This document shows positions 1 to 64,000 of a stretch of 64,000 nt of DNA, piece after piece. This DNA is from Burkholderiales bacterium (GTDB taxonomy: Bacteria; Pseudomonadota; Gammaproteobacteria; Burkholderiales; Casimicrobiaceae), in NCBI GenBank assembly GCA_020851235.1, contig JADZDD010000035.1, forward strand, positions 372,001 through 436,000, given 5' to 3'. A program made the translations under genes and the position numbers. The first letter of the stretch is position 1. Every line of letters begins with the position of its first letter. The notes beneath the pieces are model-generated. The model did not search any database. It was not told where the DNA came from and was given only the letters and a program-made list of their open reading frames with translations.

Positions 1-1146
1 ACGACCAACTCGTTCACTCTCGTCGCGGTACCCCTGTTCGTCCTGATGGGCGAGATCATCCTGCGCAGCGGCGTATCCAAGCGCTTCTACAGTGCACTCT
101 CCACGCTGACGTATGGCGTACGCGGGGGGCTTGCGCAATCGAACGTGGTCGGCAGCGCGATCTTCGCCGCGGTCTCGGGCTCGTCGACCGCCACGGCGCT
201 TACGATCGGAACGGTCGCCCTGCCCGAGATGCGCAAGCATGGCTACGATGATCGCCTGACCCTCGGCACCCTCACCGGGGGTGGCTGCCTCGGGATCCTC
301 ATTCCACCGTCGATTCCGATGGTCATCTACGCTGCCGTAGTGCAGGAATCGGTCATCGATCTGTTCATGGCCGGGGTGCTGCCGGGCCTGCTGCTTGCCG
401 GGATGTTCATGGCCTGGGTCGCGTTCCTCGTGGCACGCCATCCCGCGTGGGTGCCACCGAAGCGTACGCGACCACCCCTCTCCCTCGCATTGCGCGCACT
501 CCGGGACTGCATCCCGGTGACGCTCCTCCTCCTCGCCATTCTGGGCGGCATGTACTTCGGGATCGTAACTCCGACGGAAGCCGCCGCGTTCGGCTGTGCC
601 ATGGCGGCACTGCTCGGTCTCGTCTACCGGGAAATGACGCTGGCGGCGTTTCGCACCGCGCTGCGCAATTCGATCGTGACCAATGCCGTCATCATGTTCA
701 TCATCATCAACGCGCAGATCCTGAGTTTCGCATTCACGACGGCGGGCATCGGCCGTGGCGTCGCGACCGCCCTGGGCACGCTCGGTGTCGCCCCATTCGT
801 GTTCTTCTGCATCCTGGTCGCGGTCTACCTCATCCTGGGCATGTTCGTGGACGGCATCTCGATGATGCTGCTCACGGTACCGCTCCTCTATCCGACCATC
901 CAGGCCATGGGATTCTCAGGCGTCTGGTTCGGGGTCGTCCTCGTGGTCCTGATCGAGCTCGGGCAACTCACGCCTCCCATGGGGCTCAACCTCTTCGCCG
1001 TCCACTCGATCGCCGCGCCATCATCGATCGGGACGATCGCCCGATCGTCGCTGCCGTACGCCGCCATCATCGTCCTGCTCTGCTTCATCCTGTACTGGAT
1101 GCCAGCGATCGCGCTGTGGTTGCCCGCCACGCTGAAGGGGACGTGA
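1..1146 (+). CDS. TRAP transporter large permease (DctM family), 5' partial
   Basis: Inner-membrane ion-coupled subunit of a tripartite TRAP carboxylate importer. The reading frame is open from base 1: fifteen codons (TTNSFTLVAVPLFVL) precede the first ATG at 46, so the true start lies outside the window. About 381 residues are visible, most of a DctM protein of about 425 residues. The signature AVSGSSTATA and the PPSIPMVIYA stretch are typical of DctM, followed by several hydrophobic membrane segments. The stop (1144-1146) overlaps the ATG of the next gene by one base (TGATG), so the two are probably translationally coupled. Together with the aldolase-like enzyme and hydantoinase downstream, it probably imports the compound they degrade. 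The substrate is not evident. Confidence 0.93.
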   Translation, partial: TTNSFTLVAVPLFVLMGEIILRSGVSKRFYSALSTLTYGVRGGLAQSNVVGSAIFAAVSGSSTATALTIGTVALPEMRKHGYDDRLTLGTLTGGGCLGILIPPSIPMVIYAAVVQESVIDLFMAGVLPGLLLAGMFMAWVAFLVARHPAWVPPKRTRPPLSLALRALRDCIPVTLLLLAILGGMYFGIVTPTEAAAFGCAMAALLGLVYREMTLAAFRTALRNSIVTNAVIMFIIINAQILSFAFTTAGIGRGVATALGTLGVAPFVFFCILVAVYLILGMFVDGISMMLLTVPLLYPTIQAMGFSGVWFGVVLVVLIELGQLTPPMGLNLFAVHSIAAPSSIGTIARSSLPYAAIIVLLCFILYWMPAIALWLPATLKGT

Positions 1147-2189
1147 TGGCAGTGATCGATCTGCGCAGTGACTTCCTTTCGCACAGCTCGGACGCGATGG
1201 CAGCAGCCGCACGCGACGCTGCGCAATCCCGCCATTTCGGGCTGCGCGAGGACCCCTGGCAGCGCAAACTCGAGGCTCGGATAGCCGGCCTCCTTGGCCA
1301 GGAAGACGCACTGATCTTTCCGACCTGCACGATGGCCAATACCGTCGCGCTTCTGCTGCACACGGCACCCGGCGAGACCGTCGTGACCCAGCATGACGCG
1401 CACGTTCTCGTGTCCGAGGCCAATGCCGGCGCCGCATTGGGCGGCGTTCGCATGACGACGGTCGATGTCGAAGGCGCGCTTCCGCCGCTCCCCTCGTGGG
1501 AGCGTGCCGTCGGCATCGAGCCCGATGCGCAGCGCTCGCGCGTGGCCCTCGCCGTCGTGGAGAACACGCACATGCGCGCGGGCGGCATCGCGCTACCGGC
1601 GAACTACGTCGACGACGTGATCACCTTGGTGCGGGCGCGAGGCTGCGCGCTCCATCTCGACGGCTCCCGTATCTTCTACGCCGCATCCGCGCTCGGCACG
1701 ACACCCGCACGACTTGCCAGCGCGTTCGATACCGTCTCGGTCAGCCTCAACAAGACGTTCGGCGCACCGATCGGCGCCGCGCTCGCGGCAAGCGCCGTCT
1801 ACATCGATCGCGCGCTGGTTCTGCGCCAGCGTCTGGGGGGTGGCCTGCGCCCGATCGGCGCTGCAGCAGCGGCGACGCTCGCGGGGCTCGACGATCTCGC
1901 GCACATCGCGCAGTGCAACGCCCTCGCGGCGCGGCTCGCGTCCGGTCTCGCCGGCCTCCCCTGCATCGCACCGCAGGCGCCCGCGGAACCGACGAACATC
2001 GTCCTGGCGCAAGTCTTACTCCCGTGGACGGCAGCCGCGGTGTGCGACGCGCTCGCGGCGGACGACATCCTCGCGCTGCCGATGGGCGCCGAGCACATCC
2101 GCATGGTGACCTATCGCGGCATCACCGCGCAAGAGATCGAGCAGGTGATCGAGCGCTTCGGTGAACTGTTGCGCCGACCCCCGCGCTGA
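1146..2189 (+). CDS. Threonine-aldolase-like PLP enzyme (beta-eliminating lyase family)
   Basis: Fold-type I PLP enzyme of the low-specificity L-threonine aldolase family, which splits L-threonine or other beta-hydroxy amino acids into glycine and an aldehyde. It has 347 residues, the usual size. It begins MAVIDLRSDF, matching the family's conserved IDLRSD opening. HLDGSRIF (around residue 163) supplies the cofactor Asp, and SVSLNKTFGAPIG (around 200) carries the Schiff-base Lys. The ATG overlaps the upstream TRAP permease stop by one base, so I reject longer in-frame starts, which would lie inside that gene. hyuA follows 37 bases downstream. Substrate and stereochemistry cannot be read from the sequence, and a related lyase activity is possible. 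Confidence 0.88.
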   Translation: MAVIDLRSDFLSHSSDAMAAAARDAAQSRHFGLREDPWQRKLEARIAGLLGQEDALIFPTCTMANTVALLLHTAPGETVVTQHDAHVLVSEANAGAALGGVRMTTVDVEGALPPLPSWERAVGIEPDAQRSRVALAVVENTHMRAGGIALPANYVDDVITLVRARGCALHLDGSRIFYAASALGTTPARLASAFDTVSVSLNKTFGAPIGAALAASAVYIDRALVLRQRLGGGLRPIGAAAAATLAGLDDLAHIAQCNALAARLASGLAGLPCIAPQAPAEPTNIVLAQVLLPWTAAAVCDALAADDILALPMGAEHIRMVTYRGITAQEIEQVIERFGELLRRPPR

Positions 2190-2226
2190 CGCGCCGAAAC
2201 ACGACGTACGCAAGGAATAGCGAGAC

Positions 2227-4362
2227 ATGGCATACCGCATTGGCATCGACATTGGTGGCACGTTCACCGACTTCGCCCTCTTCGACGATCAGGGCCAGGA
2301 GATGGTCGTGCACAAGGCACTCACCACGCCGAAGGCTCCCGAGCAGGCGGTGCTCGACGGTGTACGCGCCATCACGAGCCAGACAGGCATCACGCCAGCC
2401 GACGTGTCGATGATCGTGCACGGAACGACCCTGGTGACTAACGCGGTGATCGAGCGCCGGGGCACCCCCACGGCAATGATCGTCACCGGGGGTTTTCGCG
2501 ACATCCTCGACATTGCGATGGAGCAGCGCTACGACCTCTTCGACCTGCGCATCCGCTTTCCGTCACCTCTTGTGCCGCGCCCGTTGCGATTCGAGGTTCC
2601 CGAGCGCATCAAGGCAGACGGCTCCGTACGACAGGCGCTTGACCTTGGGGCGCTCGCAACCATCGAGGACGGGTTGGCAAGCGCCGTTACCGCGCAAGGC
2701 GTGCGTGCGGTCGCGGTCTGTCTCCTGCATTCGTACGCCAATCCGGCGCACGAGCTCGCCGTTGTCGATTGGCTGCAAGACCGATTTCCGGACCTCAAGG
2801 TCTCGGCTTCGTCGGTCGTGTTTCCGTTCGCGCGTGAGTACCAACGCTGGACCACGGCGTGCCTCAATGCCTACGTGCAGCCTCTCGTCGATGCCTACAT
2901 CGATCGCCTCGAACGGGGGCTCGCCGATGCCGGATTTCGTGGACGCTTTCTCATCATGAGCTCGTCGGGCAGCACCTTGACCCCAGAGATGGCGCGGCGA
3001 TATCCGGTGCGCCTCCTCGAATCGGGCCCGGCAGCAGGTGCGCTCATGGCGGCGCGCCATAGCGCGACCCTCGAGACGCCGCAAGTTCTCTCCTTCGACA
3101 TGGGTGGCACCACGGCCAAGGGCTGTGTCGTGCGCGACCACGTTCCTCTCAAGCGCTACGAATTCGAGGTCGCACGCGTGCATGAGTTCAAGCGCGGCAG
3201 CGGCTTGCCGATCAAGATTCCCGTCATCGACATGATCGAGATCGGGTCAGGCGGTGGGAGTCTTGCCGACCTCGACGCGCGCGGCGTGATCGGCGTCGGG
3301 CCCCGCAGCGCCGGTGCGGATCCCGGTCCGGCCTGCTACGGTCGTGGCGGCGATGCCCCGACGCTCACTGACGCCAATCTCGTTCTCGGTTATCTCGGCG
3401 CGACATCGTTCCTGGGCGGCAGGATGCACCTCGACGTGGACGCGTCGCGTCGCGCGCTCGTCGATCACCTCGGCGCGCGATTGGGAGTCGATGCACAGCG
3501 CGCGGCGTGGGGCGTGCACGAGACGATCAACGAGGATGTCGCCAAGGCCTTTCGCGTGCACGCGTCGGAGCGCGGAGTCGACTATCGCCGCTGCAGCATG
3601 ATCGTGTTCGGTGGTTCCGGACCGATTCACGGCGCACGCATCGCACGCAAGCTGCGCATTCCGCGCGTGATCTGCCCAACAGGGGCGGGCGTAATGTCGG
3701 CGTTCGGACTCCTGGCGAGTCCGGCGGGCTTCGAAGTCGTGCAATCGCTGCGTACCCCACTGGCATCGATGACGCCCGAACGGTTCACCGAAATCATCGG
3801 TGAACTCGAGGCTCGCGTGCGCGAGCAACTCCTGTCGGCGAGTGGCGAGACCGGGCGATCGCATGTTCTCGTACGCCTCGACATGCGCTACGTTGGCCAG
3901 GGCTACGAGATCGAGATCCTGCTACCGGAAGGTGATCCCGCCCGCGTGCTGCCAACGCTCGCCCAGCGCTTCGCCGACGCGTATGCCGGGATTTTCGGGT
4001 TGAGCTTGGCCGGTCGTGAGATCGAGATCGTCGCATGGAAGGTCGAGGTTCAAGGCGCGCCGCCTGCCGCGGAGGGTACGTATCGGCTCCGTTCAACGGG
4101 GACGAGCGGCAGCGCCTTGCGTGGCCATCGCAGTGCGTATTTCGCCGACATGGGCGAGGCGGTGGACTGTCCCGTATACGACCGCTATCGTCTTCAGACC
4201 GGCATGACCATCGACGGCCCCGCCCTCGTCGAGGAGGCGGAATCGACGTGTGTCATCGGCCCCGGCGATCGGGCGCACGTCGACCCCGCCGGGCACCTCG
4301 TAATCGACATCGCCATCACGACGACCGGCGCCACGCGAGCGGCCATCGCGGCAGAAGCCTAG
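2227..4362 (+). CDS. hyuA: Hydantoinase/5-oxoprolinase family protein, subunit A
   Basis: ATP-dependent cyclic amide hydrolase subunit (N-methylhydantoinase A/acetone carboxylase/5-oxoprolinase family). The 711 residues match the family. The N-terminal actin-like ATPase phosphate loop is GIDIGGTFTDF (residues 5-15). A second phosphate motif, DMGGTTAKG, lies near residue 292, and FGGSGPIHG near 461. It is followed 33 bases later by hyuB, its obligate partner in this family. AAGGA, about 12 bases before the ATG, is a weak ribosome site. The family opens lactam rings such as hydantoins or 5-oxoproline, and some members carboxylate ketones. Which reaction applies here is not decided by sequence alone. 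Confidence 0.93.
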   Translation: MAYRIGIDIGGTFTDFALFDDQGQEMVVHKALTTPKAPEQAVLDGVRAITSQTGITPADVSMIVHGTTLVTNAVIERRGTPTAMIVTGGFRDILDIAMEQRYDLFDLRIRFPSPLVPRPLRFEVPERIKADGSVRQALDLGALATIEDGLASAVTAQGVRAVAVCLLHSYANPAHELAVVDWLQDRFPDLKVSASSVVFPFAREYQRWTTACLNAYVQPLVDAYIDRLERGLADAGFRGRFLIMSSSGSTLTPEMARRYPVRLLESGPAAGALMAARHSATLETPQVLSFDMGGTTAKGCVVRDHVPLKRYEFEVARVHEFKRGSGLPIKIPVIDMIEIGSGGGSLADLDARGVIGVGPRSAGADPGPACYGRGGDAPTLTDANLVLGYLGATSFLGGRMHLDVDASRRALVDHLGARLGVDAQRAAWGVHETINEDVAKAFRVHASERGVDYRRCSMIVFGGSGPIHGARIARKLRIPRVICPTGAGVMSAFGLLASPAGFEVVQSLRTPLASMTPERFTEIIGELEARVREQLLSASGETGRSHVLVRLDMRYVGQGYEIEILLPEGDPARVLPTLAQRFADAYAGIFGLSLAGREIEIVAWKVEVQGAPPAAEGTYRLRSTGTSGSALRGHRSAYFADMGEAVDCPVYDRYRLQTGMTIDGPALVEEAESTCVIGPGDRAHVDPAGHLVIDIAITTTGATRAAIAAEA

Positions 4363-4395
4363 AGAAGGCCGCCGGCTCACCCTTCATTCCACACC

Positions 4396-6024
4396 GTGTC
4401 CATGATCGACTCCATCACCCTCGGCATCCAATGGGATCGCCTCATTTCGATCGCCGACGAGATCATCAACTCACTCGTCCGCTCGTCCTTCTCCACCAAT
4501 GTTCGCGAAAGCTACGACCTGTCCTGCGTCGTGTTCGACAGCCATGGCCGCGCGATTGCACAGGGCGCGTACAGCGTCCCTTCGTTCACCGGAACCGCAC
4601 CGGCAACGCTGGCCGCGATGCTCGAGCGTTTTCCGCCTTCGACGTTGCGCGCGGGCGATGTGGTCATCACCAACGATCCATGGCTCGGCACAGGTCATCT
4701 GTTCGACATCAACGTCATGCAACCGGTGTTTCGCAAGGGTGCCATCGTCGGTTATGCGATGAGCATCACGCACTTGCCCGACATCGGCGGCGCGGGTTAC
4801 TCCGCTGCGGCGCGCGAGGTATACGAGGAGGGCTTGCGCCTGCCGCCGTGCCTTCTTGCGCGCGCGGGTGAAATCGACCCAGTCCTCCTGGAGCTCGTCC
4901 GTGTCAACGTGCGTGTTCCTGAGCAGACGATCGGCGACCTCCTCGCGAATGTCGCGTGCACCTCCGTCGGCGCCCGGATGCTGAACGAGTTCATGGACGA
5001 GTATCGTCTCGAGTCGATCGACCCCCTCGCCGACGCGATCCTCGCGCAGTCGGAGCAGGCGATTCGCCACGAACTCGCCCAGTTGCCCTCCGGAACCTAT
5101 CGCAACGCGATCCAGATCGAGGGACAGGAGGGTCCGCTCACGCTCGCCGTGGCTGTCACGCTGGACAACGGGGAAGTCGTTGCCGACTTCAGCGGCACGA
5201 GCGACGCGATCCAGTACGCCATCAACGTTCCCCTGTGCTACACGCGTGCGATGACGTGTTACGCGATCAAGTGCCTCACCACACCGCGCATTCCGAACAA
5301 CGAAGGGAGCGTGCGCCCCATCATGGTGCTCGCTCCCGCGGGTTGCCTGCTCAATGCGCAGTCTCCCTCGCCCACGGGCGGGCGACACATCGTTGGCCAT
5401 TTCGTGGTGCCGCTCATCTTCGGTGCGCTTGCAAAGATCGTTCCGGATCGGGTGCAAGCCGACTCAGGCATGCTGAATCTCATCAACGTGCAAGGCACGA
5501 CTCGCGACGGCCGCGACGTGTCGAGCATCTTCTTCGCGTCGGGAGGCTTCGGTGCACTCGCAGGGCAGGACGGCGCACCGACGACCCCGTCGCCTTCGAA
5601 TATGACGGGAAGCTCGATCGAGATCTGGGAGGACCTGACGGGCGTGTTCATCGAATCGAAGGCACTCCTCCCGGACAGTGGTGGTCCAGGGGAATTTCGG
5701 GGCGGACTCGGTCAGCGAATCGAGTTCGTCAATGACAGTGGACACGAGATGTCGATCGCCTTCCTCGCGGGGCGCACCGAGTTCCCGCCTCTCGGAGTGC
5801 GTGGCGGGCGGCCAGGGCGGTTGCGCGAGGTGCGCGTAAACGGCAAGACCGCCGACCCGAAAGGCCGCTATATCCTGGCCCCAGGCGATCGGGTCACGAC
5901 CTTCGAGGCAGGCGGCGGCGGCTACGGCGACCCCGCGCGGCGCGACGCAGCCGCTCTCGCACACGACATTGCAATGGGATTCGTGACGCCTGATCGGGCG
6001 ATGATCGACTATCCGGCGGGGTGA
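4396..6024 (+). CDS. hyuB: Hydantoinase/5-oxoprolinase family protein, subunit B
   Basis: Partner subunit of HyuA, 542 residues, normal for HyuB. Family hallmarks include the ITNDPWLGTGH segment near residue 95, DFSGTS near 262 and the C-terminal glycine-rich AGGGGYGDPARR near 508. The chosen start is GTG at 4396; an ATG two codons later (4402) is equally possible. It lies 33 bases after hyuA, in the same transcript as the TRAP permease and aldolase-like gene. HyuA and HyuB act as a complex in the cytoplasm. This is the last gene of the rightward operon; the next gene is convergent, and the 55-base gap shows no strong terminator. Confidence 0.93.
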   Translation: MSMIDSITLGIQWDRLISIADEIINSLVRSSFSTNVRESYDLSCVVFDSHGRAIAQGAYSVPSFTGTAPATLAAMLERFPPSTLRAGDVVITNDPWLGTGHLFDINVMQPVFRKGAIVGYAMSITHLPDIGGAGYSAAAREVYEEGLRLPPCLLARAGEIDPVLLELVRVNVRVPEQTIGDLLANVACTSVGARMLNEFMDEYRLESIDPLADAILAQSEQAIRHELAQLPSGTYRNAIQIEGQEGPLTLAVAVTLDNGEVVADFSGTSDAIQYAINVPLCYTRAMTCYAIKCLTTPRIPNNEGSVRPIMVLAPAGCLLNAQSPSPTGGRHIVGHFVVPLIFGALAKIVPDRVQADSGMLNLINVQGTTRDGRDVSSIFFASGGFGALAGQDGAPTTPSPSNMTGSSIEIWEDLTGVFIESKALLPDSGGPGEFRGGLGQRIEFVNDSGHEMSIAFLAGRTEFPPLGVRGGRPGRLREVRVNGKTADPKGRYILAPGDRVTTFEAGGGGYGDPARRDAAALAHDIAMGFVTPDRAMIDYPAG

Positions 6025-6079
6025 ATGAACGCCCCTACCGCGCAGATCCTTCCGCTCACACCACCTTGCGCCCCGCGCC

Positions 6080-6802
6080 TCACTCCGCGAGCGTCCCGCC
6101 TTGCACGGCGTTGCGCGCGAAGAGCTCGCGCACGAGGCCGCTCGACTTGGCGTCGTCGATGAAGGCCGAAAGGTACGCAGCGCCGGCTTCCTTCGCGCGT
6201 GCCGTCGCCATCGCCTGGCGGATCGTCATGAAGGCGCCGGGCAGGAGACGGGTGCCGGCGAGCGAGCGAGCGATGCCTTCGACCTGCGGTCTCACGCCTG
6301 CCACCGCGTCGACGCGCTGGTCGCGCAGCAGTCCCGGCACGTCCGCGATGGCAGGCACGCGCACGAGCGTCGCGTGCGCAAGCTCGCGGGTGAGGTAGAG
6401 ATCGTAGGCGCTGCCCTGGACGACGCCGACGCGCACATCCGCGGCGTCGACGCCGCCCATGTCGTGAATCGCCGAGTCCTGCGGCACGGCGTAGATCCCC
6501 TCGATCAGGACGTACGGTGCGGTGAAGGCGAGCTTGGCGGCGCGCACCGGCTCGATCGCCATGAAGCACACGTCCCATGCGTCACTCTCGAATCCCGCAA
6601 AGACCTGGCCGGCCTGTTCGTAGGGCACGAAGGCGAGCGGGACAGCGAGGCGGCGCGCGAGCTCGCGCGCGAGATCGGCGGAGATTCCGCCGGGGGCGCC
6701 GTCGGGACCACGTCGGGCGAGCACGGGATTGCCGTAGTTGATCGCGGCACGCAGCGTGCCGGAGGGTGCGAGTTCGCGCGCCGCTGCGCTCGGGTCGGAC
6801 AT
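6080..6802 (-). CDS. Family 3 solute-binding protein without a signal peptide
   Basis: Periplasmic-binding-protein fold of the amino-acid (PBPb/family 3) type, 240 residues. GTLRAAINYGNPVLA opens the ligand domain, and the middle carries RVGVVQGSAYDLYL and DQRVDAVAG, typical of these proteins. It starts directly with MSDPSAAAREL and the mature fold: there is no hydrophobic leader. The start is well supported because GAGGAG lies just upstream of the ATG. Family members are normally exported ABC receptors. Here the protein should remain cytosolic unless a different start is used, so it may be a soluble sensor or enzyme. No permease or ATPase gene is adjacent. Confidence 0.8.
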   Translation of the reverse strand: MSDPSAAARELAPSGTLRAAINYGNPVLARRGPDGAPGGISADLARELARRLAVPLAFVPYEQAGQVFAGFESDAWDVCFMAIEPVRAAKLAFTAPYVLIEGIYAVPQDSAIHDMGGVDAADVRVGVVQGSAYDLYLTRELAHATLVRVPAIADVPGLLRDQRVDAVAGVRPQVEGIARSLAGTRLLPGAFMTIRQAMATARAKEAGAAYLSAFIDDAKSSGLVRELFARNAVQGGTLAE

Positions 6803-6845
6803 GAAGCTCTCCTCGGTCGGGAACGCCGATTGTAAGTGGCCCGCG

Positions 6846-7268
6846 TCACTGCCCCAGCACGTGCACCATCACTTCGCGGCGATGTGGTCGCGTGCGATGC
6901 TCCCAAAGGTAGATCCCCTGCCAGGTTCCGAGCGCGAGGCGGCCGGCGACGACGGGAATGGAGAGCGTCACCGCGGTCAGTGCGGCGCGCACGTGCGCGG
7001 GCATGTCGTCGGGACCTTCATCGCGATGCCGGAACAGCGCATCCCCGTCGCGCACCAGACGCGCGAAGAAGCGCTCGAGATCGGCCCGCACCTCGGGGTC
7101 GGCGTTCTCCTGGATGACGAGACTTGCCGAGGTGTGGCGCACGAAGAGCGTGGCGAGCCCGGTGGCCAGTTCCGCACCGCGAACGACAGCCGACACTTGG
7201 GCCGTGATGTCGACAAGCCCGCGGCCGCGACTTGCAATCGCGAGTGTCGTGGTCACTTGGCGCAGCAT
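6846..7268 (-). CDS. yjbQ: YjbQ family protein (UPF0047)
   Basis: Small conserved protein of the YjbQ/UPF0047 family, 140 residues from the ATG at 7268. Family marks are FVRHTSASLVIQENADP, the histidine-bearing DGDALFRHRDEGPDDMPAH, and the C-terminal LGTWQGIYLWEHR. The conserved histidines form a probable metal or active site. Members have been reported to have weak thiamine-phosphate synthase activity, but the physiological role is unclear. An in-frame ATG at 7322 would add 18 low-complexity residues and give a length unusual for the family, so I prefer 7268. It is divergent from the ABC exporter at 7445. Confidence 0.9.
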   Translation of the reverse strand: MLRQVTTTLAIASRGRGLVDITAQVSAVVRGAELATGLATLFVRHTSASLVIQENADPEVRADLERFFARLVRDGDALFRHRDEGPDDMPAHVRAALTAVTLSIPVVAGRLALGTWQGIYLWEHRTRPHRREVMVHVLGQ

Positions 7269-7444
7269 GCGCAAAGCATACGGGAAACCGCCCCCGCTGC
7301 AGTTCGCCGGCGCCTGCGACATCGTGCCGCCGACGCTGCGGTGGGGCGTGGCCTACGGTAAGCTACGCACCCTTTGGCCCGGCAAGTCCAGCGGATCACC
7401 CGTCCGCGGGGATGGCGCCGCGCCATAACGGCGGAAGATCCCGC

Positions 7445-9415
7445 GTGTTCGCCTACTTCGAACGACTCGTCGACCCGTTTCCCGAAGCGCTGCCCAAGCC
7501 GGTGCCTCGGTCCTTCTTCGCCTTCCTGTGGGCGATATCGCGAGGGCTGCGCAAGTACCTCCTGGCGACGGTGCTCTTGACCGGCGCCATCGGCGCCTTC
7601 GAAGCGTTGCTCTTCGCGTTCATGGGCCGTGTGGTCGACTGGCTCGCAGCCGTCGAACCGGCGCAGCTCCTGACCCGGGAGCGCGGCAACCTCACCCTGC
7701 TCGCGGGCGTGCTCATCGCGAGCATCCTGCTCGTCGCGCTCCAGTCGGCGGTCAAGCAGCAAGGGCTCTTCGGCAACTTCCCGATGCTGCTGCGCTGGAA
7801 CTTCCACCGGCTCATGCTCGCGCAGAGCATGCATTTCTACCAGGACGAGTTTGCCGGCCGCATCGCCACCAAGGTGATGCAAACGGCACTCGCCGCGCGC
7901 GACACCTGGCTCATCGTCTGCGAGCTCGTGGTGTTCATCGTCATCTACTTCGTCACGCTGCTCGCGGTCCTCGGCGACTTCGACGTGCGCCTGCTGGTCC
8001 CGTTCGTGGGCTGGCTCGTCGCCTACGTCGCGGCGCTGTGGTTCTTCGTGCCCCGGTTGGGTCGCATCGGCAAGGAGCAGGCCGACGCACGCTCGCTCAT
8101 GACCGGCCGCATCACGGATGCGTACACCAACATCGCGACGGTGAAGCTGTTCTCGCATTCGCGGCGCGAAGCCGGGTACGCGCGGGGCGCGATGCGCGAG
8201 TTCCTCGCCACGGTGCATGCGCAGATGCGCCTCGTCACCGGCTTCGAGATCACCAATCACGCGCTGTCCATGCTGCTCGTGATCGCGACCGCGGGGATCG
8301 TGCTGTGGCTCTGGACACGAGGCGAGGTCGGGGTCGGTGCGGTCGCGGCCTCGACCGCGATGGCGCTGCGGCTCAACGGGATCTCGCACTGGGTCATGTG
8401 GGAAATGGCCGCGCTCTTCGAGCACGTCGGCACCGTGGAGGACGGGATCGTGACGCTGTCGAAACCGCACGCGGTGGTCGACGCCCCCGACGCGAAGCCG
8501 CTCGTCGTCACGCGCGGCGACATCCGCTTCGAGCACGTGTCGTTCGGCTACGGCGCCCAGGCGAACGTGATCGACGATCTGTCGCTGCACATCCGCCCCG
8601 GCGAGAAGATCGGACTCGTGGGACGTTCCGGCGCGGGCAAGTCGACCATCGTCAACCTCCTGCTGCGCTTCTACGACGTGGCCGGAGGTCGCATCGAGAT
8701 CGACGGTCAGGACATCGCGCACGTCACGCAGGAGAGCCTGCGCGCGCAGATCGGCATGGTCACGCAGGACACGTCGCTGCTGCACCGCTCGGTGCGTGAC
8801 AACGTCGTCTACGGTCGTCCGGACGCCACCGAGGCGGAGATGGCGGCCGCGGCCGCGCGGGCGGAGGCCGACAGCTTCATCGACCAGCTCGTCGATCCCA
8901 AGGGACGGCGCGGCTACGATGCGCACGTGGGCGAGCGCGGGGTCAAGCTCTCCGGAGGTCAGCGGCAACGCATCGCCATTGCCCGCGTGATGCTCAAGGA
9001 TGCGCCGATCCTGCTCCTCGACGAGGCGACGAGCGCGCTCGACAGCGAGGTCGAGGCGGCGATCCAGGCGAGCCTCGACCGGCTGATGGAGGGCAAGACC
9101 GTGGTCGCGATCGCCCACCGTCTCTCCACCATTGCGGCGATGGATCGCCTCCTCGTGCTCGATCGTGGCCGGGTGGTCGAGGAAGGCGATCACAAGAGCC
9201 TGCTCGCGCGCGGCGGCATCTACGCCAGGCTTTGGGCACACCAGAGTGGTGGATTCCTCGCCGGGGACACCGAAGACGCGGCGATCGAAGTCGAGCAGCC
9301 CGATGCGGTCGGCGCGTTCGATGCCGACGCGGAACGGGGCTCGCTCATCCGCCGCGTGCAGGCCGCGAGCGGCGGGCACGATCTTCCGACGGGTTCCGAT
9401 CCCGTGCCACGCTGA
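7445..9415 (+). CDS. ABC exporter, fused transmembrane and ATPase domains
   Basis: Half-size ABC exporter (MsbA/ATM-like architecture), 656 residues. An N-terminal membrane domain (about residues 35-330) is followed by a nucleotide-binding domain. Walker A is GRSGAGKST near residue 393, the signature LSGGQRQR near 503, Walker B plus D-loop ILLLDEATSALD near 522, and the switch His in AIAHRLST. It would homodimerise in the inner membrane. I chose GTG 7445 because CGGAAG lies about 7 bases upstream and the product then opens with MFAYFERLVDP. ATG at 7412 is an alternative with a poorer ribosome site. The substrate is unknown; lipids, peptides or drugs are possible for this group. Confidence 0.9.
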   Translation: MFAYFERLVDPFPEALPKPVPRSFFAFLWAISRGLRKYLLATVLLTGAIGAFEALLFAFMGRVVDWLAAVEPAQLLTRERGNLTLLAGVLIASILLVALQSAVKQQGLFGNFPMLLRWNFHRLMLAQSMHFYQDEFAGRIATKVMQTALAARDTWLIVCELVVFIVIYFVTLLAVLGDFDVRLLVPFVGWLVAYVAALWFFVPRLGRIGKEQADARSLMTGRITDAYTNIATVKLFSHSRREAGYARGAMREFLATVHAQMRLVTGFEITNHALSMLLVIATAGIVLWLWTRGEVGVGAVAASTAMALRLNGISHWVMWEMAALFEHVGTVEDGIVTLSKPHAVVDAPDAKPLVVTRGDIRFEHVSFGYGAQANVIDDLSLHIRPGEKIGLVGRSGAGKSTIVNLLLRFYDVAGGRIEIDGQDIAHVTQESLRAQIGMVTQDTSLLHRSVRDNVVYGRPDATEAEMAAAAARAEADSFIDQLVDPKGRRGYDAHVGERGVKLSGGQRQRIAIARVMLKDAPILLLDEATSALDSEVEAAIQASLDRLMEGKTVVAIAHRLSTIAAMDRLLVLDRGRVVEEGDHKSLLARGGIYARLWAHQSGGFLAGDTEDAAIEVEQPDAVGAFDADAERGSLIRRVQAASGGHDLPTGSDPVPR

Positions 9416-9502
9416 CGTTCCTTCCCGCAGCGGCGGATCGAAGCCGCGCCGGTTGCAGCTCAAGATCCGTCGCAGCTCGATCGCCGCCATACTGTTGCCA
9501 TC

Positions 9503-10099
9503 ATGCCGCCCATCACGACCGCACTCATCGTCGCCAACGTCGCGATCTTCCTCATCCAGACATCGCTCCTGCCGGGCCTGCTCTTTCCGTTCGCGCTGTG
9601 GCCGATCGGCTCGGGTGCCGCCACCGGCGGTCAGGTCGACTTCCAGATCTGGCAACTCCTGACGTACGGCTTCCTGCACGGCGGACTCACGCACCTCCTC
9701 TTCAACATGTTCGGCCTGTACATGTTCGGTGGGCCGCTCGAGCAGGTCGTGGGCCCGCGGCGCTTCCTCGCGTACTACGTCGTGTGCGTGCTCGCCGCCG
9801 GCATCACGCAGCTCCTGGTGGGGCTCGGCGCGACGAGCGTGTATCCGACGGTGGGCGCGTCGGGCGGCGTCTTCGGTCTGCTCCTCGCGTACGCCGTTTA
9901 CTTTCCGCGCAACAAGCTCTTCCTGATCTTCCTGCCGATCCCGATTCCGGCGCGCATCTTCGTCGTGATCTACGCCGTCGTCGAGCTCACGCTCGGCGTC
10001 AGCGGGGCGCAGACCGGCGTGGCGCACTTCGCGCACCTGGGCGGTCTCGTCGGCGGCGCACTCATGATCGCGTACTGGCGCGGCTTCCGCTGGCACTAG
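9503..10099 (+). CDS. Rhomboid family intramembrane serine protease
   Basis: Integral membrane protease of 198 residues with six hydrophobic segments, the minimal rhomboid core. The catalytic serine lies in VGASGGVFG (near residue 119) and the catalytic histidine in VAHFAHLGGLVGG (near 176). The oxyanion-side HGGLTHLLFNMFGLYMFG motif of the second helix is complete (near 58). It cleaves membrane protein substrates within the bilayer. It lies 87 bases after the ABC exporter and may share its transcript. Substrate unknown. Complete and apparently functional. Confidence 0.94.
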   Translation: MPPITTALIVANVAIFLIQTSLLPGLLFPFALWPIGSGAATGGQVDFQIWQLLTYGFLHGGLTHLLFNMFGLYMFGGPLEQVVGPRRFLAYYVVCVLAAGITQLLVGLGATSVYPTVGASGGVFGLLLAYAVYFPRNKLFLIFLPIPIPARIFVVIYAVVELTLGVSGAQTGVAHFAHLGGLVGGALMIAYWRGFRWH

Positions 10100-10134
10100 C
10101 CGCCCTCCCGGGCGTTGGCACCCAGGCGCCGAAT

Positions 10135-10200
10135 CGACCCGCCCGCAGGCCGTAGCGGGCCACTCGCTGACGTTAGCGACCCGCCCGCAGGCCGTAGCGG
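10135..10200. repeat. 24-base direct repeat, two copies 42 bases apart
   Basis: Copies at 10135-10158 and 10177-10200 are identical (CGACCCGCCCGC then AGGCCGTAGCGG). Each begins CCCGC and ends in GCGG, so each can fold on itself. The linker TCGCTGACGTTAGCGA can also form a hairpin. The pair lies in the 227-base gap between the rhomboid gene and the TonB receptor gene. It resembles a small REP-like or expanding intergenic element rather than a promoter; function unknown. Confidence 0.75.
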
Positions 10201-10252
10201 CCCGCTGAGGTCCCGGTGCACGGCACGCGCGCCACGCGAGGTTGATCGGGAT

Positions 10253-10275
10253 CAAATGCGAATGATTTGCATTTG
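10253..10275. promoter_or_regulatory. Fur-like palindrome upstream of the TonB receptor
   Basis: An 11-1-11 inverted repeat, CAAATGCGAAT-G-ATTTGCATTTG, with 10 of 11 positions paired. Its core TGCGAAT-G-ATTTGCA has the 7-1-7 layout of Fur-family operators. It is centred about 63 bases before the receptor ATG. The A/T-rich patch stands out in GC-rich DNA. Fur is the likeliest binder given the TonB receptor downstream; Zur or another member is possible. Confidence 0.7.
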
Positions 10276-10326
10276 CTTTAACATGGACCTCCGTCTTTCC
10301 TGCGGCTGCCGCGCGCACGCATCCCC

Positions 10327-12411
10327 ATGTTCGGTCCTGCCTCCTTCCGCAATACCCTTGGCCTCGGCCTCGTCGCGTTGTGCTGCGTCGAACTGCACGC
10401 GCAAGACGCCCCCGCAACCCTCGATGAAGTGGTCGTCACCGCCAAGGGTTACGCCGCCGATCCCCAGCAGACGCCGCAGGCGATTTCGGTGCTCACCCCA
10501 CCCGCCGGAGCGACGACGCAGACACCCGGCGCGCTCTTTCGCGGCGAGCCGGGGCTCGGTGTCTTCAGCGACGGGGCGTGGGGTCAAAACCCGGTGCTGC
10601 GCGGCCTCAAGAAGGAGAGCATCGTCATTCTGGTCGACGGCGTGCGACTCAACTCGGCACAACCCGCAGGTGCCATTGCGTCGTTCCTCGACATGGGTCT
10701 GCTCGACCGCGCCGAAGTCGTGAAGGGGCCGACTTCGGTGCTCTACGGCAGCGGCGCGATGGGCGGCGTCGTCAACCTGCTCACGCCCGAGGCGACGTTC
10801 ACCCGTGAATTCACGGTCGGCAGTCGGGTGGGAGGCACCGCGGGCACCGTCGATCGCGGGCTTGCCGGTGCCGGCATCGCCACCGTGTCGAACGAGCGCC
10901 ACGCGCTCGTCGTCGGCGCCGCCGCCAACGATGTCGATGACTACGACGCCCCCGCCGGCCGCGTCGCGCACACCGGATTTCGCTCCGACACGGTGCTTGC
11001 CAAGTATCGCTTCGGGCTGACCGACCAGGCGAGTGTGCGCTTCAACCTGCAGCACAATCGCGACTTCGGGGTCTGGTATCCCGGCTCCGCGCGCACGGGC
11101 GGGCAACCCGGAGGCGCGGGCATTCCACCGCCGCTTGGCACCGTGACGATCCATTCACCGGAACAAAGCCGCAAGCTCTTCGAGGGCGGCGTCGACGCCG
11201 CCCTCGGCGGCGGCAAGCTCGCCGTCGACGTCTACCGGCAGGAGGTGTTCCGCCAGATCCGGGCGTGGTCCTCGACGCTCGAACGCGATTACGTCCGCAA
11301 CGACGTGACCTTTGCCACCGACGGTGCGCGTGCGCGCTACCTCGTGCCGCTTGGCAGCCATATGCTGACCGTCGGTGCGGAGACCTGGCGCATGGAGGCC
11401 GATCCGGAGCGCCACATCGACAACAACCCGCCGGCGTTCGACAACAACCGGCGCAACGATCCGTTCTCCGACGGCCGCATCGACTCCACCGGCCTCTTCG
11501 TGCAGGACGAGTTCGAGATCGCCCGCACGCACGTCGTTGCGGGTGTGCGCTTCGATCGCGTCGCGGGTGATGCCGCGCAAAAGGGCGCCGGCGCGTCCGC
11601 GCAAACCACCGGCCTCGACCATACGGATCGCAACGTCTCGTGGTCGCTGAGCGCGATCCACGCGCTCGACGCCAACCTTGGCCTGTACGCCAACGTCGGC
11701 CAGGCCTATCGCGCGGCGGACATGCGCGAGCGCTTCGAGGATTCCGCGCGCGGCGACGGCTACTACCACATCGGCAACCCACAACTCGAACCCGAGCGAT
11801 CGACCAGCGTCGAGGCGGGCGTGAAGAGCCGCAGCGCCCGCGTCGAGTATCAGGCCGCGGTGTTCTACACGCGCATCGACAATTTCATCGCCGGGCGCAT
11901 CACCGGCACGACGCAGCCGGGGACCGGATTGCCGATCAAGCGTACCGAAAACCTCGACCGGGCGACGATCTACGGCTTCGAAGGCAGCGGCAGCGTGCCG
12001 ATCGGACCCGTCGTTGCCGATGCCGCGTTCACCTGGATGCGCGGCGAGAACGAGCAGGACGACGAGCCGCTGTCGCAGATGCCGCCGCCGGAGTTCAGGA
12101 TCGGGGTGGGCCAAACGCCCGAACGCGGCTTCCGCTGGCATGCGCAGGTGCGCGCGGTGGCGAAGCAGGATCGCGTCGCGCAAGCGTTCTCCGCAGGCAC
12201 CGAAAATCCGACCCCCGGCTTCGCCACCGTCGATGCCACGATCGGCTGGCGCTTCGGCCGGGTGGGCGTCCTCAGCGACGCGAGGTTGGACCTGCGTCTG
12301 ACGAACCTCCTCGACAAGGGCTACCATGAGCACCTCACCGAGGGCGTGTCCGGCTACGAGATCCAAGCGCCGGGACGCGGCGCCGCACTCGGCCTGACGG
12401 CGAAATTCTGA
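10327..12411 (+). CDS. TonB-dependent outer-membrane receptor
   Basis: Outer-membrane active transporter of 694 residues. A signal peptide ends near HAQ (residue 26), followed by a TonB-box-like TLDEVVVTAKG (about 31-41). The plug contains LRGLKKESIVILVDGVRLN and GPTSVLYGSGAMGGVVN, strongly typical. The barrel ends in a terminal phenylalanine. The closest family look is the hemoglobin/transferrin/heme-type receptor (TIGR01785-like), but the ligand is not certain. One base separates its stop from the ATG of an ABC solute-binding protein, so the receptor is probably the outer-membrane entry step for that ABC importer. A Fur-like palindrome upstream suggests iron or metal control. Confidence 0.92.
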   Translation: MFGPASFRNTLGLGLVALCCVELHAQDAPATLDEVVVTAKGYAADPQQTPQAISVLTPPAGATTQTPGALFRGEPGLGVFSDGAWGQNPVLRGLKKESIVILVDGVRLNSAQPAGAIASFLDMGLLDRAEVVKGPTSVLYGSGAMGGVVNLLTPEATFTREFTVGSRVGGTAGTVDRGLAGAGIATVSNERHALVVGAAANDVDDYDAPAGRVAHTGFRSDTVLAKYRFGLTDQASVRFNLQHNRDFGVWYPGSARTGGQPGGAGIPPPLGTVTIHSPEQSRKLFEGGVDAALGGGKLAVDVYRQEVFRQIRAWSSTLERDYVRNDVTFATDGARARYLVPLGSHMLTVGAETWRMEADPERHIDNNPPAFDNNRRNDPFSDGRIDSTGLFVQDEFEIARTHVVAGVRFDRVAGDAAQKGAGASAQTTGLDHTDRNVSWSLSAIHALDANLGLYANVGQAYRAADMRERFEDSARGDGYYHIGNPQLEPERSTSVEAGVKSRSARVEYQAAVFYTRIDNFIAGRITGTTQPGTGLPIKRTENLDRATIYGFEGSGSVPIGPVVADAAFTWMRGENEQDDEPLSQMPPPEFRIGVGQTPERGFRWHAQVRAVAKQDRVAQAFSAGTENPTPGFATVDATIGWRFGRVGVLSDARLDLRLTNLLDKGYHEHLTEGVSGYEIQAPGRGAALGLTAKF

Positions 12412-12412
12412 C

Positions 12413-13471
12413 ATGACCCACCCTGGATGCCACGCCCCTCGACCGCGCCCTGTCGTCACCTGGCGCGCGCTGCGGGGCGTGATGGCGGCCGCCATCGCGT
12501 TGGCGCTGATGCTGGGGTCGGCCTCCGTCGCCGCGCAGAAGCTCGCGCGCCTGGTCCTCGCCGGGCCGATGGCGTCGGTTTCGAATCCGCTCGTGCACAT
12601 GGTCGAGTCGGGTGCACTCGCCGACGTCGCCGAGCGCGTCGAGTTCGTGTTGTGGCGCGATCCCGATCAACTGCGCGTGCAGGCACTCGACGGCAAGGCC
12701 GACGTGCTCGCGATGCCGGTCAACGTGGCGGCGAACCTCTACAACCGCGGCGCGCACCTGCGACTCCTCAACGTGTCCGTGTGGGGCATCCTGTGGATGG
12801 TGTCGCGCGAGCAGGGATTGAAGACGCTTGCCGATTTCCGCGGCAAGGAGATCGCCATGCCGTTTCGTGGCGACATGCCGGACATCGTGTTCGGCCTCGT
12901 CGCCGAAGCGCAGGGGCTCGATCCGCGCAAGGACTTCCACCTGCGCTACGTCGCCACACCGATCGACGCGGTGCAGTTGCTCGTCATGCGGCGCACCGAC
13001 AACGCGCTGTTGGCCGAACCTGCGGTCTCCATGGCGCTGCGCAAGGTGCGCTCGTTTCCGCTCGACGTCGTCGCCCCCGAGCTGTATCGCAGCGTGGACC
13101 TGCAAAAGGAATGGGGACGGGTCTTCAATCGCGCGCCGCGCCTTCCGCAGGCTGGCATCGCGCTCATGGGGCGCGTCAAGGACGACCCGGCGCTCGCGGC
13201 GCGGATCGAACAGGCCTACGCGCGCTCGCTCGCGTGGTGCAAGGCGCACGCCACCGAGTGCGGCAAGATCGTCGCCAAGCACATCGAGGCGCTCTCGCCC
13301 GAGGCGATCGCCGACGGCATGGCGGCGAGCAACATGGAAGCGGTACCGGCGACCGCCGCGCGCGGCGAGGTCGAGTACCTGTTCACCAAGCTCCTCGCCA
13401 GGAACCCGGCGCTCATCGGCGGCCGCATGCCGCCTGACGACTTCTACGGTGGGAAGGCGGCCGCCAAGTGA
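12413..13471 (+). CDS. NMT1/SsuA-type ABC transporter solute-binding protein
   Basis: Periplasmic receptor of 352 residues related to the NMT1/TauA/SsuA group. A long basic N-terminus and hydrophobic stretch (about residues 17-41, ending ASVAAQ) form the signal peptide. The two-lobed fold shows DKADVLAMPV-like elements (GKADVLAMPVNVAANLYN), FRGKEIAMPF, and DNALLAEPAVSMALRK, characteristic of the group. It starts one base after the TonB receptor stop and overlaps the permease by four bases (GTGA). The family binds varied ligands, including sulfonates, nitrate, aromatics and thiamine precursors. The link to a TonB receptor suggests a ligand too large or scarce for porins. Confidence 0.87.
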   Translation: MTHPGCHAPRPRPVVTWRALRGVMAAAIALALMLGSASVAAQKLARLVLAGPMASVSNPLVHMVESGALADVAERVEFVLWRDPDQLRVQALDGKADVLAMPVNVAANLYNRGAHLRLLNVSVWGILWMVSREQGLKTLADFRGKEIAMPFRGDMPDIVFGLVAEAQGLDPRKDFHLRYVATPIDAVQLLVMRRTDNALLAEPAVSMALRKVRSFPLDVVAPELYRSVDLQKEWGRVFNRAPRLPQAGIALMGRVKDDPALAARIEQAYARSLAWCKAHATECGKIVAKHIEALSPEAIADGMAASNMEAVPATAARGEVEYLFTKLLARNPALIGGRMPPDDFYGGKAAAK

Positions 13472-14259
13472 ACCTGCTGCGCTCCGTGCTGCGCGGGCTG
13501 CCGGCGTACGCATGGAGCGGTTGGGGCGCGGTCGCGAGCCTCATGCTGCTCCTGGCGGCCTGGGAGGCGGTGAGTGCGCTCACGGGTCCGCTCGTGCTGC
13601 CGGATCCGCGCGCGACCTTCGCCGCGCTGGGAGAGCTCATCGCGCGCGGTGAGGCCTGGCAGGAACTCGTGATCACGACCCGGCGCGCGCTTGCGGGCTT
13701 CGCGCTGTCGCTCGTCGCCGGCAGCGTCCTCGGTCTTGCCGCGGGCGTTTCCGCCACGGCAGCGACGATGTCGCGACCGATCGTCACGGTGCTGATGGGC
13801 ACGCCGCCGATCGCCTGGCTGGTGCTGGCCCTCCTGTGGTTCGGTGCGAATGACGGCACTCCGGTGTTCACGGTGTTCATCGCGAGCTTCCCGATCGTCT
13901 TCATCGGCGCGCTGCAAGGCGCGCGCACGCTCGACAATTCGCTGCGCACGATGGCCGACGCCTTTCGCGTGCCGGCGCGCATGAAGTTCTTCGACGTTTA
14001 CGTGCCGCACGTCGTGTCGTACCTGTTCCCGGCGTGGATCACCGCGCTCGGCATGTCGTGGAAGGTCGTCGTGATGGCCGAACTCCTCGCCACACAGGAC
14101 GGCGTCGGTGCCGCGCTCGCGGTGACGCGCTCGCATCTGGACACCGCGGGGACGCTGGCCTGGATCGTTGCCATCCTCGCCGTGCTCCTCGCCGCCGAAT
14201 ATCTCGTACTGGAGCCGCTCAAGCGCGAGGTCGAGCGCTGGCGCGACGCGGCGACGTGA
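13468..14259 (+). CDS. ABC transporter permease (NitT/TauT type)
   Basis: Inner-membrane subunit of 263 residues in the BPD_transp_1 family. The cytoplasmic EAA-like loop that contacts the ATPase is ADAFRVPARMKFFDVYVPHV (near residue 170). About six hydrophobic segments are present, with PPIAWLVLALLWFG typical of SsuC/TauC permeases. The GTG start overlaps the binding-protein stop (GTGA), and its own stop overlaps the ATPase start in the same way. It completes a binding protein, permease and ATPase importer set. Confidence 0.92.
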   Translation: MNLLRSVLRGLPAYAWSGWGAVASLMLLLAAWEAVSALTGPLVLPDPRATFAALGELIARGEAWQELVITTRRALAGFALSLVAGSVLGLAAGVSATAATMSRPIVTVLMGTPPIAWLVLALLWFGANDGTPVFTVFIASFPIVFIGALQGARTLDNSLRTMADAFRVPARMKFFDVYVPHVVSYLFPAWITALGMSWKVVVMAELLATQDGVGAALAVTRSHLDTAGTLAWIVAILAVLLAAEYLVLEPLKREVERWRDAAT

Positions 14260-15116
14260 CCACGTCGGCTCGTCTCGTCGTTCGCCGCGTGCACCACGCG
14301 TTCGCACGCCACGAGGTGCTCGCGGGCATCGACTTCGACGTCGCGGCCGGACGCGCGGTCGCGCTCGTCGGCCCCTCGGGTTGCGGCAAGACGACGCTCA
14401 TGAACCTGTGCGCCGGGCTCCTGCGCGTACGCGAAGGCACGATCGAGTCCGGCTTTGCCAATCCGGCGTGCGTGTTCCAGCAGCCACGACTCCTCCCCTG
14501 GAAGACCGCGCTCGACAACGTCGCCTTCGGCTTGAAGGCGGCCGGTGTGGCACGACCCGAGCGTGACACCCGGGCGCGCGATCTCGCGTTGCGCATGGGA
14601 CTTGCGGCCGGTGATCTCGAGAAGTTTCCGCATCAACTGTCCGGAGGCATGCAAAGCCGCGTCGCGCTCGCCCGCGCACTGGTGCTCGAGCCCGATCTGC
14701 TGCTGCTCGACGAACCGTTCTCGGCGCTCGACATCGGTCTCAAGGAAGAGCTCTACGGCTGGCTCCTCGCCGACTGCGTCGCGCGTGGCGCCGGCGTGCT
14801 GATGATCACGCACGACCTCATGGAAGCCGTGCGCCTGTCCGACACGATCCTCGTCATGGCGCCCTCCCCTGGTCGCATCGTGACGCGGTTCGACATCGCG
14901 CTGCCGGCGCTCGAACGCGAGGATGCCTGGGTGTATCGGCATACCGCCCAGATCCTCCAATCGCGCATCGTGCGCGAGTGCTTCGGCCTCGCGCCGCTCG
15001 CCAGGGGGGTGGCGACATCGCGCCTGGCCGGCGACGGATCCGGCATCCGCGAGATCGCCGCACTCGCGGAGGCAGGCACGCCAGCCGCCCACACCTCCGC
15101 GGGATGTGCCGCATGA
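14256..15116 (+). CDS. ABC transporter ATPase (NitT/TauT type)
   Basis: Cytoplasmic ATPase of 286 residues that energises the importer. Walker A is GPSGCGKTT (near residue 39), the Q-loop VFQQPRLLPWK, the signature LSGGMQSR (near 128), Walker B plus D-loop LLLLDEPFSALD (near 148), and the switch His in ITHDLMEA. The GTG start at 14256 overlaps the permease stop (GTGA); upstream in-frame starts would lie inside the permease. The C-terminal 40 residues beyond the ATPase core are unlike typical TauB/SsuB and have no recognised domain. The stop overlaps a 24-codon ORF. Confidence 0.92.
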   Translation: MTTSARLVVRRVHHAFARHEVLAGIDFDVAAGRAVALVGPSGCGKTTLMNLCAGLLRVREGTIESGFANPACVFQQPRLLPWKTALDNVAFGLKAAGVARPERDTRARDLALRMGLAAGDLEKFPHQLSGGMQSRVALARALVLEPDLLLLDEPFSALDIGLKEELYGWLLADCVARGAGVLMITHDLMEAVRLSDTILVMAPSPGRIVTRFDIALPALEREDAWVYRHTAQILQSRIVRECFGLAPLARGVATSRLAGDGSGIREIAALAEAGTPAAHTSAGCAA

Positions 15117-15187
15117 ACAGCGCGCCGTCGGCGGCACCGTCGCTCCGCGCGACGGCCGCCCTCAGCCGGTTCCCGATCGCGGCGTGA
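15113..15187 (+). CDS. Possible 24-residue coupled leader peptide
   Basis: A short ORF (MNSAPSAAPSLRATAALS then RFPIAA) whose ATG overlaps the ATPase stop (ATGA) and whose TGA overlaps the nnrS ATG (TGATG). It would pass ribosomes from the ATPase gene to nnrS without a gap. It resembles no known protein. It may simply be the non-coding remainder between genes, or a frame-shifted relic of an nnrS N-terminus. Function unproven. Confidence 0.3.
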   Translation: MNSAPSAAPSLRATAALSRFPIAA

Positions 15188-16410
15188 TGGTGAGCGACCG
15201 CGTCGACCGCCTCGCCTCCCGCGCGGTTTTCATGTGCGCGTTCCGATCGATGTTTCTTGCGGCCGCCGCGTACGCCGCCCTCGGTCTCGCGCTGTGGACC
15301 GGATACCTCGCGTACGGGATCGCCGTACCCACGGTGCCGGGCGGGCCGATCGTCTGGCATGCGCACGAGATGATGTTCGGCTTCGGCCTCGCCGCGGTCA
15401 CCGGCTTCGCGCTCACCGCGATTGCCGAATTGACGGCAACCCCCGCGTTCGCACCGCGCACGATCGTCGGCTTTGCCGCACTCTGGCTCGCCGGTCGCGT
15501 GCTGTTCTGGTTGTCCGGCGTGCTGGGATCGCTGCCGGCGGCCATCGCCGACGTCGCACTGCCGGTGGCGCTCGCCGTGGCGCTCGCACCCCGGCTCCTG
15601 CGCGATCCCGAGCGCCGCCACCATGGCTTCCTGTGGCCGATCATCGCGCTCGCCGCCGTGGCCGCGGGCTTTCACGTCGACCTGTGGCGCGGCGCGTATC
15701 CCATGCGCTGGGTCGATGCCGCGATCGGCGCGATGATGACGCTCGTGCTGGTCGCCCTGGGCCGTGTCTCGGTACGCATCGTCAACGACGCGCTCGAGGC
15801 GACGCATCGCGACGACGACGATCCGCCGCGCTACCTCGCGCGCCCACCCCGGCGCAATCTCGCGATCAGCGCGATCGCCGCCGCGACACTCGTCGACCTC
15901 GTCGCGCCCGGGTCGCCGGTCGTCGGCTGGCTCGCGCTCGCCGCAGCGGCGGCCATCCTCAACATCCTCAACGACTGGCACGTCGGTCGCGCGCTCCTGA
16001 CGCGCTACGCTTTCGTGCTCTATGTCGCCGTGTGGCTGATGGCCGCGGGCTACGCGGCGTTGGGTGCCGCAGCGCTGGGTGCCGGCCTGCCGGCCAGCGC
16101 CGCCCGGCACCTGCTGTCCGCCGGCGTGATGGGGCTCACGATCTTCGCCGTGATGTGCATCGCCGGGCGCATCCACGCGGGATACGCGCTCGACGCGCGA
16201 CGCTGGGTGGTGGTCGTCGCCGGATCGATCGTGGCAGCCGCCGTCGCGCGCGCTGCCTCCCCCTTGGTCGGCGATGCCGCGCCGATCGTGCAGATCGCAA
16301 GCGGTGCGATCTGGGCTGCCGCGTTCGGCGTCACGCTCGTTCATCTCGGCCCCGTCTGGTGGCGGCCCCGCATCGACGGTCGCCACGGTTGCGACGAGGC
16401 CCGTTCCTGA
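15187..16410 (+). CDS. nnrS: NnrS family membrane protein
   Basis: Polytopic membrane protein of about 407 residues with roughly twelve hydrophobic segments. The family anchor WHAHEMMFGFGLAAVTGF (near residue 58) with its two histidines is present, as are further membrane histidines around LNDWHVGRAL and RHLLSAGVMGL. NnrS is a heme- and copper-containing protein that protects cells against nitric oxide stress. ATG 15187 overlaps a short upstream ORF; GTG 15184 and ATG 15232 are alternatives. It is the last gene of the TonB receptor-ABC string, suggesting joint control, possibly with metal or NO metabolism. Confidence 0.9.
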   Translation: MVSDRVDRLASRAVFMCAFRSMFLAAAAYAALGLALWTGYLAYGIAVPTVPGGPIVWHAHEMMFGFGLAAVTGFALTAIAELTATPAFAPRTIVGFAALWLAGRVLFWLSGVLGSLPAAIADVALPVALAVALAPRLLRDPERRHHGFLWPIIALAAVAAGFHVDLWRGAYPMRWVDAAIGAMMTLVLVALGRVSVRIVNDALEATHRDDDDPPRYLARPPRRNLAISAIAAATLVDLVAPGSPVVGWLALAAAAAILNILNDWHVGRALLTRYAFVLYVAVWLMAAGYAALGAAALGAGLPASAARHLLSAGVMGLTIFAVMCIAGRIHAGYALDARRWVVVVAGSIVAAAVARAASPLVGDAAPIVQIASGAIWAAAFGVTLVHLGPVWWRPRIDGRHGCDEARS

Positions 16411-16450
16411 CGCCGCGAAACACCCGCCGGCTTGCGGCGCGACGGGTACC

Positions 16451-17689
16451 TCAGCCACGCGTGCCCGCGACGGGCGTGAGCGAGGCCACCCGCACCCCGA
16501 GGAGGCGGATGCGTCGCGCGAGCGGCGCGCGCTTCAGGCACAACCCCGCGGCATGGCGAATCGCCCGCGCATCCTGGATCGGCACCGCAAGGGTGTGGTC
16601 GCGCGTGACCGTGGTGAAGTTGTCGAAGCGCAGCTTCACGCCGACGGTGCGCCCGGCGTAACCCTTGCGGACGAGATCGTCGGCGAGGCTTGCGCACAGC
16701 TCGGTGAAGATCGCAGCGAGCTGGTCGCGATCGCGCTGCGCGGACAGGTCGCGCTCGAACGTCGTCTCGCGGCTGATCGACACGGGCTCGCTGTCGGTGA
16801 CCACCTCGCGGTCGTCCTCGCCGTGCGCGACGCGATGCAACCACGCGCCGTAGTTGCGACCGAAGCGGGCCATGAGCCAGGCGACGTCGGCCTGCGCGAG
16901 CGCACCGATCGACGTGATGCCGAGCGCATCGAGCTTCGCGCTCGCCTTCGGGCCGATGCCGTTGATGCGTCGTGGCGGCAACGGCCAGATGCGCGTGGGA
17001 ACGTCGGCTGCCTTGAGGACCGTGAGGCCGTCGGGCTTGTCGAACTCGGAGGCGATCTTGGCCAGGAGCTTGTTGGGGGCCACCGCGATCGAGCAGGTGA
17101 GTCCGGTGGCCTCGAGCACCGCGGCCTTGAGCGCCTTGGCGAGATCGCGCGCCCGCCACCAGGCGTCGATCTCCGACTCCGCGGACATCGCTGCCGTCTC
17201 GAAAGGACCCTCGCACGCCGCCGCGGTGGGCGCCGCACCGTCGCGCCCGGTCGTGGGCAGCTGCGCATCGGTGAGATCGATGAAGATCTCGTCGATGCCG
17301 TGGTCCTCGATGCGCGGCGCGATGCCGCGCACCGCGTCCTTGAACAGGCGCGAGAAGTGACGGTAGCGATCGAAGTCGACCGGCAGCAGGATCGCTTGCG
17401 GCGCGAGCGCCGCACCCTTCATCAACCCCTGTGCCGAATGCAGCCCGAGCCGCCGCGCCTCGTAGGTCGCCGTCGTCGCGACCCCGCGTCCGACGTAGTC
17501 GCCGAGCGTTGCGAACTTGCGCGTGACCGCGCCAGTGTGAGGGTCGACAGACTCCTCCGGCGGGTGCCGGTGCCCGCCGATGACCACCGGCAACCCGCGC
17601 AATTCGGGGTAGCGCAGGAGCTCGACGGATGCGTAGAACGCATCCATGTCGAGGTGGGCGATGAGGCGAACCGGTGCCACGCCAGCCAC
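16451..17689 (-). CDS. dinB: DNA polymerase IV (Y-family)
   Basis: Error-prone translesion polymerase, 412 residues, longer than the E. coli enzyme (351). The catalytic start IAHLDMDAFYASVE (near residue 9) and the second acidic motif HGIDEIFIDLTD (near 130) are intact. The thumb HhH GIGPKASAKLDALGI is present, as is the little-finger domain with SISRETTFERDL. Extra length comes mainly from an insertion of about 35 residues after IDLTD (QLPTTGRDG onward) within the palm. The C-terminus lacks an obvious canonical beta-clamp peptide, though RIRLLGVRV is the usual family ending. Normally part of the SOS response; no clear LexA box was seen. Confidence 0.93.
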   Translation of the reverse strand: MAGVAPVRLIAHLDMDAFYASVELLRYPELRGLPVVIGGHRHPPEESVDPHTGAVTRKFATLGDYVGRGVATTATYEARRLGLHSAQGLMKGAALAPQAILLPVDFDRYRHFSRLFKDAVRGIAPRIEDHGIDEIFIDLTDAQLPTTGRDGAAPTAAACEGPFETAAMSAESEIDAWWRARDLAKALKAAVLEATGLTCSIAVAPNKLLAKIASEFDKPDGLTVLKAADVPTRIWPLPPRRINGIGPKASAKLDALGITSIGALAQADVAWLMARFGRNYGAWLHRVAHGEDDREVVTDSEPVSISRETTFERDLSAQRDRDQLAAIFTELCASLADDLVRKGYAGRTVGVKLRFDNFTTVTRDHTLAVPIQDARAIRHAAGLCLKRAPLARRIRLLGVRVASLTPVAGTRG

Positions 17690-17747
17690 GGTGAGTCACC
17701 CTGCGACGCGCAAGCCCTGCGCGCGGATGCTGCCGCGACTTCGGCCG

Positions 17748-18596
17748 TCAGTGCGACATCAACACCGGAACGGTCATCGTCTCGATGAGCGAGCGCGTCA
17801 CTCCGCCCAGGACGCGCTCGGCCAGGCGCGGGCGGCTGAACCCCCCCATCACGATGAGGTCGACGCCGAAATCGGCGGCGCGCGACAGGAGCAGATTGCC
17901 CACGTCGATGTCTTCGGCGATCTCGCGACGAACCTCCGCGGTGACGCCGTGTCGCGCGAGGTACTGCGCAACCCCGCGTGCCGACAGCGTGGCGGCGACA
18001 TCCTCGGTATCGCTCGTATCGCGGGGCGGCATCAGCATGACGATGACCTTGCGCGCACGCACGAGGAACGGCAGCGCGTCGGCGATCGCGCGCGCCGCCT
18101 CGCGCGACTCCTTCCACGCGACGATCGCCGTGGTGCCGATCGTGGGGAACGTTCCACTGTGCGGCACGAACAGGACGGGCCGACCCGACGCGAGCAGAAC
18201 GGCGTGGGCGAGTTCGCTTGCGAAACCCGCCTCGGGCCGCCTGGGATCGGGCTGGCGCAGGACCGCAAGGTCGGCGCGGCGCGCATGCAGCACCGCCTCG
18301 GCGATCGCGTCCCCCGCAGGCGCCGCGAACCGGACCGTGACGACCGACTGCCGTTTGGCCGCCGCATGGAAGCGCGCCTCGGCCCGATCCTGATCGAAGC
18401 CGTGCTCGGCAAGACGCTCCTGCACGACCACATCGGGCAGCATCGCCGAGGTGAAGGGCGTGATCGTCGCTCCGGGCACGAGATACGTTCCCGCGAGCTC
18501 CGCGTCGAACGACGTGGCAACGCTGGCAGCGACGTCGAGCGTCGCGTCGCCGGCTTCGTCATCGTCGAGATGAACGAAGATGGATCGATAGCTCAT
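17748..18596 (-). CDS. Universal stress protein, tandem UspA domains
   Basis: Cytoplasmic stress protein of 282 residues with two UspA folds. The first begins SYRSIFVHLDDDEAGD. The second begins around GTTAIVAWKESREAARAI and ends with DLIVMGGFSRPRLAERVLGG followed by TRSLIETMTVPVLMSH. That end matches the ATP-binding G-2x-G-9x-G(S/T) signature (GGFSRPRLAERVLGGVTRS). ATG 18596 is preceded by GAGGAGG at good spacing, so the longer in-frame upstream extension is not coding. Divergent from the DUF3014 gene. Confidence 0.93.
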   Translation of the reverse strand: MSYRSIFVHLDDDEAGDATLDVAASVATSFDAELAGTYLVPGATITPFTSAMLPDVVVQERLAEHGFDQDRAEARFHAAAKRQSVVTVRFAAPAGDAIAEAVLHARRADLAVLRQPDPRRPEAGFASELAHAVLLASGRPVLFVPHSGTFPTIGTTAIVAWKESREAARAIADALPFLVRARKVIVMLMPPRDTSDTEDVAATLSARGVAQYLARHGVTAEVRREIAEDIDVGNLLLSRAADFGVDLIVMGGFSRPRLAERVLGGVTRSLIETMTVPVLMSH

Positions 18597-18728
18597 CACA
18601 AGCCTCCTCGCAGGCAAGGATACATCGCGCCACACGGTGCGCGAACCGCGCGTTGACAGTCGCCACATGCGCGCGCAACCATTGCACACCTCATCGGTCC
18701 AACCGCTCGTCGCAAGGAGGAGGTCCGC

Positions 18729-19526
18729 ATGAAGCATCCCCTGCTCGTCGTCGCCGCGCTCGTCGCCATCGCGGCAGGCATCGCCTGGTACGCATGGCAG
18801 GCCAACGCGCCCGCGCCCGAAGCGCCGGCGGTGCCGCCGCCGGTGGCCACCGCGCCGACCGAAGCGCCCCCGGTGGCGCCGCTCCCGCCGCCGATCCAGC
18901 ATCCGCTGCCGCCGCCCGAGGCCGCCGCGCCGCCCCTTCCGCCGCTCGCCGACAGCGATACGCTCGCGCGCGACACGATCGTCGGACTCGTCGGCCGCGA
19001 CGCCTTCGCGCGCTACTTCGTCCCCGACGCGCTGGTACGCAACTTCGTGGTCACCGTCGACAACCTGCCGCGCAAGACGGCGGCGGTGCGCATGTGGCCG
19101 GTGCGACCCGTGCCGGGCGCCTTCGTGACCACGACCGGGGCGCAGCCGACGATCGCGCCCGACAACGCGCTGCGCTATCGACCCTACATCGTCGCGATGG
19201 AAGCCGCCGAAGCGAAGCACCTCGTCGCTGCCTACGTGCGCCTGTATCCGCTGTTCCAGAAGGCCTACGAGGAACTGGGCTATCCCAACGCCTACTTCAA
19301 CGATCGCCTGATCCAGGCGATCGACGACATGCTCGCCGCGCCCGACGTCGCCGCGCCCGCGCTCGTGCAGCCGAAGGTGCTCTACCAGTTCGCCGACCCG
19401 GCGCTCGAGGAACGCTCGGCGGGCCAGAAGATCCTGCTGCGGATGGGGTCGGCCAACGCCGCACGGGTCAAGGACAAGCTGCGGGCGATCCGCAAGGAAG
19501 TCGTCGCGCAGGCGCCGCAATCCTGA
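18729..19526 (+). CDS. DUF3014 domain protein
   Basis: Protein of 265 residues with an N-terminal membrane anchor (about residues 5-22) and a proline-rich linker to about 75. A C-terminal DUF3014 domain starts around DTLARDTIVGLVGRDAFARY and includes FVVTVDNLPR and YRPYIVAMEA. The globular part should lie in the periplasm. AAGGAGGAGG just before the ATG is a very strong ribosome site. Members occur widely in proteobacteria; function unknown. Confidence 0.9.
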   Translation: MKHPLLVVAALVAIAAGIAWYAWQANAPAPEAPAVPPPVATAPTEAPPVAPLPPPIQHPLPPPEAAAPPLPPLADSDTLARDTIVGLVGRDAFARYFVPDALVRNFVVTVDNLPRKTAAVRMWPVRPVPGAFVTTTGAQPTIAPDNALRYRPYIVAMEAAEAKHLVAAYVRLYPLFQKAYEELGYPNAYFNDRLIQAIDDMLAAPDVAAPALVQPKVLYQFADPALEERSAGQKILLRMGSANAARVKDKLRAIRKEVVAQAPQS

Positions 19527-19598
19527 TCGCCGAGCGCGCGCCGCGGCGCCGCGCAGCGCCCTGCGGCGACGGCGTGGCGCCTGCGCGTGTCGTCCGCG

Positions 19599-20012
19599 CT
19601 ACGGCATCGCCTCGAACACGACGTCCTGCGCGCCCTCCCACAGCGTCCGGACGCCGACCTCGCGCAAGCGCTCGCGACCCTCGACGATGGTGAGGAAGTG
19701 GTTGCCGGCGAGCTGCCCCATCTTGCTCGCGAAGCAGCAGGAGCCGTAGGCGATGAGGAGCTCGGTCTCGCTGTAGCCGCCGGGGTAGAACAGGATGTCA
19801 CCCGCCGATGGATGGCTCGTGTGGTTCTCGAAGCCGACGCCGAGCTTGAAGTCGCCGAGCGGCACCCACACCGCCTCGCCGCTCCAGCGCACGTGGATGA
19901 GCTTCTGGCGATAGGGCAGGAGTTTGGCGAATGCGGCGACCGTCAGCGGGGCGTCGGGATGCGTCACGGCGACGAACATCTGGCCGGCGGCGGTGATGCG
20001 AAGCGTGGGCAT
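19599..20012 (-). CDS. DUF3830 family cyclophilin-like protein
   Basis: Protein of 137 residues matching the DUF3830 family, a cyclophilin-like fold. Typical stretches are [38 protein letters not shown] and [23 protein letters not shown] (given here in part only as ELLIAYG and CFASKMG). ATG 20012 gives the family length; an in-frame start at 20060 would add 16 basic residues. Often found next to amidase or hydantoinase-type genes, but here it stands between DUF3014 and prfC. Role unknown. Confidence 0.85.
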
Positions 20013-20143
20013 GGGCGAGCGGGAGGGATCTTGCGGGCGGGGCGGGGAGCGCACCCGCATCGAAGGCGCCGATCTTACCGGGGTCCCGGGGCACGTACAA
20101 TGACGCCTTTGCGCGCGCGCCGCGGGCGGCGTCGCAATCGGCC

Positions 20144-21751
20144 ATGGCTCCAGGCACGCTCGAAGAAGACGTCGGCAAGCGACGCACGTTCGGCATCATC
20201 TCCCACCCCGACGCCGGCAAGACCACGCTGACCGAGAAGCTGCTGCTCTACGGCGGCGCGATCCAGCTCGCGGGCACGGTCAAGGCACGCAAGAGCGCGC
20301 GGCACGCGACGTCGGACTGGATGGAGGTCGAGAAGCAGCGCGGCATCTCGGTCACGAGTTCGGTCATGCAGTTCGACTACGCGGGCCACACGATCAACCT
20401 CCTCGACACGCCCGGCCACCAGGATTTCTCGGAGGACACGTATCGGGTGCTGACCGCGGTCGATGCCGCGGTGATGGTGCTCGACGCCGCCAAGGGCGTG
20501 GAAGCCCAGACGATCAAACTCCTCGAGGTGTGCCGGCTGCGCGCCACGCCGATCATCACCTTCATCAACAAGATGGACCGCGAAGTGCGCGAGCCGCTGT
20601 CGCTCGTCGAGGAGATCGAGTCGGTGCTGTCGATCGACTGCGCACCGGTGACGTGGCCGATCGGCATGGGCAAGTCGTTCCGCGGCGTCTTCGACCTGCG
20701 CCGCGACCGCCTCGTGCGCTTCACGCCCGGCGAAGAGCATCGCTCGGAGGATGGCGAAATCATCGAGGGCCTCGACAACCCGCGGCTGACCACGCTCTTC
20801 CCGCTCGAGATATCGGCGCTGCGCAACGACGTCGAACTGCTGCGTGCCGCCTCGGCGCCGTTCGATCTCGCAGCGTTTCTCGCCGGTCGGCAGTCGCCGG
20901 TGTTCTTCGGCTCGGGCATCAACAATTTCGGCGTGCAGGAGATCCTCACCGCGCTCATCGAGTGGGCGCCGCCGCCGCAACCGCGTGACGGCGGCACCCG
21001 CATGGTCGCGCCCACGGAGAAGCCGTTCACCGGCTTCGTGTTCAAGATCCAGGCCAACATGGATCCGCGGCATCGCGATCGCATCGCCTTCTTCCGCGTG
21101 TGCTCGGGCCGCTACACGCCGGGGATGAAGGTCGCCCACCAGCGCCTGGGTCGCGAGATGAAGCTCGGCAACGTGCTCACCTTCATGGCCAACGAGCGTG
21201 TCCAAAGCGAGGATGCGGTCGCCGGCGACATCATCGGCATTCACAACCACGGCCAGCTGCAGATCGGCGACACGCTGACCGAGGGTGAGGCGCTCGGCTT
21301 CAAGGGCATTCCGTACTTCGCGCCCGAGATGTTCCGCGTGGCGCGCCCGCGCGACCCCTTCAAGGCAAAGCAGCTGCAAAAGGGCCTGCAGGAGTTGGGC
21401 GAGGAGGGTGCCATCCAGGTCTTCGAGAGCGTGGTCGGCAACCAGCTCCTGCTGGGTGCCGTGGGGCAACTCCAGTTCGAAGTCGTCGCGGCGCGGCTTG
21501 CGAGCGAATACAAGGTCGATGCGCTCTACGACGACGCCGGCATCGCGACCGCGCGCTGGCTCACCTACCCCGACGAGAAGGTGCGCCGCGATTTCGAGCG
21601 CGACCGCGCAGCCTCGCTCGCCAACGACGTCGACGGCAATCCGGTCTACCTCGCTCCCAATCGCTTCAACCTGCAGGTGGCGATGGAGCGCTGGCCCAAG
21701 GTCGGCTTCCACGCCACGCGCGAGCACGGACAGCGGATGGCGCACGCGTAG
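20144..21751 (+). CDS. prfC: Peptide chain release factor 3
   Basis: Translational GTPase RF3, 535 residues, normal length. It removes RF1/RF2 from the ribosome after peptide release. The P-loop [16 protein letters not shown] (near residue 19) is present. Other GTPase motifs are [28 protein letters not shown] and FINKMDR. The C-terminal domain includes [12 protein letters not shown]. Complete and conserved, likely a core chromosomal gene. Confidence 0.97.
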
Positions 21752-21792
21752 GTCGACGGTGATACCGCCGGCGTGGCGGACCGTGTTAAGCT

Positions 21793-21806
21793 AGTAACCA
21801 GTTACT
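21793..21806. promoter_or_regulatory. Palindromic operator upstream of tetR
   Basis: AGTAAC-CA-GTTACT is a perfect 6-2-6 inverted repeat 20 bases before the GTG start of the TetR gene. It abuts a -10-like TACTAT (21807-21812), so a bound repressor would block the promoter. Such placement fits autorepression of the tetR-exporter operon. The binding protein is inferred from position. Confidence 0.65.
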
Positions 21807-21825
21807 TACTATCTCGGGGCTCGGC

Positions 21826-22434
21826 GTGAGCGGACATCCGCGGCATCTACCTGCCGACGAGCGGCGGGCGGCGACGGTCGCGGCGGTGCTCGCGCTTGCC
21901 GCCGAGCGCAATCCGAGCGACATCACGACCGCGGCCATCGCGCAGCGCATGGGGCTCACGCAAGGCGCGCTGTTTCGCCACTTCCCGAGCAAGGAGGCGA
22001 TCCTGCAAGCGGTGATGTCGTGGGTCGCCGAGCGTCTGCTCGCCCGTGTCGACGCGGCGGTCCACAGCGCATCCGCCCCGCTCGTCGCGCTCGAAGCGGC
22101 GTTCATGGCGCACATCGAGTTCGTCTGCGCGCATCCGGGCGTCCCGCGGATGCTCTTTGGCGAGTTGCAACGGCCAGGGGACTCGCTCCCGAAGCGGATG
22201 GCGCAAACGCTCATCCAGGGTTACGGCGAGCGCCTGCGGCGGCTCCTCGCCGCCGGCAAGACCGGCGGCCAACTCGATCCCGCGCTCGACGAGCATGCGG
22301 CGAGCGTCCTCTTCATCGGCACGATCCAGGGCCTCGTGATGCAGTCGCTGTTGGCCGGCGACGTCGCGCGCCTGCGCCGCGACGCGCCCGGCGTCTTCGC
22401 GATCTACCGCCGCGGCATCGGGAGCGTGCGATGA
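21826..22434 (+). CDS. TetR family transcriptional regulator
   Basis: DNA-binding repressor of 202 residues. The N-terminal helix-turn-helix is ITTAAIAQRMGLTQGALFRH (near residue 32), ending in the typical FPSKEAILQAV. The C-terminal ligand domain resembles regulators placed ahead of HlyD/ABC exporters. Start is GTG 21826. Its stop overlaps the ATG of the HlyD gene (ATGA), so it is co-transcribed with the transporter it probably controls. A perfect palindrome lies just upstream. Ligand unknown. Confidence 0.92.
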   Translation: MSGHPRHLPADERRAATVAAVLALAAERNPSDITTAAIAQRMGLTQGALFRHFPSKEAILQAVMSWVAERLLARVDAAVHSASAPLVALEAAFMAHIEFVCAHPGVPRMLFGELQRPGDSLPKRMAQTLIQGYGERLRRLLAAGKTGGQLDPALDEHAASVLFIGTIQGLVMQSLLAGDVARLRRDAPGVFAIYRRGIGSVR

Positions 22435-23582
22435 GGCTCGCGCGCCTCAAGCCGCGCACGCTCGGCGTCATCTCCGTCGTGGCGGTGCTGCTCGTGCTCT
22501 TCGTCTACGTGGCGCTGCGCGCGGGGCCGCTCGCGCCGATCGCGATCACGGTGACGAGCGTCGAATCGCGATCGATCGCGCCCGCCCTCGCCGGAATCGG
22601 CAGCGTCCAGGCGCGCTACACCTACAAGATCGGACCCACCGCAGCCGGTCGGGTCAAGCGTCTCGACGTCCACGTCGGCGACGGCGTCGTCGCGGGGCAA
22701 GTCCTGGGCGAGATGGATGCGGTCGACCTCGACGAGCGCCTGCGCGCGCAGCAGGCGGCGATCGACAGCGCCGACGCCGCCGTCCGCCAGGCCGACGCGC
22801 GGCAGGCCTACGCGCGATCGCAGGCGCGGCGCTACGAAGAGTTGCTCGCCGTGCGCTTCATCAGCGAAGAGGTCGTCGCCAACAAGCGGCAGGAACTGGC
22901 CGTCGCCGACGCAGCACTCGCTGCCGCCCGCAGCGACACTTCGCGCCTGCGCGCCGAGCTCGAGGCGCTGCGCGCGCAGCGCGGCAATCTGCGCCTCGTC
23001 AGTCCGGTGGCAGGACTCGTCGTCGCCCGCGACGCCGATCCGGGAACGACGGTCGTCGCGGGTCAAGCCGTGGTGCAGGTGATCGATCCCGCCAACCTGT
23101 GGATCGACACCCGATTCGACCAGATCAGTGCGCAGGGGCTCGCCGCCGGCCTCCCCGCGCAGATCGCCCTGCGCTCGCGGCAGGGCGAGGCCTTGCCCGG
23201 TCGCGTGCAGCGCATCGAGCCGCGCGCCGACGCGGTCACCGAGGAGACGCTGGCCAAGGTCACGTTTGCCGCGCTGCCACAGCCGCTGCCGCCCCTCGGC
23301 GAACTCGCCGAAATCACGGTACGACTGCCGCCGCTGCCGGCGGCGCCCACCGTCCCCAACGCCGCGATCTTCACCGTCGGCGGCCAACGCGGGGTGTGGA
23401 AACTGGTCGACGGCAAGGTCGCCTTTGCGCCGGTCGCGCTCGGGCGCTTCGACCTCGACGGCCGGGTGCAGGTCCACCGCGGCGTCGCCCCGGGCGAACG
23501 GGTGGTCCTGTATAGTGAGCGCTCGCTTACGGCGCAAAGTCGAATCCAGGTCGTCGAGCGCATTCCGGGCGTTACGCCGTGA
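22431..23582 (+). CDS. HlyD/DevB-type membrane fusion protein
   Basis: Periplasmic adaptor of 383 residues. One N-terminal membrane segment (about residues 10-30) is followed by a lipoyl-like half-motif GRVKRLDVHVGDGVVAGQVL. A coiled-coil hairpin spans about residues 100-190 (rich in Ala, Gln, Arg, Glu). The second half-motif LVSPVAGLVVARDADPGTTV and a beta-barrel domain follow. It links the ABC permease to an outer-membrane exit. Starts by ATGA overlap with tetR and ends by GTGA overlap with the permease gene. The arrangement matches DevBCA-like exporters. Confidence 0.92.
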   Translation: MRLARLKPRTLGVISVVAVLLVLFVYVALRAGPLAPIAITVTSVESRSIAPALAGIGSVQARYTYKIGPTAAGRVKRLDVHVGDGVVAGQVLGEMDAVDLDERLRAQQAAIDSADAAVRQADARQAYARSQARRYEELLAVRFISEEVVANKRQELAVADAALAAARSDTSRLRAELEALRAQRGNLRLVSPVAGLVVARDADPGTTVVAGQAVVQVIDPANLWIDTRFDQISAQGLAAGLPAQIALRSRQGEALPGRVQRIEPRADAVTEETLAKVTFAALPQPLPPLGELAEITVRLPPLPAAPTVPNAAIFTVGGQRGVWKLVDGKVAFAPVALGRFDLDGRVQVHRGVAPGERVVLYSERSLTAQSRIQVVERIPGVTP

Positions 23583-24778
23583 TCAGCCTTGCCGGGCGCG
23601 ACATCCTGCACGCCTGGGGGAAGTTCGTCTTCACCGGGGTGGGGCTTGGATTGCTCATCGGCGTGACGCTGACGATGGCGGGCGTGTATCGCGGCATGGT
23701 CGACGACGGCAAGGCGCTCCTCGACAACAGCGGCGCCGACCTTTGGGTCGTGCAGCAGGGCACGCTCGGCCCGTACGCCGAGTCGTCGAGCGTCTTCGAC
23801 GACCTGTGGCGCGACATCCGCACGATGCCCGGGGTCGCGCAGGCCGCCAACGTGACGTACCTCACGATGCAGGTCGGCACGGGCGACGCCGACGTGCGCG
23901 CGATGGTCGTCGGCATCGCTGCCGGCGGGTCCGGCGAGCCCGGCTGGCCGCCGTACCTCGTTGCCGGCCGGCACATCACGCGCGGCCACTACGAAGCCGT
24001 CGTGGACATCAGCGCCGGCGTTCGCTTGGGCGACGTGCTCCGGATTCGCCGCAACCACTACACCGTCGTCGGGCTCACCCGCCGCATGGTGTCGTCGTCC
24101 GGCGATCCGATGGTCTTCATCCCGCTCAAGGATGCGCAGGAGGCGCAATTCCTGAAGGACAACGACGCGATCCTCATGCAGCGCCGTCGCACCGAAGGCA
24201 ACCCCGAGTTCAATCGCCCCGGGGTGCCGGGTCTCGTCGACGCCGTGATCGCCTCGCAGACGAGCAACAGCTACGTGAACGCGATCCTCGTCCGCCTGCA
24301 GCCGGGATTTGCGGCGCAAGACGTCGCCGTGCCGCTGCGGCGCTGGAAGCGGCTCACCGTCTACGACCGCGCCGAGATGGAAGGGATCCTGCTGGGCAAG
24401 CTCATCGCCACCTCGGCGCGGCAGATTGCGATGTTCCTCGTCATCCTCGCCGTCGTAAGCGCGGCGATCGTCGCCTTCATCATCTACACGCTCACGATGG
24501 ACAAGATCCGCGAGATCGCGGTGCTGAAACTCATCGGCACGCGCAATCGCACCATCGCCGCGATGATCCTGCAGCAGGCGCTGGTGCTGGGTGTCCTCGG
24601 CTTCGTCGTCGGCAAGATCGCCGCCACGTTCGCCGCGCCGCTGTTCCCCAAATACGTGCTGCTGGTGCCGATCGATTCGGTGCTGAGCTTTGCCGCCGTG
24701 CTCGCGATCTGCGTGGTGTCGAGCCTCGTCGCGATCCGGGTGGCGCTCAAGGTCGACCCCGCGCAGGCGATCAGTTAG
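23579..24778 (+). CDS. DevC/FtsX-like ABC permease
   Basis: Inner-membrane permease of 399 residues with the FtsX/MacB topology. One segment lies near the N-terminus (about 17-38) and a large periplasmic domain spans about 40-270. Three C-terminal segments follow, starting at MFLVILAVVSAAIVAFIIYT. The cytoplasmic DKIREIAVLKLIGTRNRTI is the ATPase-contact loop of the family. Start GTG 23579 overlaps the hlyD stop. Likely works with the ATPase downstream in mechanotransmission-type export of a lipid, toxin or drug. Confidence 0.92.
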   Translation: MISLAGRDILHAWGKFVFTGVGLGLLIGVTLTMAGVYRGMVDDGKALLDNSGADLWVVQQGTLGPYAESSSVFDDLWRDIRTMPGVAQAANVTYLTMQVGTGDADVRAMVVGIAAGGSGEPGWPPYLVAGRHITRGHYEAVVDISAGVRLGDVLRIRRNHYTVVGLTRRMVSSSGDPMVFIPLKDAQEAQFLKDNDAILMQRRRTEGNPEFNRPGVPGLVDAVIASQTSNSYVNAILVRLQPGFAAQDVAVPLRRWKRLTVYDRAEMEGILLGKLIATSARQIAMFLVILAVVSAAIVAFIIYTLTMDKIREIAVLKLIGTRNRTIAAMILQQALVLGVLGFVVGKIAATFAAPLFPKYVLLVPIDSVLSFAAVLAICVVSSLVAIRVALKVDPAQAIS

Positions 24779-24783
24779 CGCCC

Positions 24784-25497
24784 ATGGCCAAGAGCGGCAT
24801 CCGCATCGAGCGGCTGGCCAAGCGCTTCGGCAGCGGTGACACCGCCGTCCTTGCGCTGAAGGACGCGAACATGCAGGTGGCCCCCGGCGAGGTCGTCGGC
24901 CTCATCGGCCCGTCCGGTTCCGGCAAGAGCACGCTGCTGAAGTGCCTGGGCGCGGTGATCGATCCCACCGCCGGACGCATGATCCTCGACGACACCGTGA
25001 TCTACGACGACGGCTGGAAGGTGCGCGATCTGCGCGCGCTGCGCCGCGATCGGATCGGCTTCGTCTTCCAGGCGCCCTACCTCATCCCGTTCCTCGATGC
25101 GACCGACAACGTGGCGCTGCTGCCGATGCTCGCCGGCGTGGCCAACGACGCGGCGCGCGAGCGGGCGCGGGAACTGCTCACCGCGCTCGACGTCGCGCAT
25201 CGCGCGCAGGCGATGCCGGCGCAACTTTCGGGTGGCGAGCAGCAGCGCGTGGCGATCGCGCGCGGCCTCGTCAACCGGCCGCCGGTGATCCTCGCCGACG
25301 AGCCGACCGCACCGCTCGACTCGGCACGCGCGATGGCGGTGATTCGCATCCTGAACGACATGGCGCGGCGCTTCGAGACGGCGATCATCGTCGTCACGCA
25401 CGACGAGAAGATCATCCCGACGTTCCGGCGAATCTACCACATCCGCGACGGCGTGACGCAGGAGGAGGCGGGCGAGGGACGGGGCTTCGAGTCCTGA
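24784..25497 (+). CDS. DevA-like ABC exporter ATPase
   Basis: ATPase of 237 residues in the LolD/MacB/DevA class. Walker [10 protein letters not shown] (near residue 42), Q-loop [14 protein letters not shown], signature LSGGEQQR (near 151) and switch VVTHDEK are intact. The D-loop reads [11 protein letters not shown], with proline where Ala or Ser is usual, a family variant. ATG 24784 is five bases after the permease stop. Last gene of the tetR-hlyD-permease-ATPase operon; it converges on the lipoprotein gene. Confidence 0.93.
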
Positions 25498-25554
25498 TCC
25501 CGGCACGTCATCGCCGCGACGATACGCGCGGCCGCGCACCGTGCGCCAGTGCGC

Positions 25555-26427
25555 TCAGCTTGCGCCGGCGGGCGGCGGTGTGCCCGGCGGCGGATACGCC
25601 GACGGCGGGTACGCCCTTGCCCCCGGTGGGGCAATGGTGAGCGGGGGCCCGGGCTGGATAGGCCCGGACGGCACGCCGAAGCCCGGCGTCAACGGTGCGC
25701 TCGGCGCCACCGCGGCTGCCGGATCCGTCGCGGTCGTCGTCGCGGGCGAGCCGCCCGCCACGGCCGATGCCGTCGTCACGGGAGGCGTGATGCTCGGGGC
25801 CGGCACCCGATGCCCGTGACGCGGAACGCTCGCATAACCACGAGGTGCGCTGCCCACCGGCGCGCCGCCCATCGGCGCTACCGCATCCGGGATCGCCTGC
25901 CCGCTGCCGGACGGCGACGACGGCGCGAAGCTCGGGGGCGGCGTGTTGGGCGGTGGAATCGCCGGGACCGCGCGCTGCGGGGCACGCATGGCGACCTGGC
26001 CCGGCACCTGGTGCCCTCGCGCGTACATGCACTGCAGGTACGCGCCATCGTAGCGGCGCTGGACTTCCTGCGCGCTGAAGCCGGCCGCATTGGCGCCGGC
26101 CGCGCTGCCGAAGAGAAGTCCGGTGCCGGCACCCCAGGCGGCGGCCTCGCCGGCGGTGCCGTACGGCGAGCCCATGATGGCGCCGGCCGCGGCGCCGATC
26201 GCCGCACCGAGCAGAGCGCTCGCGACAGCGCTTTGCGCCGCCGCGTCCTGCGGGCTCACGCCGACCGTCGACTGCGCAAACTGCTGGCAGACGGCCTGGT
26301 CGGCCTGGAACTGCGGCAGACTCGCCTGTGGGCCGGGCAGCACCAGCACGGCCGGACCACTCGGCACCGTCGCACAGCCCGCGAGCAACACCGTTGCGGC
26401 CAGAGCCGCAAGCGCTGTACGGTTCAT
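25555..26427 (-). CDS. Glycine-zipper lipoprotein with Pro-rich tail
   Basis: Predicted outer-membrane lipoprotein of 290 residues. The lipobox LLAGC puts the modified cysteine at residue 18. A glycine-zipper-like membrane segment follows (SALLGAAIGAAAGAIMG and GAGTGLLFGSAAGANAAG, about residues 70-115). A cysteine-containing motif, YDGAYLQCMYARGHQVPG, is seen in related proteobacterial proteins. The last 150 residues are low-complexity Pro/Ala/Ser/Gly. Four bases separate it from the upstream Gly/Trp-repeat gene, so they probably form an operon. Function unknown; an envelope structural role is inferred. Confidence 0.82.
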   Translation of the reverse strand: MNRTALAALAATVLLAGCATVPSGPAVLVLPGPQASLPQFQADQAVCQQFAQSTVGVSPQDAAAQSAVASALLGAAIGAAAGAIMGSPYGTAGEAAAWGAGTGLLFGSAAGANAAGFSAQEVQRRYDGAYLQCMYARGHQVPGQVAMRAPQRAVPAIPPPNTPPPSFAPSSPSGSGQAIPDAVAPMGGAPVGSAPRGYASVPRHGHRVPAPSITPPVTTASAVAGGSPATTTATDPAAAVAPSAPLTPGFGVPSGPIQPGPPLTIAPPGARAYPPSAYPPPGTPPPAGAS

Positions 26428-26431
26428 CGTC

Positions 26432-27319
26432 CTAGCCTCCCGATCCGGGGGGTACGGCCTGCGGAGTCACCGTGATCCACGGGCGATTGCAGCTCGCCAC
26501 GTACGGGAAATAGCCTGCGGGCTCGGTGCAGTAGTACCAAAGCGTGGGCGCCACCGGCGCCGGCGCGACGACCGCCTCCTGCGTAACGACCGTCGGCGCG
26601 CTGACCCACGTGCCGGTCGTCCATGCCGAACCCCAGACGGCGGGAGCGCCGATGGTCACGCCCACGGTCGGACCCCATCCACCATTCCAGCCCCACCCCC
26701 AGCCGGGACCCCAGCCCCAACCCCAAGCCGGGGCCCACGACGCCCCCCACCAGCCGCCACGCCAGCCGTTCCAGCCCCAACCGTTCCAGCCCCAGCCGGG
26801 ACGCCAACCGGCATTCCAGCCCCAGCCCGGAGGTCGGCCGCCCCAGCCATGATTCCAGCCGCCGTTCCAGCCGCCGCCGCCCCAACCCGGACGCGAGCCG
26901 CCGTTCCAACTGCCACCGCCCCAGCCCGGACGCGAGCCGCCGTTCCAACTGCCACCGCCCCAACCCGGACGCGAGCCGCCGTTCCAACTGCCACCGCCCC
27001 AGCCCGGACGCGAGCCGCCCTGCCAACTGCCGCCGCCCCAGCCCGGCCGCGAGCCGCCCTGCCAGCTGCCACCGCCCCAACCCGGCCGCGAGCCGCCCTG
27101 CCAGCCGCCACCGCCGCTCCAACCGGAGCTGCCCATGGCAGTCGTGCGGTAACCCATCGACGAGCCCCGGTATCCGCCGCGGAAGCTGCCTGCGGCCCCC
27201 CCCGAGTAACCACCTGCGCCGGCTCGCGTGTGCCCGCTGCCGGGTCCGCGCTGCGCATCCGCCACGCCGTACGCGGCGATGGCCGCGACGGCGATTCCTG
27301 CGACGAGGATGACTTTCAC
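26432..27319 (-). CDS. Exported Gly/Trp-rich repeat protein
   Basis: Predicted exported protein of 295 residues. I start it at GTG 27319 because GGAGG lies six bases upstream and the product then opens with a signal peptide (MKVILVAGIAVAAIAAYGVA then DAQ). The middle holds six tandem 13-residue units of the form GGSRPGWGGGSWN or GGSWQ, then an irregular Trp/Gly-rich stretch. A cysteine-bearing end, LWYYCTEPAGYFPYVASC, follows, a tail recurrent in proteobacterial envelope proteins. It is upstream of, and nearly contiguous with, the glycine-zipper lipoprotein. Function unknown. Confidence 0.8.
   Translation of the reverse strand: MKVILVAGIAVAAIAAYGVADAQRGPGSGHTRAGAGGYSGGAAGSFRGGYRGSSMGYRTTAMGSSGWSGGGGWQGGSRPGWGGGSWQGGSRPGWGGGSWQGGSRPGWGGGSWNGGSRPGWGGGSWNGGSRPGWGGGSWNGGSRPGWGGGGWNGGWNHGWGGRPPGWGWNAGWRPGWGWNGWGWNGWRGGWWGASWAPAWGWGWGPGWGWGWNGGWGPTVGVTIGAPAVWGSAWTTGTWVSAPTVVTQEAVVAPAPVAPTLWYYCTEPAGYFPYVASCNRPWITVTPQAVPPGSGG
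26881..27114 (-). repeat. 39-base in-frame tandem repeat, six copies
   Basis: Six near-identical 39-base units, beginning at 26881, 26920, 26959, 26998, 27037 and 27076, encode the 13-residue Gly/Ser/Arg/Pro/Trp units of the exported protein. Units differ by a few silent or Asn/Gln changes, and the pattern suggests recent slippage or recombination. Copy number may vary between strains. Confidence 0.88.
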
Positions 27320-27580
27320 GCTGAACCTCCCTGTGACGAGGGCGTACGGCACGCTGCCACGCTGGACGCGACGAACCCCACGAGGCATGTTGCCACGGCG
27401 CGTGCGGAATACGAGGCCGCGCCCGTCGGGCACCGGCGGTCGTTCTCCGACAACGTCGGGCGCCGGCTCCGGGTTGACATCGCCGGTCGTCGCCACGACC
27501 TTCCAGGGGACTCGCTTACACTACGTTCCCGTCGGCCGCGTCGGCCCGACCCGAATCCCCTTGCACGAGAAGACAACGCC

Positions 27581-27994
27581 ATGGCTGCCGATACCCGCAC
27601 GACCGCCGACGCCGCGATGGACGCGGCGTCCCTCTACCGCGAAGAGATCGTGACCGACCGCAAGGTCGGCACCATTCGCGTGCTCGTCCCGCTGACCGCG
27701 CAGGGCACCCCCGATCCTGCGCGCAAGACGATCTATTCGGGCGAGGCGCAGATCATGACCAACATGGGCGCGCTCCCCGTGAGCTTCGACATCGAAGCCG
27801 ACACGCTGGCCGCGGCGGTCGCCGCGTACGGCGACGCGGCGCGCGAGGGCATCGAGCGCACCATGCGCGAACTGCAGGATCTGCGCCGCCAGGCGTCTTC
27901 CGGCCTCATCGTGCCGCCGGCGGGTGCGGCGGCCGCGCTGACCGGTGGCGGGCTGGGCGGGATGCCCGGCGGCGGCAAGATCCAGTTGCCGTAG
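27581..27994 (+). CDS. Hypothetical cytoplasmic protein
   Basis: Protein of 137 residues, not recognised. No signal peptide or membrane segment. It has a central beta-rich stretch (DRKVGTIRVLVPLTAQG to NMGALPVSFDIEADTL) and a helix with MRELQDLRRQ. The C-terminus, about 30 residues, is Gly/Ala/Pro-rich and ends GGMPGGGKIQLP. ATG 27581 is the first start that excludes the unrelated low-complexity upstream frame. It is divergent from the Gly/Trp protein. The coding call rests on normal codon bias and an ordered middle domain. Confidence 0.7.
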   Translation: MAADTRTTADAAMDAASLYREEIVTDRKVGTIRVLVPLTAQGTPDPARKTIYSGEAQIMTNMGALPVSFDIEADTLAAAVAAYGDAAREGIERTMRELQDLRRQASSGLIVPPAGAAAALTGGGLGGMPGGGKIQLP

Positions 27995-28093
27995 GCATCG
28001 TCGCCAGACCCCACGGCGCGGCGCGCGCACCGGTGTTGGCGCGCGGCGTGCACGCCGGCGCGAGGCGCGTGTCGCCACGCCGGCGACGGCGCT

Positions 28094-29611
28094 TCACAGC
28101 AGCGAATCGGTGAGCCGAGCGAGGTTTTCGAGAATGCGCGTGCGCCGTGACCGGCCGGCGCGATCGGCACGGGTGACGGACTCGCTGTGCCGCAGGTACC
28201 CTTCCTGGATCCTCGCGAGCTCGCGCACGAAGTTGCGGTCGTGGATGAGCACGCTGACCTCGGCGTTGAGCGCAAACGAGCGGATGTCGAGATTCGACGA
28301 GCCGACGAGCGCGACGTCGTCGTCGATGCTCAGGTGCTTCGCGTGCAGGAAGCTCTTCTTGTGGCGGTGGATGCCGACGCCCGCCGCCAGCATGCCGTCG
28401 TAGAACGACTGCTGCGCGAGCTGGACGAGCGGCTTGTTCGACTCGGCGTCGACGATGAGGTCGACCTGCACCCCGCGCCGCGCCGCGGCGAGCATCGCGG
28501 CCAGGAACGGCTCGCTCGGAATCACGTACGGCGAGGTGAGCACGATTCGCGAGCGGGCGCCGTACATGAGCGCGATCATGACCGCTTCGGTGGTCCCCTC
28601 GTTGTATCCCGGTCCGCTCGGCACGACCTGCGCGAAGCCATGGTCGGCCGCCACCGGCCGCGCGGGCGTGAGGTCGTCCGACTCCGGCGGGAGCGTGCCG
28701 GTTTCGAGGAATCGATCCCCCAAGAGCACGGCGTGCAGATGGCGCACGATGGGCCCGGTGACGCGCACCAGGAGTTCCTCGTTGACGAGCCCGCGATTGG
28801 CGTGCGCGCTCACGATGTTCTGCGAACCGAAGAAGGCGCAATCACCGTCCACGACGACGATCTTGCGGTGATTGCGCAGGTCGAAGCGCGCGGCATTGGG
28901 ACCCCACAGGCGTAGTGGCATCACCGCAATGACCTCGACACCTGCCGCGCGCAGCCCCGGGCCGAGACCGGAAAGACCCGCGCGCGAGCCGATCGCATCC
29001 ATGAGCACGCGCACGGCCACGCCGCGCCGCGCGGCCGCCGCGAGCGCGTCGCTCACCCGCCGCCCGACCTCGTCGTTCTCGAAGATGTAGAAGAGCAGGT
29101 GGACGTAGCGGCGGGCACCGGCGATCTCGTCGACGACGCGATCGACCGCGGCGTCGTACTGCGGCAGCAGCGTGAAGGCGTTGCCGCTCGTGAGCGGGAA
29201 CTCCGAGAGCCGGTCGGCGAGCCGCACCGCCGGCACGAGTTCGGGGGCGAGCGTGCGCAGCGAACGCGCTGGATCGTCCCGCGCCTCGTGGACCGGCGCC
29301 CGCGGCGACGCCGCGGTGCCTTCGGCGAGTGCGCTCACCAGCGCCGCCGAGCGCGGGGCAAGCCGTCGCACGAGTTCGGCGAGCTGCTTCTGGACCTGGA
29401 AGCGGCGTCGCGGCAGGTACGCGCGACCGATGAGCGAGTAGAGCACGAGCCCCACCCACGGCAGGAAGAAGATGAAGAGGAGCCACGCGCGCGCCGCATT
29501 CGGCGGGCGCCGCTGCGGGACGTACAGCAGCGCGCCGATGCGCACGGCCCACTCGCTCGCGACGTACAGCGAGCCCCAGTCGAGATGACGCAGGATGTCG
29601 GGCAACGGCAT
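28094..29611 (-). CDS. cls: Cardiolipin synthase (phospholipase D family)
   Basis: Membrane enzyme that joins two phosphatidylglycerol molecules into cardiolipin and glycerol. It has 505 residues. The N-terminal membrane region includes WLLFIFFLPWVGLVLYSLIG. Two HKD catalytic motifs are present: NHRKIVVVDGDCAFFGSQN (near residue 248) and HAKHLSIDDDVALVGSSN (near 425). Both are complete. The C-terminal basic tail is longer than in ClsA. Divergent from the GNAT gene. Confidence 0.93.
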   Translation of the reverse strand: MPLPDILRHLDWGSLYVASEWAVRIGALLYVPQRRPPNAARAWLLFIFFLPWVGLVLYSLIGRAYLPRRRFQVQKQLAELVRRLAPRSAALVSALAEGTAASPRAPVHEARDDPARSLRTLAPELVPAVRLADRLSEFPLTSGNAFTLLPQYDAAVDRVVDEIAGARRYVHLLFYIFENDEVGRRVSDALAAAARRGVAVRVLMDAIGSRAGLSGLGPGLRAAGVEVIAVMPLRLWGPNAARFDLRNHRKIVVVDGDCAFFGSQNIVSAHANRGLVNEELLVRVTGPIVRHLHAVLLGDRFLETGTLPPESDDLTPARPVAADHGFAQVVPSGPGYNEGTTEAVMIALMYGARSRIVLTSPYVIPSEPFLAAMLAAARRGVQVDLIVDAESNKPLVQLAQQSFYDGMLAAGVGIHRHKKSFLHAKHLSIDDDVALVGSSNLDIRSFALNAEVSVLIHDRNFVRELARIQEGYLRHSESVTRADRAGRSRRTRILENLARLTDSLL

Positions 29612-29666
29612 GGCGGGTCGCCGCGCATGTTACCGTAGGCACGACTCGCCAAACTTCCCAGTCGCC

Positions 29667-29969
29667 ATGGCCGACGCACCCGCACTCACGATCACGCACA
29701 ACCCGGCGCAGCAACGCTTCGAGGCCATGGTCCCCGGCGGCACGGCGTACGTCGTCTATCGGCAGACCGGCAACGTGATGCACCTCGTGCATACCGAGGT
29801 ACCGGCCGAAGCAGCGGGCGCGGGTGTGGCCGGCAAGCTCGTCAATGCCGCGCTCGCCCATGCCGCGGCGCACGGGCTCACGGTCTTCCCCGCGTGCTCG
29901 TACGTGCGCGCCTACATGCAGCGCCATCCCGAGACGCACGCGCTGCTCGCGCCCGGCGCCCGGTTGTAA
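29667..29969 (+). CDS. Small GNAT-type N-acetyltransferase (YjdJ-like)
   Basis: Protein of 100 residues of the minimal GCN5-like group. The acetyl-CoA pocket is represented by HTEVPAEAAGAGVAGKLVNA (near residue 44), and the family ending is FPACSYVRAYMQRHPE. ATG 29667 was chosen; a longer in-frame start at 29595 overlaps the divergent cls start. Substrate unknown. Confidence 0.9.
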   Translation: MADAPALTITHNPAQQRFEAMVPGGTAYVVYRQTGNVMHLVHTEVPAEAAGAGVAGKLVNAALAHAAAHGLTVFPACSYVRAYMQRHPETHALLAPGARL

Positions 29970-30076
29970 CGCATCGACGACGCCACGACCGCTGCTCGCC
30001 GCGCCGCGCCGACGCGGGAGCCGCGCGAGGCCTCGCCCGCGGCCCGATTCGATGTTCTAATCCGGCGGGGGATGGA

Positions 30077-30982
30077 ATGAACGTTCCGTCTCACGTCGCG
30101 ACGAGGATCGAGGGCATGCCGGGCAATACCCGCTACGACGAGTTGGCGCGCTCGATCACCGAGTGCTATCCGCGCTTGCCGAGCCGCCTGCAGGGGATCG
30201 CGCGCTTCGCGCTCGGCAACCCCGATGCGATCGCGCTGTCGACCGTGGCGCAGGTCGCCCGGGAAGCCGCCGTGCCGCCCTCGGCGGTGATCCGCTTCGC
30301 CAACGCGCTCGGCTACTCCGGGTTCACCGATCTGCAACGGATCTTTCGCGAGCGCCTCGTGGCGCGCTCGGCGACGTACCGCGAGCGCATCGCCGCGCTG
30401 CGCCGCGGCGGTGACGACGAGGGACACGTCTATCCGCAGGTGACCGACAGCGCGATGCGCGAGCTGGAGCGGCTGCGCGACCACGCCGATCCGGGGATCC
30501 TCGCCACGGCAGCCCGTCTCGTCGCGGGTGCGCAAACGGCATATCTGCTCGCGCAACGGCGCGCCTTTGCCGTCGCGGCGTACCTCGCCTATGGTCTTGC
30601 GCAGCTCGAGGTTCGCGCCGTCCTCCTCGACTCGGTCGGCGGCATGCTGCGTGACCAGGTGCGCACGATCCGTCGCGACGACGTGCTCGTCGCCGCGAGC
30701 TTTCGCGACTACACGCAGGAGGTGATCGCCGCCGCCACGACAGCGCGCAACCAGGGCGCCGCGGTCGTCGCGCTCACCGATACGGGCGTGTCGCCGCTTG
30801 CTCGCGCTGCCAGCGTCACGATCGAGGTGGGCGACGATCCGGCGGTGGCGTTCCGCACGCTGGTCGCGCCGCTTTGCGCGGCGCAGGCGCTCGTGATGTC
30901 GGTCGGGTACGTCCTCGGCGACGTCAATGCGCCGCCGGCCTCCGACGCGGCGACCGCCCGCAAGAGCCGGCGCCGCCGATGA
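30077..30982 (+). CDS. MurR/RpiR family transcriptional regulator
   Basis: Regulator of 301 residues. The N-terminal HTH_6 domain includes IALSTVAQVAREAAVPPSAV and the typical IRFANALGYSGFTDLQ. A C-terminal SIS sugar-phosphate-binding fold (about residues 130-270) shows AASFRDYTQEVIAAA and VVALTDTGVSPLARAA. ATG 30077 is preceded by GGGGGATGGA. The RpiR family senses phosphosugars. No sugar gene is adjacent, so the target is unknown. Confidence 0.92.
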   Translation: MNVPSHVATRIEGMPGNTRYDELARSITECYPRLPSRLQGIARFALGNPDAIALSTVAQVAREAAVPPSAVIRFANALGYSGFTDLQRIFRERLVARSATYRERIAALRRGGDDEGHVYPQVTDSAMRELERLRDHADPGILATAARLVAGAQTAYLLAQRRAFAVAAYLAYGLAQLEVRAVLLDSVGGMLRDQVRTIRRDDVLVAASFRDYTQEVIAAATTARNQGAAVVALTDTGVSPLARAASVTIEVGDDPAVAFRTLVAPLCAAQALVMSVGYVLGDVNAPPASDAATARKSRRRR

Positions 30983-30988
30983 AAAGCC

Positions 30989-31672
30989 TCAGTGCAAGCG
31001 CTCGCGCGACTTGCGCCCGGCGTCGGTGAGCGCCCGGCGGGCGCCGCTGCCGCGTGCCTGCGTCGTGCGCTGCGCCTGCCAGAAGCGATAGATGAGCACC
31101 GACGCGACCGCGAGCTCGTCGACGAGGCTCGCCCGCTTGTCCTTGTCGTCGATCCATTCGGCGAACTCGGGATCCTGGTCGCCGAAGGCGAGCGCCTCGA
31201 TGGGGAAGATCCAATCGCGCGCATCCTCGGCGTCGTACAGCGGCTGCCACGCCTCGTCGCGCAGCTTCACGCCCGCCATGTAGCCCTCGCACCACGCGGT
31301 ACCCTCCGGCGGCTGCCGTTCGTCGCTCTTCTTCTCCTCGGGCAGATAGAGCAGCGGCTTGAAGCGCGTCGGCGACTCGGCGAGCGTGCGCTGGATGCCG
31401 ACCATGTGCCGCAGGATGAGCGCCATGATGCGCTGCGCGTCCGTGCTGTTGCCGTACGCCGGCGCCGCGCTGCGTCCGCCGTCGCTCCACACCTGCGGCA
31501 GCCATTCCGAGGGCTGGATCGACTCGGGTCCGCTCACGATGGCGGCGAGGAAGCCGTCGAGCATCTCCAGGTCCATGCAGTCCTCGGGGACGGCATCGGA
31601 GGCGAGAAAGCCTTCGAGCTCGTCGAGTTCCGCATCGGAGAGCGGCTCGTCCAGGGCACGGGTATCGGTCAT
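30989..31672 (-). CDS. UPF0149 (YecA/YgfB) family protein
   Basis: Cytoplasmic protein of 227 residues. LSDAELDELEGFLASD and MDLEMLDGFLAAIVSGPE are the UPF0149 hallmarks, with WCEGYMAGVKLRDEAW in the second half. No C-terminal SEC-C zinc motif is present; the end is Arg-rich. ATG 31672 (MTDTRALDE) is preferred over one six codons upstream. It converges on the RpiR gene with a six-base gap. Function unknown. Confidence 0.9.
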   Translation of the reverse strand: MTDTRALDEPLSDAELDELEGFLASDAVPEDCMDLEMLDGFLAAIVSGPESIQPSEWLPQVWSDGGRSAAPAYGNSTDAQRIMALILRHMVGIQRTLAESPTRFKPLLYLPEEKKSDERQPPEGTAWCEGYMAGVKLRDEAWQPLYDAEDARDWIFPIEALAFGDQDPEFAEWIDDKDKRASLVDELAVASVLIYRFWQAQRTTQARGSGARRALTDAGRKSRERLH

Positions 31673-31802
31673 GGGGAAAGGTCGCGACACGGGCAGGCGA
31701 GCAAGCGCATGCGACGCGGCGCGGCATTGGGCATCGAGCAGGCCATTATAGGCTCGCCCGCCGCCGGGGCCGGGATCACGCTTTCCGTGCCGGCAGCCGC
31801 GC

Positions 31803-32870
31803 TCAGCGCAGCGCGTGCGCGACGTTGAGCGCGAGCGCGAAGACCGCCACCGCGCCCGCCTGGTGCAAGGCGGCGAGCGACAGCGGCACGACGAGGAGCA
31901 GCGTCGCGATGCCCAGGCCGATTTGGATCGCGAGCATCGCGACGAGCAGCGTCGCGCCCGTGCGCGCGCGCGCCGGCACCGCCGAGGCCCGACGCAATTG
32001 CCACCACAGCGCGGGCACCGCGACGGCGAGGACGTAGGCGACGAGGCGGTGGTCGAACTGCACGGTCGCCATGTTGTAGAAGAAATTGCGCCACCAAGGT
32101 TCGATCGTCATGATCTCCGGCGGCACCACGTGCCCGTTCATGAGCGGAAACGTGTTGTACGCGAAGCCCGCGCGGATGCCGGCAACGAACCCGCCGGTGG
32201 CGATCATCAGGAGGATCAAGGCGACGACGCCGAAGGCGAGGCGGCGCGCGCTTCGTGCCCGCGCGTCGACGAGCGTCGAACGCACCGGCGCGAGCAGCGA
32301 GAAGGCGACCCACAGCATCGCGCCGAAGATCACGACGGCGAGCAGGAGGTGCGCCGTCAGGCGAAACTGCGACACGCGGGGATCGTCGACGAGTCCGCTC
32401 ATCACCATGTACCAGCCCATCGCACCCTGCAACCCGCCGAGCACGAAGATGCCCACGAGCTTCCAGCCGTACCCGGACGGAATCGCCCGACGCAGCGCGA
32501 ACCACGCGAGCGGAACGAAGAACACCACGCCGATGAGCCGCCCGAGCAGACGATGGAAGTACTCCCACCAGAAGATGCCCTTGAATTCAGCGAGCGACAT
32601 GCCGTGATTGACGAGCTGGTATTCGGGCGTCGCGCGGTACTTGGCGAAGGTCGCCTCCCAATCGGCCGCCGACAGGGGCGGCAGCGTGCCGACGATCGGC
32701 TGCCATTCGGTGATCGACAGTCCCGAGTGCGTGAGCCGCGTCACGCCGCCGACCACGATCATCGCGAAGACGAGCGCGCAGCACACGAGAAGCCACCCGG
32801 CGACCGCGCGCGGGCGCCCGTCAACCGGCGCGAGCGGCGCCGTGCCGAAGGTGAAGGGTGGGCTCGACAT
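31803..32870 (-). CDS. ctaA: Heme A synthase (COX15/CtaA family)
   Basis: Inner-membrane enzyme that oxidises the C8 methyl of heme O to the formyl of heme A for aa3-type cytochrome oxidase. It has 355 residues and eight hydrophobic segments. Conserved heme-ligand histidines lie in WWEYFHRLLGR, FRLTAHLLLA, VQFDHRLVAY and LAALHQAGAV. The TRLTHSGLSITEWQPIVG segment is diagnostic. ATG 32870 is chosen over an in-frame start at 32912. It diverges from the copper chaperone gene, also an oxidase assembly factor, which fits a shared role. Confidence 0.95.
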   Translation of the reverse strand: MSSPPFTFGTAPLAPVDGRPRAVAGWLLVCCALVFAMIVVGGVTRLTHSGLSITEWQPIVGTLPPLSAADWEATFAKYRATPEYQLVNHGMSLAEFKGIFWWEYFHRLLGRLIGVVFFVPLAWFALRRAIPSGYGWKLVGIFVLGGLQGAMGWYMVMSGLVDDPRVSQFRLTAHLLLAVVIFGAMLWVAFSLLAPVRSTLVDARARSARRLAFGVVALILLMIATGGFVAGIRAGFAYNTFPLMNGHVVPPEIMTIEPWWRNFFYNMATVQFDHRLVAYVLAVAVPALWWQLRRASAVPARARTGATLLVAMLAIQIGLGIATLLLVVPLSLAALHQAGAVAVFALALNVAHALR

Positions 32871-32984
32871 CGAAAAATTATCGCATGCGCCCGCATGCGG
32901 CCTGCCCGTCACGCTCCGGGGTCACGGGGGCGGCACGTACAATGCGCCTCGGCGCGCGCCGCCGAACACGATCGAGGACTCCCC

Positions 32985-33434
32985 ATGAACGCGAAGCATC
33001 TCCTCGCGGCCGTCGCCGCGCTCGTCACGCTCACGGCGCACGCCGAAGTCGTCGTCAAGAACGCGTGGATCCGCGGCATCGCCCCAGGCCAGAGCGCCAC
33101 CGGCGCCTTCATGGAGCTCACGAGTGCGACGCCGACCGCGCTCGTCGGCGTCGCCACGCCGGCCGCCAAGGTGAGCGAGATCCATACGATGTCGATGGAC
33201 AACGGCGTGATGCGCATGCGGGCGATCGCATCGCTCCCGCTCGCCGCCGGACAGACCGTCGCCTTGAAGCCCGGCGGCTACCACGTGATGCTGCTCGAAC
33301 TCACCGCGCCGCTGCACGAGGGTGCGACGGTGCCACTCACGCTGACCTTCAGCGACGCGGCCGGCAAGCGCACGACGCAAACGGTGCACGCCACCGTGCG
33401 CCCGCTCACCGGCGGCCCGATGCCCAAGCACTGA
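32985..33434 (+). CDS. PCu(A)C periplasmic copper chaperone
   Basis: Exported protein of 149 residues (DUF461 family) that carries Cu(I) to the CuA or CuB site of cytochrome oxidase. The signal peptide ends near AHA (residue 20). Copper ligands follow the usual pattern: EIHTMSMDNGVMRMR, then GGYHVMLLEL (His-Met pairs near residues 67 and 100). It diverges from the heme A synthase gene with 114 bases between starts. Confidence 0.93.
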   Translation: MNAKHLLAAVAALVTLTAHAEVVVKNAWIRGIAPGQSATGAFMELTSATPTALVGVATPAAKVSEIHTMSMDNGVMRMRAIASLPLAAGQTVALKPGGYHVMLLELTAPLHEGATVPLTLTFSDAAGKRTTQTVHATVRPLTGGPMPKH

Positions 33435-33500
33435 GCCGCCCGATGCCGTAGCGGCGCGGCGCGCCGATCGCGGCCGCGCGGCGAGGTGCGGCGCCGGTGG

Positions 33501-33968
33501 TTACGCCTGTCCGTGCCCGACCTCGGTGCCACGCCGGCGCACGAGCAGGAGGTTGGTGCCCTCCTGCACGATCGCGCCGTCCTGGTTCGTGGCGGTGATG
33601 CGCAGCGTGAGGATGCCGCGATCACCCTTGCTCGTCAGCCGCTTGTCGACGACCTCGACGCGCGCGCACAGGCGATCGCCCGCAAAGAGCGCGCCGCGAA
33701 AACTCCAGTCCCAGTGCAGCGAGGCGACGCCGGCAAAGCGCCGACTCGCCCGATTCTTCAGGCCGTCGACGAGGGCGAGGCCCAGGATGCCGTGCGCCAC
33801 GCGGCGCGGGAAACCCAGCTCGCGCGCAAAGGCATCGTCCATGTGCACGTCGAAGAAATCGCCGGCGAGGCCGGCGAACTGGACGATGTGCGCTTCGGTC
33901 ACGTCGATGCCACCGGTCACGAACGCGAGGCCGACGGTGACGTCTTCGTAGTGCAGCAGATCGCTCAT
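33501..33968 (-). CDS. MaoC-like (R)-hydratase/dehydratase
   Basis: Hot-dog fold enzyme of 155 residues that hydrates enoyl-CoA thioesters. The hydratase motif is LAGDFFDVHMDDAFA, keeping the catalytic Asp and His, followed by RRVAHGILGLALVDGL. ATG 33968 overlaps the LacI gene stop (ATGA), making it the last gene of the acyl-CoA dehydrogenase-SDR-LacI-MaoC operon. It could provide the hydration step or a second stereochemistry next to the enoyl-CoA hydratase at 38356. Substrate unknown. Confidence 0.9.
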   Translation of the reverse strand: MSDLLHYEDVTVGLAFVTGGIDVTEAHIVQFAGLAGDFFDVHMDDAFARELGFPRRVAHGILGLALVDGLKNRASRRFAGVASLHWDWSFRGALFAGDRLCARVEVVDKRLTSKGDRGILTLRITATNQDGAIVQEGTNLLLVRRRGTEVGHGQA

Positions 33969-35005
33969 GCAGTGCGTCCTTTCAGGCGTGGACGTGGCGC
34001 CGTTCCGGACGACGTGCGCACGACCAGTTTCGGAGTCAGCGTTTGCCGGGTGGGTGATCGACCCGGGTCCTCGAGGCGCTGCCACAGCACGTGCGCCGCG
34101 GCACGTCCGATGCCTTCGGCGTCGACCGCGACCGTCGTGAGTGCCGGCGTCCACAGCGCCGATTCCGCGATGTCGTCGGCGCCGACGACCGAGCACTCGC
34201 CTCCGATCGCCACGCCGCGGTGCTGCAAGCCGAGCATCGCACCAAAGGCCAGAAGATCGTTGAAGCACACGATCGCGCTCGGCGGTCGCGACGCGGCAAA
34301 GAGCCTGGTCACGGCATCGAAGCCCGCCTGCCGGCTCGCCGCGCACTCGACGACGAGCTCGGCCGCGAGCGCGACGCCGGCGCCCGCCAGCGCCGCTCGA
34401 TACCCGGCAAAGCGATCGCGGCCGGTGCTCGTGCGCCGGTTGTAGCCGATGAAGGCGATGCGCCGATGTCCCAGGTCCAGGAGATGCCGCGTGGCCAGCA
34501 CCGAGCCCAGGCGATTGTCGTTGCCGACGTAGTCGCAGAAAACACCCGGGACGTAGCGCGTGACCATCACGAGCGGGATGTGCCAGGAAATAACCTCCTC
34601 GATCGCCGCGCGCGTGGTGCCGATGGCCGGCATCACGAGCGCGCCCTCGACGTTGTATTCGCGCAGCGTGGCGAGAAAGCGGGCCTGGCGGACCGTCGAT
34701 TCGCGCGCGTTGCCGAGCACGAGCGCGCGCCCCTGCTCCTCGAGGATCTGTTCCACGCCGGCCGCGACCTCGGCGAAGTACGGATTGACGAGGTCGCAGG
34801 TCGACACGCCGACGATGTCCGTGCGCTTCTTGCGCAACTGCGCTGCCGCACGATGGTAGACGTAGCCGCGCTCCCGGATGACACGCAGCACGCGCTCGCG
34901 CGTCGCCGCCGCCACCAGCGGGCTGTTGTTCATCACCATCGACACCGTTCCGGTCGCCACTCCGGCGTAGCGTGCGACGTCCTTCAGTGTCACCCGACGC
35001 TTCAC
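33965..35005 (-). CDS. LacI family transcriptional regulator
   Basis: Repressor-type regulator of 346 residues. The HTH is VTLKDVARYAGVATGTVSMV with hinge helix AAAQLRKKRTDIVG, followed by a periplasmic-binding-like effector domain to about 330. The GTG start at 35005 overlaps the SDR stop (GTGA), and its stop overlaps the MaoC start. It is encoded inside the catabolic operon that it probably controls. Two identical LacI-type palindromes at 36979 and 40891 sit between -35 and -10 elements of divergent catabolic genes and are its probable operators. Its inducer, perhaps a pathway acid or CoA ester, is unknown. Confidence 0.93.
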   Translation of the reverse strand: MKRRVTLKDVARYAGVATGTVSMVMNNSPLVAAATRERVLRVIRERGYVYHRAAAQLRKKRTDIVGVSTCDLVNPYFAEVAAGVEQILEEQGRALVLGNARESTVRQARFLATLREYNVEGALVMPAIGTTRAAIEEVISWHIPLVMVTRYVPGVFCDYVGNDNRLGSVLATRHLLDLGHRRIAFIGYNRRTSTGRDRFAGYRAALAGAGVALAAELVVECAASRQAGFDAVTRLFAASRPPSAIVCFNDLLAFGAMLGLQHRGVAIGGECSVVGADDIAESALWTPALTTVAVDAEGIGRAAAHVLWQRLEDPGRSPTRQTLTPKLVVRTSSGTAPRPRLKGRTA

Positions 35006-35781
35006 AGGCGATGGATGTGCAACCCGCCGTCGACGTGCAACGCGTCCCCGGTGACGAACGGGAGCTCGCCGGCGGCGAGCGTGGCGATGGCCCGCCCGAC
35101 GTCCTCGGGCTCGCCCCAGCGCGCGATGGGTGTCAGGCCGTCGGCGATCAGGCGGTCGTATTTCGCGCTCGCCACGCGCGTCATGTCGGTGCGGATCACG
35201 CCCGGGCGAACCTCGTAGCAGGCGATGCCGGCACCACCGAGGCGCAGCGCGAAGAGCTTCACCAGCATCGACAGCGCCGTCTTGGTGAGGCAGTACTCGG
35301 CGCGATCGGGCGAAGCGATCACCGCGTTGGCGGACGTCACCGTGACGATCGAGCGCGGCCGGGACGGCACCGGCGCCTGCAGCATCATGCGCGCGACCGC
35401 CTGGGTGAGAAAGAACGTGCCGCGCAGGTTGACCTCGACGACGTGGTCGAAGCCCTGCGGCGTGACGTCGAGAATGTCGCCACGCTGCGCGACCGAGATG
35501 CCGGCGTTGTTGACGAGGACATCGACCGTGCCGTGCCGCCGGCAAGCCTGCGCGACGAGGTCGGCGTGCGCGGCGAGATCGGCGATGTCGCCGGCGATGA
35601 AGTGGGCGTGTGCACCGCGCCGCCCGGCCTCGGCGCAGGTCGTCGCCGCGTCGGCAGCGCAGGACGCAAGGTCGAGCACGGCAACGTCGAAGCCGCGTGC
35701 GGCAAGCGCGAGCGTCGCGGCGCGGCCGATGCCGCGGCTTGCACCGGTGACGAGCGCCAACGGACGCAAGGCGTCGCTCAT
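35002..35781 (-). CDS. Short-chain dehydrogenase/reductase (FabG-like)
   Basis: NAD(P)-dependent oxidoreductase of 259 residues. The Rossmann motif is [16 protein letters not shown], with NNAGIS near residue 94 and the catalytic YCLTK (Tyr-x3-Lys) near residue 162. The C-terminal [13 protein letters not shown] is standard. ATG 35781 overlaps the acyl-CoA dehydrogenase stop (ATGA). In this operon it is placed to oxidise a 3-hydroxyacyl-CoA or a hydroxy acid. A fatty-acid synthesis role is less likely given the neighbours. Confidence 0.92.
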
Positions 35782-36935
35782 GAGGCGAGGAGCTCGCGGG
35801 CGATGATCATGCGCTGGATCTGATTCGTGCCTTCGTAGATCTGCGTGATTTTCGCGTCGCGATACAGCCGCTCGACCGTGATACCGCGGATGTAGCCGCT
35901 GCCGCCGTGAATCTGCACCGCATTCTGCGAGTGTGCGACGGCAGCGTCGCTCGCGAAGCACTTCGCCATCGATGCCTCCAGCGTGGCCTTCTGCCCGCGA
36001 TCGAGGCGCGCCGCCGCCTCGTGCACCAGCAGGCGCGCGGCGCACGCATCCTTGGCCATGTCGGCGACCATCCATTGCACCGCCTGGAATTCGGCGATCG
36101 CGCGTCCGAACTGGCGGCGCTCGCGCGCGTAGGCGAGGCTCGCGTCGAGTGCATCCTGGAGGATGCCCACGGCGAGCGCGCCGATGCCGACGCGACCCTT
36201 GTCGAGGACGCCCATCATGCTGTGGAAGCCGCAACCGCGCGGTCCGAGCAGCGCAGTGGCCGGCAACGTGACGTCATCGAAGAAGAGCGCCCCGACGGGC
36301 GACGCGCGTTGCCCCATCTTGCGTTCCTTCTTGCCGCGCGCGACACCGGGACGATCGAGGTCGACGATGAAGATGCTCATCCCACGGTGGCCTGCCGCCG
36401 GATCGGTGCGGGCGAGGACGAGGGCGAAGTCCGCGACCGGAGCGTTGTGGATCCACAGCTTGTGGCCGCGCAGGCGCCAGCCGTCGCCGTTGGCCGTCGC
36501 ACTCGTCGTGAGGCTCGCGAGGTCGGAGCCCGCCTGCGGTTCGGTGAGCGCATACGCGCAGCGCCGCTCGGCGCGCAAGAGCGGATGCAGGTACTCGCCG
36601 CGCTGGGCCGCGGTGCCGAGCGTTGCGAGCAGCGTGCCGACGAGCTCGACGAGGCCGCACTGGTCGGCCACCGATGCGTATCCCCGGGCGAGCTCCTCCA
36701 TGACCAACGCGTAGCTGCGCACGTCCGCGCCGACACCGCCGTCGCTCTCGGGTACCGTAATGCCGAACAGGCCGAGCGCCGCGCATTGCGCGTACAGCTC
36801 GCGCGGGAACGCCTCAGTCTCGTCGAGCTCGTTCGCGATGGGCCGTACGAGCTCGTCGGCGAAGCGACGCGTCGCCGCGCGGATCGCATCGTGCCGCGCC
36901 GTGTCGGCGGCAACGACGTCTGACGAAGACGGCAT
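35778..36935 (-). CDS. Acyl-CoA dehydrogenase
   Basis: FAD-dependent dehydrogenase of 385 residues that introduces the 2,3 double bond in an acyl-CoA. FAD and substrate motifs [15 protein letters not shown] and [11 protein letters not shown] are present. The catalytic base is the Glu of [13 protein letters not shown] (near residue 365). ATG 36935 is preferred over 36992, which would lie within the LacI operator. First gene of a leftward, fully overlapping operon. It opens a probable beta-oxidation sequence of dehydrogenation, hydration and oxidation. Confidence 0.94.
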
Positions 36936-36966
36936 GGCGGTCCCCTGGCGAGCGGCAGCGGTGCGC

Positions 36967-36995
36967 TTGACCGGCAATTTGAACCGATTCAAAAT
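36967..36995 (+). promoter_or_regulatory. Promoter with embedded LacI operator, ahead of the CaiB gene
   Basis: TTGACC (36967-36972), a 17-base spacer, and CAAAAT (36990-36995) form a sigma70-type promoter reading right. TTGAACCGATTCAA (36979-36992) is a CG-centred palindrome with one mismatched pair, typical of LacI-family operators. It covers the spacer and part of the -10. The same layout recurs at 40888-40916. The site also lies 44 bases ahead of the divergent acyl-CoA dehydrogenase and could repress both directions. Confidence 0.8.
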
Positions 36996-37092
36996 GCCCG
37001 TCGATTAGAGCATCGGGACGGCGGCGGCGTCAAGCCTCGCCGCGGCCCGACCCGCCCGAGCGCCGCGCCGTTGCGGCAAGGAACGTCGACGA

Positions 37093-38319
37093 ATGAACGC
37101 CACCACGCCCCTCGAAGGCATGCGCATCGTGAGCTTCTGCCATTGGCTGCAAGGTCCGGCAGCATTGCAGTACCTCGCCGACCTCGGCGCCGAGGTCGTG
37201 CGCATCGAGCCGCCGCGCGGCGGCTTCGAGCGTCAGTGGTCGGGCGCGGGCACGCGCGTTGCCGGCGTGAGCACGATGTATCTCGCCGGCAATCGCAACG
37301 TGCGCTCCATTGCGGTCGACCTCAAGTCGGCAAGCGGGGTCGACGTCGCCTGGCGGCTCATCGGGCGCGCGCACGTCGTCGCGGAGAATTTTCGCCCCGG
37401 CGTGCTCGATCGCATCGGCCTGGGCTACGAGGCGGTGCGCGCGCGGCACCCGGCGATCATCTACGCCTCGGCAACGGGCTACGGCCAGGGTCCGTTGCGC
37501 GACCGCCCCGGGCAGGATCTGCTCTTGCAGGCGCGCGCCGGAGTCATGGCCGGCACCGGCGTGAGCGGACAGCCGACGCCGGTGGGCAACGCGGCCGTCG
37601 ACCAGCACGGCGCGACGGTGTTTGCGCTGGGCATCCTCGCGGCCTACGTGCGTCAGCAGCGCACCGGTGAGGGCTGCCGCGTCGAAGCGAGCCTGTACAC
37701 CGCGGCGATCGACCTCGTCTCCGAGGCGCTCACGCACTACGCATCAGGTGGGCACTCGCCCGCGCTGTTCCGTCGCGAGCCGCACCTCGCGAACTGGTAC
37801 AACGAGGCGCCGTACGGCGTCTACGCGCTCGTCGACGCGCACGTGGCGGTGTCGCTCAATCCCCTCGCCAAGCTCGCCGCGGCGCTCGACGACGCGCCGC
37901 TCGCCGCATTGGCCGCCGTCGATCCGTTCGCGCAACGCGACGCCTGCGCCGCCGCGCTGGCGGCGGCGTTGCGCGGGCGTCGCTTCGCCGACGTCGAAGC
38001 CGCCTTCGAGCGCGAGGGCATCTGGTACGAGCGCGTGCGTGATTTCGACGACGTGCTCGCCGACCCGCAGGCGACCTACGCCGACGTCTTCCGGCGCGTG
38101 CCCGTACGTGACGCCGAGGCCACGCTCGTCAACCATCCGGTGCGCTACGACGGTGGCGTGCCGCCACTGCGCCACCTGGCGATCGACCCGGGCGAGGATT
38201 CGCGCGCCGTCCTGCGCGAGGTGGGCTACAGCGCCGCCGAGATCGAAGCGCTCATCGCAAGCCACGCCGTCGTCGCCGCGGGCGCGACGGCGACATCCCC
38301 CGACGACAAGGCTGGCTGA
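37093..38319 (+). CDS. CaiB/BaiF family CoA-transferase
   Basis: Class III CoA-transferase of 408 residues. It begins LEGMRIVSFCHWLQGPAA, with the CoA-site PRGGFER and the segment YGQGPLRDRPGQDLLLQA. The probable catalytic Asp is in NAAVDQHGATVFALG (near residue 175). It moves CoA between carboxylic acids and probably activates the imported acid or recycles CoA. It is followed by enoyl-CoA hydratase 36 bases later. Its promoter carries the LacI operator described at 36967. Substrate unknown. Confidence 0.92.
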   Translation: MNATTPLEGMRIVSFCHWLQGPAALQYLADLGAEVVRIEPPRGGFERQWSGAGTRVAGVSTMYLAGNRNVRSIAVDLKSASGVDVAWRLIGRAHVVAENFRPGVLDRIGLGYEAVRARHPAIIYASATGYGQGPLRDRPGQDLLLQARAGVMAGTGVSGQPTPVGNAAVDQHGATVFALGILAAYVRQQRTGEGCRVEASLYTAAIDLVSEALTHYASGGHSPALFRREPHLANWYNEAPYGVYALVDAHVAVSLNPLAKLAAALDDAPLAALAAVDPFAQRDACAAALAAALRGRRFADVEAAFEREGIWYERVRDFDDVLADPQATYADVFRRVPVRDAEATLVNHPVRYDGGVPPLRHLAIDPGEDSRAVLREVGYSAAEIEALIASHAVVAAGATATSPDDKAG

Positions 38320-38355
38320 CGTGCCCTTGCCATCGCACCCGAGAGGTCATCGACC

Positions 38356-39126
38356 ATGACGACGTCGCACATCGCCTTCACCGTCGCGGAGGGCATCGCC
38401 ACGCTGCGGCTCGACCGCCCCGAGAAGCACAACGCGGTCACGCCCGAAATGGCAGCAACGATCGAACGTCACTGCGCGACGGTCGATCGCGACGACGCGA
38501 TCCGCGTGCTGCTGGTCGAAGGCGCCGGCGAGCGGGCGTTCTGTGCGGGCACCGACCTCAACGCGCTCGCGCAGTACCCGTCGACGTGGCACTTCCGCAA
38601 TCGCATCGAGTACTCGACGGCGGTGCGCAACGTGCGCAAGCCGGTCGTGGCCGCGCTCAAGGGCTGGGTGCTCGGCGGCGGCGGCGAACTCGCACTCGCG
38701 GCGGATATCCGTGTCGCCGCCACGAGCACGCGGCTGGGCTTCCCCGAAGTGACGCGCGGCTGGGTGGGCGGCGGCGGTGCCTCGCAGTTGTTGCCGCGCC
38801 TCATCGGGTACGGACAGGCGATGCGCCTCTTGCTCACGGGCGAGACGATCGACGCCGACGAGGCCCTTCGCCTGGGCATCGTCGAGTTCCTGGTCGCCGA
38901 TGCCGAGCTCGAGACACGCGCGCGGGCGCTGTGCCGGCAGATCGCGGGCCACGCGCCGATCGCCGCCGAAGCCGTTAAAGCCGCGGTCCGGGCCTCGCTT
39001 GCGACCCCGCTCGAGGCCGGCCTGCGTTACGAGAACGAGATGAACACGCTGTGCTTCGCCGGCGGCGACCATCTCGCCGGCATCCGCGCCTTCCAGCAAA
39101 GGCACGACGCCAGGGACGGGCGCTGA
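38356..39126 (+). CDS. Enoyl-CoA hydratase/isomerase family protein
   Basis: Crotonase fold, 256 residues. The CoA-binding and oxyanion motifs are AFCAGTDLNAL (near residue 63) and GWVLGGGGELALAADIRVA (near 104), with FPEVTRGWVGGGGASQLLPR following. Both usual acidic catalytic positions appear to be kept. In the same transcript as the CaiB gene, it probably hydrates the enoyl-CoA made by the acyl-CoA dehydrogenase. Start ATG 38356 lies 36 bases after the CaiB stop. Confidence 0.92.
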   Translation: MTTSHIAFTVAEGIATLRLDRPEKHNAVTPEMAATIERHCATVDRDDAIRVLLVEGAGERAFCAGTDLNALAQYPSTWHFRNRIEYSTAVRNVRKPVVAALKGWVLGGGGELALAADIRVAATSTRLGFPEVTRGWVGGGGASQLLPRLIGYGQAMRLLLTGETIDADEALRLGIVEFLVADAELETRARALCRQIAGHAPIAAEAVKAAVRASLATPLEAGLRYENEMNTLCFAGGDHLAGIRAFQQRHDARDGR

Positions 39127-39182
39127 CCACGGCGCTGGCGAGGCGCCCGCGCCCGAAGGATCACACGCGGGCGCGGCCGCGC

Positions 39183-40802
39183 TCAGCCGGCGGCATCGAG
39201 TGCAGCCAGGCGCGGCGAGCGCAGCGGCGCACCGCGGCGCGCGAGATCCGCGGCAAGGCCGATCGGCTGTGGCAGGAAGAGCCGCGCATCCATGAGCCGC
39301 GGCGGGGTCGGCACGTGCGGACGAAACGCCATCCGCGCCAGCACGTCGCGCTCGATGTCGACGCCAGGCGCCACCTCGACGAGTTCGAGCCCGTCGCGGC
39401 CGAGTCTGAGCACCGCGCGCTCGGTGACGTAGAGCACGTCCTGGCCGCGCTCGCGGCCGAACGTTCCGCTGTAGCTGATCTGTTCGACGGCAGCCACGAA
39501 CTTGCGGTGCGCTCCGTCGCTCGCGATGCGCGTGGTGCCGTGGGGCCAGCTCATGGTCGTGCCGCCCGCGGTAAAGGTGCCGCTGAAGACCACGCGCTTC
39601 GCGTTCTGCGCGATGTTGATGAACCCGCCCGGACCGATGATCCGATCCCCGAACCGGCTCACGTTGACGTTGCCCTCGGCGTCGATCTCGGCAAACGAGA
39701 GGAACGCGAGATCGAGTCCGCCGCCGTCGTAGAAGTCGAACTGGTACGGCTGGTCGATCATCGCGGCGTAGTTGCGCGAGGCGCCCGCCTCGGTTCCGGC
39801 CGCGGGTGCACCGCCGATCAAGCCCTGCTCGTTGGTGAGGCAGACGCGATCGAGCACGCCCTCCTCGGCCGCGACACTCGCAATGCCGGTGGAGATCCCC
39901 GAGCCCAGGTTGCAGATCGCTCCCGGGAAGAGCTCGAGCGCCGCGCGCCGCGCGATGATCTTGCGCGCGTCGAGCGGCAGCACCGGCATGTCGGCGAGGG
40001 GAATGCGCAGCTCGCCGGCGTACGCCGGACTGTAGGCCGTCGCGTAGGTCTGCCGCTGCCCGGGGGCGACGACGACGCAGTCGACGAGCATGCCGGGAAT
40101 CTTCACCTGCTTCGGCGGCAGCGTGTTGCGCACCGCCATGCGTTTGACCTGCACCACCACGACCCCGCCACAGCGCCGCGTCGCCTGCGCCTGCGAGAGC
40201 ACCTCGCCGAAGACCGCCTCCTCCTCCATCGTGACGTTGCCATCCTCGTCCGCCGTGGTGCCGCGCAGGAAGCACACGTCGACGTGGAAGGGCTTGTAGA
40301 AGAGGTACTCGCTGCCGCGAAACGTCACGAGCTCGACGAGATCCTCCGTCGCGCGCTTGCTCTGGCGCGCGCCGCCGTGCCGCGGATCGACGAACGTGCG
40401 CAGCCCCGTCGTCGTCAGCAGCCCGGGGCGGCCCGCGGCCATCTCGCGCATCAGGAGCGACAGCGCCCCCTGCGGCAGCGTGTAGGACTCGATCTTGTCG
40501 GCGAGCGCGAGCGCGCCGACGCGCGGCGAATTGACCAGCGTGCCGCCGACGTCGCGCTTGAGGAGTCCCTCGTGCGCGAGGTGTCCGAGGCCAAGCGTCT
40601 TGTCGTCGCCCAAGCCCACCGGGTGCACGACGGTGATCTCGCGCGGCAGCCCGGTGTCGACGAACCGGCGCCCGACCGCAGCGAGCAATTCGTCCGGCAC
40701 CGCATGGCCGCCGCCGGACCCTCCGACGAGGAGCGTGTCGCCGGAGTGAACCAGCGCCGCCGCCTGTTCGGCCGTGATGCGTCGCACGTACCCCTCCCTC
40801 AT
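39183..40802 (-). CDS. Family I acyl-CoA:acetate/3-ketoacid CoA-transferase
   Basis: CoA-transferase of 539 residues with fused alpha and beta halves (YdiF/propionate-CoA-transferase type). The alpha half has the glycine-rich LLVGGSGGGHAVPDELL, and the beta half CNLGSGISTGIASVAAEEG. The probable catalytic Glu is in CLTNEQGLIGGAPAAG (near residue 333). ATG 40802 (MREGYVRR) has GAGGG upstream; longer in-frame extensions cross the operator. It converges on the enoyl-CoA hydratase gene. Its upstream promoter carries the second LacI operator, tying it to the same regulon. Confidence 0.92.
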   Translation of the reverse strand: MREGYVRRITAEQAAALVHSGDTLLVGGSGGGHAVPDELLAAVGRRFVDTGLPREITVVHPVGLGDDKTLGLGHLAHEGLLKRDVGGTLVNSPRVGALALADKIESYTLPQGALSLLMREMAAGRPGLLTTTGLRTFVDPRHGGARQSKRATEDLVELVTFRGSEYLFYKPFHVDVCFLRGTTADEDGNVTMEEEAVFGEVLSQAQATRRCGGVVVVQVKRMAVRNTLPPKQVKIPGMLVDCVVVAPGQRQTYATAYSPAYAGELRIPLADMPVLPLDARKIIARRAALELFPGAICNLGSGISTGIASVAAEEGVLDRVCLTNEQGLIGGAPAAGTEAGASRNYAAMIDQPYQFDFYDGGGLDLAFLSFAEIDAEGNVNVSRFGDRIIGPGGFINIAQNAKRVVFSGTFTAGGTTMSWPHGTTRIASDGAHRKFVAAVEQISYSGTFGRERGQDVLYVTERAVLRLGRDGLELVEVAPGVDIERDVLARMAFRPHVPTPPRLMDARLFLPQPIGLAADLARRGAPLRSPRLAALDAAG

Positions 40803-40887
40803 GAACGTGGCGAAGCGCCACGCGGGATGCGGCGCACGCCGTGACTGCCCGGTGCGCGGGCGATCGCGCGCCGGCCGGAGCACGATC

Positions 40888-40916
40888 ATGTTGAATCGGT
40901 TCAAATGCCAAGTCAA
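40888..40916 (-). promoter_or_regulatory. Promoter with embedded LacI operator, ahead of the CoA-transferase gene
   Basis: Read on the minus strand: TTGACT (40916-40911), a 17-base spacer, CAACAT (40893-40888). The spacer holds TTGAACCGATTCAA (40904-40891), the same 14 bases in the same orientation as the 36967 site. The match extends one T further upstream. Shared architecture on opposite strands argues for one LacI-type regulator acting on both. Confidence 0.8.
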
Positions 40917-40981
40917 GCGAGGGAGGACGCCTTCGGCAGGGGCCACTCCGAGGCAGTGACGGGGTTCGATGGTGCGCGGCA

Positions 40982-41024
40982 CAACACGAAACGTGTTGAC
41001 ACGATCGAAGGATCCCCGAACAAT
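40982..41024 (+). promoter_or_regulatory. dctP promoter with 17-base perfect palindrome
   Basis: The 310-base gap between the CoA-transferase and dctP starts holds this promoter. TTGACA (40996-41001), 17 bases, then AACAAT (41019-41024) reads toward dctP. CAACACG-AAA-CGTGTTG (40982-40998) is a perfect inverted repeat overlapping the -35. It differs from the LacI operator, so a second regulator may act here. Apart from the LacI-type promoter at 40888, the rest of the gap shows only GC-rich sequence. Confidence 0.65.
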
Positions 41025-41112
41025 CGACCGCCTCACCCGACGAGAGCGCGCGCGGTCGTCGTGACCGACCCTGCCAATGGGTGAATCGTCATCGACCGGA
41101 GGAGGTTTCCCA

Positions 41113-42105
41113 ATGAAAGGTGTCATCCGCAGGATCGTCGGCGGCGCGTTCGTGCTCGGCCTCGCCGCATCGGGCGCGGCCTTCGCGCAGGCTCCCATCA
41201 CGCTGCACGGCGCCGTGCAGTTCAACGACGACCACGCCTTCACCCGTGCGCTCGTGCGGTTCCAGGAGCTCGTCGTCAAGTACTACGGCAAGCCGGTGAA
41301 CTTCGTCTTGCACAAGAACAGCGAGCTCGGCCTCGAGAAGGACTACTTCGCCTTCATGAACCAGGGCGTGTCGGTGGACTACGCGATCGTGTCGCCGGCG
41401 CACATGTCGACCTTCAGCAAGGCGGCGCCGTTCATCGACGCGCCGTTCCTCTTCCGTGACCTCAACCACTGGAACAAGGTGCTCGATGCCGACACGCTGA
41501 AGCCGATCGCCGACGAGGTCTCGGCCAAGGGTGACGTGATGCTGATCGGGTACGCGGGCGGTGGCACGCGCAACGTCTTCGCCAACAAGCCGGTGCGCAA
41601 CCTGCAGGAGATGAAGGGGCTCAAGATTCGCGTGCAGGGCGCGCCGATCTGGAGCAAGACGTTCGCCGCGGTCGGCATGTCGCCGACGGTGATCGCGTAC
41701 GACGAGATCTACAACGCGATCCAGAACGGCGTCATTCAGGCGGGTGAGAACGAGGCCGCCGGCGTCGAGGCAATGAAGTTCTACGAGGTGGCGCCGAACC
41801 TCATGCTGACGCAGCACGCGATCACGATCCGCCCGGTCTGCTTCTCGGGGAAGACGTTCAAGAAGCTCCCGCCCGAATTGCAGGCGGCGATCGTCAAGGC
41901 GGGCAAGGAAGCAGGTGCCTACGGGCGACAGCTCGAATCCGGAGAGGACTCGAAGAAGCTCGAAGCGATGGAGAAGGCGGGACGTCTGAAGCTCATCCCG
42001 TTCCCCGACAAGGCACAGATGACGAAGCTCGCCGAGCCGGTCCTCGCGGAATACGCGAAGGAGATCGGCGCCGCCGACATCTACAAGAAGATCCAGGGCA
42101 TGTAG
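41113..42105 (+). CDS. dctP: TRAP transporter solute-binding protein (DctP)
   Basis: Periplasmic receptor of 330 residues. The signal peptide ends AAFAQ near residue 26. The DctP fold includes LKIRVQGAPIWSKTFAAVG, with the Arg of KIRVQG in the usual carboxylate-binding position, and IQNGVIQAGENEAAG. AGGAGG lies seven bases before ATG 41113. It delivers the substrate to DctQ and DctM encoded downstream, after a strong hairpin. Gene neighbours suggest an organic acid that enters CoA metabolism. Confidence 0.95.
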   Translation: MKGVIRRIVGGAFVLGLAASGAAFAQAPITLHGAVQFNDDHAFTRALVRFQELVVKYYGKPVNFVLHKNSELGLEKDYFAFMNQGVSVDYAIVSPAHMSTFSKAAPFIDAPFLFRDLNHWNKVLDADTLKPIADEVSAKGDVMLIGYAGGGTRNVFANKPVRNLQEMKGLKIRVQGAPIWSKTFAAVGMSPTVIAYDEIYNAIQNGVIQAGENEAAGVEAMKFYEVAPNLMLTQHAITIRPVCFSGKTFKKLPPELQAAIVKAGKEAGAYGRQLESGEDSKKLEAMEKAGRLKLIPFPDKAQMTKLAEPVLAEYAKEIGAADIYKKIQGM

Positions 42106-42120
42106 GTCGGATCGACATCG

Positions 42121-42152
42121 GCCGGCACGCGCAACCCGCGTGCCGGCTTTTT
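42121..42152 (+). terminator. Intrinsic terminator/attenuator between dctP and dctQ
   Basis: A perfect 11-base stem GCCGGCACGCG / CGCGTGCCGGC with loop CAACC is followed by TTTTT (42148-42152). It lies 15 bases after dctP and 26 bases before dctQ. It probably terminates part of the transcription, giving more binding protein than permease, and may protect the dctP mRNA 3' end. Confidence 0.9.
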
Positions 42153-42178
42153 CGTGCACGACCGAAACGGCAGGATCC

Positions 42179-42709
42179 ATGCACAAGCTCATCCACCACT
42201 ACGCGCGCCTGCTCAACCTCCTGCTGGCGGTGAGCGTCGCGCTCCTCGTGGTGCCGGTCACCTTGCAGATGATCGCGCGCTACACGCCGCTCGTGCCTGC
42301 CTGGATCTGGACCGAGGAGATGGCGCGCTTCCTCTTCATCTGGATGGTGATGCTGGGCGCGATGATCGGGGTGCGCGAGGCCTCGCACTTCGAGGTCGAC
42401 GTCCTGCCCGACTTCCCGCCACGGATCGATGCGGCGCTGCGCATCGTGTCGATGATCTTCGTGCTGATCTTTGCGCTCGTCTTCGTGTGGTACGGCTACA
42501 GGTTCCTGCTCTTCGGCTGGAACCAGTCCTCCGAGCTGGCCGAGCTGCCGATGGGCTTCATCTTCGTCGCCTGGCCACTCACCGGCCTCACCTGGCTCGT
42601 CTTCGGCATCCAACGCCTCCTGCACGACATCCACATTGTGCGCTTCGGGCCGAGCGCCGAGGATCTCGTGCGTGAGGAGCGCGATCTCGGCAAGGGGAGC
42701 CTCATATGA
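42179..42709 (+). CDS. dctQ: TRAP transporter small permease (DctQ)
   Basis: Inner-membrane subunit of 176 residues with four hydrophobic segments. The family motif WTEEMARFLFIWMVMLGA is near residue 45, and MGFIFVAWPLTGLTW in the last segment. ATG 42179 was chosen because CAGGA is just ahead; the ORF start at 42140 lies inside the hairpin. It overlaps dctM (ATGA). DctQ joins DctM to form the membrane complex. Confidence 0.94.
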   Translation: MHKLIHHYARLLNLLLAVSVALLVVPVTLQMIARYTPLVPAWIWTEEMARFLFIWMVMLGAMIGVREASHFEVDVLPDFPPRIDAALRIVSMIFVLIFALVFVWYGYRFLLFGWNQSSELAELPMGFIFVAWPLTGLTWLVFGIQRLLHDIHIVRFGPSAEDLVREERDLGKGSLI

Positions 42710-44025
42710 TGCAGGCGGCCCTGTCGCCGGGGATGGCGGCAATCTGGCTCTTCGGCGGCTTCTTCTTCCTCATGATCCTGCGCGTGCCGGTGGCATTCGC
42801 GCTCGGGCTCGCCTGCCTGCCGATCCTCTTGATCGAGCCCAGGCTCTCGCCGATCGTGATCTTCAACACGACGTTCAAGAGCTACAACTCGTTCATCCTG
42901 CTCGCGGTGCCGTTCTTCCTGCTGACGGCCAACCTGATGAACGTCGGCGGCATCACCGACCGCCTCGTCCACCTGTCGCGCACGATGGTCGGGAACTTTC
43001 CCGGGGCGCTCGCCCAGATCAACGTGCTGCTGTCGGTCTTCTTTGCCGGCATCTCGGGAAGCTCGACCGCCGACGCCGCGAGCCAGGGCAAGATCTTCAT
43101 CGAAGCACAGGTCAAGGAGGGGTACGACCTGTCGTTCTCGATCGCGATCACCGCCGTTTCCGCCGTGCTCGGCGTGATCATTCCGCCGTCGATCCTGATG
43201 ATCGTCTGGGGTGGCGTGCTGCAGGTGTCGATCGGGGCGCTCTACCTCGCGGGCGTCGTTCCCGGGCTCCTCATCGGGCTCGCGCAGATGGCCACGGTCC
43301 ATGCCTATGCGAAGCGGCGCAACTATCCGACGTATCCGCGGGCGAGCCTGAAGGAGTTCGTTCAGGCCGCACTCGTCTCGATCCCGGCGCTGATGACACC
43401 GGTCATCATCGTCGGCGGCATCCTGGTCGGCTGGTTCACCGCCACCGAGTCGGCCGCCGCCGCCGTGATCTACGCCGCCGTGCTCTCGCTCCTCGTGTAC
43501 CGCGAGATGGGCATGAAGCAGGCCTGGGTGGCACTCCTCGAGACCGGCAAACTCTCGGCTGTCGCGCTCTTCTGCGTCGGGACCGCGTCGGTGTTCGGCT
43601 GGCTCCTCGCCTACTATCAGATCCCGAAGGCGCTGCTCTCCAACGTGACCGACTGGGGGATGGGACCGATCGGCGTCGGCTGCTTCATCGTCGGCGTATT
43701 CCTCGTCGTGGGCTGCTTCCTCGATGCGATCCCCGCGATCATCATCGTCGGGACGACGCTGCAACCGCTCGCCGCGTCGGTGGACATGCATCCCGTGTCG
43801 TTTGCGATGATCAGCATCGTGGCGCTCGCCTTCGGCCTCGTCACGCCGCCGTACGGCATGTGCCTCATGGTATCGTGCGCGATCGCCAAGGTACGATTGC
43901 GCTACGCGTTGAAGGACACGATGATCATGCTGGTGCCGATGCTCCTCGTGCTCTTTGCCATGATCGTCTGGCCGCAGATTCCGCTATGGCTGCCGGGTGT
44001 GATCCGGCCCGATTTCCTGAATTGA
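42706..44025 (+). CDS. dctM: TRAP transporter large permease (DctM)
   Basis: Ion-coupled permease of 439 residues. FFAGISGSSTADAASQG (near residue 114) and the IIPPSILMIVWGG stretch are diagnostic, and the end LFAMIVWPQIPLWLPG is typical. It overlaps dctQ by four bases. Its stop overlaps a TTG start for a nickel/cobalt permease gene, which is unusual for TRAP operons. A second ATG one codon later is possible. Confidence 0.95.
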   Translation: MMQAALSPGMAAIWLFGGFFFLMILRVPVAFALGLACLPILLIEPRLSPIVIFNTTFKSYNSFILLAVPFFLLTANLMNVGGITDRLVHLSRTMVGNFPGALAQINVLLSVFFAGISGSSTADAASQGKIFIEAQVKEGYDLSFSIAITAVSAVLGVIIPPSILMIVWGGVLQVSIGALYLAGVVPGLLIGLAQMATVHAYAKRRNYPTYPRASLKEFVQAALVSIPALMTPVIIVGGILVGWFTATESAAAAVIYAAVLSLLVYREMGMKQAWVALLETGKLSAVALFCVGTASVFGWLLAYYQIPKALLSNVTDWGMGPIGVGCFIVGVFLVVGCFLDAIPAIIIVGTTLQPLAASVDMHPVSFAMISIVALAFGLVTPPYGMCLMVSCAIAKVRLRYALKDTMIMLVPMLLVLFAMIVWPQIPLWLPGVIRPDFLN

Positions 44026-45065
44026 GCCCCGCTCCCGCGTCCGTACACGCAACCCGCTTCACGCCGGCGCAGTGGCGACACCTCGTCGGGTACTACGGTG
44101 TCATCACCGCGCTGCACGTCGCCGGATGGGGGCTCTACCTCCACTACGCGGGCAGCCACCCCAGCCTCGTCGGCCTGGGGTTCGTCGCCTACATGCTGGG
44201 CGTTCGGCACGCCTTCGACGCCGACCACATCGCGGCGATCGACGACACCGTGCGCTTCCTGTTGCAGAAGGGGCGCTCGCCCCTCGGGGTCGGCTTCTAC
44301 TTCTCGCTGGGTCACGCCTCGATCGTCGTCGTCCTCGCGCTCGCGGTCGCCGTCGCCGCGGGTCTCGTCGCGCGCCGCATGCCGCAGATGCAGGAGTGGG
44401 GCGGCCTCATCGGAGCATCGGTTTCCGGGACCTTTCTCATGGTCATCGCCGTGCTCAATCTCATCGTGCTCATGGAACTCCTCGGCGTGTGGCAGCGGGC
44501 GCGCGCCGGAACGCACAGCCACGCGCACCTCGAAGCGCTCCTCGCCCGACGCGGGCTCGTCAATCGCCTGCTCGGCGGTCGCGCCTCGAAGTGGATCGAC
44601 CACGCCTGGCACATGTATCCGCTCGGACTGCTCTTCGGACTGGGCTTCGACACCGCCTCCGAGGTCGCGCTCCTCGCCATGACCGGGGGCGCTGCAGCCG
44701 GCAGCCTGCCATTCGGCGCGGTTGCCTGCCTGCCGCTCCTCTTCGCTGCGGGAATGTCACTGCTCGACACCACCGACGGCGTGCTCATGGCCAAGGCGTA
44801 CGGATGGGCGTTCGTCGACCCGCTGCGCCGGATCTTCTACAACATCGCGACGACGGCGCTGTCGGTCGTCGTCGCCCTCGCGATCGGCTTCGTCCAGCTG
44901 GCGCAGGTCGTCATCGAAGTGTCGGGGGCGCAGGGAACGCTCGCCGCGACGATCGGCGCGATCGATTTTGCCTACGCAGGCTACGTCATCGTTGCGCTCT
45001 TCCTGGTGGCCTGGGGGTCTTCGGTCGCGTGGTGGAAATTCGGCGGCATCGCCGCGCGGCGCTGA
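44022..45065 (+). CDS. NiCoT family nickel/cobalt permease
   Basis: Inner-membrane high-affinity Ni2+/Co2+ importer (HoxN/NixA family), 347 residues. The signature RHAFDADHIAAIDD (His-x4-Asp-His) is near residue 66. The others are FSLGHASIVV, LGFDTASE and GMSLLDTTDGVLM. The proposed start is TTG 44022, overlapping the dctM stop (TTGA); no ATG or GTG lies before the first membrane segment. A His-containing loop HSHAHLE lies between segments. Coupling to a TRAP transporter suggests shared expression; the metal link to the catabolic genes is unexplained. Confidence 0.9.
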   Translation: MSPAPASVHATRFTPAQWRHLVGYYGVITALHVAGWGLYLHYAGSHPSLVGLGFVAYMLGVRHAFDADHIAAIDDTVRFLLQKGRSPLGVGFYFSLGHASIVVVLALAVAVAAGLVARRMPQMQEWGGLIGASVSGTFLMVIAVLNLIVLMELLGVWQRARAGTHSHAHLEALLARRGLVNRLLGGRASKWIDHAWHMYPLGLLFGLGFDTASEVALLAMTGGAAAGSLPFGAVACLPLLFAAGMSLLDTTDGVLMAKAYGWAFVDPLRRIFYNIATTALSVVVALAIGFVQLAQVVIEVSGAQGTLAATIGAIDFAYAGYVIVALFLVAWGSSVAWWKFGGIAARR

Positions 45066-45146
45066 GAGGACTGCCGCGCACCGCGGCGATGACGTGCGCG
45101 GCGCGCGGGGCGTGGCACCGCACGGTCTGGCCGCGAGTGTCCCCAC

Positions 45147-45179
45147 CTTAAGCGAAGCCAAAGGTACGTGGTCTATAGT
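45147..45179 (+). promoter_or_regulatory. Promoter region with QseB/PmrA-like half-sites
   Basis: CTTAAG (45147-45152), five bases, CCAAAG (45158-45163), ten bases, then -10 TATAGT (45174-45179). The spacing matches the site ahead of htrA at 50536-50568. The second half-site is degenerate. Position fits autoregulation of the two-component genes by the response regulator. Confidence 0.5.
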
Positions 45180-45251
45180 GGCCGTGCGGCGCCGTCGGGC
45201 GGTGTGGCGCCGCGGCGCGCGCGCCGATCGTGCACCCCTGCGAGAGCCCCC

Positions 45252-45917
45252 ATGCGCATCCTCCTCGTCGAAGACGATCCGATGATCGGCCGCAGCGTCG
45301 AGACTGCGCTCGCGCAGGATGGCTACACCGTCGACTGGGTCCGGGATGGCGCGGCGGGTCGCCTGGCGCTCGACACCGCCAACGATGCCTACGGCCTCGT
45401 GCTGCTCGATCTCGGTCTGCCGCGCAAGAGCGGGCTCGATCTCCTGAAGGAAGTGCGACGGGCGGGCAACAAGGTGCGCGTGCTGGTCATCACCGCGCGC
45501 GACGCGGTGGCCGATCGCGTCGCCGGCCTCGATGCCGGCGCCGACGACTACCTCGTGAAGCCGTTCAGTCTCGACGAGCTCGCCGCCCGCATGCGCGCGC
45601 TCCTGCGTCGCGACATCGCCCGCGAGGACAACGTCCTGCGTTACGGCGATCTCGCCCTCGATCCGACGACGCGTCTCGTCACCCGCAAGGGCGAGCCCGT
45701 GGACCTGTCGGTGCGCGAGTTCGCCCTGCTCGCCGCCCTCCTCGAGCGTCCCGGCACGGCGCTGTCGAAGACCCAGCTCGAGGAGAAGCTCTACGGGTGG
45801 GGCGAGGAAGTCGAGAGCAATGCCGTCGAGGTGCACGTCCACAACCTGCGCAAGAAGCTCGGCGCGACCGCGATCCGCACGATCCGCGGCGTAGGTTACG
45901 TCGTCGCGCGGGCGTGA
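45252..45917 (+). CDS. OmpR-family response regulator (QseB/PmrA-like)
   Basis: Regulator of 221 residues. The receiver domain has the acidic pair VEDDP, phospho-acceptor Asp53 in LLDLGLP, Thr in VLVITARD and Lys in YLVKPF. The C-terminal winged helix ends with EVHVHNLRKKLGATAIRTIR. ATG 45252 gives the normal length. The kinase gene follows after 12 bases. By family it should bind direct repeats like CTTAA at promoters; candidate sites precede this gene and htrA. Confidence 0.95.
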   Translation: MRILLVEDDPMIGRSVETALAQDGYTVDWVRDGAAGRLALDTANDAYGLVLLDLGLPRKSGLDLLKEVRRAGNKVRVLVITARDAVADRVAGLDAGADDYLVKPFSLDELAARMRALLRRDIAREDNVLRYGDLALDPTTRLVTRKGEPVDLSVREFALLAALLERPGTALSKTQLEEKLYGWGEEVESNAVEVHVHNLRKKLGATAIRTIRGVGYVVARA

Positions 45918-45929
45918 GCGCGGACCGGC

Positions 45930-47288
45930 ATGGCAAGACCGCGCATGGGCTCGATCCGCCGCACGCTCCTCGTCCATCTCCTGCTCGGACTCTTCGCCGT
46001 GGCGGTGCTCGCCACCTGGCTCACGTACCGCGAGACGCAACGCGAAGTCGGTGATCTGTTCGATCTGCAGTTGAAGCAGCTCGCGTATTCGACCCGCATC
46101 GACGACCTCGTGCGGGGCCGCCCGCGCTCGCTCGAGGTCCCCGGCTACCGTGCGCAAAGCGGGGTCTCCGAGATCGTCACGCAGATCTGGGATCGCGATG
46201 GCGTCCTCGTGTACTGGACGCGCCCCGGCGCCGAGCTGCCGGTCCCCGTGCAGGAGGGCTACACCGACGTCGTGCGCGATGGTCGCGAATGGCGGGTCTA
46301 TACGCACGTGCAGGGCGCGCACGTGCTGCAGGTCGCGCACGCGCTCGACGAGCGCCGGGCGATCGCCACGCAAACCGCGCTGCGCACGCTGCTGCCGCTG
46401 GTGGCGCTCATTCCGATCCTGGGCGTGCTCATCTGGCACGCCGTCGGGCTCGGCCTGCGACCGCTCACCGCGATGTCGCGCGCGGTCGAGAAGCGGCGTC
46501 CCGATGCGATGGCGCCACTCGCGGTGGCGAACATGCCGCGCGAACTCAAACCCTTGGGGCAGAGCCTCAATGCGCTCCTCGCACGCTTGGACGATGCCCT
46601 GGCAGCACAGCGTCGCTTCACCGCCGACGCCGCGCACGAACTGCGCACGCCGCTCGCCGCGCTCAAGCTGCAAGCCGAGCTTGCCGAACGCACGCCCGCC
46701 GGACCCGAGCGCGAGGCCGCCTTCGCGGCGCTCGCCGCCGGCATCGATCGCGCCGCGCACCTCATCGACCAGCTCCTGACGATGGCACGCCTCGAACCCG
46801 GCGGTGCGGCGAGCGACGCACGTCCCGTCGACCTCACCGCGCTCGTGCGCGACGCGGTCGTCGCCCGCGCCGCACTCGCCGACGACAAGGAAATCGACCT
46901 CGGCCTTGCCGGCACGGCCGAGGTCACGCTCGCTGGCGATGCAGCCGGTCTTGCCACGCTCGTCGGCAACCTTCTCGACAATGCCTTGCGCTATACCCCC
47001 GCCGGGGGGAAGGTCGACGTCGGCCTCGAGCGCGACGCGTCCGGGATAACGCTTGCCGTCGTCGATACCGGACCCGGCATTCCGGCGGCGGAGCGGGAGC
47101 GGGTGTTCGAACGCTTTTACCGTGTCACCGATGCCGCCGGCACCGCGCTCGCCCGCGGTGATGCCAAGGGAAGCGGCCTGGGGCTGTCGATCGTGCGTCG
47201 CATCGGCGAAGCCCATGGCGCCAGCATCGAGCTTGGCGACGGCCCCGACGGGCGGGGTCTTGCCGTCCGCGTACGGTTCCCCGCCTGA
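45930..47288 (+). CDS. Sensor histidine kinase (QseC/PmrB-like)
   Basis: Inner-membrane kinase of 452 residues. Two membrane segments (about 11-30 and 150-170) flank a periplasmic sensor. The phospho-acceptor is His236 in FTADAAHELRTPLAAL. The ATPase N-box is LVGNLLDNALRY, followed by VDTGPGIP and GSGLGLSIVRRI. It is the partner of the response regulator 12 bases upstream. The signal is unknown; relatives sense catecholamines, iron or membrane stress. Confidence 0.94.
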   Translation: MARPRMGSIRRTLLVHLLLGLFAVAVLATWLTYRETQREVGDLFDLQLKQLAYSTRIDDLVRGRPRSLEVPGYRAQSGVSEIVTQIWDRDGVLVYWTRPGAELPVPVQEGYTDVVRDGREWRVYTHVQGAHVLQVAHALDERRAIATQTALRTLLPLVALIPILGVLIWHAVGLGLRPLTAMSRAVEKRRPDAMAPLAVANMPRELKPLGQSLNALLARLDDALAAQRRFTADAAHELRTPLAALKLQAELAERTPAGPEREAAFAALAAGIDRAAHLIDQLLTMARLEPGGAASDARPVDLTALVRDAVVARAALADDKEIDLGLAGTAEVTLAGDAAGLATLVGNLLDNALRYTPAGGKVDVGLERDASGITLAVVDTGPGIPAAERERVFERFYRVTDAAGTALARGDAKGSGLGLSIVRRIGEAHGASIELGDGPDGRGLAVRVRFPA

Positions 47289-47345
47289 CGCGTCGCGTCG
47301 CCTACACTAACGGGTTTGGGTTCTCGCACCGTGGAGTCTCGTTCC

Positions 47346-50300
47346 ATGACACATCGTTCGTGCGCACGTGCGGTTGGCGCTCGTCTTGGCCTTGCCATGG
47401 CCGTCGCACTGCTGTTCGCGCTTCCACTGCCGGCAGCAGCGCGCGCGCTGCCGAACTACGATGCCTTGCGCGAGGGCCCTGGCGCGGCGGCGAGCCCGTC
47501 CGCCATCGGCACGCTCGCGACGAGTCCAGGTATGAGCGTCGATGCGCGGCTTGGCGTGCCGAAGTTCCTGTGGGCGAGGGATCTCGAGCGTATCCGGAGC
47601 GCGCAGGCGAGCGCACCGCTCGCCAAGCGGCTCGCCGTCACCGACCCCGTCGAACGCGCGCGCGGGTACCTCGCCGACGCCGCCGGACTCTACCGGTTGC
47701 GCCCGTCGGAGGTCGACGCGCTCGCCGTCGTCGAAAACGCGCAGCTCACCGACGGCGCGTCGCTCGTGCGCTTCCGGCACGTGATCGACGGCATCGAGGT
47801 GTGGCGCGAGGAAGTCAGCGTCCTCGTCGACCGGCACGGCGCGCTCGTCGCAATCGGCGGCTTCGTCACCGGGGCCCCCGACGGCAATGACACCGCCGCG
47901 ACCGCGACGGGCCGCGACGCCGCGATCGGCTCGGTGCTCGCCGAGCAAGGCTTCGGCCGCGGCGCGAGCGCGCAACTCGTGCCGCTCGATGCGACAGGCG
48001 GCTACGAGCGGCTGGTGCTGCCGGCCGCGACGACCGGAGCGAAGGGCGAGACGCTCGCGGCGCCACTGCGCGTAAAGCGCGTGTGGTATCGCCTCACCGA
48101 CAGGCTCGTTGCGGCCTGGTACGTCGAGGTCCAGGTGAACGATGCGGCCTCGCGGCATGGCACCGATGCGTACTCCTACGTCGTCGCTGCGGACGATGCC
48201 ACCGTGCTCTTTCGCAACAACCTCGTCGCCGACGCCGCGTTCAGCTATCGCGTCTACGCGGAGCCCAATCCGCCGTTCCTCCCGCTGCCCGGACCCGGCG
48301 GGCGCGGCGGCTTTCCGCATCCCACGGGCGAGCCGGACGGCTACCAGCCGCCGATCCAGCCACGCAATCTCGTGACGCTCGCCAATGCGCCGTTCTCGCG
48401 CAACGATCCCTGGCTCACCGATAACGCCACCCGCACGATCGGCAACAACGTCGAGGCGCACAGCAACATGCTGGAGCCGGACGGCTTCGGCACGCCCGCC
48501 ACCGACGAGTGCAACTTCGGCCTGCCCGTCGACGGTGACCTCCACGCCTGCACGACGTCGCCGCGCACCTTCGATCACGCCTACGATCATGGCCTGCCAC
48601 CCGACGCGAGCCGGATGCAGGTGAACGCGGTCGTGACGAATCTCTTCTACACCGTCAACTACCTGCACGACTGGTTCTACGACGCGGGCTTCGACGAAGC
48701 CGCCCGGAACGCGCAGACGAACAATTTCAATCGCGGCGGCGTTGGCAACGACAGCATCTACGCCGAAGCGCAGGACTACTCCGGCAGCAACAACGCCAAC
48801 ATGTTCACGCCGCCCGACGGCGAGCGACCGCGCATGCGCATGTTCCTGTGGACGTCGACCACGTCGCTCGCCAAGGTCGAGTCGCCCGCAGCCGCGGGCG
48901 GCGTGAAGAACTCGGGCACGGCGGAGTTCGGGCTGCAGGCCTTCGACCTCACCGGATCGGTGGTGGCAGCACTCGACGCCGCCAACCCCGACGGGCCGAC
49001 CACGACCGACGGTTGCACGGCCTTGACCAACGCCGCGGCACTTGCAGGCAAGATCGCGCTCATCGATCGCGGCGTGTGCACCTTCGTGGTGAAGGCCAAG
49101 AATGCGCAGAGCGCCGGCGCCGCCGCCGTGCTCATCGTCAACAACGTGGCCCCGGGCGTGCCCGGCATGGCCGGCGAGGACGCGTCGATCACGATTCCGG
49201 TCCTGTCGATCTCGCTTGCCGACGGCAACGCGATCAAGGCGCAACTCGCCCAGGGGGTGACGATGCGTCTTGCCCGACGCTCGGCGCTGCCGCGCGACGG
49301 GTCGTTCGACAACACCGTCGTCGCCCACGAGTGGGGTCACTACCTCACCAACCGCCTCGTCGGCAACAGCAACGGCCTGAACGCGGCGCAGGGGCGCGGG
49401 ATGGGTGAGGGCTGGTCCGATTTCATCGCGATGCTGCTCGTCGTCAAGGAAGAGGATCGCAACGTGCCCGCCAACGCCGGCTTCAACGGCACGTATCCCG
49501 ATACGCCGTATCCACGCGGCGGGCCGGACTTTGCGCCGGACGTGCTCAACAATGCGTACTACTACGGACTGCGCCGCTACCCGTACTCGCGCAACATGAG
49601 CAAGAACCCGCTCACGTTCCGCCACATCGCCGACGACCAGCCGCTGCCCGCCACGCCGCCGATGTCCCCGACCGGCAGCACGGCGGAGAATTCCGAGGTG
49701 CACAACGCCGGCGAAGTGTGGGCATCGATGCTGTGGGAGTGCTACGGCAACCTCCTCGACGACACCGGCCGCCTGACCTTCACGCAGGCGCAGGAACGCA
49801 TGAAGCGCTACCTCGTGACGAGCCTCAAGCTGACCCCGCTCGACCCGACGTTCGTCGACGCGCGCGATGCGCTGCTCGCGGCGATGCAGGCGCAGGATCC
49901 CGTCGATCACGACCGCTGCCTCGCCGGCTTCGCCAAGCGTGGGCTCGGGCTCGGCGCGATCGCGCCCAACGGACTGTCCGAGGACAACATCGGCGTCGTC
50001 GAGAGCTTCCGCGCCACCGCCGACCCCGGCGTGAAGACCACGGCGATCGAGTACTACCACGCCGCGTTCGACCATTACTTCATCACGAGCATCCCCGACG
50101 AGATCGCCAAACTCGACCGCGGCGAGTTCGCCGGCTGGGTGCGCACGAACGAATCGTTCCCCGTGTACGCCGACTTTCCGGCGAATGCGCGGCCCGTGTG
50201 CCGCTTCTTCAGCGCGGCATTCGACCCCAAGAGCTCGCACTTCTACACGCCGAGCGCGAACGAATGCGCCATCGTCAAGACGAAGCCGGACTGGGACTTC

Positions 50301-50510
50301 GAAGGCGAGGTATTCGCCATACCGGTGCCCGACGCCGCGGGCCATTGCGCTGCCGGCACGACGCCGGTGTATCGCCTCTACAACCAGGGCCAGGGCGCCG
50401 CACCGAATCACCGCTACACGACGAGCCTCGCGATACGCCAGACGATGCTCGGCAAGGGCTGGATCTCCGAAGGCGACGGCGACCTCGGCGTGGTGATGTG
50501 CGCGCCGTGA
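47346..50510 (+). CDS. M36 (fungalysin) metalloprotease with PA and DUF5648 domains
   Basis: Secreted zinc protease of 1054 residues. The signal peptide ends near AAARA (residue 37), followed by an FTP-like propeptide to about 250. The zinc motif is HEWGHYL (His661, Glu662, His665), with the third ligand in GMGEGWSDF. A PA domain, usually a lid or substrate-binding element, lies before the zinc motif at about residues 545-650 (IDRGVCTFVVKAKNAQSAG). The last 155 residues form a DUF5648-like domain starting IEYYHAAFDHYFITS, with Phe/Tyr-His motifs and cysteines. ATG 47346 is preferred to TTG 47316. Probably an extracellular or surface enzyme. Confidence 0.9.
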   Translation: MTHRSCARAVGARLGLAMAVALLFALPLPAAARALPNYDALREGPGAAASPSAIGTLATSPGMSVDARLGVPKFLWARDLERIRSAQASAPLAKRLAVTDPVERARGYLADAAGLYRLRPSEVDALAVVENAQLTDGASLVRFRHVIDGIEVWREEVSVLVDRHGALVAIGGFVTGAPDGNDTAATATGRDAAIGSVLAEQGFGRGASAQLVPLDATGGYERLVLPAATTGAKGETLAAPLRVKRVWYRLTDRLVAAWYVEVQVNDAASRHGTDAYSYVVAADDATVLFRNNLVADAAFSYRVYAEPNPPFLPLPGPGGRGGFPHPTGEPDGYQPPIQPRNLVTLANAPFSRNDPWLTDNATRTIGNNVEAHSNMLEPDGFGTPATDECNFGLPVDGDLHACTTSPRTFDHAYDHGLPPDASRMQVNAVVTNLFYTVNYLHDWFYDAGFDEAARNAQTNNFNRGGVGNDSIYAEAQDYSGSNNANMFTPPDGERPRMRMFLWTSTTSLAKVESPAAAGGVKNSGTAEFGLQAFDLTGSVVAALDAANPDGPTTTDGCTALTNAAALAGKIALIDRGVCTFVVKAKNAQSAGAAAVLIVNNVAPGVPGMAGEDASITIPVLSISLADGNAIKAQLAQGVTMRLARRSALPRDGSFDNTVVAHEWGHYLTNRLVGNSNGLNAAQGRGMGEGWSDFIAMLLVVKEEDRNVPANAGFNGTYPDTPYPRGGPDFAPDVLNNAYYYGLRRYPYSRNMSKNPLTFRHIADDQPLPATPPMSPTGSTAENSEVHNAGEVWASMLWECYGNLLDDTGRLTFTQAQERMKRYLVTSLKLTPLDPTFVDARDALLAAMQAQDPVDHDRCLAGFAKRGLGLGAIAPNGLSEDNIGVVESFRATADPGVKTTAIEYYHAAFDHYFITSIPDEIAKLDRGEFAGWVRTNESFPVYADFPANARPVCRFFSAAFDPKSSHFYTPSANECAIVKTKPDWDFEGEVFAIPVPDAAGHCAAGTTPVYRLYNQGQGAAPNHRYTTSLAIRQTMLGKGWISEGDGDLGVVMCAP

Positions 50511-50535
50511 CGATCGGTTCGCCCGCGCTGCCGGT

Positions 50536-50568
50536 GTTAAGGAGGATTTAAGCGAGCGCCTCTACATT
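50536..50568 (+). promoter_or_regulatory. htrA promoter with QseB/PmrA-like direct repeat
   Basis: GTTAAG (50536-50541), five bases, TTTAAG (50547-50552), ten bases, then -10 TACATT (50563-50568). On the opposite strand the repeats read CTTAAA-N5-CTTAAC, matching the CTTAA-N5-6-CTTAA box known for PmrA/QseB regulators. It sits 49 bases before htrA, in a GC-rich gap, with no good -35. That suggests activation by the upstream response regulator. Confidence 0.65.
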
Positions 50569-50616
50569 GCACGTGCACGGCCCCGTGGGGGCCATCCTCG
50601 AGCAAGGAGAAGCGCG

Positions 50617-52089
50617 ATGCAACTGTCCAAGGTCACCTACGCCCTCGTCGCAGCCGGTGTCATCGGTGGCGTAACGACGCTCTATCATCAATCCACGCCG
50701 GTGACCGCCGCGTTCGCGGCCACCACGCCGCCGGCGGCAGCGACGCAGGCCGTCGTCCCCACGGCGGCTGCCAACCTCCCCGATTTCACGGCGCTCGTCG
50801 ATCGCGTCGGCCCGGCGGTGGTCAACATCACGGTCGTGCACAACGGCAAGGCTGCCGCAGCCGGTGACGACGACGATGACAACGGCGCCGACGACCCGTA
50901 TCGCGAATTCTTCAAGCGCTTCGGCGGCATGCCCAACATGCCGCGCATGATGCCGATGCCGCAGCAGCCCACGCAGGGCATGGGCTCGGGATTCATCGTG
51001 AGCCCCGACGGCTACATCGTGACCAATGCGCACGTCGTCGACGGCGCCTCGGAAGTGACCGTCAAGCTGACCGACCGGCGGGAGTTCACCGCCAAGGTCA
51101 TCGGAGCGGACAAGCGCACCGACATCGCGCTCGTCAAGATCGACGCCAAGAACCTTCCCGCGCTCTCGATCAGCGGCGCACCGGAAGTGCGTCGCGGCGA
51201 ATGGGTGATCGCGATCGGCGCACCGTTCGGCTTCGAGAACAGCGTCTCGGCCGGCGTCGTGAGCGGCGTGCATCGCGCGCTGCCGAACGGCCAGATGGTG
51301 CCGTTCATCCAGACCGATGTCGCAGTGAATCCGGGCAACTCGGGCGGGCCACTGCTCAACGCCAAGGGCCAGGTCGTCGGCGTGAATTCGCAGATCTACA
51401 GCCGCTCGGGTGGCTACATGGGCCTGTCGTTCGCGATCCCGACCGACGTTGCGCTGCGCGTTGCCGACCAGTTGAAGACGCACGGCAAGGTGATGCACGG
51501 GCGGCTCGGCATCGGCATCCAGCCGCTCGATCAGGCGCTCGCGCAAAGCTTCGGCTTGACCGACGCCAACGGTGCCGTCGTTGGGACCGTCGAGCCCGAC
51601 AGTCCCGCGGCCAAGGCGGGCTTCAAGGCCGGTGACGTGATCCGCAAGATCGATGGCGTCGCGGTGAGCGACAGCACCGACGTGACGAGCCGGGTCGGCA
51701 ACAGCGCGCCCGGCACCAGGATGGACGTGCAGGTGTGGCGCGACGGCAAGAACGTCGATCTCGCCGCCACCGTCGGCACGCTCGACGACACGAAGGTCGC
51801 CTCCGCCGGTGACGACACCGCGACGAAGGGCAAGCTCGGCGTCGCCGTGCGTCCGCTGACGCCGGAGGAGAAGAAGGAGATCGGCAAGGCGGGCCTCGTC
51901 GTCGAGAAGGCGGGTGGCGCCGCGGCGAAAGCGGGCGTGCAATCGGGCGACCTCATCGTCGGCGTCGGCTCGACCAAGGTCTCGACGGTCGATGAGTTGA
52001 AGTCGGCGATCGACAAGTCGGGCAAGACCGTCGCGCTCCTGATCGAGCGCCAGGGCCGCCAGATCTTCGTTCCGGTGAAGATCGGCTAG
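50617..52089 (+). CDS. htrA: Do/HtrA (DegP-like) periplasmic serine protease
   Basis: Envelope quality-control protease of 490 residues. The signal peptide or anchor spans about residues 7-35. The catalytic triad is His139 (TNAHVV), Asp169 (KRTDIALVK) and Ser242 (NPGNSGGPLL). Two PDZ domains follow (about 290-375 and 400-485). An Asp-rich and Met/Pro-rich loop (DDDDDNGADD, PNMPRMMPMPQQP) lies before the protease core. CAAGGAG precedes the ATG. A QseB/PmrA-like box upstream suggests control by the adjacent two-component system. Confidence 0.96.
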   Translation: MQLSKVTYALVAAGVIGGVTTLYHQSTPVTAAFAATTPPAAATQAVVPTAAANLPDFTALVDRVGPAVVNITVVHNGKAAAAGDDDDDNGADDPYREFFKRFGGMPNMPRMMPMPQQPTQGMGSGFIVSPDGYIVTNAHVVDGASEVTVKLTDRREFTAKVIGADKRTDIALVKIDAKNLPALSISGAPEVRRGEWVIAIGAPFGFENSVSAGVVSGVHRALPNGQMVPFIQTDVAVNPGNSGGPLLNAKGQVVGVNSQIYSRSGGYMGLSFAIPTDVALRVADQLKTHGKVMHGRLGIGIQPLDQALAQSFGLTDANGAVVGTVEPDSPAAKAGFKAGDVIRKIDGVAVSDSTDVTSRVGNSAPGTRMDVQVWRDGKNVDLAATVGTLDDTKVASAGDDTATKGKLGVAVRPLTPEEKKEIGKAGLVVEKAGGAAAKAGVQSGDLIVGVGSTKVSTVDELKSAIDKSGKTVALLIERQGRQIFVPVKIG

Positions 52090-52153
52090 CGCTTCCGGTC
52101 CCGCGCACGACAGCTTTCCGGCCGTCCCATTCATCCGGTTCGTGCGCAAGGCC

Positions 52154-52189
52154 GAAGGCCGCGGGAGGATCCCGCGGCCTTCTTTTTTT
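52154..52189 (+). terminator. Intrinsic terminator after htrA
   Basis: A perfect 12-base stem GAAGGCCGCGGG / CCCGCGGCCTTC with loop AGGAT (52166-52170) is followed by seven T (52183-52189). It lies 64 bases after the htrA stop and ends the rightward unit. Confidence 0.95.
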
Positions 52190-52317
52190 CGCCGCGTCGA
52201 TCCCAACCCCAAGGCCGCCGCCGACGCTGCGCCGGCGCGGGCACAAGCGCCTCTCGACCCCGAAGCGAAGCGCGGCACGTTTAGATGCACCGATGACCAC
52301 CCGATGAACGACGCACC

Positions 52318-52788
52318 ATGCGATCGACCTCCTGGGCACTCGGCCTCGTCCTCACTCTGGCCCTGGTCGCGCACCCGCTGCACGCCGACCCGGCCCGACC
52401 GCGGGCGCGCATCGAGCACGATGCCGCGTCGGGTCGAGCGCAACTGGTGATCGCCGCTACCGACGCCGCCCCGGCCCGGATCGTGGTGAGCAAGCTCTGC
52501 CGCTATGACCCGACGTCGCGCCGGTGGCGGCGCGACGGCTCGACGCGCGACGCCAAGGTCATCGGTGCAAGCACACGGATTGCGATCGGCGACGAAATCG
52601 GCCTGTACTGGATCGAATGGACCGAGGACGACCGCGCGGCCCAGGCGCAAGTCGCCTCCGGTCCCATCCGCTGCAACGACATCATGATCGCGCCTCCGCA
52701 GCCTCCAGGGACGGTCCGCACGTGCGTCCCGCACGAGCGCTCGGCAAGCGCCGAGTACGTACCCGACCCCGCGCTGCATTGCCGGTAG
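52318..52788 (+). CDS. Hypothetical secreted protein
   Basis: Protein of 156 residues, not recognised. The N-terminal signal peptide (about residues 1-23, ending HPLHA) leads to a mature part with three cysteines: SKLCRYDP, PIRCNDI and VRTCVP, plus a last one in LHCR. The central strand-rich RIAIGDEIGLYWIEWTEDD suggests a small beta fold with disulfides. It follows the htrA terminator, so it has its own promoter. No family could be assigned. Confidence 0.75.
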   Translation: MRSTSWALGLVLTLALVAHPLHADPARPRARIEHDAASGRAQLVIAATDAAPARIVVSKLCRYDPTSRRWRRDGSTRDAKVIGASTRIAIGDEIGLYWIEWTEDDRAAQAQVASGPIRCNDIMIAPPQPPGTVRTCVPHERSASAEYVPDPALHCR

Positions 52789-52825
52789 CCGGCGCCCTCC
52801 TGCCGGTCGCGCCTACGACCCCCGC

Positions 52826-54325
52826 TCAGCCGCCGACCTTCTCGACGCGCGGCGGCACCCACGAGCCATCGAGAATCGACGGCGCCTTGTCCTTCGGCCA
52901 GTACATGCGCATCATCGGGATGAAGTCACCTTTGGGCGCGGGCAGCCAGTTGGCCTCCTTGTCCTTGCCGGGCGACTCGGCCTGGAGGTACAGCGTGATC
53001 GAGCCGTCGGCGTTGGCCTTGAGCTTGTCGCGCGGGCTGACGGTGAACTTGTTGAGCTTGTTCGGCACGAACCACCAACCCTGGTCGATCATGTACATGG
53101 TGATCGACCAGAACGCGTTGACCGGCGGCGTCTTCCCCTTGGCAAAGGTCAACGTGTACTTGTTGGCGCCGTTCAGTGTCGCCCCCGTGCTGTCGACCAG
53201 GGTGTACGGGTACACCGCGTCCTCCTGCAGGTTGGCGGGCCAGCCAAACGCTGCGACCACGGCCCGCTTCAGGTAGTCGGTGCCGTACTGGCCCAGGCCC
53301 TTGGTGATCTGCCAGCCGTCGACGATCGTGCCCAGGGCCTTCTGGTTGGCGCCGATCGTGTCCAGCGCCTTCTGCGGCAGGTCCTTCAGCGCCGCCTGCA
53401 CCGCCGGGTCGAGCTTGCCCAATGCGAACGGCTTGCACGGCTCGAAGCCGATCTTCGCAAACCGCGCCAGCGCCGGCGCATCGGCGGCATAGGCCGGCGA
53501 GTCGCTGCACATGCGCTTGGCGAGCCAGGTGAAGTAGCCCTCGGTGCCCAGCGCCAGGATCACCGCCTGCGGCTTGTCGGTCATCGAGATGCCGGGGTTG
53601 GCATCCACCGCCGGCGCCTTCGGCGTGAACGGCTTGCCCCAGGCGGAAAGCGGCGTGATCTTGTACTGCGCCTGCAGCGCGTTGGCGGCCTTGTAGTCGG
53701 CTTCGGTGCCGTTGGCATAGGTGCGCCCGAGGATGACGATGTAGCGCGTGGCCGACGCGATGTGCTGCATGCCCTTGGGCACGTCCCCCTTCCAGCCCGG
53801 GCCGGTGATCAGGAAGTTGCCTGCCTTCTGGCCCGTGGTGCGCGATCCCGGGCTCGCGAAGATCGTCATCCACAGGTCGACCATCGGAAACAGGAAGTAG
53901 CGCTTGCCCATGGCGGGGTGACTGAAGACCTGCGGCTCCTTGAGGTCGAGCCAGGCCAGCGAATACAGCGTGTCGGCGTTCGGCGCCGACACGCCGCGAT
54001 AGTCGGCCGGCGGGTAGCGCTTGACGTTGACGAACTGGTTCGGCGGCGCCTTCAGCGCCTCGACGGCCGGCACGTTCGACATCTGGATGCGCGTGACATC
54101 CGTCGTGATCAGCGAATAGCCGTAGACATAGGCGTCGGTCGCGATGTCCACCGCCTCCTTGACCTGCGCGGCCTTCGCCGCGTCGGCCTCGGCCTTGGGC
54201 TGCGCCACGGCGGTGCCGCCGACGGCAAGCGTCGTGCAGGTGACCCACGCCACGAACGCACGCCACGCAGGTTGGCGTGCCGGCGCGACACGATGGGTAA
54301 CCTCGATATTCGGATTCTTGTTCAT
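52826..54325 (-). CDS. DUF1254/DUF1214 domain protein
   Basis: Exported protein of 499 residues. The signal peptide ends near GTAVAQ (residue 42). The DUF1254 half has DAYVYGYSLITTDVTR, NQFVNVKRYPPADYRG and PNADTLYSLAWLDL. The C-terminal DUF1214 has VNAFWSITMYMIDQGWWFV and ending LDGSWVPPRVEKVGG. The family is common in environmental proteobacteria and lacks a proven role. Its Lys/Ala-rich composition differs a little from its neighbours. It follows a lipoprotein gene on the same strand by 86 bases. Confidence 0.92.
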   Translation of the reverse strand: MNKNPNIEVTHRVAPARQPAWRAFVAWVTCTTLAVGGTAVAQPKAEADAAKAAQVKEAVDIATDAYVYGYSLITTDVTRIQMSNVPAVEALKAPPNQFVNVKRYPPADYRGVSAPNADTLYSLAWLDLKEPQVFSHPAMGKRYFLFPMVDLWMTIFASPGSRTTGQKAGNFLITGPGWKGDVPKGMQHIASATRYIVILGRTYANGTEADYKAANALQAQYKITPLSAWGKPFTPKAPAVDANPGISMTDKPQAVILALGTEGYFTWLAKRMCSDSPAYAADAPALARFAKIGFEPCKPFALGKLDPAVQAALKDLPQKALDTIGANQKALGTIVDGWQITKGLGQYGTDYLKRAVVAAFGWPANLQEDAVYPYTLVDSTGATLNGANKYTLTFAKGKTPPVNAFWSITMYMIDQGWWFVPNKLNKFTVSPRDKLKANADGSITLYLQAESPGKDKEANWLPAPKGDFIPMMRMYWPKDKAPSILDGSWVPPRVEKVGG

Positions 54326-54411
54326 GTCATCCTCGATGCGTGAGTATCCAAAAGAGGGGCAAATTCATGCGGGGTGACGCGTCCCTTGCGGCGCGCCGCG
54401 TACTGGGCCAC

Positions 54412-54735
54412 TCACTCACGCCGACCTGCGGCGGCGAAGCATCCGCTGCCGTCTTCGGGGCAGATCACGAGATAGGTTCCCCGTTGCCCGCATCCGCTCA
54501 CACCGATCGTGTACTCGAGCCTGGGCGTTCCGCGATACATGAGCACCGGCGGCACGTCCTCTCGGGAGATCACCTGCGCGGTGGCGCCCGGACAGTTCAT
54601 TTCGAACTGCGCCCGCCGCGTGGCCATCGCCAACGCCTGAGGTTGCGAGGCGTCCATGACCTGCTGCGTCGTCTGGCAGCCTGTCAGTGCGGCCAGGGTC
54701 GCTGCGATCGCGAGTGTCGTCTTCGTATCGATCAT
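54412..54735 (-). CDS. Small hypothetical lipoprotein
   Basis: Predicted lipoprotein of 107 residues. The lipobox LTGC places the lipid cysteine at residue 20. The mature part has the paired segments QFEMNCPGATAQVISRE and YTIGVSGCGQRGTYLVICPE, with four further cysteines that may form disulfides. GGAGC precedes the ATG. It resembles short proteobacterial lipoproteins of unknown function. Between the DUF1254 gene and the orphan receiver gene. Confidence 0.85.
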   Translation of the reverse strand: MIDTKTTLAIAATLAALTGCQTTQQVMDASQPQALAMATRRAQFEMNCPGATAQVISREDVPPVLMYRGTPRLEYTIGVSGCGQRGTYLVICPEDGSGCFAAAGRRE

Positions 54736-54798
54736 CGTTTGCTCCTTGTGAGTTCGATGCTGGATTGCAGCCAGGCGATGGACAACATCGCGGGCGTG

Positions 54799-55203
54799 TC
54801 AAGGGCGTGAGCGCGGCGCCGCGAAGTGTCCACCGGCCAATACCGCGTCGACCGCCGGCAGCAGGTCGGTCGCGATCGAGCGCTTGACGACCAGGCCATC
54901 GGCACCCGCCGCAAACGCGACTTCCGTCACCGAGGGCTCGTCGTACACGCTCAAGAGCAGCACCTTCGTGTGCGGAGCGCGTGCACGAATCGATTGCAGC
55001 AGGTGACGGATGTCACCCTGCGCAAGCGAGACGTCGACGATGACGAGTGTCGGCGCGAGCTTCGTCGTGCCTTCCATGAGTGAATCCTGGTCGCCGACCA
55101 TGAAGACCTGGCTGAATGTGGTCTCGAGCAAGCCGCGAACGCCGTCGCTCAGGCCGTGATGCCGCTCGGCGAGCAGAACGCAACGGGACGGGACAGTGCT
55201 CAT
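54799..55203 (-). CDS. Orphan receiver-domain response regulator
   Basis: Single receiver domain of 134 residues with no DNA-binding part. The phospho-acceptor Asp is in LVIVDVSLAQ (near residue 57). Ser is in LLLSVYDE and Lys in GLVVKRSI. The usual N-terminal acidic pair is reduced to one Glu (LLAERHH), which may weaken Mg2+ binding. It resembles the receiver half of NarL-type regulators, with a short unrelated tail FAAPRSRP. Direct repeats lie just before its ATG. Possibly a partner or phosphate sink for the kinase at 56006. Confidence 0.88.
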   Translation of the reverse strand: MSTVPSRCVLLAERHHGLSDGVRGLLETTFSQVFMVGDQDSLMEGTTKLAPTLVIVDVSLAQGDIRHLLQSIRARAPHTKVLLLSVYDEPSVTEVAFAAGADGLVVKRSIATDLLPAVDAVLAGGHFAAPRSRP

Positions 55204-55209
55204 GCCCCC

Positions 55210-55246
55210 TGTCTTGTCCCTGTCCTGTTCGTGTCTTGCCCCTGTC
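55210..55246. repeat. 15-base direct repeat ahead of the orphan receiver
   Basis: TGTCTTGTCCCTGTC (55210-55224) and TGTCTTGCCCCTGTC (55232-55246) differ at one base and repeat every 22 bases, two helical turns. They lie 7-43 bases before the receiver ATG (minus strand). The phase suits binding by a dimer on one DNA face. Regulator unknown; the NarL-type protein next door is a candidate. Confidence 0.65.
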
Positions 55247-55330
55247 GCATGGCGCGCCCGGCTCTCGAGCGCAAAGGTTGCGCGAACCGGGCGCGGCCGT
55301 CACTCCGCATTTTTTCGGATGGGATGGGCC

Positions 55331-55365
55331 GAAAATTACGGTCCGACGCGCCACGAGGCGCGTCG
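55331..55365 (-). terminator. Possible intrinsic terminator after the NarL-type regulator
   Basis: On the minus strand a 9-base stem (55365-55344, CGACGCGCC paired with GGCGCGTCG, loop four bases) is followed, after seven bases, by AATTTT (55336-55331). The gap between stem and T-run makes it weaker than a classical terminator. Confidence 0.5.
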
Positions 55366-55367
55366 CG

Positions 55368-56009
55368 TCAAGGATCGACGATGCCGTGGCGGATCGCGAC
55401 GCGGATGAGCTCGGCGCTGCTCTTGGCGCCGAGCGTTTCCATGATCTGGTACTTGTGCGATTCCACGGTGCGTGACGAGAGGTCGAGCTTTCGCGCGATC
55501 TCCTTTGCCGACAGGCCGTCAGCGAGGAGGCGCACGATCTCGCGCTGACGGGGTGTGAGCGCGACGGCATGCGCGCTATCGCCAGGTACCGCATGCTCAT
55601 TCACGGCGAACACCGCCCGGGCGAGCGCCGGGCTCACGAACGTGCCCCCATCGAGCGCAACGCGGATGGCCTGCACGAGTTCCTCGGGTGCGGCGAGCTT
55701 GAGGACGTACGCCGCGGCACCGGCACGCAGCGCACGCCGTGCGTACCCCGGCTCGTTATGCATGGTGAGAAAGACGACGGGGATGGCAAGTCCACGCTGC
55801 CGCATGGCGTCGAGTGCGTCGATGCCACTCAGCAGCGGCATGCTCACGTCGGCGACGACCACGTCCGGGGCAAGCGTCATCGCCGCTTCGACCATCGCCG
55901 GCCCATCGGCCACCACGCCTGCCAGCTCGAAGTCGGCGGAGAGGAGGCTCTTCAAGCCCTGCGCGACGACCTTGTGGTCGTCGGCCAAGAGCACGCGCGG
56001 CCGGCTCAC
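55368..56009 (-). CDS. NarL/FixJ-family response regulator
   Basis: Regulator of 213 residues. The receiver domain has the acidic pair LADDHK, phospho-acceptor Asp in VVVADVSMPLLSG (near residue 55), Thr in VFLTMHN and Lys in YVLKLA. The LuxR-type HTH includes LTPRQREIVRLLADGLSAKE and LSSRTVESHKYQIM. The GTG start at 56009 overlaps the kinase gene's stop (GTGA), so the pair is translationally coupled. Output genes unknown. Confidence 0.94.
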   Translation of the reverse strand: MSRPRVLLADDHKVVAQGLKSLLSADFELAGVVADGPAMVEAAMTLAPDVVVADVSMPLLSGIDALDAMRQRGLAIPVVFLTMHNEPGYARRALRAGAAAYVLKLAAPEELVQAIRVALDGGTFVSPALARAVFAVNEHAVPGDSAHAVALTPRQREIVRLLADGLSAKEIARKLDLSSRTVESHKYQIMETLGAKSSAELIRVAIRHGIVDP

Positions 56010-57799
56010 GCGGCCTCCGGCAACGGCACCCAGGCCATGAGCGACGTCCCGTTCCCCCGCTCGCTGCGCAGGTCGAGGCGGCCCCCCACGAGGCGGATGC
56101 GCTCGCGCATGCTCGCCAGCCCCAGGCTCGCGCGCGCGCAATCGCGCCCGGCGTCGAAGCCCGCGCCATTGTCGCGCACGGCCAGCGCCATGCCCCCCTG
56201 CGCCGGCGCAAGCGAGACGTCGACGTCGGTCGCGCCAGCATGGCGCTCGACGTTGCGCAATGCCTCCTGCGCCACCCGAAACAGGCACAGCGCCACGTCG
56301 GCATGCAAGCTGCGCGACACGACGCCGCAGTCGAACCTGACATGAAGCGATCCACGCTGCGCGACGCGGTCGCACTCGATGCGCAGCGCCTCGGCAAGGC
56401 CCAGGTCCTCGAGCACCGAAGGGTGCAAGCGATACGAAAGCGCATGGACGTCTTCCCCCAACTCCACGAGGCCCTCACGAATCGACTGCGCGGCATGTGC
56501 ATCGGGCGCGTGCCGCTCGCGCCCTTCGAGCGCTGCCGCTTCGATCGCGAGGCCCGCCAGGCGCTGCGAGACGTCGTCGTGCAACTCGCGCGCGAGCCGG
56601 CGGCGCTCGTCCTCGTGCGCGGTGACGAGCCGACCCGCAAGACCCGCCACTTCGCGCTCCGCGCGTCGGCGGCGCGTGCGCTGCACGAGGAGCGCAGCAA
56701 TGAGCGCTGTCTCCAGCACGAGCGCGGTCAGCGCCGCAACGACCGCGCCGCGGTGCATCTCCCAGACCGAGGGCGGCTTGAAGCGCACCTCGCTGCCGGG
56801 CGGGAGCCGCGACATGTCGATGTTCCAGCGCCGAAGCTCGCGCCAGTCGTAGACTGCCGGCTGCAATCCCAGGATGTCCACCTGCGGTTGCGGCTGCGCC
56901 GCGCCGCCCAGCGCACGCAGCGTCGCATTGGCGACACGCTGCGCCTGCTCGCGCAGCGACCACGACGGCCCACCGACGACGCCGCTGCCGAGTTCGTTCG
57001 CGTAGATCCCGAAGATCGGCGCGTTCGCCACCTTGTGAAGACTCACCAGCGCATCGCGCCGCTGGTGGGGAACGCCGGCGGCGTCGACGACCAGCACCGC
57101 GTACAGGATCGCCGAATGCGCGGGCAGAGCGGCGACCCGCGCCTGCATCTGCACGAGCGAAAGGTCATTGAGATACTCGAAGCGGATTCGATCGGTGAAC
57201 GAAGCGGCCTCGCGCTTCAATTCCCCGAGCCAGAACCGCTCGAGGCGGGACGCGCCGATCACCACGACAATCGTCTGCGTTTGCGGAAGCAGCCGTTCGA
57301 TGTGGTGGAGGATCTCCGGAATGTGAACGCGCACACCGACGATCGCGTCTTTCGGCAGCAGAGGCGTCTTGGGGATGAAGCGCTCCTCCAGCGCGCCCAG
57401 CACCACCGGGGTGGTGCCGAACAGCTCGTCGCGGTGCGTGAGGTAGAACTGCGCGGCGGGACCGCCGAAGGTCACCACGACGTCGGGCGGGGTCCCATCG
57501 AACCGGTCGTTGAGATACGCGATGAACGTGCGCGTCTGCTTGTCGGTCGCGGTGCGCATGTAGTCGAGGCTCGCCTCGACGAACGTGATCGGCGTATCGA
57601 AGCGCTGCGCGAGCGCCGTCCGGAACGTCGGCGCGATCGAATCGTACGGCGCGAAGTCGGGGCCGAACGAATTGAGGACGAGGACGCGCTTGGCGATCGC
57701 AGCATCGATACCGGCAACGAGCGTCCAGGCGAGCAGCGCCCAGCCGAAGGCACGCACTGCGGAGAAGCCGTGATGCACGTGCGCCGTCAGCGCAGCCAC
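56006..57799 (-). CDS. Sensor kinase with ABC-substrate-binding-like sensor domain
   Basis: Membrane kinase of 597 residues. A signal/anchor segment is followed by a periplasmic domain (about 35-330) resembling ABC solute-binding proteins, with RVLVLNSFGPDF, DVVVTFGGPAAQFYL and DAIVGVRVHIP. One membrane segment lies near 350-375. The NarX-type HisKA_3 region has His in ARELHDDVSQRLAG (near 413), and the ATPase includes LGLASMRERI. GTG 57799 overlaps the E1 gene stop by 13 bases. It may sense a small ligand directly, coupled to the regulator downstream. Confidence 0.92.
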   Translation of the reverse strand: MAALTAHVHHGFSAVRAFGWALLAWTLVAGIDAAIAKRVLVLNSFGPDFAPYDSIAPTFRTALAQRFDTPITFVEASLDYMRTATDKQTRTFIAYLNDRFDGTPPDVVVTFGGPAAQFYLTHRDELFGTTPVVLGALEERFIPKTPLLPKDAIVGVRVHIPEILHHIERLLPQTQTIVVVIGASRLERFWLGELKREAASFTDRIRFEYLNDLSLVQMQARVAALPAHSAILYAVLVVDAAGVPHQRRDALVSLHKVANAPIFGIYANELGSGVVGGPSWSLREQAQRVANATLRALGGAAQPQPQVDILGLQPAVYDWRELRRWNIDMSRLPPGSEVRFKPPSVWEMHRGAVVAALTALVLETALIAALLVQRTRRRRAEREVAGLAGRLVTAHEDERRRLARELHDDVSQRLAGLAIEAAALEGRERHAPDAHAAQSIREGLVELGEDVHALSYRLHPSVLEDLGLAEALRIECDRVAQRGSLHVRFDCGVVSRSLHADVALCLFRVAQEALRNVERHAGATDVDVSLAPAQGGMALAVRDNGAGFDAGRDCARASLGLASMRERIRLVGGRLDLRSERGNGTSLMAWVPLPEAA

Positions 57800-60459
57800 G
57801 GTGCAGCAACGTCCGCCGCCATGCCGTAGCGCGCGATCGCGGAAGCGACCCGCTGCGCTCCCGCCGCATCGCGCGCAAGCGCGTGCAGCGCCGCCACGAC
57901 GAGGTGATCGCGGTCGACCTCGAAGAAGCCGCGCAGCGCGGCCCGCGTGTCGCTGCGGCCGAAGCCGTCGGTGCCCAGCGCGACGAACGGCGCGGCGACG
58001 TGCGCCGCGATGAGTTCCGGATAGGCGCGCACGTAGTCGGTCGCGGCGATGATCGGCGCCGTACCGGCGAGGAGCGTGCCGACGTGGCTCGGTCGCGGTG
58101 CCGCCGTCGGATGCAGCCGGTTCCAGCGCGCGACCTCCCGCGCCTCACGGGCGAGTTCGGCGAAGCTCGTCGCGCTGTAGACCTCGCTTCCCACGCCCCA
58201 GTCACGCGCGAGAACCTCGGCCGCCGCGATGACCTCGCGCAGGATCGTGCCCGAGCCCACGAGCCGCACGTGGCCGGCGTCACCGGCGTGAGCCGCATAC
58301 CGATATAGACCACGCACGATGTCGCCGGCCACACCCTCGGGCAGCGACGGTTGCGCGTAGTTCTCGTTCATGACCGTCACGTAGTAGAAGACATCCTCCT
58401 GGCGCTCGAGCATCTGCCGCATGCCGTGCTCGACGATGACCGCGAGCTCAAAGGCGAACGCCGGATCATACGCGCGACAGTTGGGAATCGTCGCGGCGAC
58501 CACGTGGCTGCTGCCGTCCTGGTGCTGCAGCCCTTCCCCGGCGAGCGTGGTGCGGCCCGCGGTCGCGCCGAAGAGGAAGCCGCGGGCGCGCTGGTCGGCC
58601 GCCGCCCAGATGAGGTCGCCCACGCGCTGGAAGCCGAACATCGAGTAGTAGATGTAGAAGGGCAGCAGCGCCTTCCCGTGCACGCTGTAGGCGGTCGCCG
58701 CCGCGGTCCACGAGCACAACGCACCCGCCTCGGTGATCCCCTCTTCGAGGAGCTGGCCGTCGCGCGCCTCGTGGTAGGCGAGCATCGACTGCGCATCCTC
58801 GGGCGTGTAGAGCTGGCCCTCCGGCGCGTAGATGCCGATCTGGCGAAAGAGGTTGGCCATGCCGAAGGTTCGCGCCTCGTCGGCGACGATGGGCACGATC
58901 GACGGCCCGAGCGCGCGATCGCGAAGGAGGTTGCCCAGGATGCGCACCGCCGCCATCGTCGTCGACATCTCCTTGCCCGCGGCCGCGGTGGCGAAGGTCG
59001 CGTACTGCGCAAGCGGTGGCACCGGCAAGGGCGCGGCCTGGTGCCGGCGCCGCGGCAGGTCACCCCCCAGCGCCGCGCGGCGCTCGCGCAGGTAGAGCAT
59101 CTCGCGGCTGTCGGGCGCCGGCTTGTAGAAGCGAAGCTCCTCGAGATCGGCATCGCCAAGCGGCAGCGCGAAGCGATCGCGAAACTGGCGCATCGCCTCG
59201 AGGCCCAGCTTCTTCGCCTGGTGCGCGGTCATGCGGGACTCGCCGGTGGCCCCCATGCCGTAACCCTTCTTGGTCTTGGCGAGGATCACCGTGGGCTGCC
59301 CCGCGTGCGTGCGCGCCGCGTGCAGCGCCGCGTGCAGCTTGCGAAAGTCGTGGCCACCGCGGGTGAGCCCGTCGATCTCGGCCGGTGTCATGTGCGCGAC
59401 CAGCGCCTGCAACTCGGGATCGAGCGCGAAGAAATGGTCGCGGTTGTACACCCCGTCGTTGGCCCCGAGCGTCTGGTACTGGCCGTCGACCGTGGCAGCG
59501 AAGCGACGCAGGAGCGCGTGGTTGGTATCGTGCGCGAAGAGCGCGTCCCAGTCCGAGCCCCACAGCACCTTGATCACGTTCCAGCCGGCGCCGGCAAAGA
59601 GCGCTTCGAGCTCCTGGATGATCTGGCCGTTACCGCGCACCGGACCGTCGAGGCGCTGCAGGTTGCAATTGATGACGAAAGTGAGATTGTCGAGCTTCTC
59701 GCGCGCCGCGAGCGTCAGCGCACCGACCGATTCCGGCTCGTCCATCTCGCCGTCACCGAAGACACCCCAGACGTGCCGGTGCGCGGTCGCGACGAGCCCC
59801 CGGTGATCGAGGTAGCGCATGAAGCGCGCCTGGTAGATGGCGCTGATCGGCCCCAAGCCCATCGATCCCGTCGGAAACTGCCAGAACTGCGGCATGAGCC
59901 ATGGGTGCGGGTACGACGACAGGCCGCCACCGGCAACCTCCTGCCGATAGCGCGCGAGCTGCGCCTCGTCGAGCCCGCCCTCGAGAAAGGCACGGGCGTA
60001 CACCCCCGGCGCCGAGTGTGGCTGGAAGTAGACGAGGTCGGCACCCGTGCCGTCGTCGCCGCGGAAGAAATGATTGAACCCCACCTCGAAGATCTCCGCG
60101 GCCGAGGCATAGCTTGCGATGTGGCCACCCAACTCGCTCGCCGTGCGATTGGCGCGCATCACCATGGCCAGCGCATTCCAGCGCACGATCCCGCTGATCC
60201 GCTGCTCGAGGGCCAGGTCCCCCGGATACGGGCCCTGCTGTGCGAGCGGGATCGTGTTCTGGTACGCCGAGTGCGGCGCCTCGACGGCAACGAGCCCGCG
60301 CGCCTGCGCGTGCTCCTGCAACTGCCGCAGCACGAAGAGGGCGCGCGCCGCACCCCCGTGGCGCACGACACCGTCGAGCGCGTCACGCCATTCCTGCGTC
60401 TCCTCCGGATCGTCGTCGTGAGGAAGCTGGGGGATCTCGTCGGGCGCTTGCATCGACAT
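57787..60459 (-). CDS. mdeB: Homodimeric 2-oxoacid dehydrogenase E1 (AceE/MdeB-like)
   Basis: Thiamine-diphosphate E1 subunit of 890 residues, AceE size. It decarboxylates a 2-oxoacid and passes the acyl group to an E2. The ThDP site is [10 protein letters not shown] with the partner [14 protein letters not shown], and the activity loop TKKGYGMG is intact. No E2 or E3 gene is near, so it must share those of another complex. Beside an Lrp regulator and a Cys/Met-type lyase it matches MdeB, the 2-oxobutyrate dehydrogenase E1 of the P. putida methionine locus. Ordinary pyruvate AceE is the alternative. ATG 60459 is chosen; GTG 60468 and ATG 60453 are possible. Confidence 0.85.
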
Positions 60460-60550
60460 CGGGGCCACCGTCGCGCGGACTGGGAGGGGCCAGTGTAGTG
60501 CCGATTGCCCAGCAGATGGTATCGATCTCCTCCGTGTCAGGAAGCGATTG

Positions 60551-60565
60551 CAGGATAATATTCTT
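60551..60565. promoter_or_regulatory. Lrp-type binding site between mdeB and mdeR
   Basis: CAGGATAATATTCTT matches 12 of 15 positions of the Lrp consensus YAGHAWATTWTDCTR. It lies in the divergent 131-base gap, 26 bases before the regulator ATG. It contains TATTAT on the minus strand, a possible -10 for mdeB with a poor -35, as expected for an activated promoter. Confidence 0.6.
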
Positions 60566-60590
60566 GGAGTGCCTCGATACCAGAACGATC

Positions 60591-61082
60591 ATGCCGTCAG
60601 ACAGCCTTGATGCGATCGATCTTCGCATCCTCGCCGAACTTCAGAGGAACGCAAAGATATCGAACGTGGAACTCGCGCACCGCGTGCATCTGTCGCCGTC
60701 GCCGTGCCTCACCCGGGTCCGCGTACTCGAGGAGCGAGGCACCATTCGGCACTACGTCACATTGCTCGATCCGCTCCACATCGGACTGTCCGTAAGTGTG
60801 TTCATCCAGATCAGCCTCGAAAAACACGCCCGCACATCGATCGAGGTGTTCGAGGATGCGATTCGGCAGCGTCCTGAAGTGATGGAATGCTATCTCATGA
60901 GCGGCGACGCCGACTATCTCTTGCGCGTGGTCGTGCCAGACGTGCAGGCATTGGAACGCTTCATCTTCGACAAACTGACGCCGATTCCAGGAATCGCGAG
61001 TATCCGGTCTAGCTTCGCATTGAAGCAGGTGAAGTACGAAACGGCATTACCGTTGCCGGCGCCTTCACGAAAGGGACGGTAA
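60591..61082 (+). CDS. mdeR: Lrp/AsnC family regulator (MdeR-like)
   Basis: Amino-acid-responsive regulator of 163 residues. The N-terminal HTH is [20 protein letters not shown] followed by [22 protein letters not shown]-terminal RAM domain has [22 protein letters not shown] 60591 gives the usual Lrp length; an in-frame ATG at 60516 would put the Lrp-like box inside the gene. It diverges from the E1 gene and points toward the convergent lyase gene. In P. putida the matching regulator, MdeR, activates the methionine gamma-lyase operon. The name is by context and family. Confidence 0.85.
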
Positions 61083-61255
61083 ACAGGACAATTCGCGACG
61101 CTCTGCAAACACGATCAAGCTCACCTGGCCCTCTCGTTGGAAGAATCGTCTGCGCCGTCGACACGTGAAATCAGATCGGCCGCGTCGCCTGCTGGGTTTG
61201 GCCTATGACTGATCGCGAATGCGTTGCTTGTGATGTCGAATGGCACCGAAGCACA

Positions 61256-62548
61256 TCAAGCGTCAACGAGTCCACGGAATGCGCGATCCAGGTCCGCAAT
61301 CAAGTCGTCCGCGTGCTCGAGCCCAATCGACACGCGAAGCAGGCCTTCCGACACTCCCGACGCCTCGCGAGCGACCACGGGCACACCTGAGTGCGTCGTC
61401 GATGCGGGGTGACAAATCAATGATTCCGTACCACCCAAACTCACGGCCGATTTGAACAGCGACAGCGCGTTGATGAAACGGAACGCGGCCGGCCGGCCGC
61501 CCTCCAACACAAATGAGAACGTCGATCCGGCACCAGCGCATTGGCGTCGAAACACCGCCTGGTACGCGGGATCCTCCACGTGTTCCGGGTGGTGAATTCG
61601 CACCCGCTGATAGGGATTGCCGCCAAGCCACTTGGCAATCCTCCTGGCGGTCTCTGCCGCCCGTTCCATTCGTAGTACGACAGTCTCCATTGATCGCGTA
61701 AGCATCCATGACGAGTGCGGGTCGAGCTGCGAACCGAACGCGCCCCGCGTCGCCCGCACCCGATCCACCAGCGCCTTCCTGCCAGTGACCCCACCCGCGA
61801 CCAGATCGCTGTGGCCACCTACGTATTTCGTCAGCGAATAGACGGACAAATCGATACCATGGCTGGCCGGATGCTGAAAGATCGGGCCGAGCATCGTGTT
61901 GTCGCAGACCGAGATCGGCCGCACGCCACGCTCCCGCTGGAACGCATCGATCTCCCCCACTACCGCACCAAGATCCATGAGCGCGTTAGTTGGGTTGGCC
62001 GGCGTCTCGATATAGCAAAGACGCACGGGACCGCGTTCCGCCGCCGATCGGACCGTTTCGCGAATGGCGGCCGCCGACAGGCCATCCCGAATGACATGTG
62101 TGCCGATGCCCCACTCCGAAAGGATCTTCGATATCAGGGTCTCCGCGCCCCCGTACAGGGGCGCCGACTGCACCACCTGATCACCGGGCCTCAAGAATGT
62201 AAGGAGGACGGCGCTGATCGCCGACATGCCGCTCGACGTCACTAGCGCCGCCTCCGATCCATCCAGAAGCGCCAGCCGATCCTCGGCAATCTCCAGGTTC
62301 GGGTTGTTGAATCGGCTGTACACCAGCCCCGCCGATTCAGAGTCCCCCGGCCGCGCGCGACCCCCGACCACGTCGAAGAAGCGCGCGCCATCCTCCGCAG
62401 AGCGAAACGCAAACGTGGATGTCAGGAACACCGGCGGCTTCACCGACCCTTCGGCAAGGAACGGGTCGTAGCCGTAGGACATCATCTGCGTCTCGACGTG
62501 CAGTGCATGGTCCCCTATGTGCTTCGTGTGGTAGCCCGGCTTGGTCAT
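61256..62548 (-). CDS. Cys/Met metabolism PLP enzyme (methionine gamma-lyase-like)
   Basis: Fold-type I PLP enzyme of 430 residues in the cystathionine gamma-synthase/gamma-lyase family. The Schiff-base Lys is in VYSLTKYVGGHSDL (near residue 212), the phosphate-site YSRFNNPN near 79, and SGMSAISAV near 108. At the position of the methionine gamma-lyase catalytic Cys (LYGC in P. putida) it has Gly (APLYGGAET), so the activity may be a different gamma-elimination or replacement. Context with MdeB and MdeR homologues still suggests methionine, homocysteine or cystathionine breakdown to a 2-oxoacid. GTG 62554 is an alternative start with GGAGG close by. Confidence 0.85.
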   Translation of the reverse strand: MTKPGYHTKHIGDHALHVETQMMSYGYDPFLAEGSVKPPVFLTSTFAFRSAEDGARFFDVVGGRARPGDSESAGLVYSRFNNPNLEIAEDRLALLDGSEAALVTSSGMSAISAVLLTFLRPGDQVVQSAPLYGGAETLISKILSEWGIGTHVIRDGLSAAAIRETVRSAAERGPVRLCYIETPANPTNALMDLGAVVGEIDAFQRERGVRPISVCDNTMLGPIFQHPASHGIDLSVYSLTKYVGGHSDLVAGGVTGRKALVDRVRATRGAFGSQLDPHSSWMLTRSMETVVLRMERAAETARRIAKWLGGNPYQRVRIHHPEHVEDPAYQAVFRRQCAGAGSTFSFVLEGGRPAAFRFINALSLFKSAVSLGGTESLICHPASTTHSGVPVVAREASGVSEGLLRVSIGLEHADDLIADLDRAFRGLVDA

Positions 62549-62762
62549 TGGCACATACCCTCCTTCATCATCCGTTCCGACAGCGTCTCCACGTCACATC
62601 CCACGCATCCGGCTTCGCTACAGTTCCTTCCAACCGCCGAGCACGCGCGCTCCTGGATGCTGTCCGGCTGGAACCACGTACTCACGTCTCGTTGCGTCAC
62701 TCCTCCGACGTGATCGAAGTTCGTGCCCAACGCCGACAGCGACCGTGAACCGCGTCGACGCT

Positions 62763-63698
62763 TCATATCTTCTTCGTATACGCACGGACGTACTCCAAGA
62801 CTCTCTTCGGCGTAAACGACGGGATCGTGCAACCCGGTGAAAGAATCAGCTTCTCTCGCCCTGCATCCGCAATCGCAGCATCGATCTCGCGCGCCAACTC
62901 ACTCAAGCATCGCTCGTGAATCTTCGTCTCGTCGAGGCCACCCATGATGCACTTCCCTGTCAGCCCCCTCAGCTCCCCCAAGCCAGGATTCCCCTTGCCG
63001 CTCGTCGGTACGCTCAGGACTTCGTATGGATAGTCCGCGATCCGATCCATTTGAAGATAGTCGCCATGAATGTGAAGAATTCTCGTCATGCCTTCGGCGG
63101 CCTTCAATAGTTCAATTGCGTACGGCTTTTGCAACTGTTCATGCTGCTCGCGGGTGACGCCGCGCGGCATTCCGCGCGGAATCGCCCCGTTAATCGTCAT
63201 GAAGATTCCATCGATGCCTGCAGCGCGCGCCGCCCGAATGTAGTTGCACATCGTCTCGGTTACCGCCTCCAGGGCGGGGTGCGTCGCGGATCCGTACGAC
63301 AAGAAGCGATCGGCCTGATCAAATCCAACGTTCCTCAATATCTGCTGATACGGTTCAAAGATCGTATCGATGAGGGGGACGTCATTCCCCAATGCCTTTC
63401 TCAACCCGCGCAAGACCTCCAGTTGCGTCTTGAAACAGTGCTCGTCCATCGACAAGACTGTGTACCTCCGAAGGCTCTCGATCGAGTCGAGTGACGTGAC
63501 TCCCGCGGGAACAGGGTAGCGATAGTCATTCATCGCTTTCATGATGTCCCAGTCATAGGCACGCATGTACTCCAGATGGAGATCTATGACTCGTGCGCTA
63601 TCCAAATGGTCCGACAAGAAGTGGACCCAAGCGAGCAATGGCGGATGATCGACATTACCCCCATTGACTGCTGCGTTGAACCTCTCAAGCTTGTTCAT
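62763..63698 (-). CDS. Uroporphyrinogen decarboxylase (URO-D) family protein
   Basis: TIM-barrel protein of 311 residues in the URO-D/methyltransferase superfamily. It has AGIDGIFMTINGAIPRG, RILHIHGDYLQMD and the end EKLILSPGCTIPSF, which keeps a Cys-bearing zinc-site-like segment as in MtaA/CmuA-type methyltransferases. True HemE motifs are absent from the N-terminus, so heme synthesis is unlikely. ATG 63698 has GAGGAG upstream. It follows a Bug-type receptor gene by 49 bases on the same strand, suggesting joint uptake and metabolism. Substrate unknown. Confidence 0.85.
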   Translation of the reverse strand: MNKLERFNAAVNGGNVDHPPLLAWVHFLSDHLDSARVIDLHLEYMRAYDWDIMKAMNDYRYPVPAGVTSLDSIESLRRYTVLSMDEHCFKTQLEVLRGLRKALGNDVPLIDTIFEPYQQILRNVGFDQADRFLSYGSATHPALEAVTETMCNYIRAARAAGIDGIFMTINGAIPRGMPRGVTREQHEQLQKPYAIELLKAAEGMTRILHIHGDYLQMDRIADYPYEVLSVPTSGKGNPGLGELRGLTGKCIMGGLDETKIHERCLSELAREIDAAIADAGREKLILSPGCTIPSFTPKRVLEYVRAYTKKI

Positions 63699-63747
63699 AG
63701 TAGTCTCCTCTCCGCCGTGACCATTCGAGAACGCGGCACCGCCAGTG

Positions 63748-64000
63748 TCACTTCGCTTCAACACCTGCCTTCCTCAATATGTCCGCGACCTTGGTTACGA
63801 TTTTCTCTAGACTTGCTCGGTACTCTGCCGGCGATGCGCTCGTCTGCACGAACATCGCCTTCTCCCGGAACTGCTTCTGGACGACCGGATCTTGAGCGGC
63901 CTTGACGATTTCCTTATGCAGAATGTTTATGATGGGGTCGGGCGTATGCGCGGGCGCCACAAAACCTATCCGTGTGACAAACACGAACCCCGGCAACCCG
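63748..64000 (-). CDS. Bug/TctC-type tripartite tricarboxylate receptor, 5' partial
   Basis: The C-terminal 83 or so residues of a periplasmic receptor. GLPGFVFVTRIGFVAPAHTP followed by PIINILHKEIVKAAQDPVVQ is the family's end region, and SPAEYRASLEKIVTKVADIL closes it. The frame is open through base 64000, so the gene begins outside the window; the TTG at 63996 is not a start. Bug receptors bind small carboxylates and are expanded in Betaproteobacteria. GC is clearly lower than in the left part of the window. Confidence 0.88.
   Translation of the reverse strand, partial: GLPGFVFVTRIGFVAPAHTPDPIINILHKEIVKAAQDPVVQKQFREKAMFVQTSASPAEYRASLEKIVTKVADILRKAGVEAK

Follow-up and report, generated by a model that had tools for sequence, protein, structure and literature searches.

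A candidate LacI-type operator shared by acyl-CoA genes at two loci of a Burkholderiales genome

Introduction

A gene for a LacI-family repressor lies among genes for acyl-CoA enzymes in the window analysed here (a stretch of 64,000 nucleotides; coordinates are positions in it). Which genes does this regulator control, and what kind of acid do they serve? A preliminary description treated positions 33501-45065 as one set. This span is corrected at its end, where 44079-45062 encodes a NicO nickel transporter that is not evidently part of the set.

Enzyme and regulator genes

Pfam and NCBIfam profile searches confirmed the identities of ten window genes (acyl-CoA dehydrogenase [ACAD], SDR, LacI, MaoC, family III and family I CoA-transferases, enoyl-CoA hydratase [ECH], and DctP, DctQ and DctM). 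The enzyme and regulator genes are as follows.

33501..33968, minus strand: MaoC-like hydratase, last gene of the ACAD operon (PF01575, E=1.1e-16); ATGA overlap with the LacI stop
33965..35005, minus strand: LacI-family repressor, GTG start (PF00356, Peripla_BP_3; recognition helix GVATGTVS)
35002..35781, minus strand: SDR dehydrogenase (NF009386, named 3-ketoacyl-ACP reductase, 344.6 bits, cut-off 250)
35778..36935, minus strand: ACAD, first gene of the operon (PF00441/02771/02770; aligns with 6fah_C CarC; YEG motif)
37093..38319, plus strand: family III (CaiB/Frc-type) CoA-transferase (PF02515, E=1.5e-82; formyl-CoA transferase structures matched)
38356..39126, plus strand: enoyl-CoA hydratase, crotonase family (PF00378; motif GGGGE...PE)
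39183..40787, minus strand: family I CoA-transferase, YdiF/FadX-like, probable GTG start (PF01144; 2ahu YdiF, E=1.1e-130)

The ACAD has all three ACAD domains and a C-terminal motif of the YEG type, presumably its base. The family III CoA-transferase has the CoA_transf_3 domain and is given no substrate, since all seven NCBIfam matches are below their cut-offs. In the family I CoA-transferase, the CoA_trans domain is found together with the active-site block (NEQG, aligned with VETG in 2ahu), whose Glu we take to be the active-site residue; the NCBIfam FadX model scores 375.8 bits, short of its 750-bit cut-off. The LacI protein combines an N-terminal HTH (PF00356) with a periplasmic-binding-like effector domain (PF13377), both above cut-off. 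The ACAD/SDR, SDR/LacI and LacI/MaoC junctions all overlap as ATGA or GTGA, and with such overlaps on either side lacI is encoded inside the dehydrogenase operon, as proposed.

Operator sites and their promoters

The sequence TTTGAACCGATTCAA is read exactly at 36978-36992 (+) and 40905-40891 (-). At both promoters the element TTGAAYCGRTTCAA is an even palindrome with a central CG, which is the usual form of a LacI-type site (PMC4052901, section 9). The common promoter layout that had been described, a 17-base spacer carrying the operator, is also read at both sites.

36979..36992, no strand: candidate operator O1, TTGAAYCGRTTCAA, between the divergent ACAD-operon and CaiB-ECH promoters; conserved in locus L030 of a second genome (G772)
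40891..40904, no strand: candidate operator O2, inside the family I CoA-transferase promoter; conserved in L030
36967..36995, plus strand: promoter-like TTGACC-17-CAAAAT of CaiB-ECH, operator within the spacer; conserved in L030
40888..40916 (read 40916-40888), minus strand: promoter-like TTGACT-17-CAACAT of the family I CoA-transferase; identical in L030
37004..37033, minus strand: promoter-like TTGACG (37033-37028), 18 bases, TCTAAT (37009-37004), of the ACAD operon

Both promoters with the operator in the spacer have a weak -10 hexamer (CAAAAT and CAACAT). When 36800-41200 was scanned for consensus promoters, only the CaiB-ECH promoter (9/12) and a TRAP promoter were listed; the family I CoA-transferase promoter, with a -10 too weak for the scan rule, and the ACAD-operon promoter are absent from the list. 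O1 lies just past the conserved ACAD-operon promoter. Because this promoter adjoins it, O1 would serve the divergent pair, which the preliminary description overlooked.

In L030, both operator sites and all three hexamer pairs are conserved, and the start region of the family I CoA-transferase is also present. The hexamers and spacing of the ACAD-operon promoter precede an SDR operon there. On the TRAP side of O2 the G772 contig comes to its end. For the one of the two sites that was aligned, the core (36962-36997) is identical at 35 of 36 bases, against 23 of 36 in the best other 36-column stretch, and this footprint comes from one species pair, of which the partner is a metagenome assembly. 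One further site in G772, with one mismatch (C82:23938), lies between ApaH-like and UvrD-helicase-like genes (named by eye) and was left out of the regulon.

Frequency of the operator

The window has two matches to the operator at up to two mismatches, where 0.13 are expected. In the same genome (3.93 Mb), with the reversed operator pattern as control, there are three exact matches (control 0), five at up to one mismatch (control 0), and 13 at up to two mismatches (control 13). Because the last count equals that of the control, only the first five sites are credible, and the two-mismatch sites were dropped as regulon members. Two of the five are in the window and three are clustered ahead of a second operon (L011). 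The genome scan suggested earlier therefore shows no scattered copies; the operator is confined to a few targets at two loci, as in a local regulon. A search of 249 further genomes from the order gave 13 exact places in 12 genomes (0.05 per genome), and no relative of the window LacI (E<=1e-10) is found in the 13 loci around them (1.8-3.0 kb each).

Link between operator and regulator

Among 22 genomes of the same genus, the exact operator is found in two, the same two that have a LacI of at least 59% identity, and in none of the other 20. The recognition helix GVATGTVS is present in all three operator-associated LacIs, and in none of the 36 other relatives examined or the three other LacIs of the own genome. 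Relatives of 54-58% identity (L031, L032) have a different helix, and their loci have no such site within two mismatches. The palindrome might belong to another regulator, with the window LacI a mere neighbour: the genome has those three other LacI genes, and the survey of its regulators covered the LacI family. The joint presence or absence of operator and LacI subclade across the genus, the operator at both LacI paralogue loci, and the helix that the paralogues share to the exclusion of the other three all argue against this, making it very improbable. Control of ACAD-SDR-LacI-MaoC, CaiB-ECH and the family I CoA-transferase by the window LacI, as predicted from these comparisons, is well supported, and with it the earlier proposal of one shared LacI-type operator over these genes.

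A second, paralogous locus

L011 lies on another contig and was overlooked in the preliminary description. Its proteins are paralogous to those of the window (LacI 58%, ACAD 76%, SDR 65%, family I CoA-transferase 47% identity), and it has its own TRAP transporter, whose subunits are 31-35% identical to those of the window. The three operators are followed first by dctP. The operators, two of which carry one mismatch, are 26 and 53 bases apart, off the peaks of 13, 22 and 32 reported for LacI sites (PMC4052901). ACAD and SDR are adjacent at both loci. DUF993, shikimate-dehydrogenase-like and Gfo/Idh genes are found at L011 only, and CaiB and MaoC in the window only. G772 lacks the second-locus LacI (one LacI match).

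Since the paralogous LacI has the same recognition helix and nearly the same operator in three copies, it is probable that a single regulon with cross-talk spans both loci. Alternatively, each LacI may have its own operators and respond to a different acid, consistent with the different TRAP transporters and the partly different enzymes. The same operator core and the same helix predict overlapping DNA binding, and separate regulation is rather unlikely. As a more tentative extension, it is possible that the two paralogues, through their shared operator, together govern a pair of related and so far undescribed acyl-CoA pathways whose substrates are sugar-type acids, with the DUF993 module as the basis of one of them. 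If so, CoA-thioester chemistry encoded at two distant loci would be switched on by a sugar-acid signal.

TRAP transporter of the window

41113..42105, plus strand: DctP solute-binding protein (PF03480; 4nx1, E=4.9e-104); place in regulon uncertain
42140..42709, plus strand: DctQ small TRAP permease (PF04290); place in regulon uncertain
42706..44025, plus strand: DctM large TRAP permease (PF06808); place in regulon uncertain
40996..41024, plus strand: promoter-like TTGACA-17-AACAAT of the TRAP genes, operator-free (10/12 in the consensus scan)

The preliminary description included these genes in a single LacI regulon of the window that forms a complete route for a carboxylic acid. It is true that the TRAP genes and the family I CoA-transferase gene point away from each other on either side of the O2 region, and that in the paralogous operon dctP directly follows the operators. 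Against this, the TRAP genes have a promoter of their own that no operator overlaps or adjoins (O2, at 40891-40904, ends about 91 bases from its -35), and the similarity to the L011 TRAP is low. Moreover, stretches around ten DctP relatives (seven genomic, 44-73% identity, and three of twelve on plasmids) all lack an ACAD, a family I or III CoA-transferase, a MaoC and a close LacI at E<=1e-12; the same ten have a crotonase of 29-31% in two, an SDR of 29-34% in five and a LacI of 28% in one. As to completeness, the ten window genes scanned include no thiolase, and the cluster of the closest relative does without the ACAD. The single complete regulon is thus unlikely, and the earlier interpretation is supported in part: support is good for LacI control of the enzyme operons and weak for inclusion of the window TRAP genes.

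Another palindrome, AACACGAAACGTGTT, lies over the TRAP -35 (40983-40997). It may be an operator in its own right, but is no more than noted here, since chance would give 0.54 matches at this tolerance. Among solved structures, 4nx1/4ovp is closest to the window DctP; we take it to be a Sulfitobacter protein solved with hexuronates. A Sulfitobacter relative (51%) is encoded next to uxuA and to genes for a sugar kinase and an aldehyde dehydrogenase, which fits hexuronate. Around the 72-73% relatives, no operon of this kind was recognised in neighbourhoods read by eye. A single-sequence structure prediction of DctP gave a mean pLDDT of 38.7.

Proposed mechanism and substrate class

It is quite likely that a local LacI repressor acts through O1 and O2, with a second paralogue at L011, on a route whose likeliest substrate is a sugar-derived or polyhydroxy acid. 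The window LacI would bind TTGAAYCGRTTCAA. Bound at O1, it would shut off both divergent promoters, those of ACAD-SDR-LacI-MaoC and of CaiB-ECH, and, because lacI lies in the ACAD operon, would also regulate its own gene. Binding at O2 would likewise repress the family I CoA-transferase, and the paralogous LacI would control the L011 operon through the three near-identical operator copies. The acid may be activated as a CoA thioester, desaturated by ACAD, hydrated by ECH or MaoC, and oxidised by SDR. The inducer would be the acid or a derivative of it.

The substrate class is suggested by gene company elsewhere. In all six plasmid loci read, out of 65 records with a match, the ACAD-SDR core occurs with DUF993, TIM-barrel, GMC and sugar-type ABC genes (hosts Sinorhizobium, Rhizobium, Paracoccus, Sagittula, Janthinobacterium and Paraburkholderia). 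Because of this company, a sugar-type acid appears likelier than a fatty acid; the window cluster itself has no DUF993, TIM-barrel or GMC gene, the markers of the sugar-type module. The same domains would serve in ordinary beta-oxidation, with a short-chain or dicarboxylic acid as substrate, and caffeyl-CoA reductase and short-chain acyl-CoA dehydrogenases are among the solved proteins nearest to the ACAD. However, the sugar-type company of ACAD-SDR and the absence of a thiolase among the genes scanned speak against it, as does the report that nearly 90% of the LacI regulators studied are local regulators of sugar use (PMC4052901). Beta-oxidation is hence quite unlikely. The earlier remark that LacI is unusual for acyl-CoA pathways is softened by the same gene company. 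A quinate or shikimate substrate, suggested by the shikimate-dehydrogenase-like gene of L011, was not adopted; matches of this gene also include 5-ketofructose reductase (7cok).

The DUF993 structure 4dnh is titled 'Uncharacterized protein', and a literature search found no paper using the name DUF993. Nor did it find a described LacI regulon that joins acyl-CoA dehydrogenase, CoA-transferase and TRAP. The parts are familiar; they serve an uncharacterised pathway whose substrate is probably a sugar-derived acid. A LacI regulator has apparently been recruited to acyl-CoA genes, and regulator, operator and gene set together give a handle for finding the substrate of an uncharacterised catabolic module seen repeatedly on plasmids from several genera.

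Comparison with known systems

Local regulators of the LacI family (Ravcheev et al. 2014, PMC4052901) likewise use even palindromes with a central CG, few local targets, and in some cases several sites ahead of one operon, and their known effectors include sugar acids. They differ in their targets, which here are acyl-CoA genes; the words 'CoA' and 'acyl' are absent from the main text of PMC4052901.

Klebsiella michiganensis has a deoxyribonate route (Price et al. 2019, PMC6365646) in which a sugar acid is likewise broken down by way of acyl-CoA intermediates, and its cluster also has a CoA-transferase. That route differs in using CoA-synthetase, beta-hydroxyacyl-CoA dehydrogenase, thiolase and glycerate kinase. 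Thiolase, CoA-synthetase and glycerate kinase are found neither among the ten window genes nor among the nine L011 operon genes scanned. In PMC6365646, 'LacI' and 'enoyl' are absent and 'acyl-CoA dehydrogenase' occurs only inside 'hydroxyacyl-CoA dehydrogenase'.

The plasmid ACAD-SDR-DUF993-TIM barrel module resembles the window in ACAD (64-68%), SDR (42-50%) and family I CoA-transferase (40-46%), and L011 in DUF993 (58-61%). It differs in its sugar-type ABC transporter and GMC genes, with an aldehyde dehydrogenase in five of six loci; a distant TRAP permease is found in one of the six, and a LacI of the window type is detected in none. The family I CoA-transferases YdiF/FadX (2ahu) match the window protein over its full length, with the active-site Glu block aligned.

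Predicted operator sites and promoters in the window

Two operator sites had been proposed in the window, on opposite strands, and both sequences are present. Each contains TTTGAACCGATTCAA, enclosed by the promoter layout TTGAC(C/T)-17-CAA(A/C)AT.

36978-36992, forward strand: operator O1, at the CaiB-enoyl-CoA hydratase genes and the acyl-CoA dehydrogenase (ACAD) operon
40905-40891, reverse strand: operator O2, at the family I CoA-transferase promoter
40996-41024: TRAP promoter-like element, TTGACA-17-AACAAT, with no operator inside

With as many as two mismatches allowed, the window yields two matches, against 0.13 expected. In the whole genome (3.93 Mb, 41 contigs), TTGAAYCGRTTCAA is found exactly at three places, and a scan at up to one mismatch gives five; the reversed control gives none in either case. 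Relaxing the scan to two mismatches leaves no difference from the control, with 13 matches each.

As the preliminary description stated, the LacI gene lies within the dehydrogenase operon. Four-base overlaps at ACAD/SDR, SDR/LacI, and LacI/MaoC suggest that these four genes are co-transcribed and that LacI is autoregulated. O1 is located 12-25 bases past the TCTAAT -10 hexamer of this operon and also within the CaiB promoter, so that one site would serve two divergent units. CaiB-hydratase and the family I CoA-transferase are two separate units. A consensus promoter scan of 36800-41200 picked up just two promoters, for TRAP and CaiB, against 0.1 expected; those proposed for the ACAD operon and the family I CoA-transferase fail the scan rule.

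The claim that the TRAP genes belong to the LacI regulon is weak. They have their own operator-free promoter-like element, about 91 bases past the end of O2, and LacI control of these genes, though possible, is unsupported. A palindrome, AACACGAAACGTGTT (40983-40997), overlaps the TRAP -35 hexamer and may be a different operator. In a search of 299 phylum genomes (E<=1e-60), relatives of DctP (TRAP genes, 41113-44025) are 71-72% identical in four genomes, all of one distant genus, and 45-49% identical in three others, a distribution that suggests these genes have spread horizontally. Immediately past dctM is a NicO high-affinity nickel transporter gene (44079-45062), not evidently part of the set.

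A second LacI locus in the same genome

A paralogous arrangement is found on another contig (L011, G000:C13:322000-341999; positions are those of L011).

7571-18932: LacI locus, three operators ahead of an eleven-gene TRAP/CoA cluster
18840, 18893, 18919: operator sites
Gene order: dctP, dctQ, dctM, family I CoA-transferase, enoyl-CoA hydratase, shikimate-dehydrogenase-like, DUF993, SDR, ACAD, Gfo/Idh oxidoreductase, LacI

Nine of the eleven genes were named by Pfam scan, and dctQ and dctM by similarity. Judged from order and strand, they probably form one operon. The operators span 93 bases, starting 79 bases ahead of the dctP start, and the one closest to promoter-like hexamers has the layout TTGACA-17-TCAAAT, as in the window. 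Identity to the window genes is 76% for ACAD, 65% for SDR, 58-59% for LacI, and 47% for the CoA-transferase, and lower for the hydratases (29%) and TRAP subunits (31-35%). At both loci, motifs regarded as catalytic are present in ACAD, the hydratase, and the family I CoA-transferase.

Conservation of regulator and operator

Metagenome assembly Burkholderiales bacterium SJ632 (G772), of the same genus, contains a related locus (L030, JADZAQ010000015.1; the same locus as G772:C15) with both operators and their promoter hexamers. In the CaiB intergenic region, window 36962-36997 is identical at 35 of 36 positions; the best other 36-column stretch has 23/36, and ungapped columns outside the core 73/111. 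The minus-strand promoter-like TTGACG-18-TCTAAT is also kept, serving the SDR operon there and the ACAD operon in the window. ACAD itself is absent at this place and is therefore not an obligatory part of the set. The L030 contig stops beyond O2; the comparison covers the CaiB and CoA-transferase sides and ends before the TRAP side. The regulon is conserved in the single close relative available, and the window footprint is based on two genomes.

LacI matches at E<=1e-40 occur in 9 of 22 genus genomes. Identity of at least 59% is found only in G000, the window's own genome (two), and G772 (one, 88%); the remainder have 33-36%. The exact operator is present in these two genomes and in none of the other 20. 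When an alignment of the two LacIs was searched against 399 genomes of the order, the own pair scored 708 and 722 bits and no other match exceeded 289; among 398 phylum genomes the best other match scored 370. The recognition helix GVATGTVS is shared by both own LacIs and that of L030, and is found in none of the three remaining own LacIs or 36 other relatives examined (31 from genome searches and three from plasmids, plus L031 and L032). The looser TTGAANCGNTTCAA matches with one mismatch in two of these 36 loci and exactly in none, most loci being only about 3 kb.

Elsewhere in the order (249 other genomes), the exact operator occurs at 13 places in 12 genomes, and no relative of the window LacI (E<=1e-10) was found in the 13 loci fetched around them (1.8-3.0 kb each). 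G772 also has a one-mismatch operator-like site (G772:C82:23938; L137 1939), flanked by ApaH-like and UvrD-like genes (named by eye). We regard the LacI regulon as real and local, with a second paralogous locus; binding to the operator is predicted from sequence.

Related clusters with other regulators

Seven genus relatives (L086-L092) have a CoA-transferase at 60-65% identity, split in one. All seven include an NMT1-type binding protein, MaoC, crotonase, shikimate-dehydrogenase-like, and IclR gene, and three add a sugar-acid-kinase-type gene (Pfam naming for L086 only). A third own cluster (L098, G000:C10:25000-44999) combines TRAP, hydratase, and family I CoA-transferase genes with a GntR-like gene (GntR and dctP named by eye), and the operator was not found in it. 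The CoA-transferase core thus recurs, with its regulator exchanged.

Close ACAD relatives are scarce in the order (1 of 300 genomes at E<=1e-140, namely the own genome). A tblastn search of plasmids with the ACAD gave 65 records, 64 with 60-80% identity. All six plasmid loci examined of these 65 have SDR, DUF993, a TIM-barrel gene, family I CoA-transferase, GMC oxidoreductase, and a sugar-type ABC transporter; hydratase and aldehyde dehydrogenase are each present in five and an ETF gene in four. LacI of the window type is detectable in none of the six. The Paraburkholderia caribensis plasmid locus has homologues of the L011 shikimate-dehydrogenase-like (44%) and Gfo/Idh (46%) genes. Across these loci (L102-L107), several genera carry a conserved plasmid-borne ACAD-SDR-DUF993-TIM barrel module, accompanied by GMC and sugar-type ABC genes.

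Substrate and known systems

Because of the sugar-type gene company, a sugar-derived acid appears to be the likeliest substrate class. In the literature searched for LacI with acyl-CoA genes, this combination of parts was not found. The parts are of known kinds. Sugar-acid degradation via acyl-CoA has a precedent (PMC6365646), and LacI regulators are known for hexuronate and gluconate use (PMC4052901).
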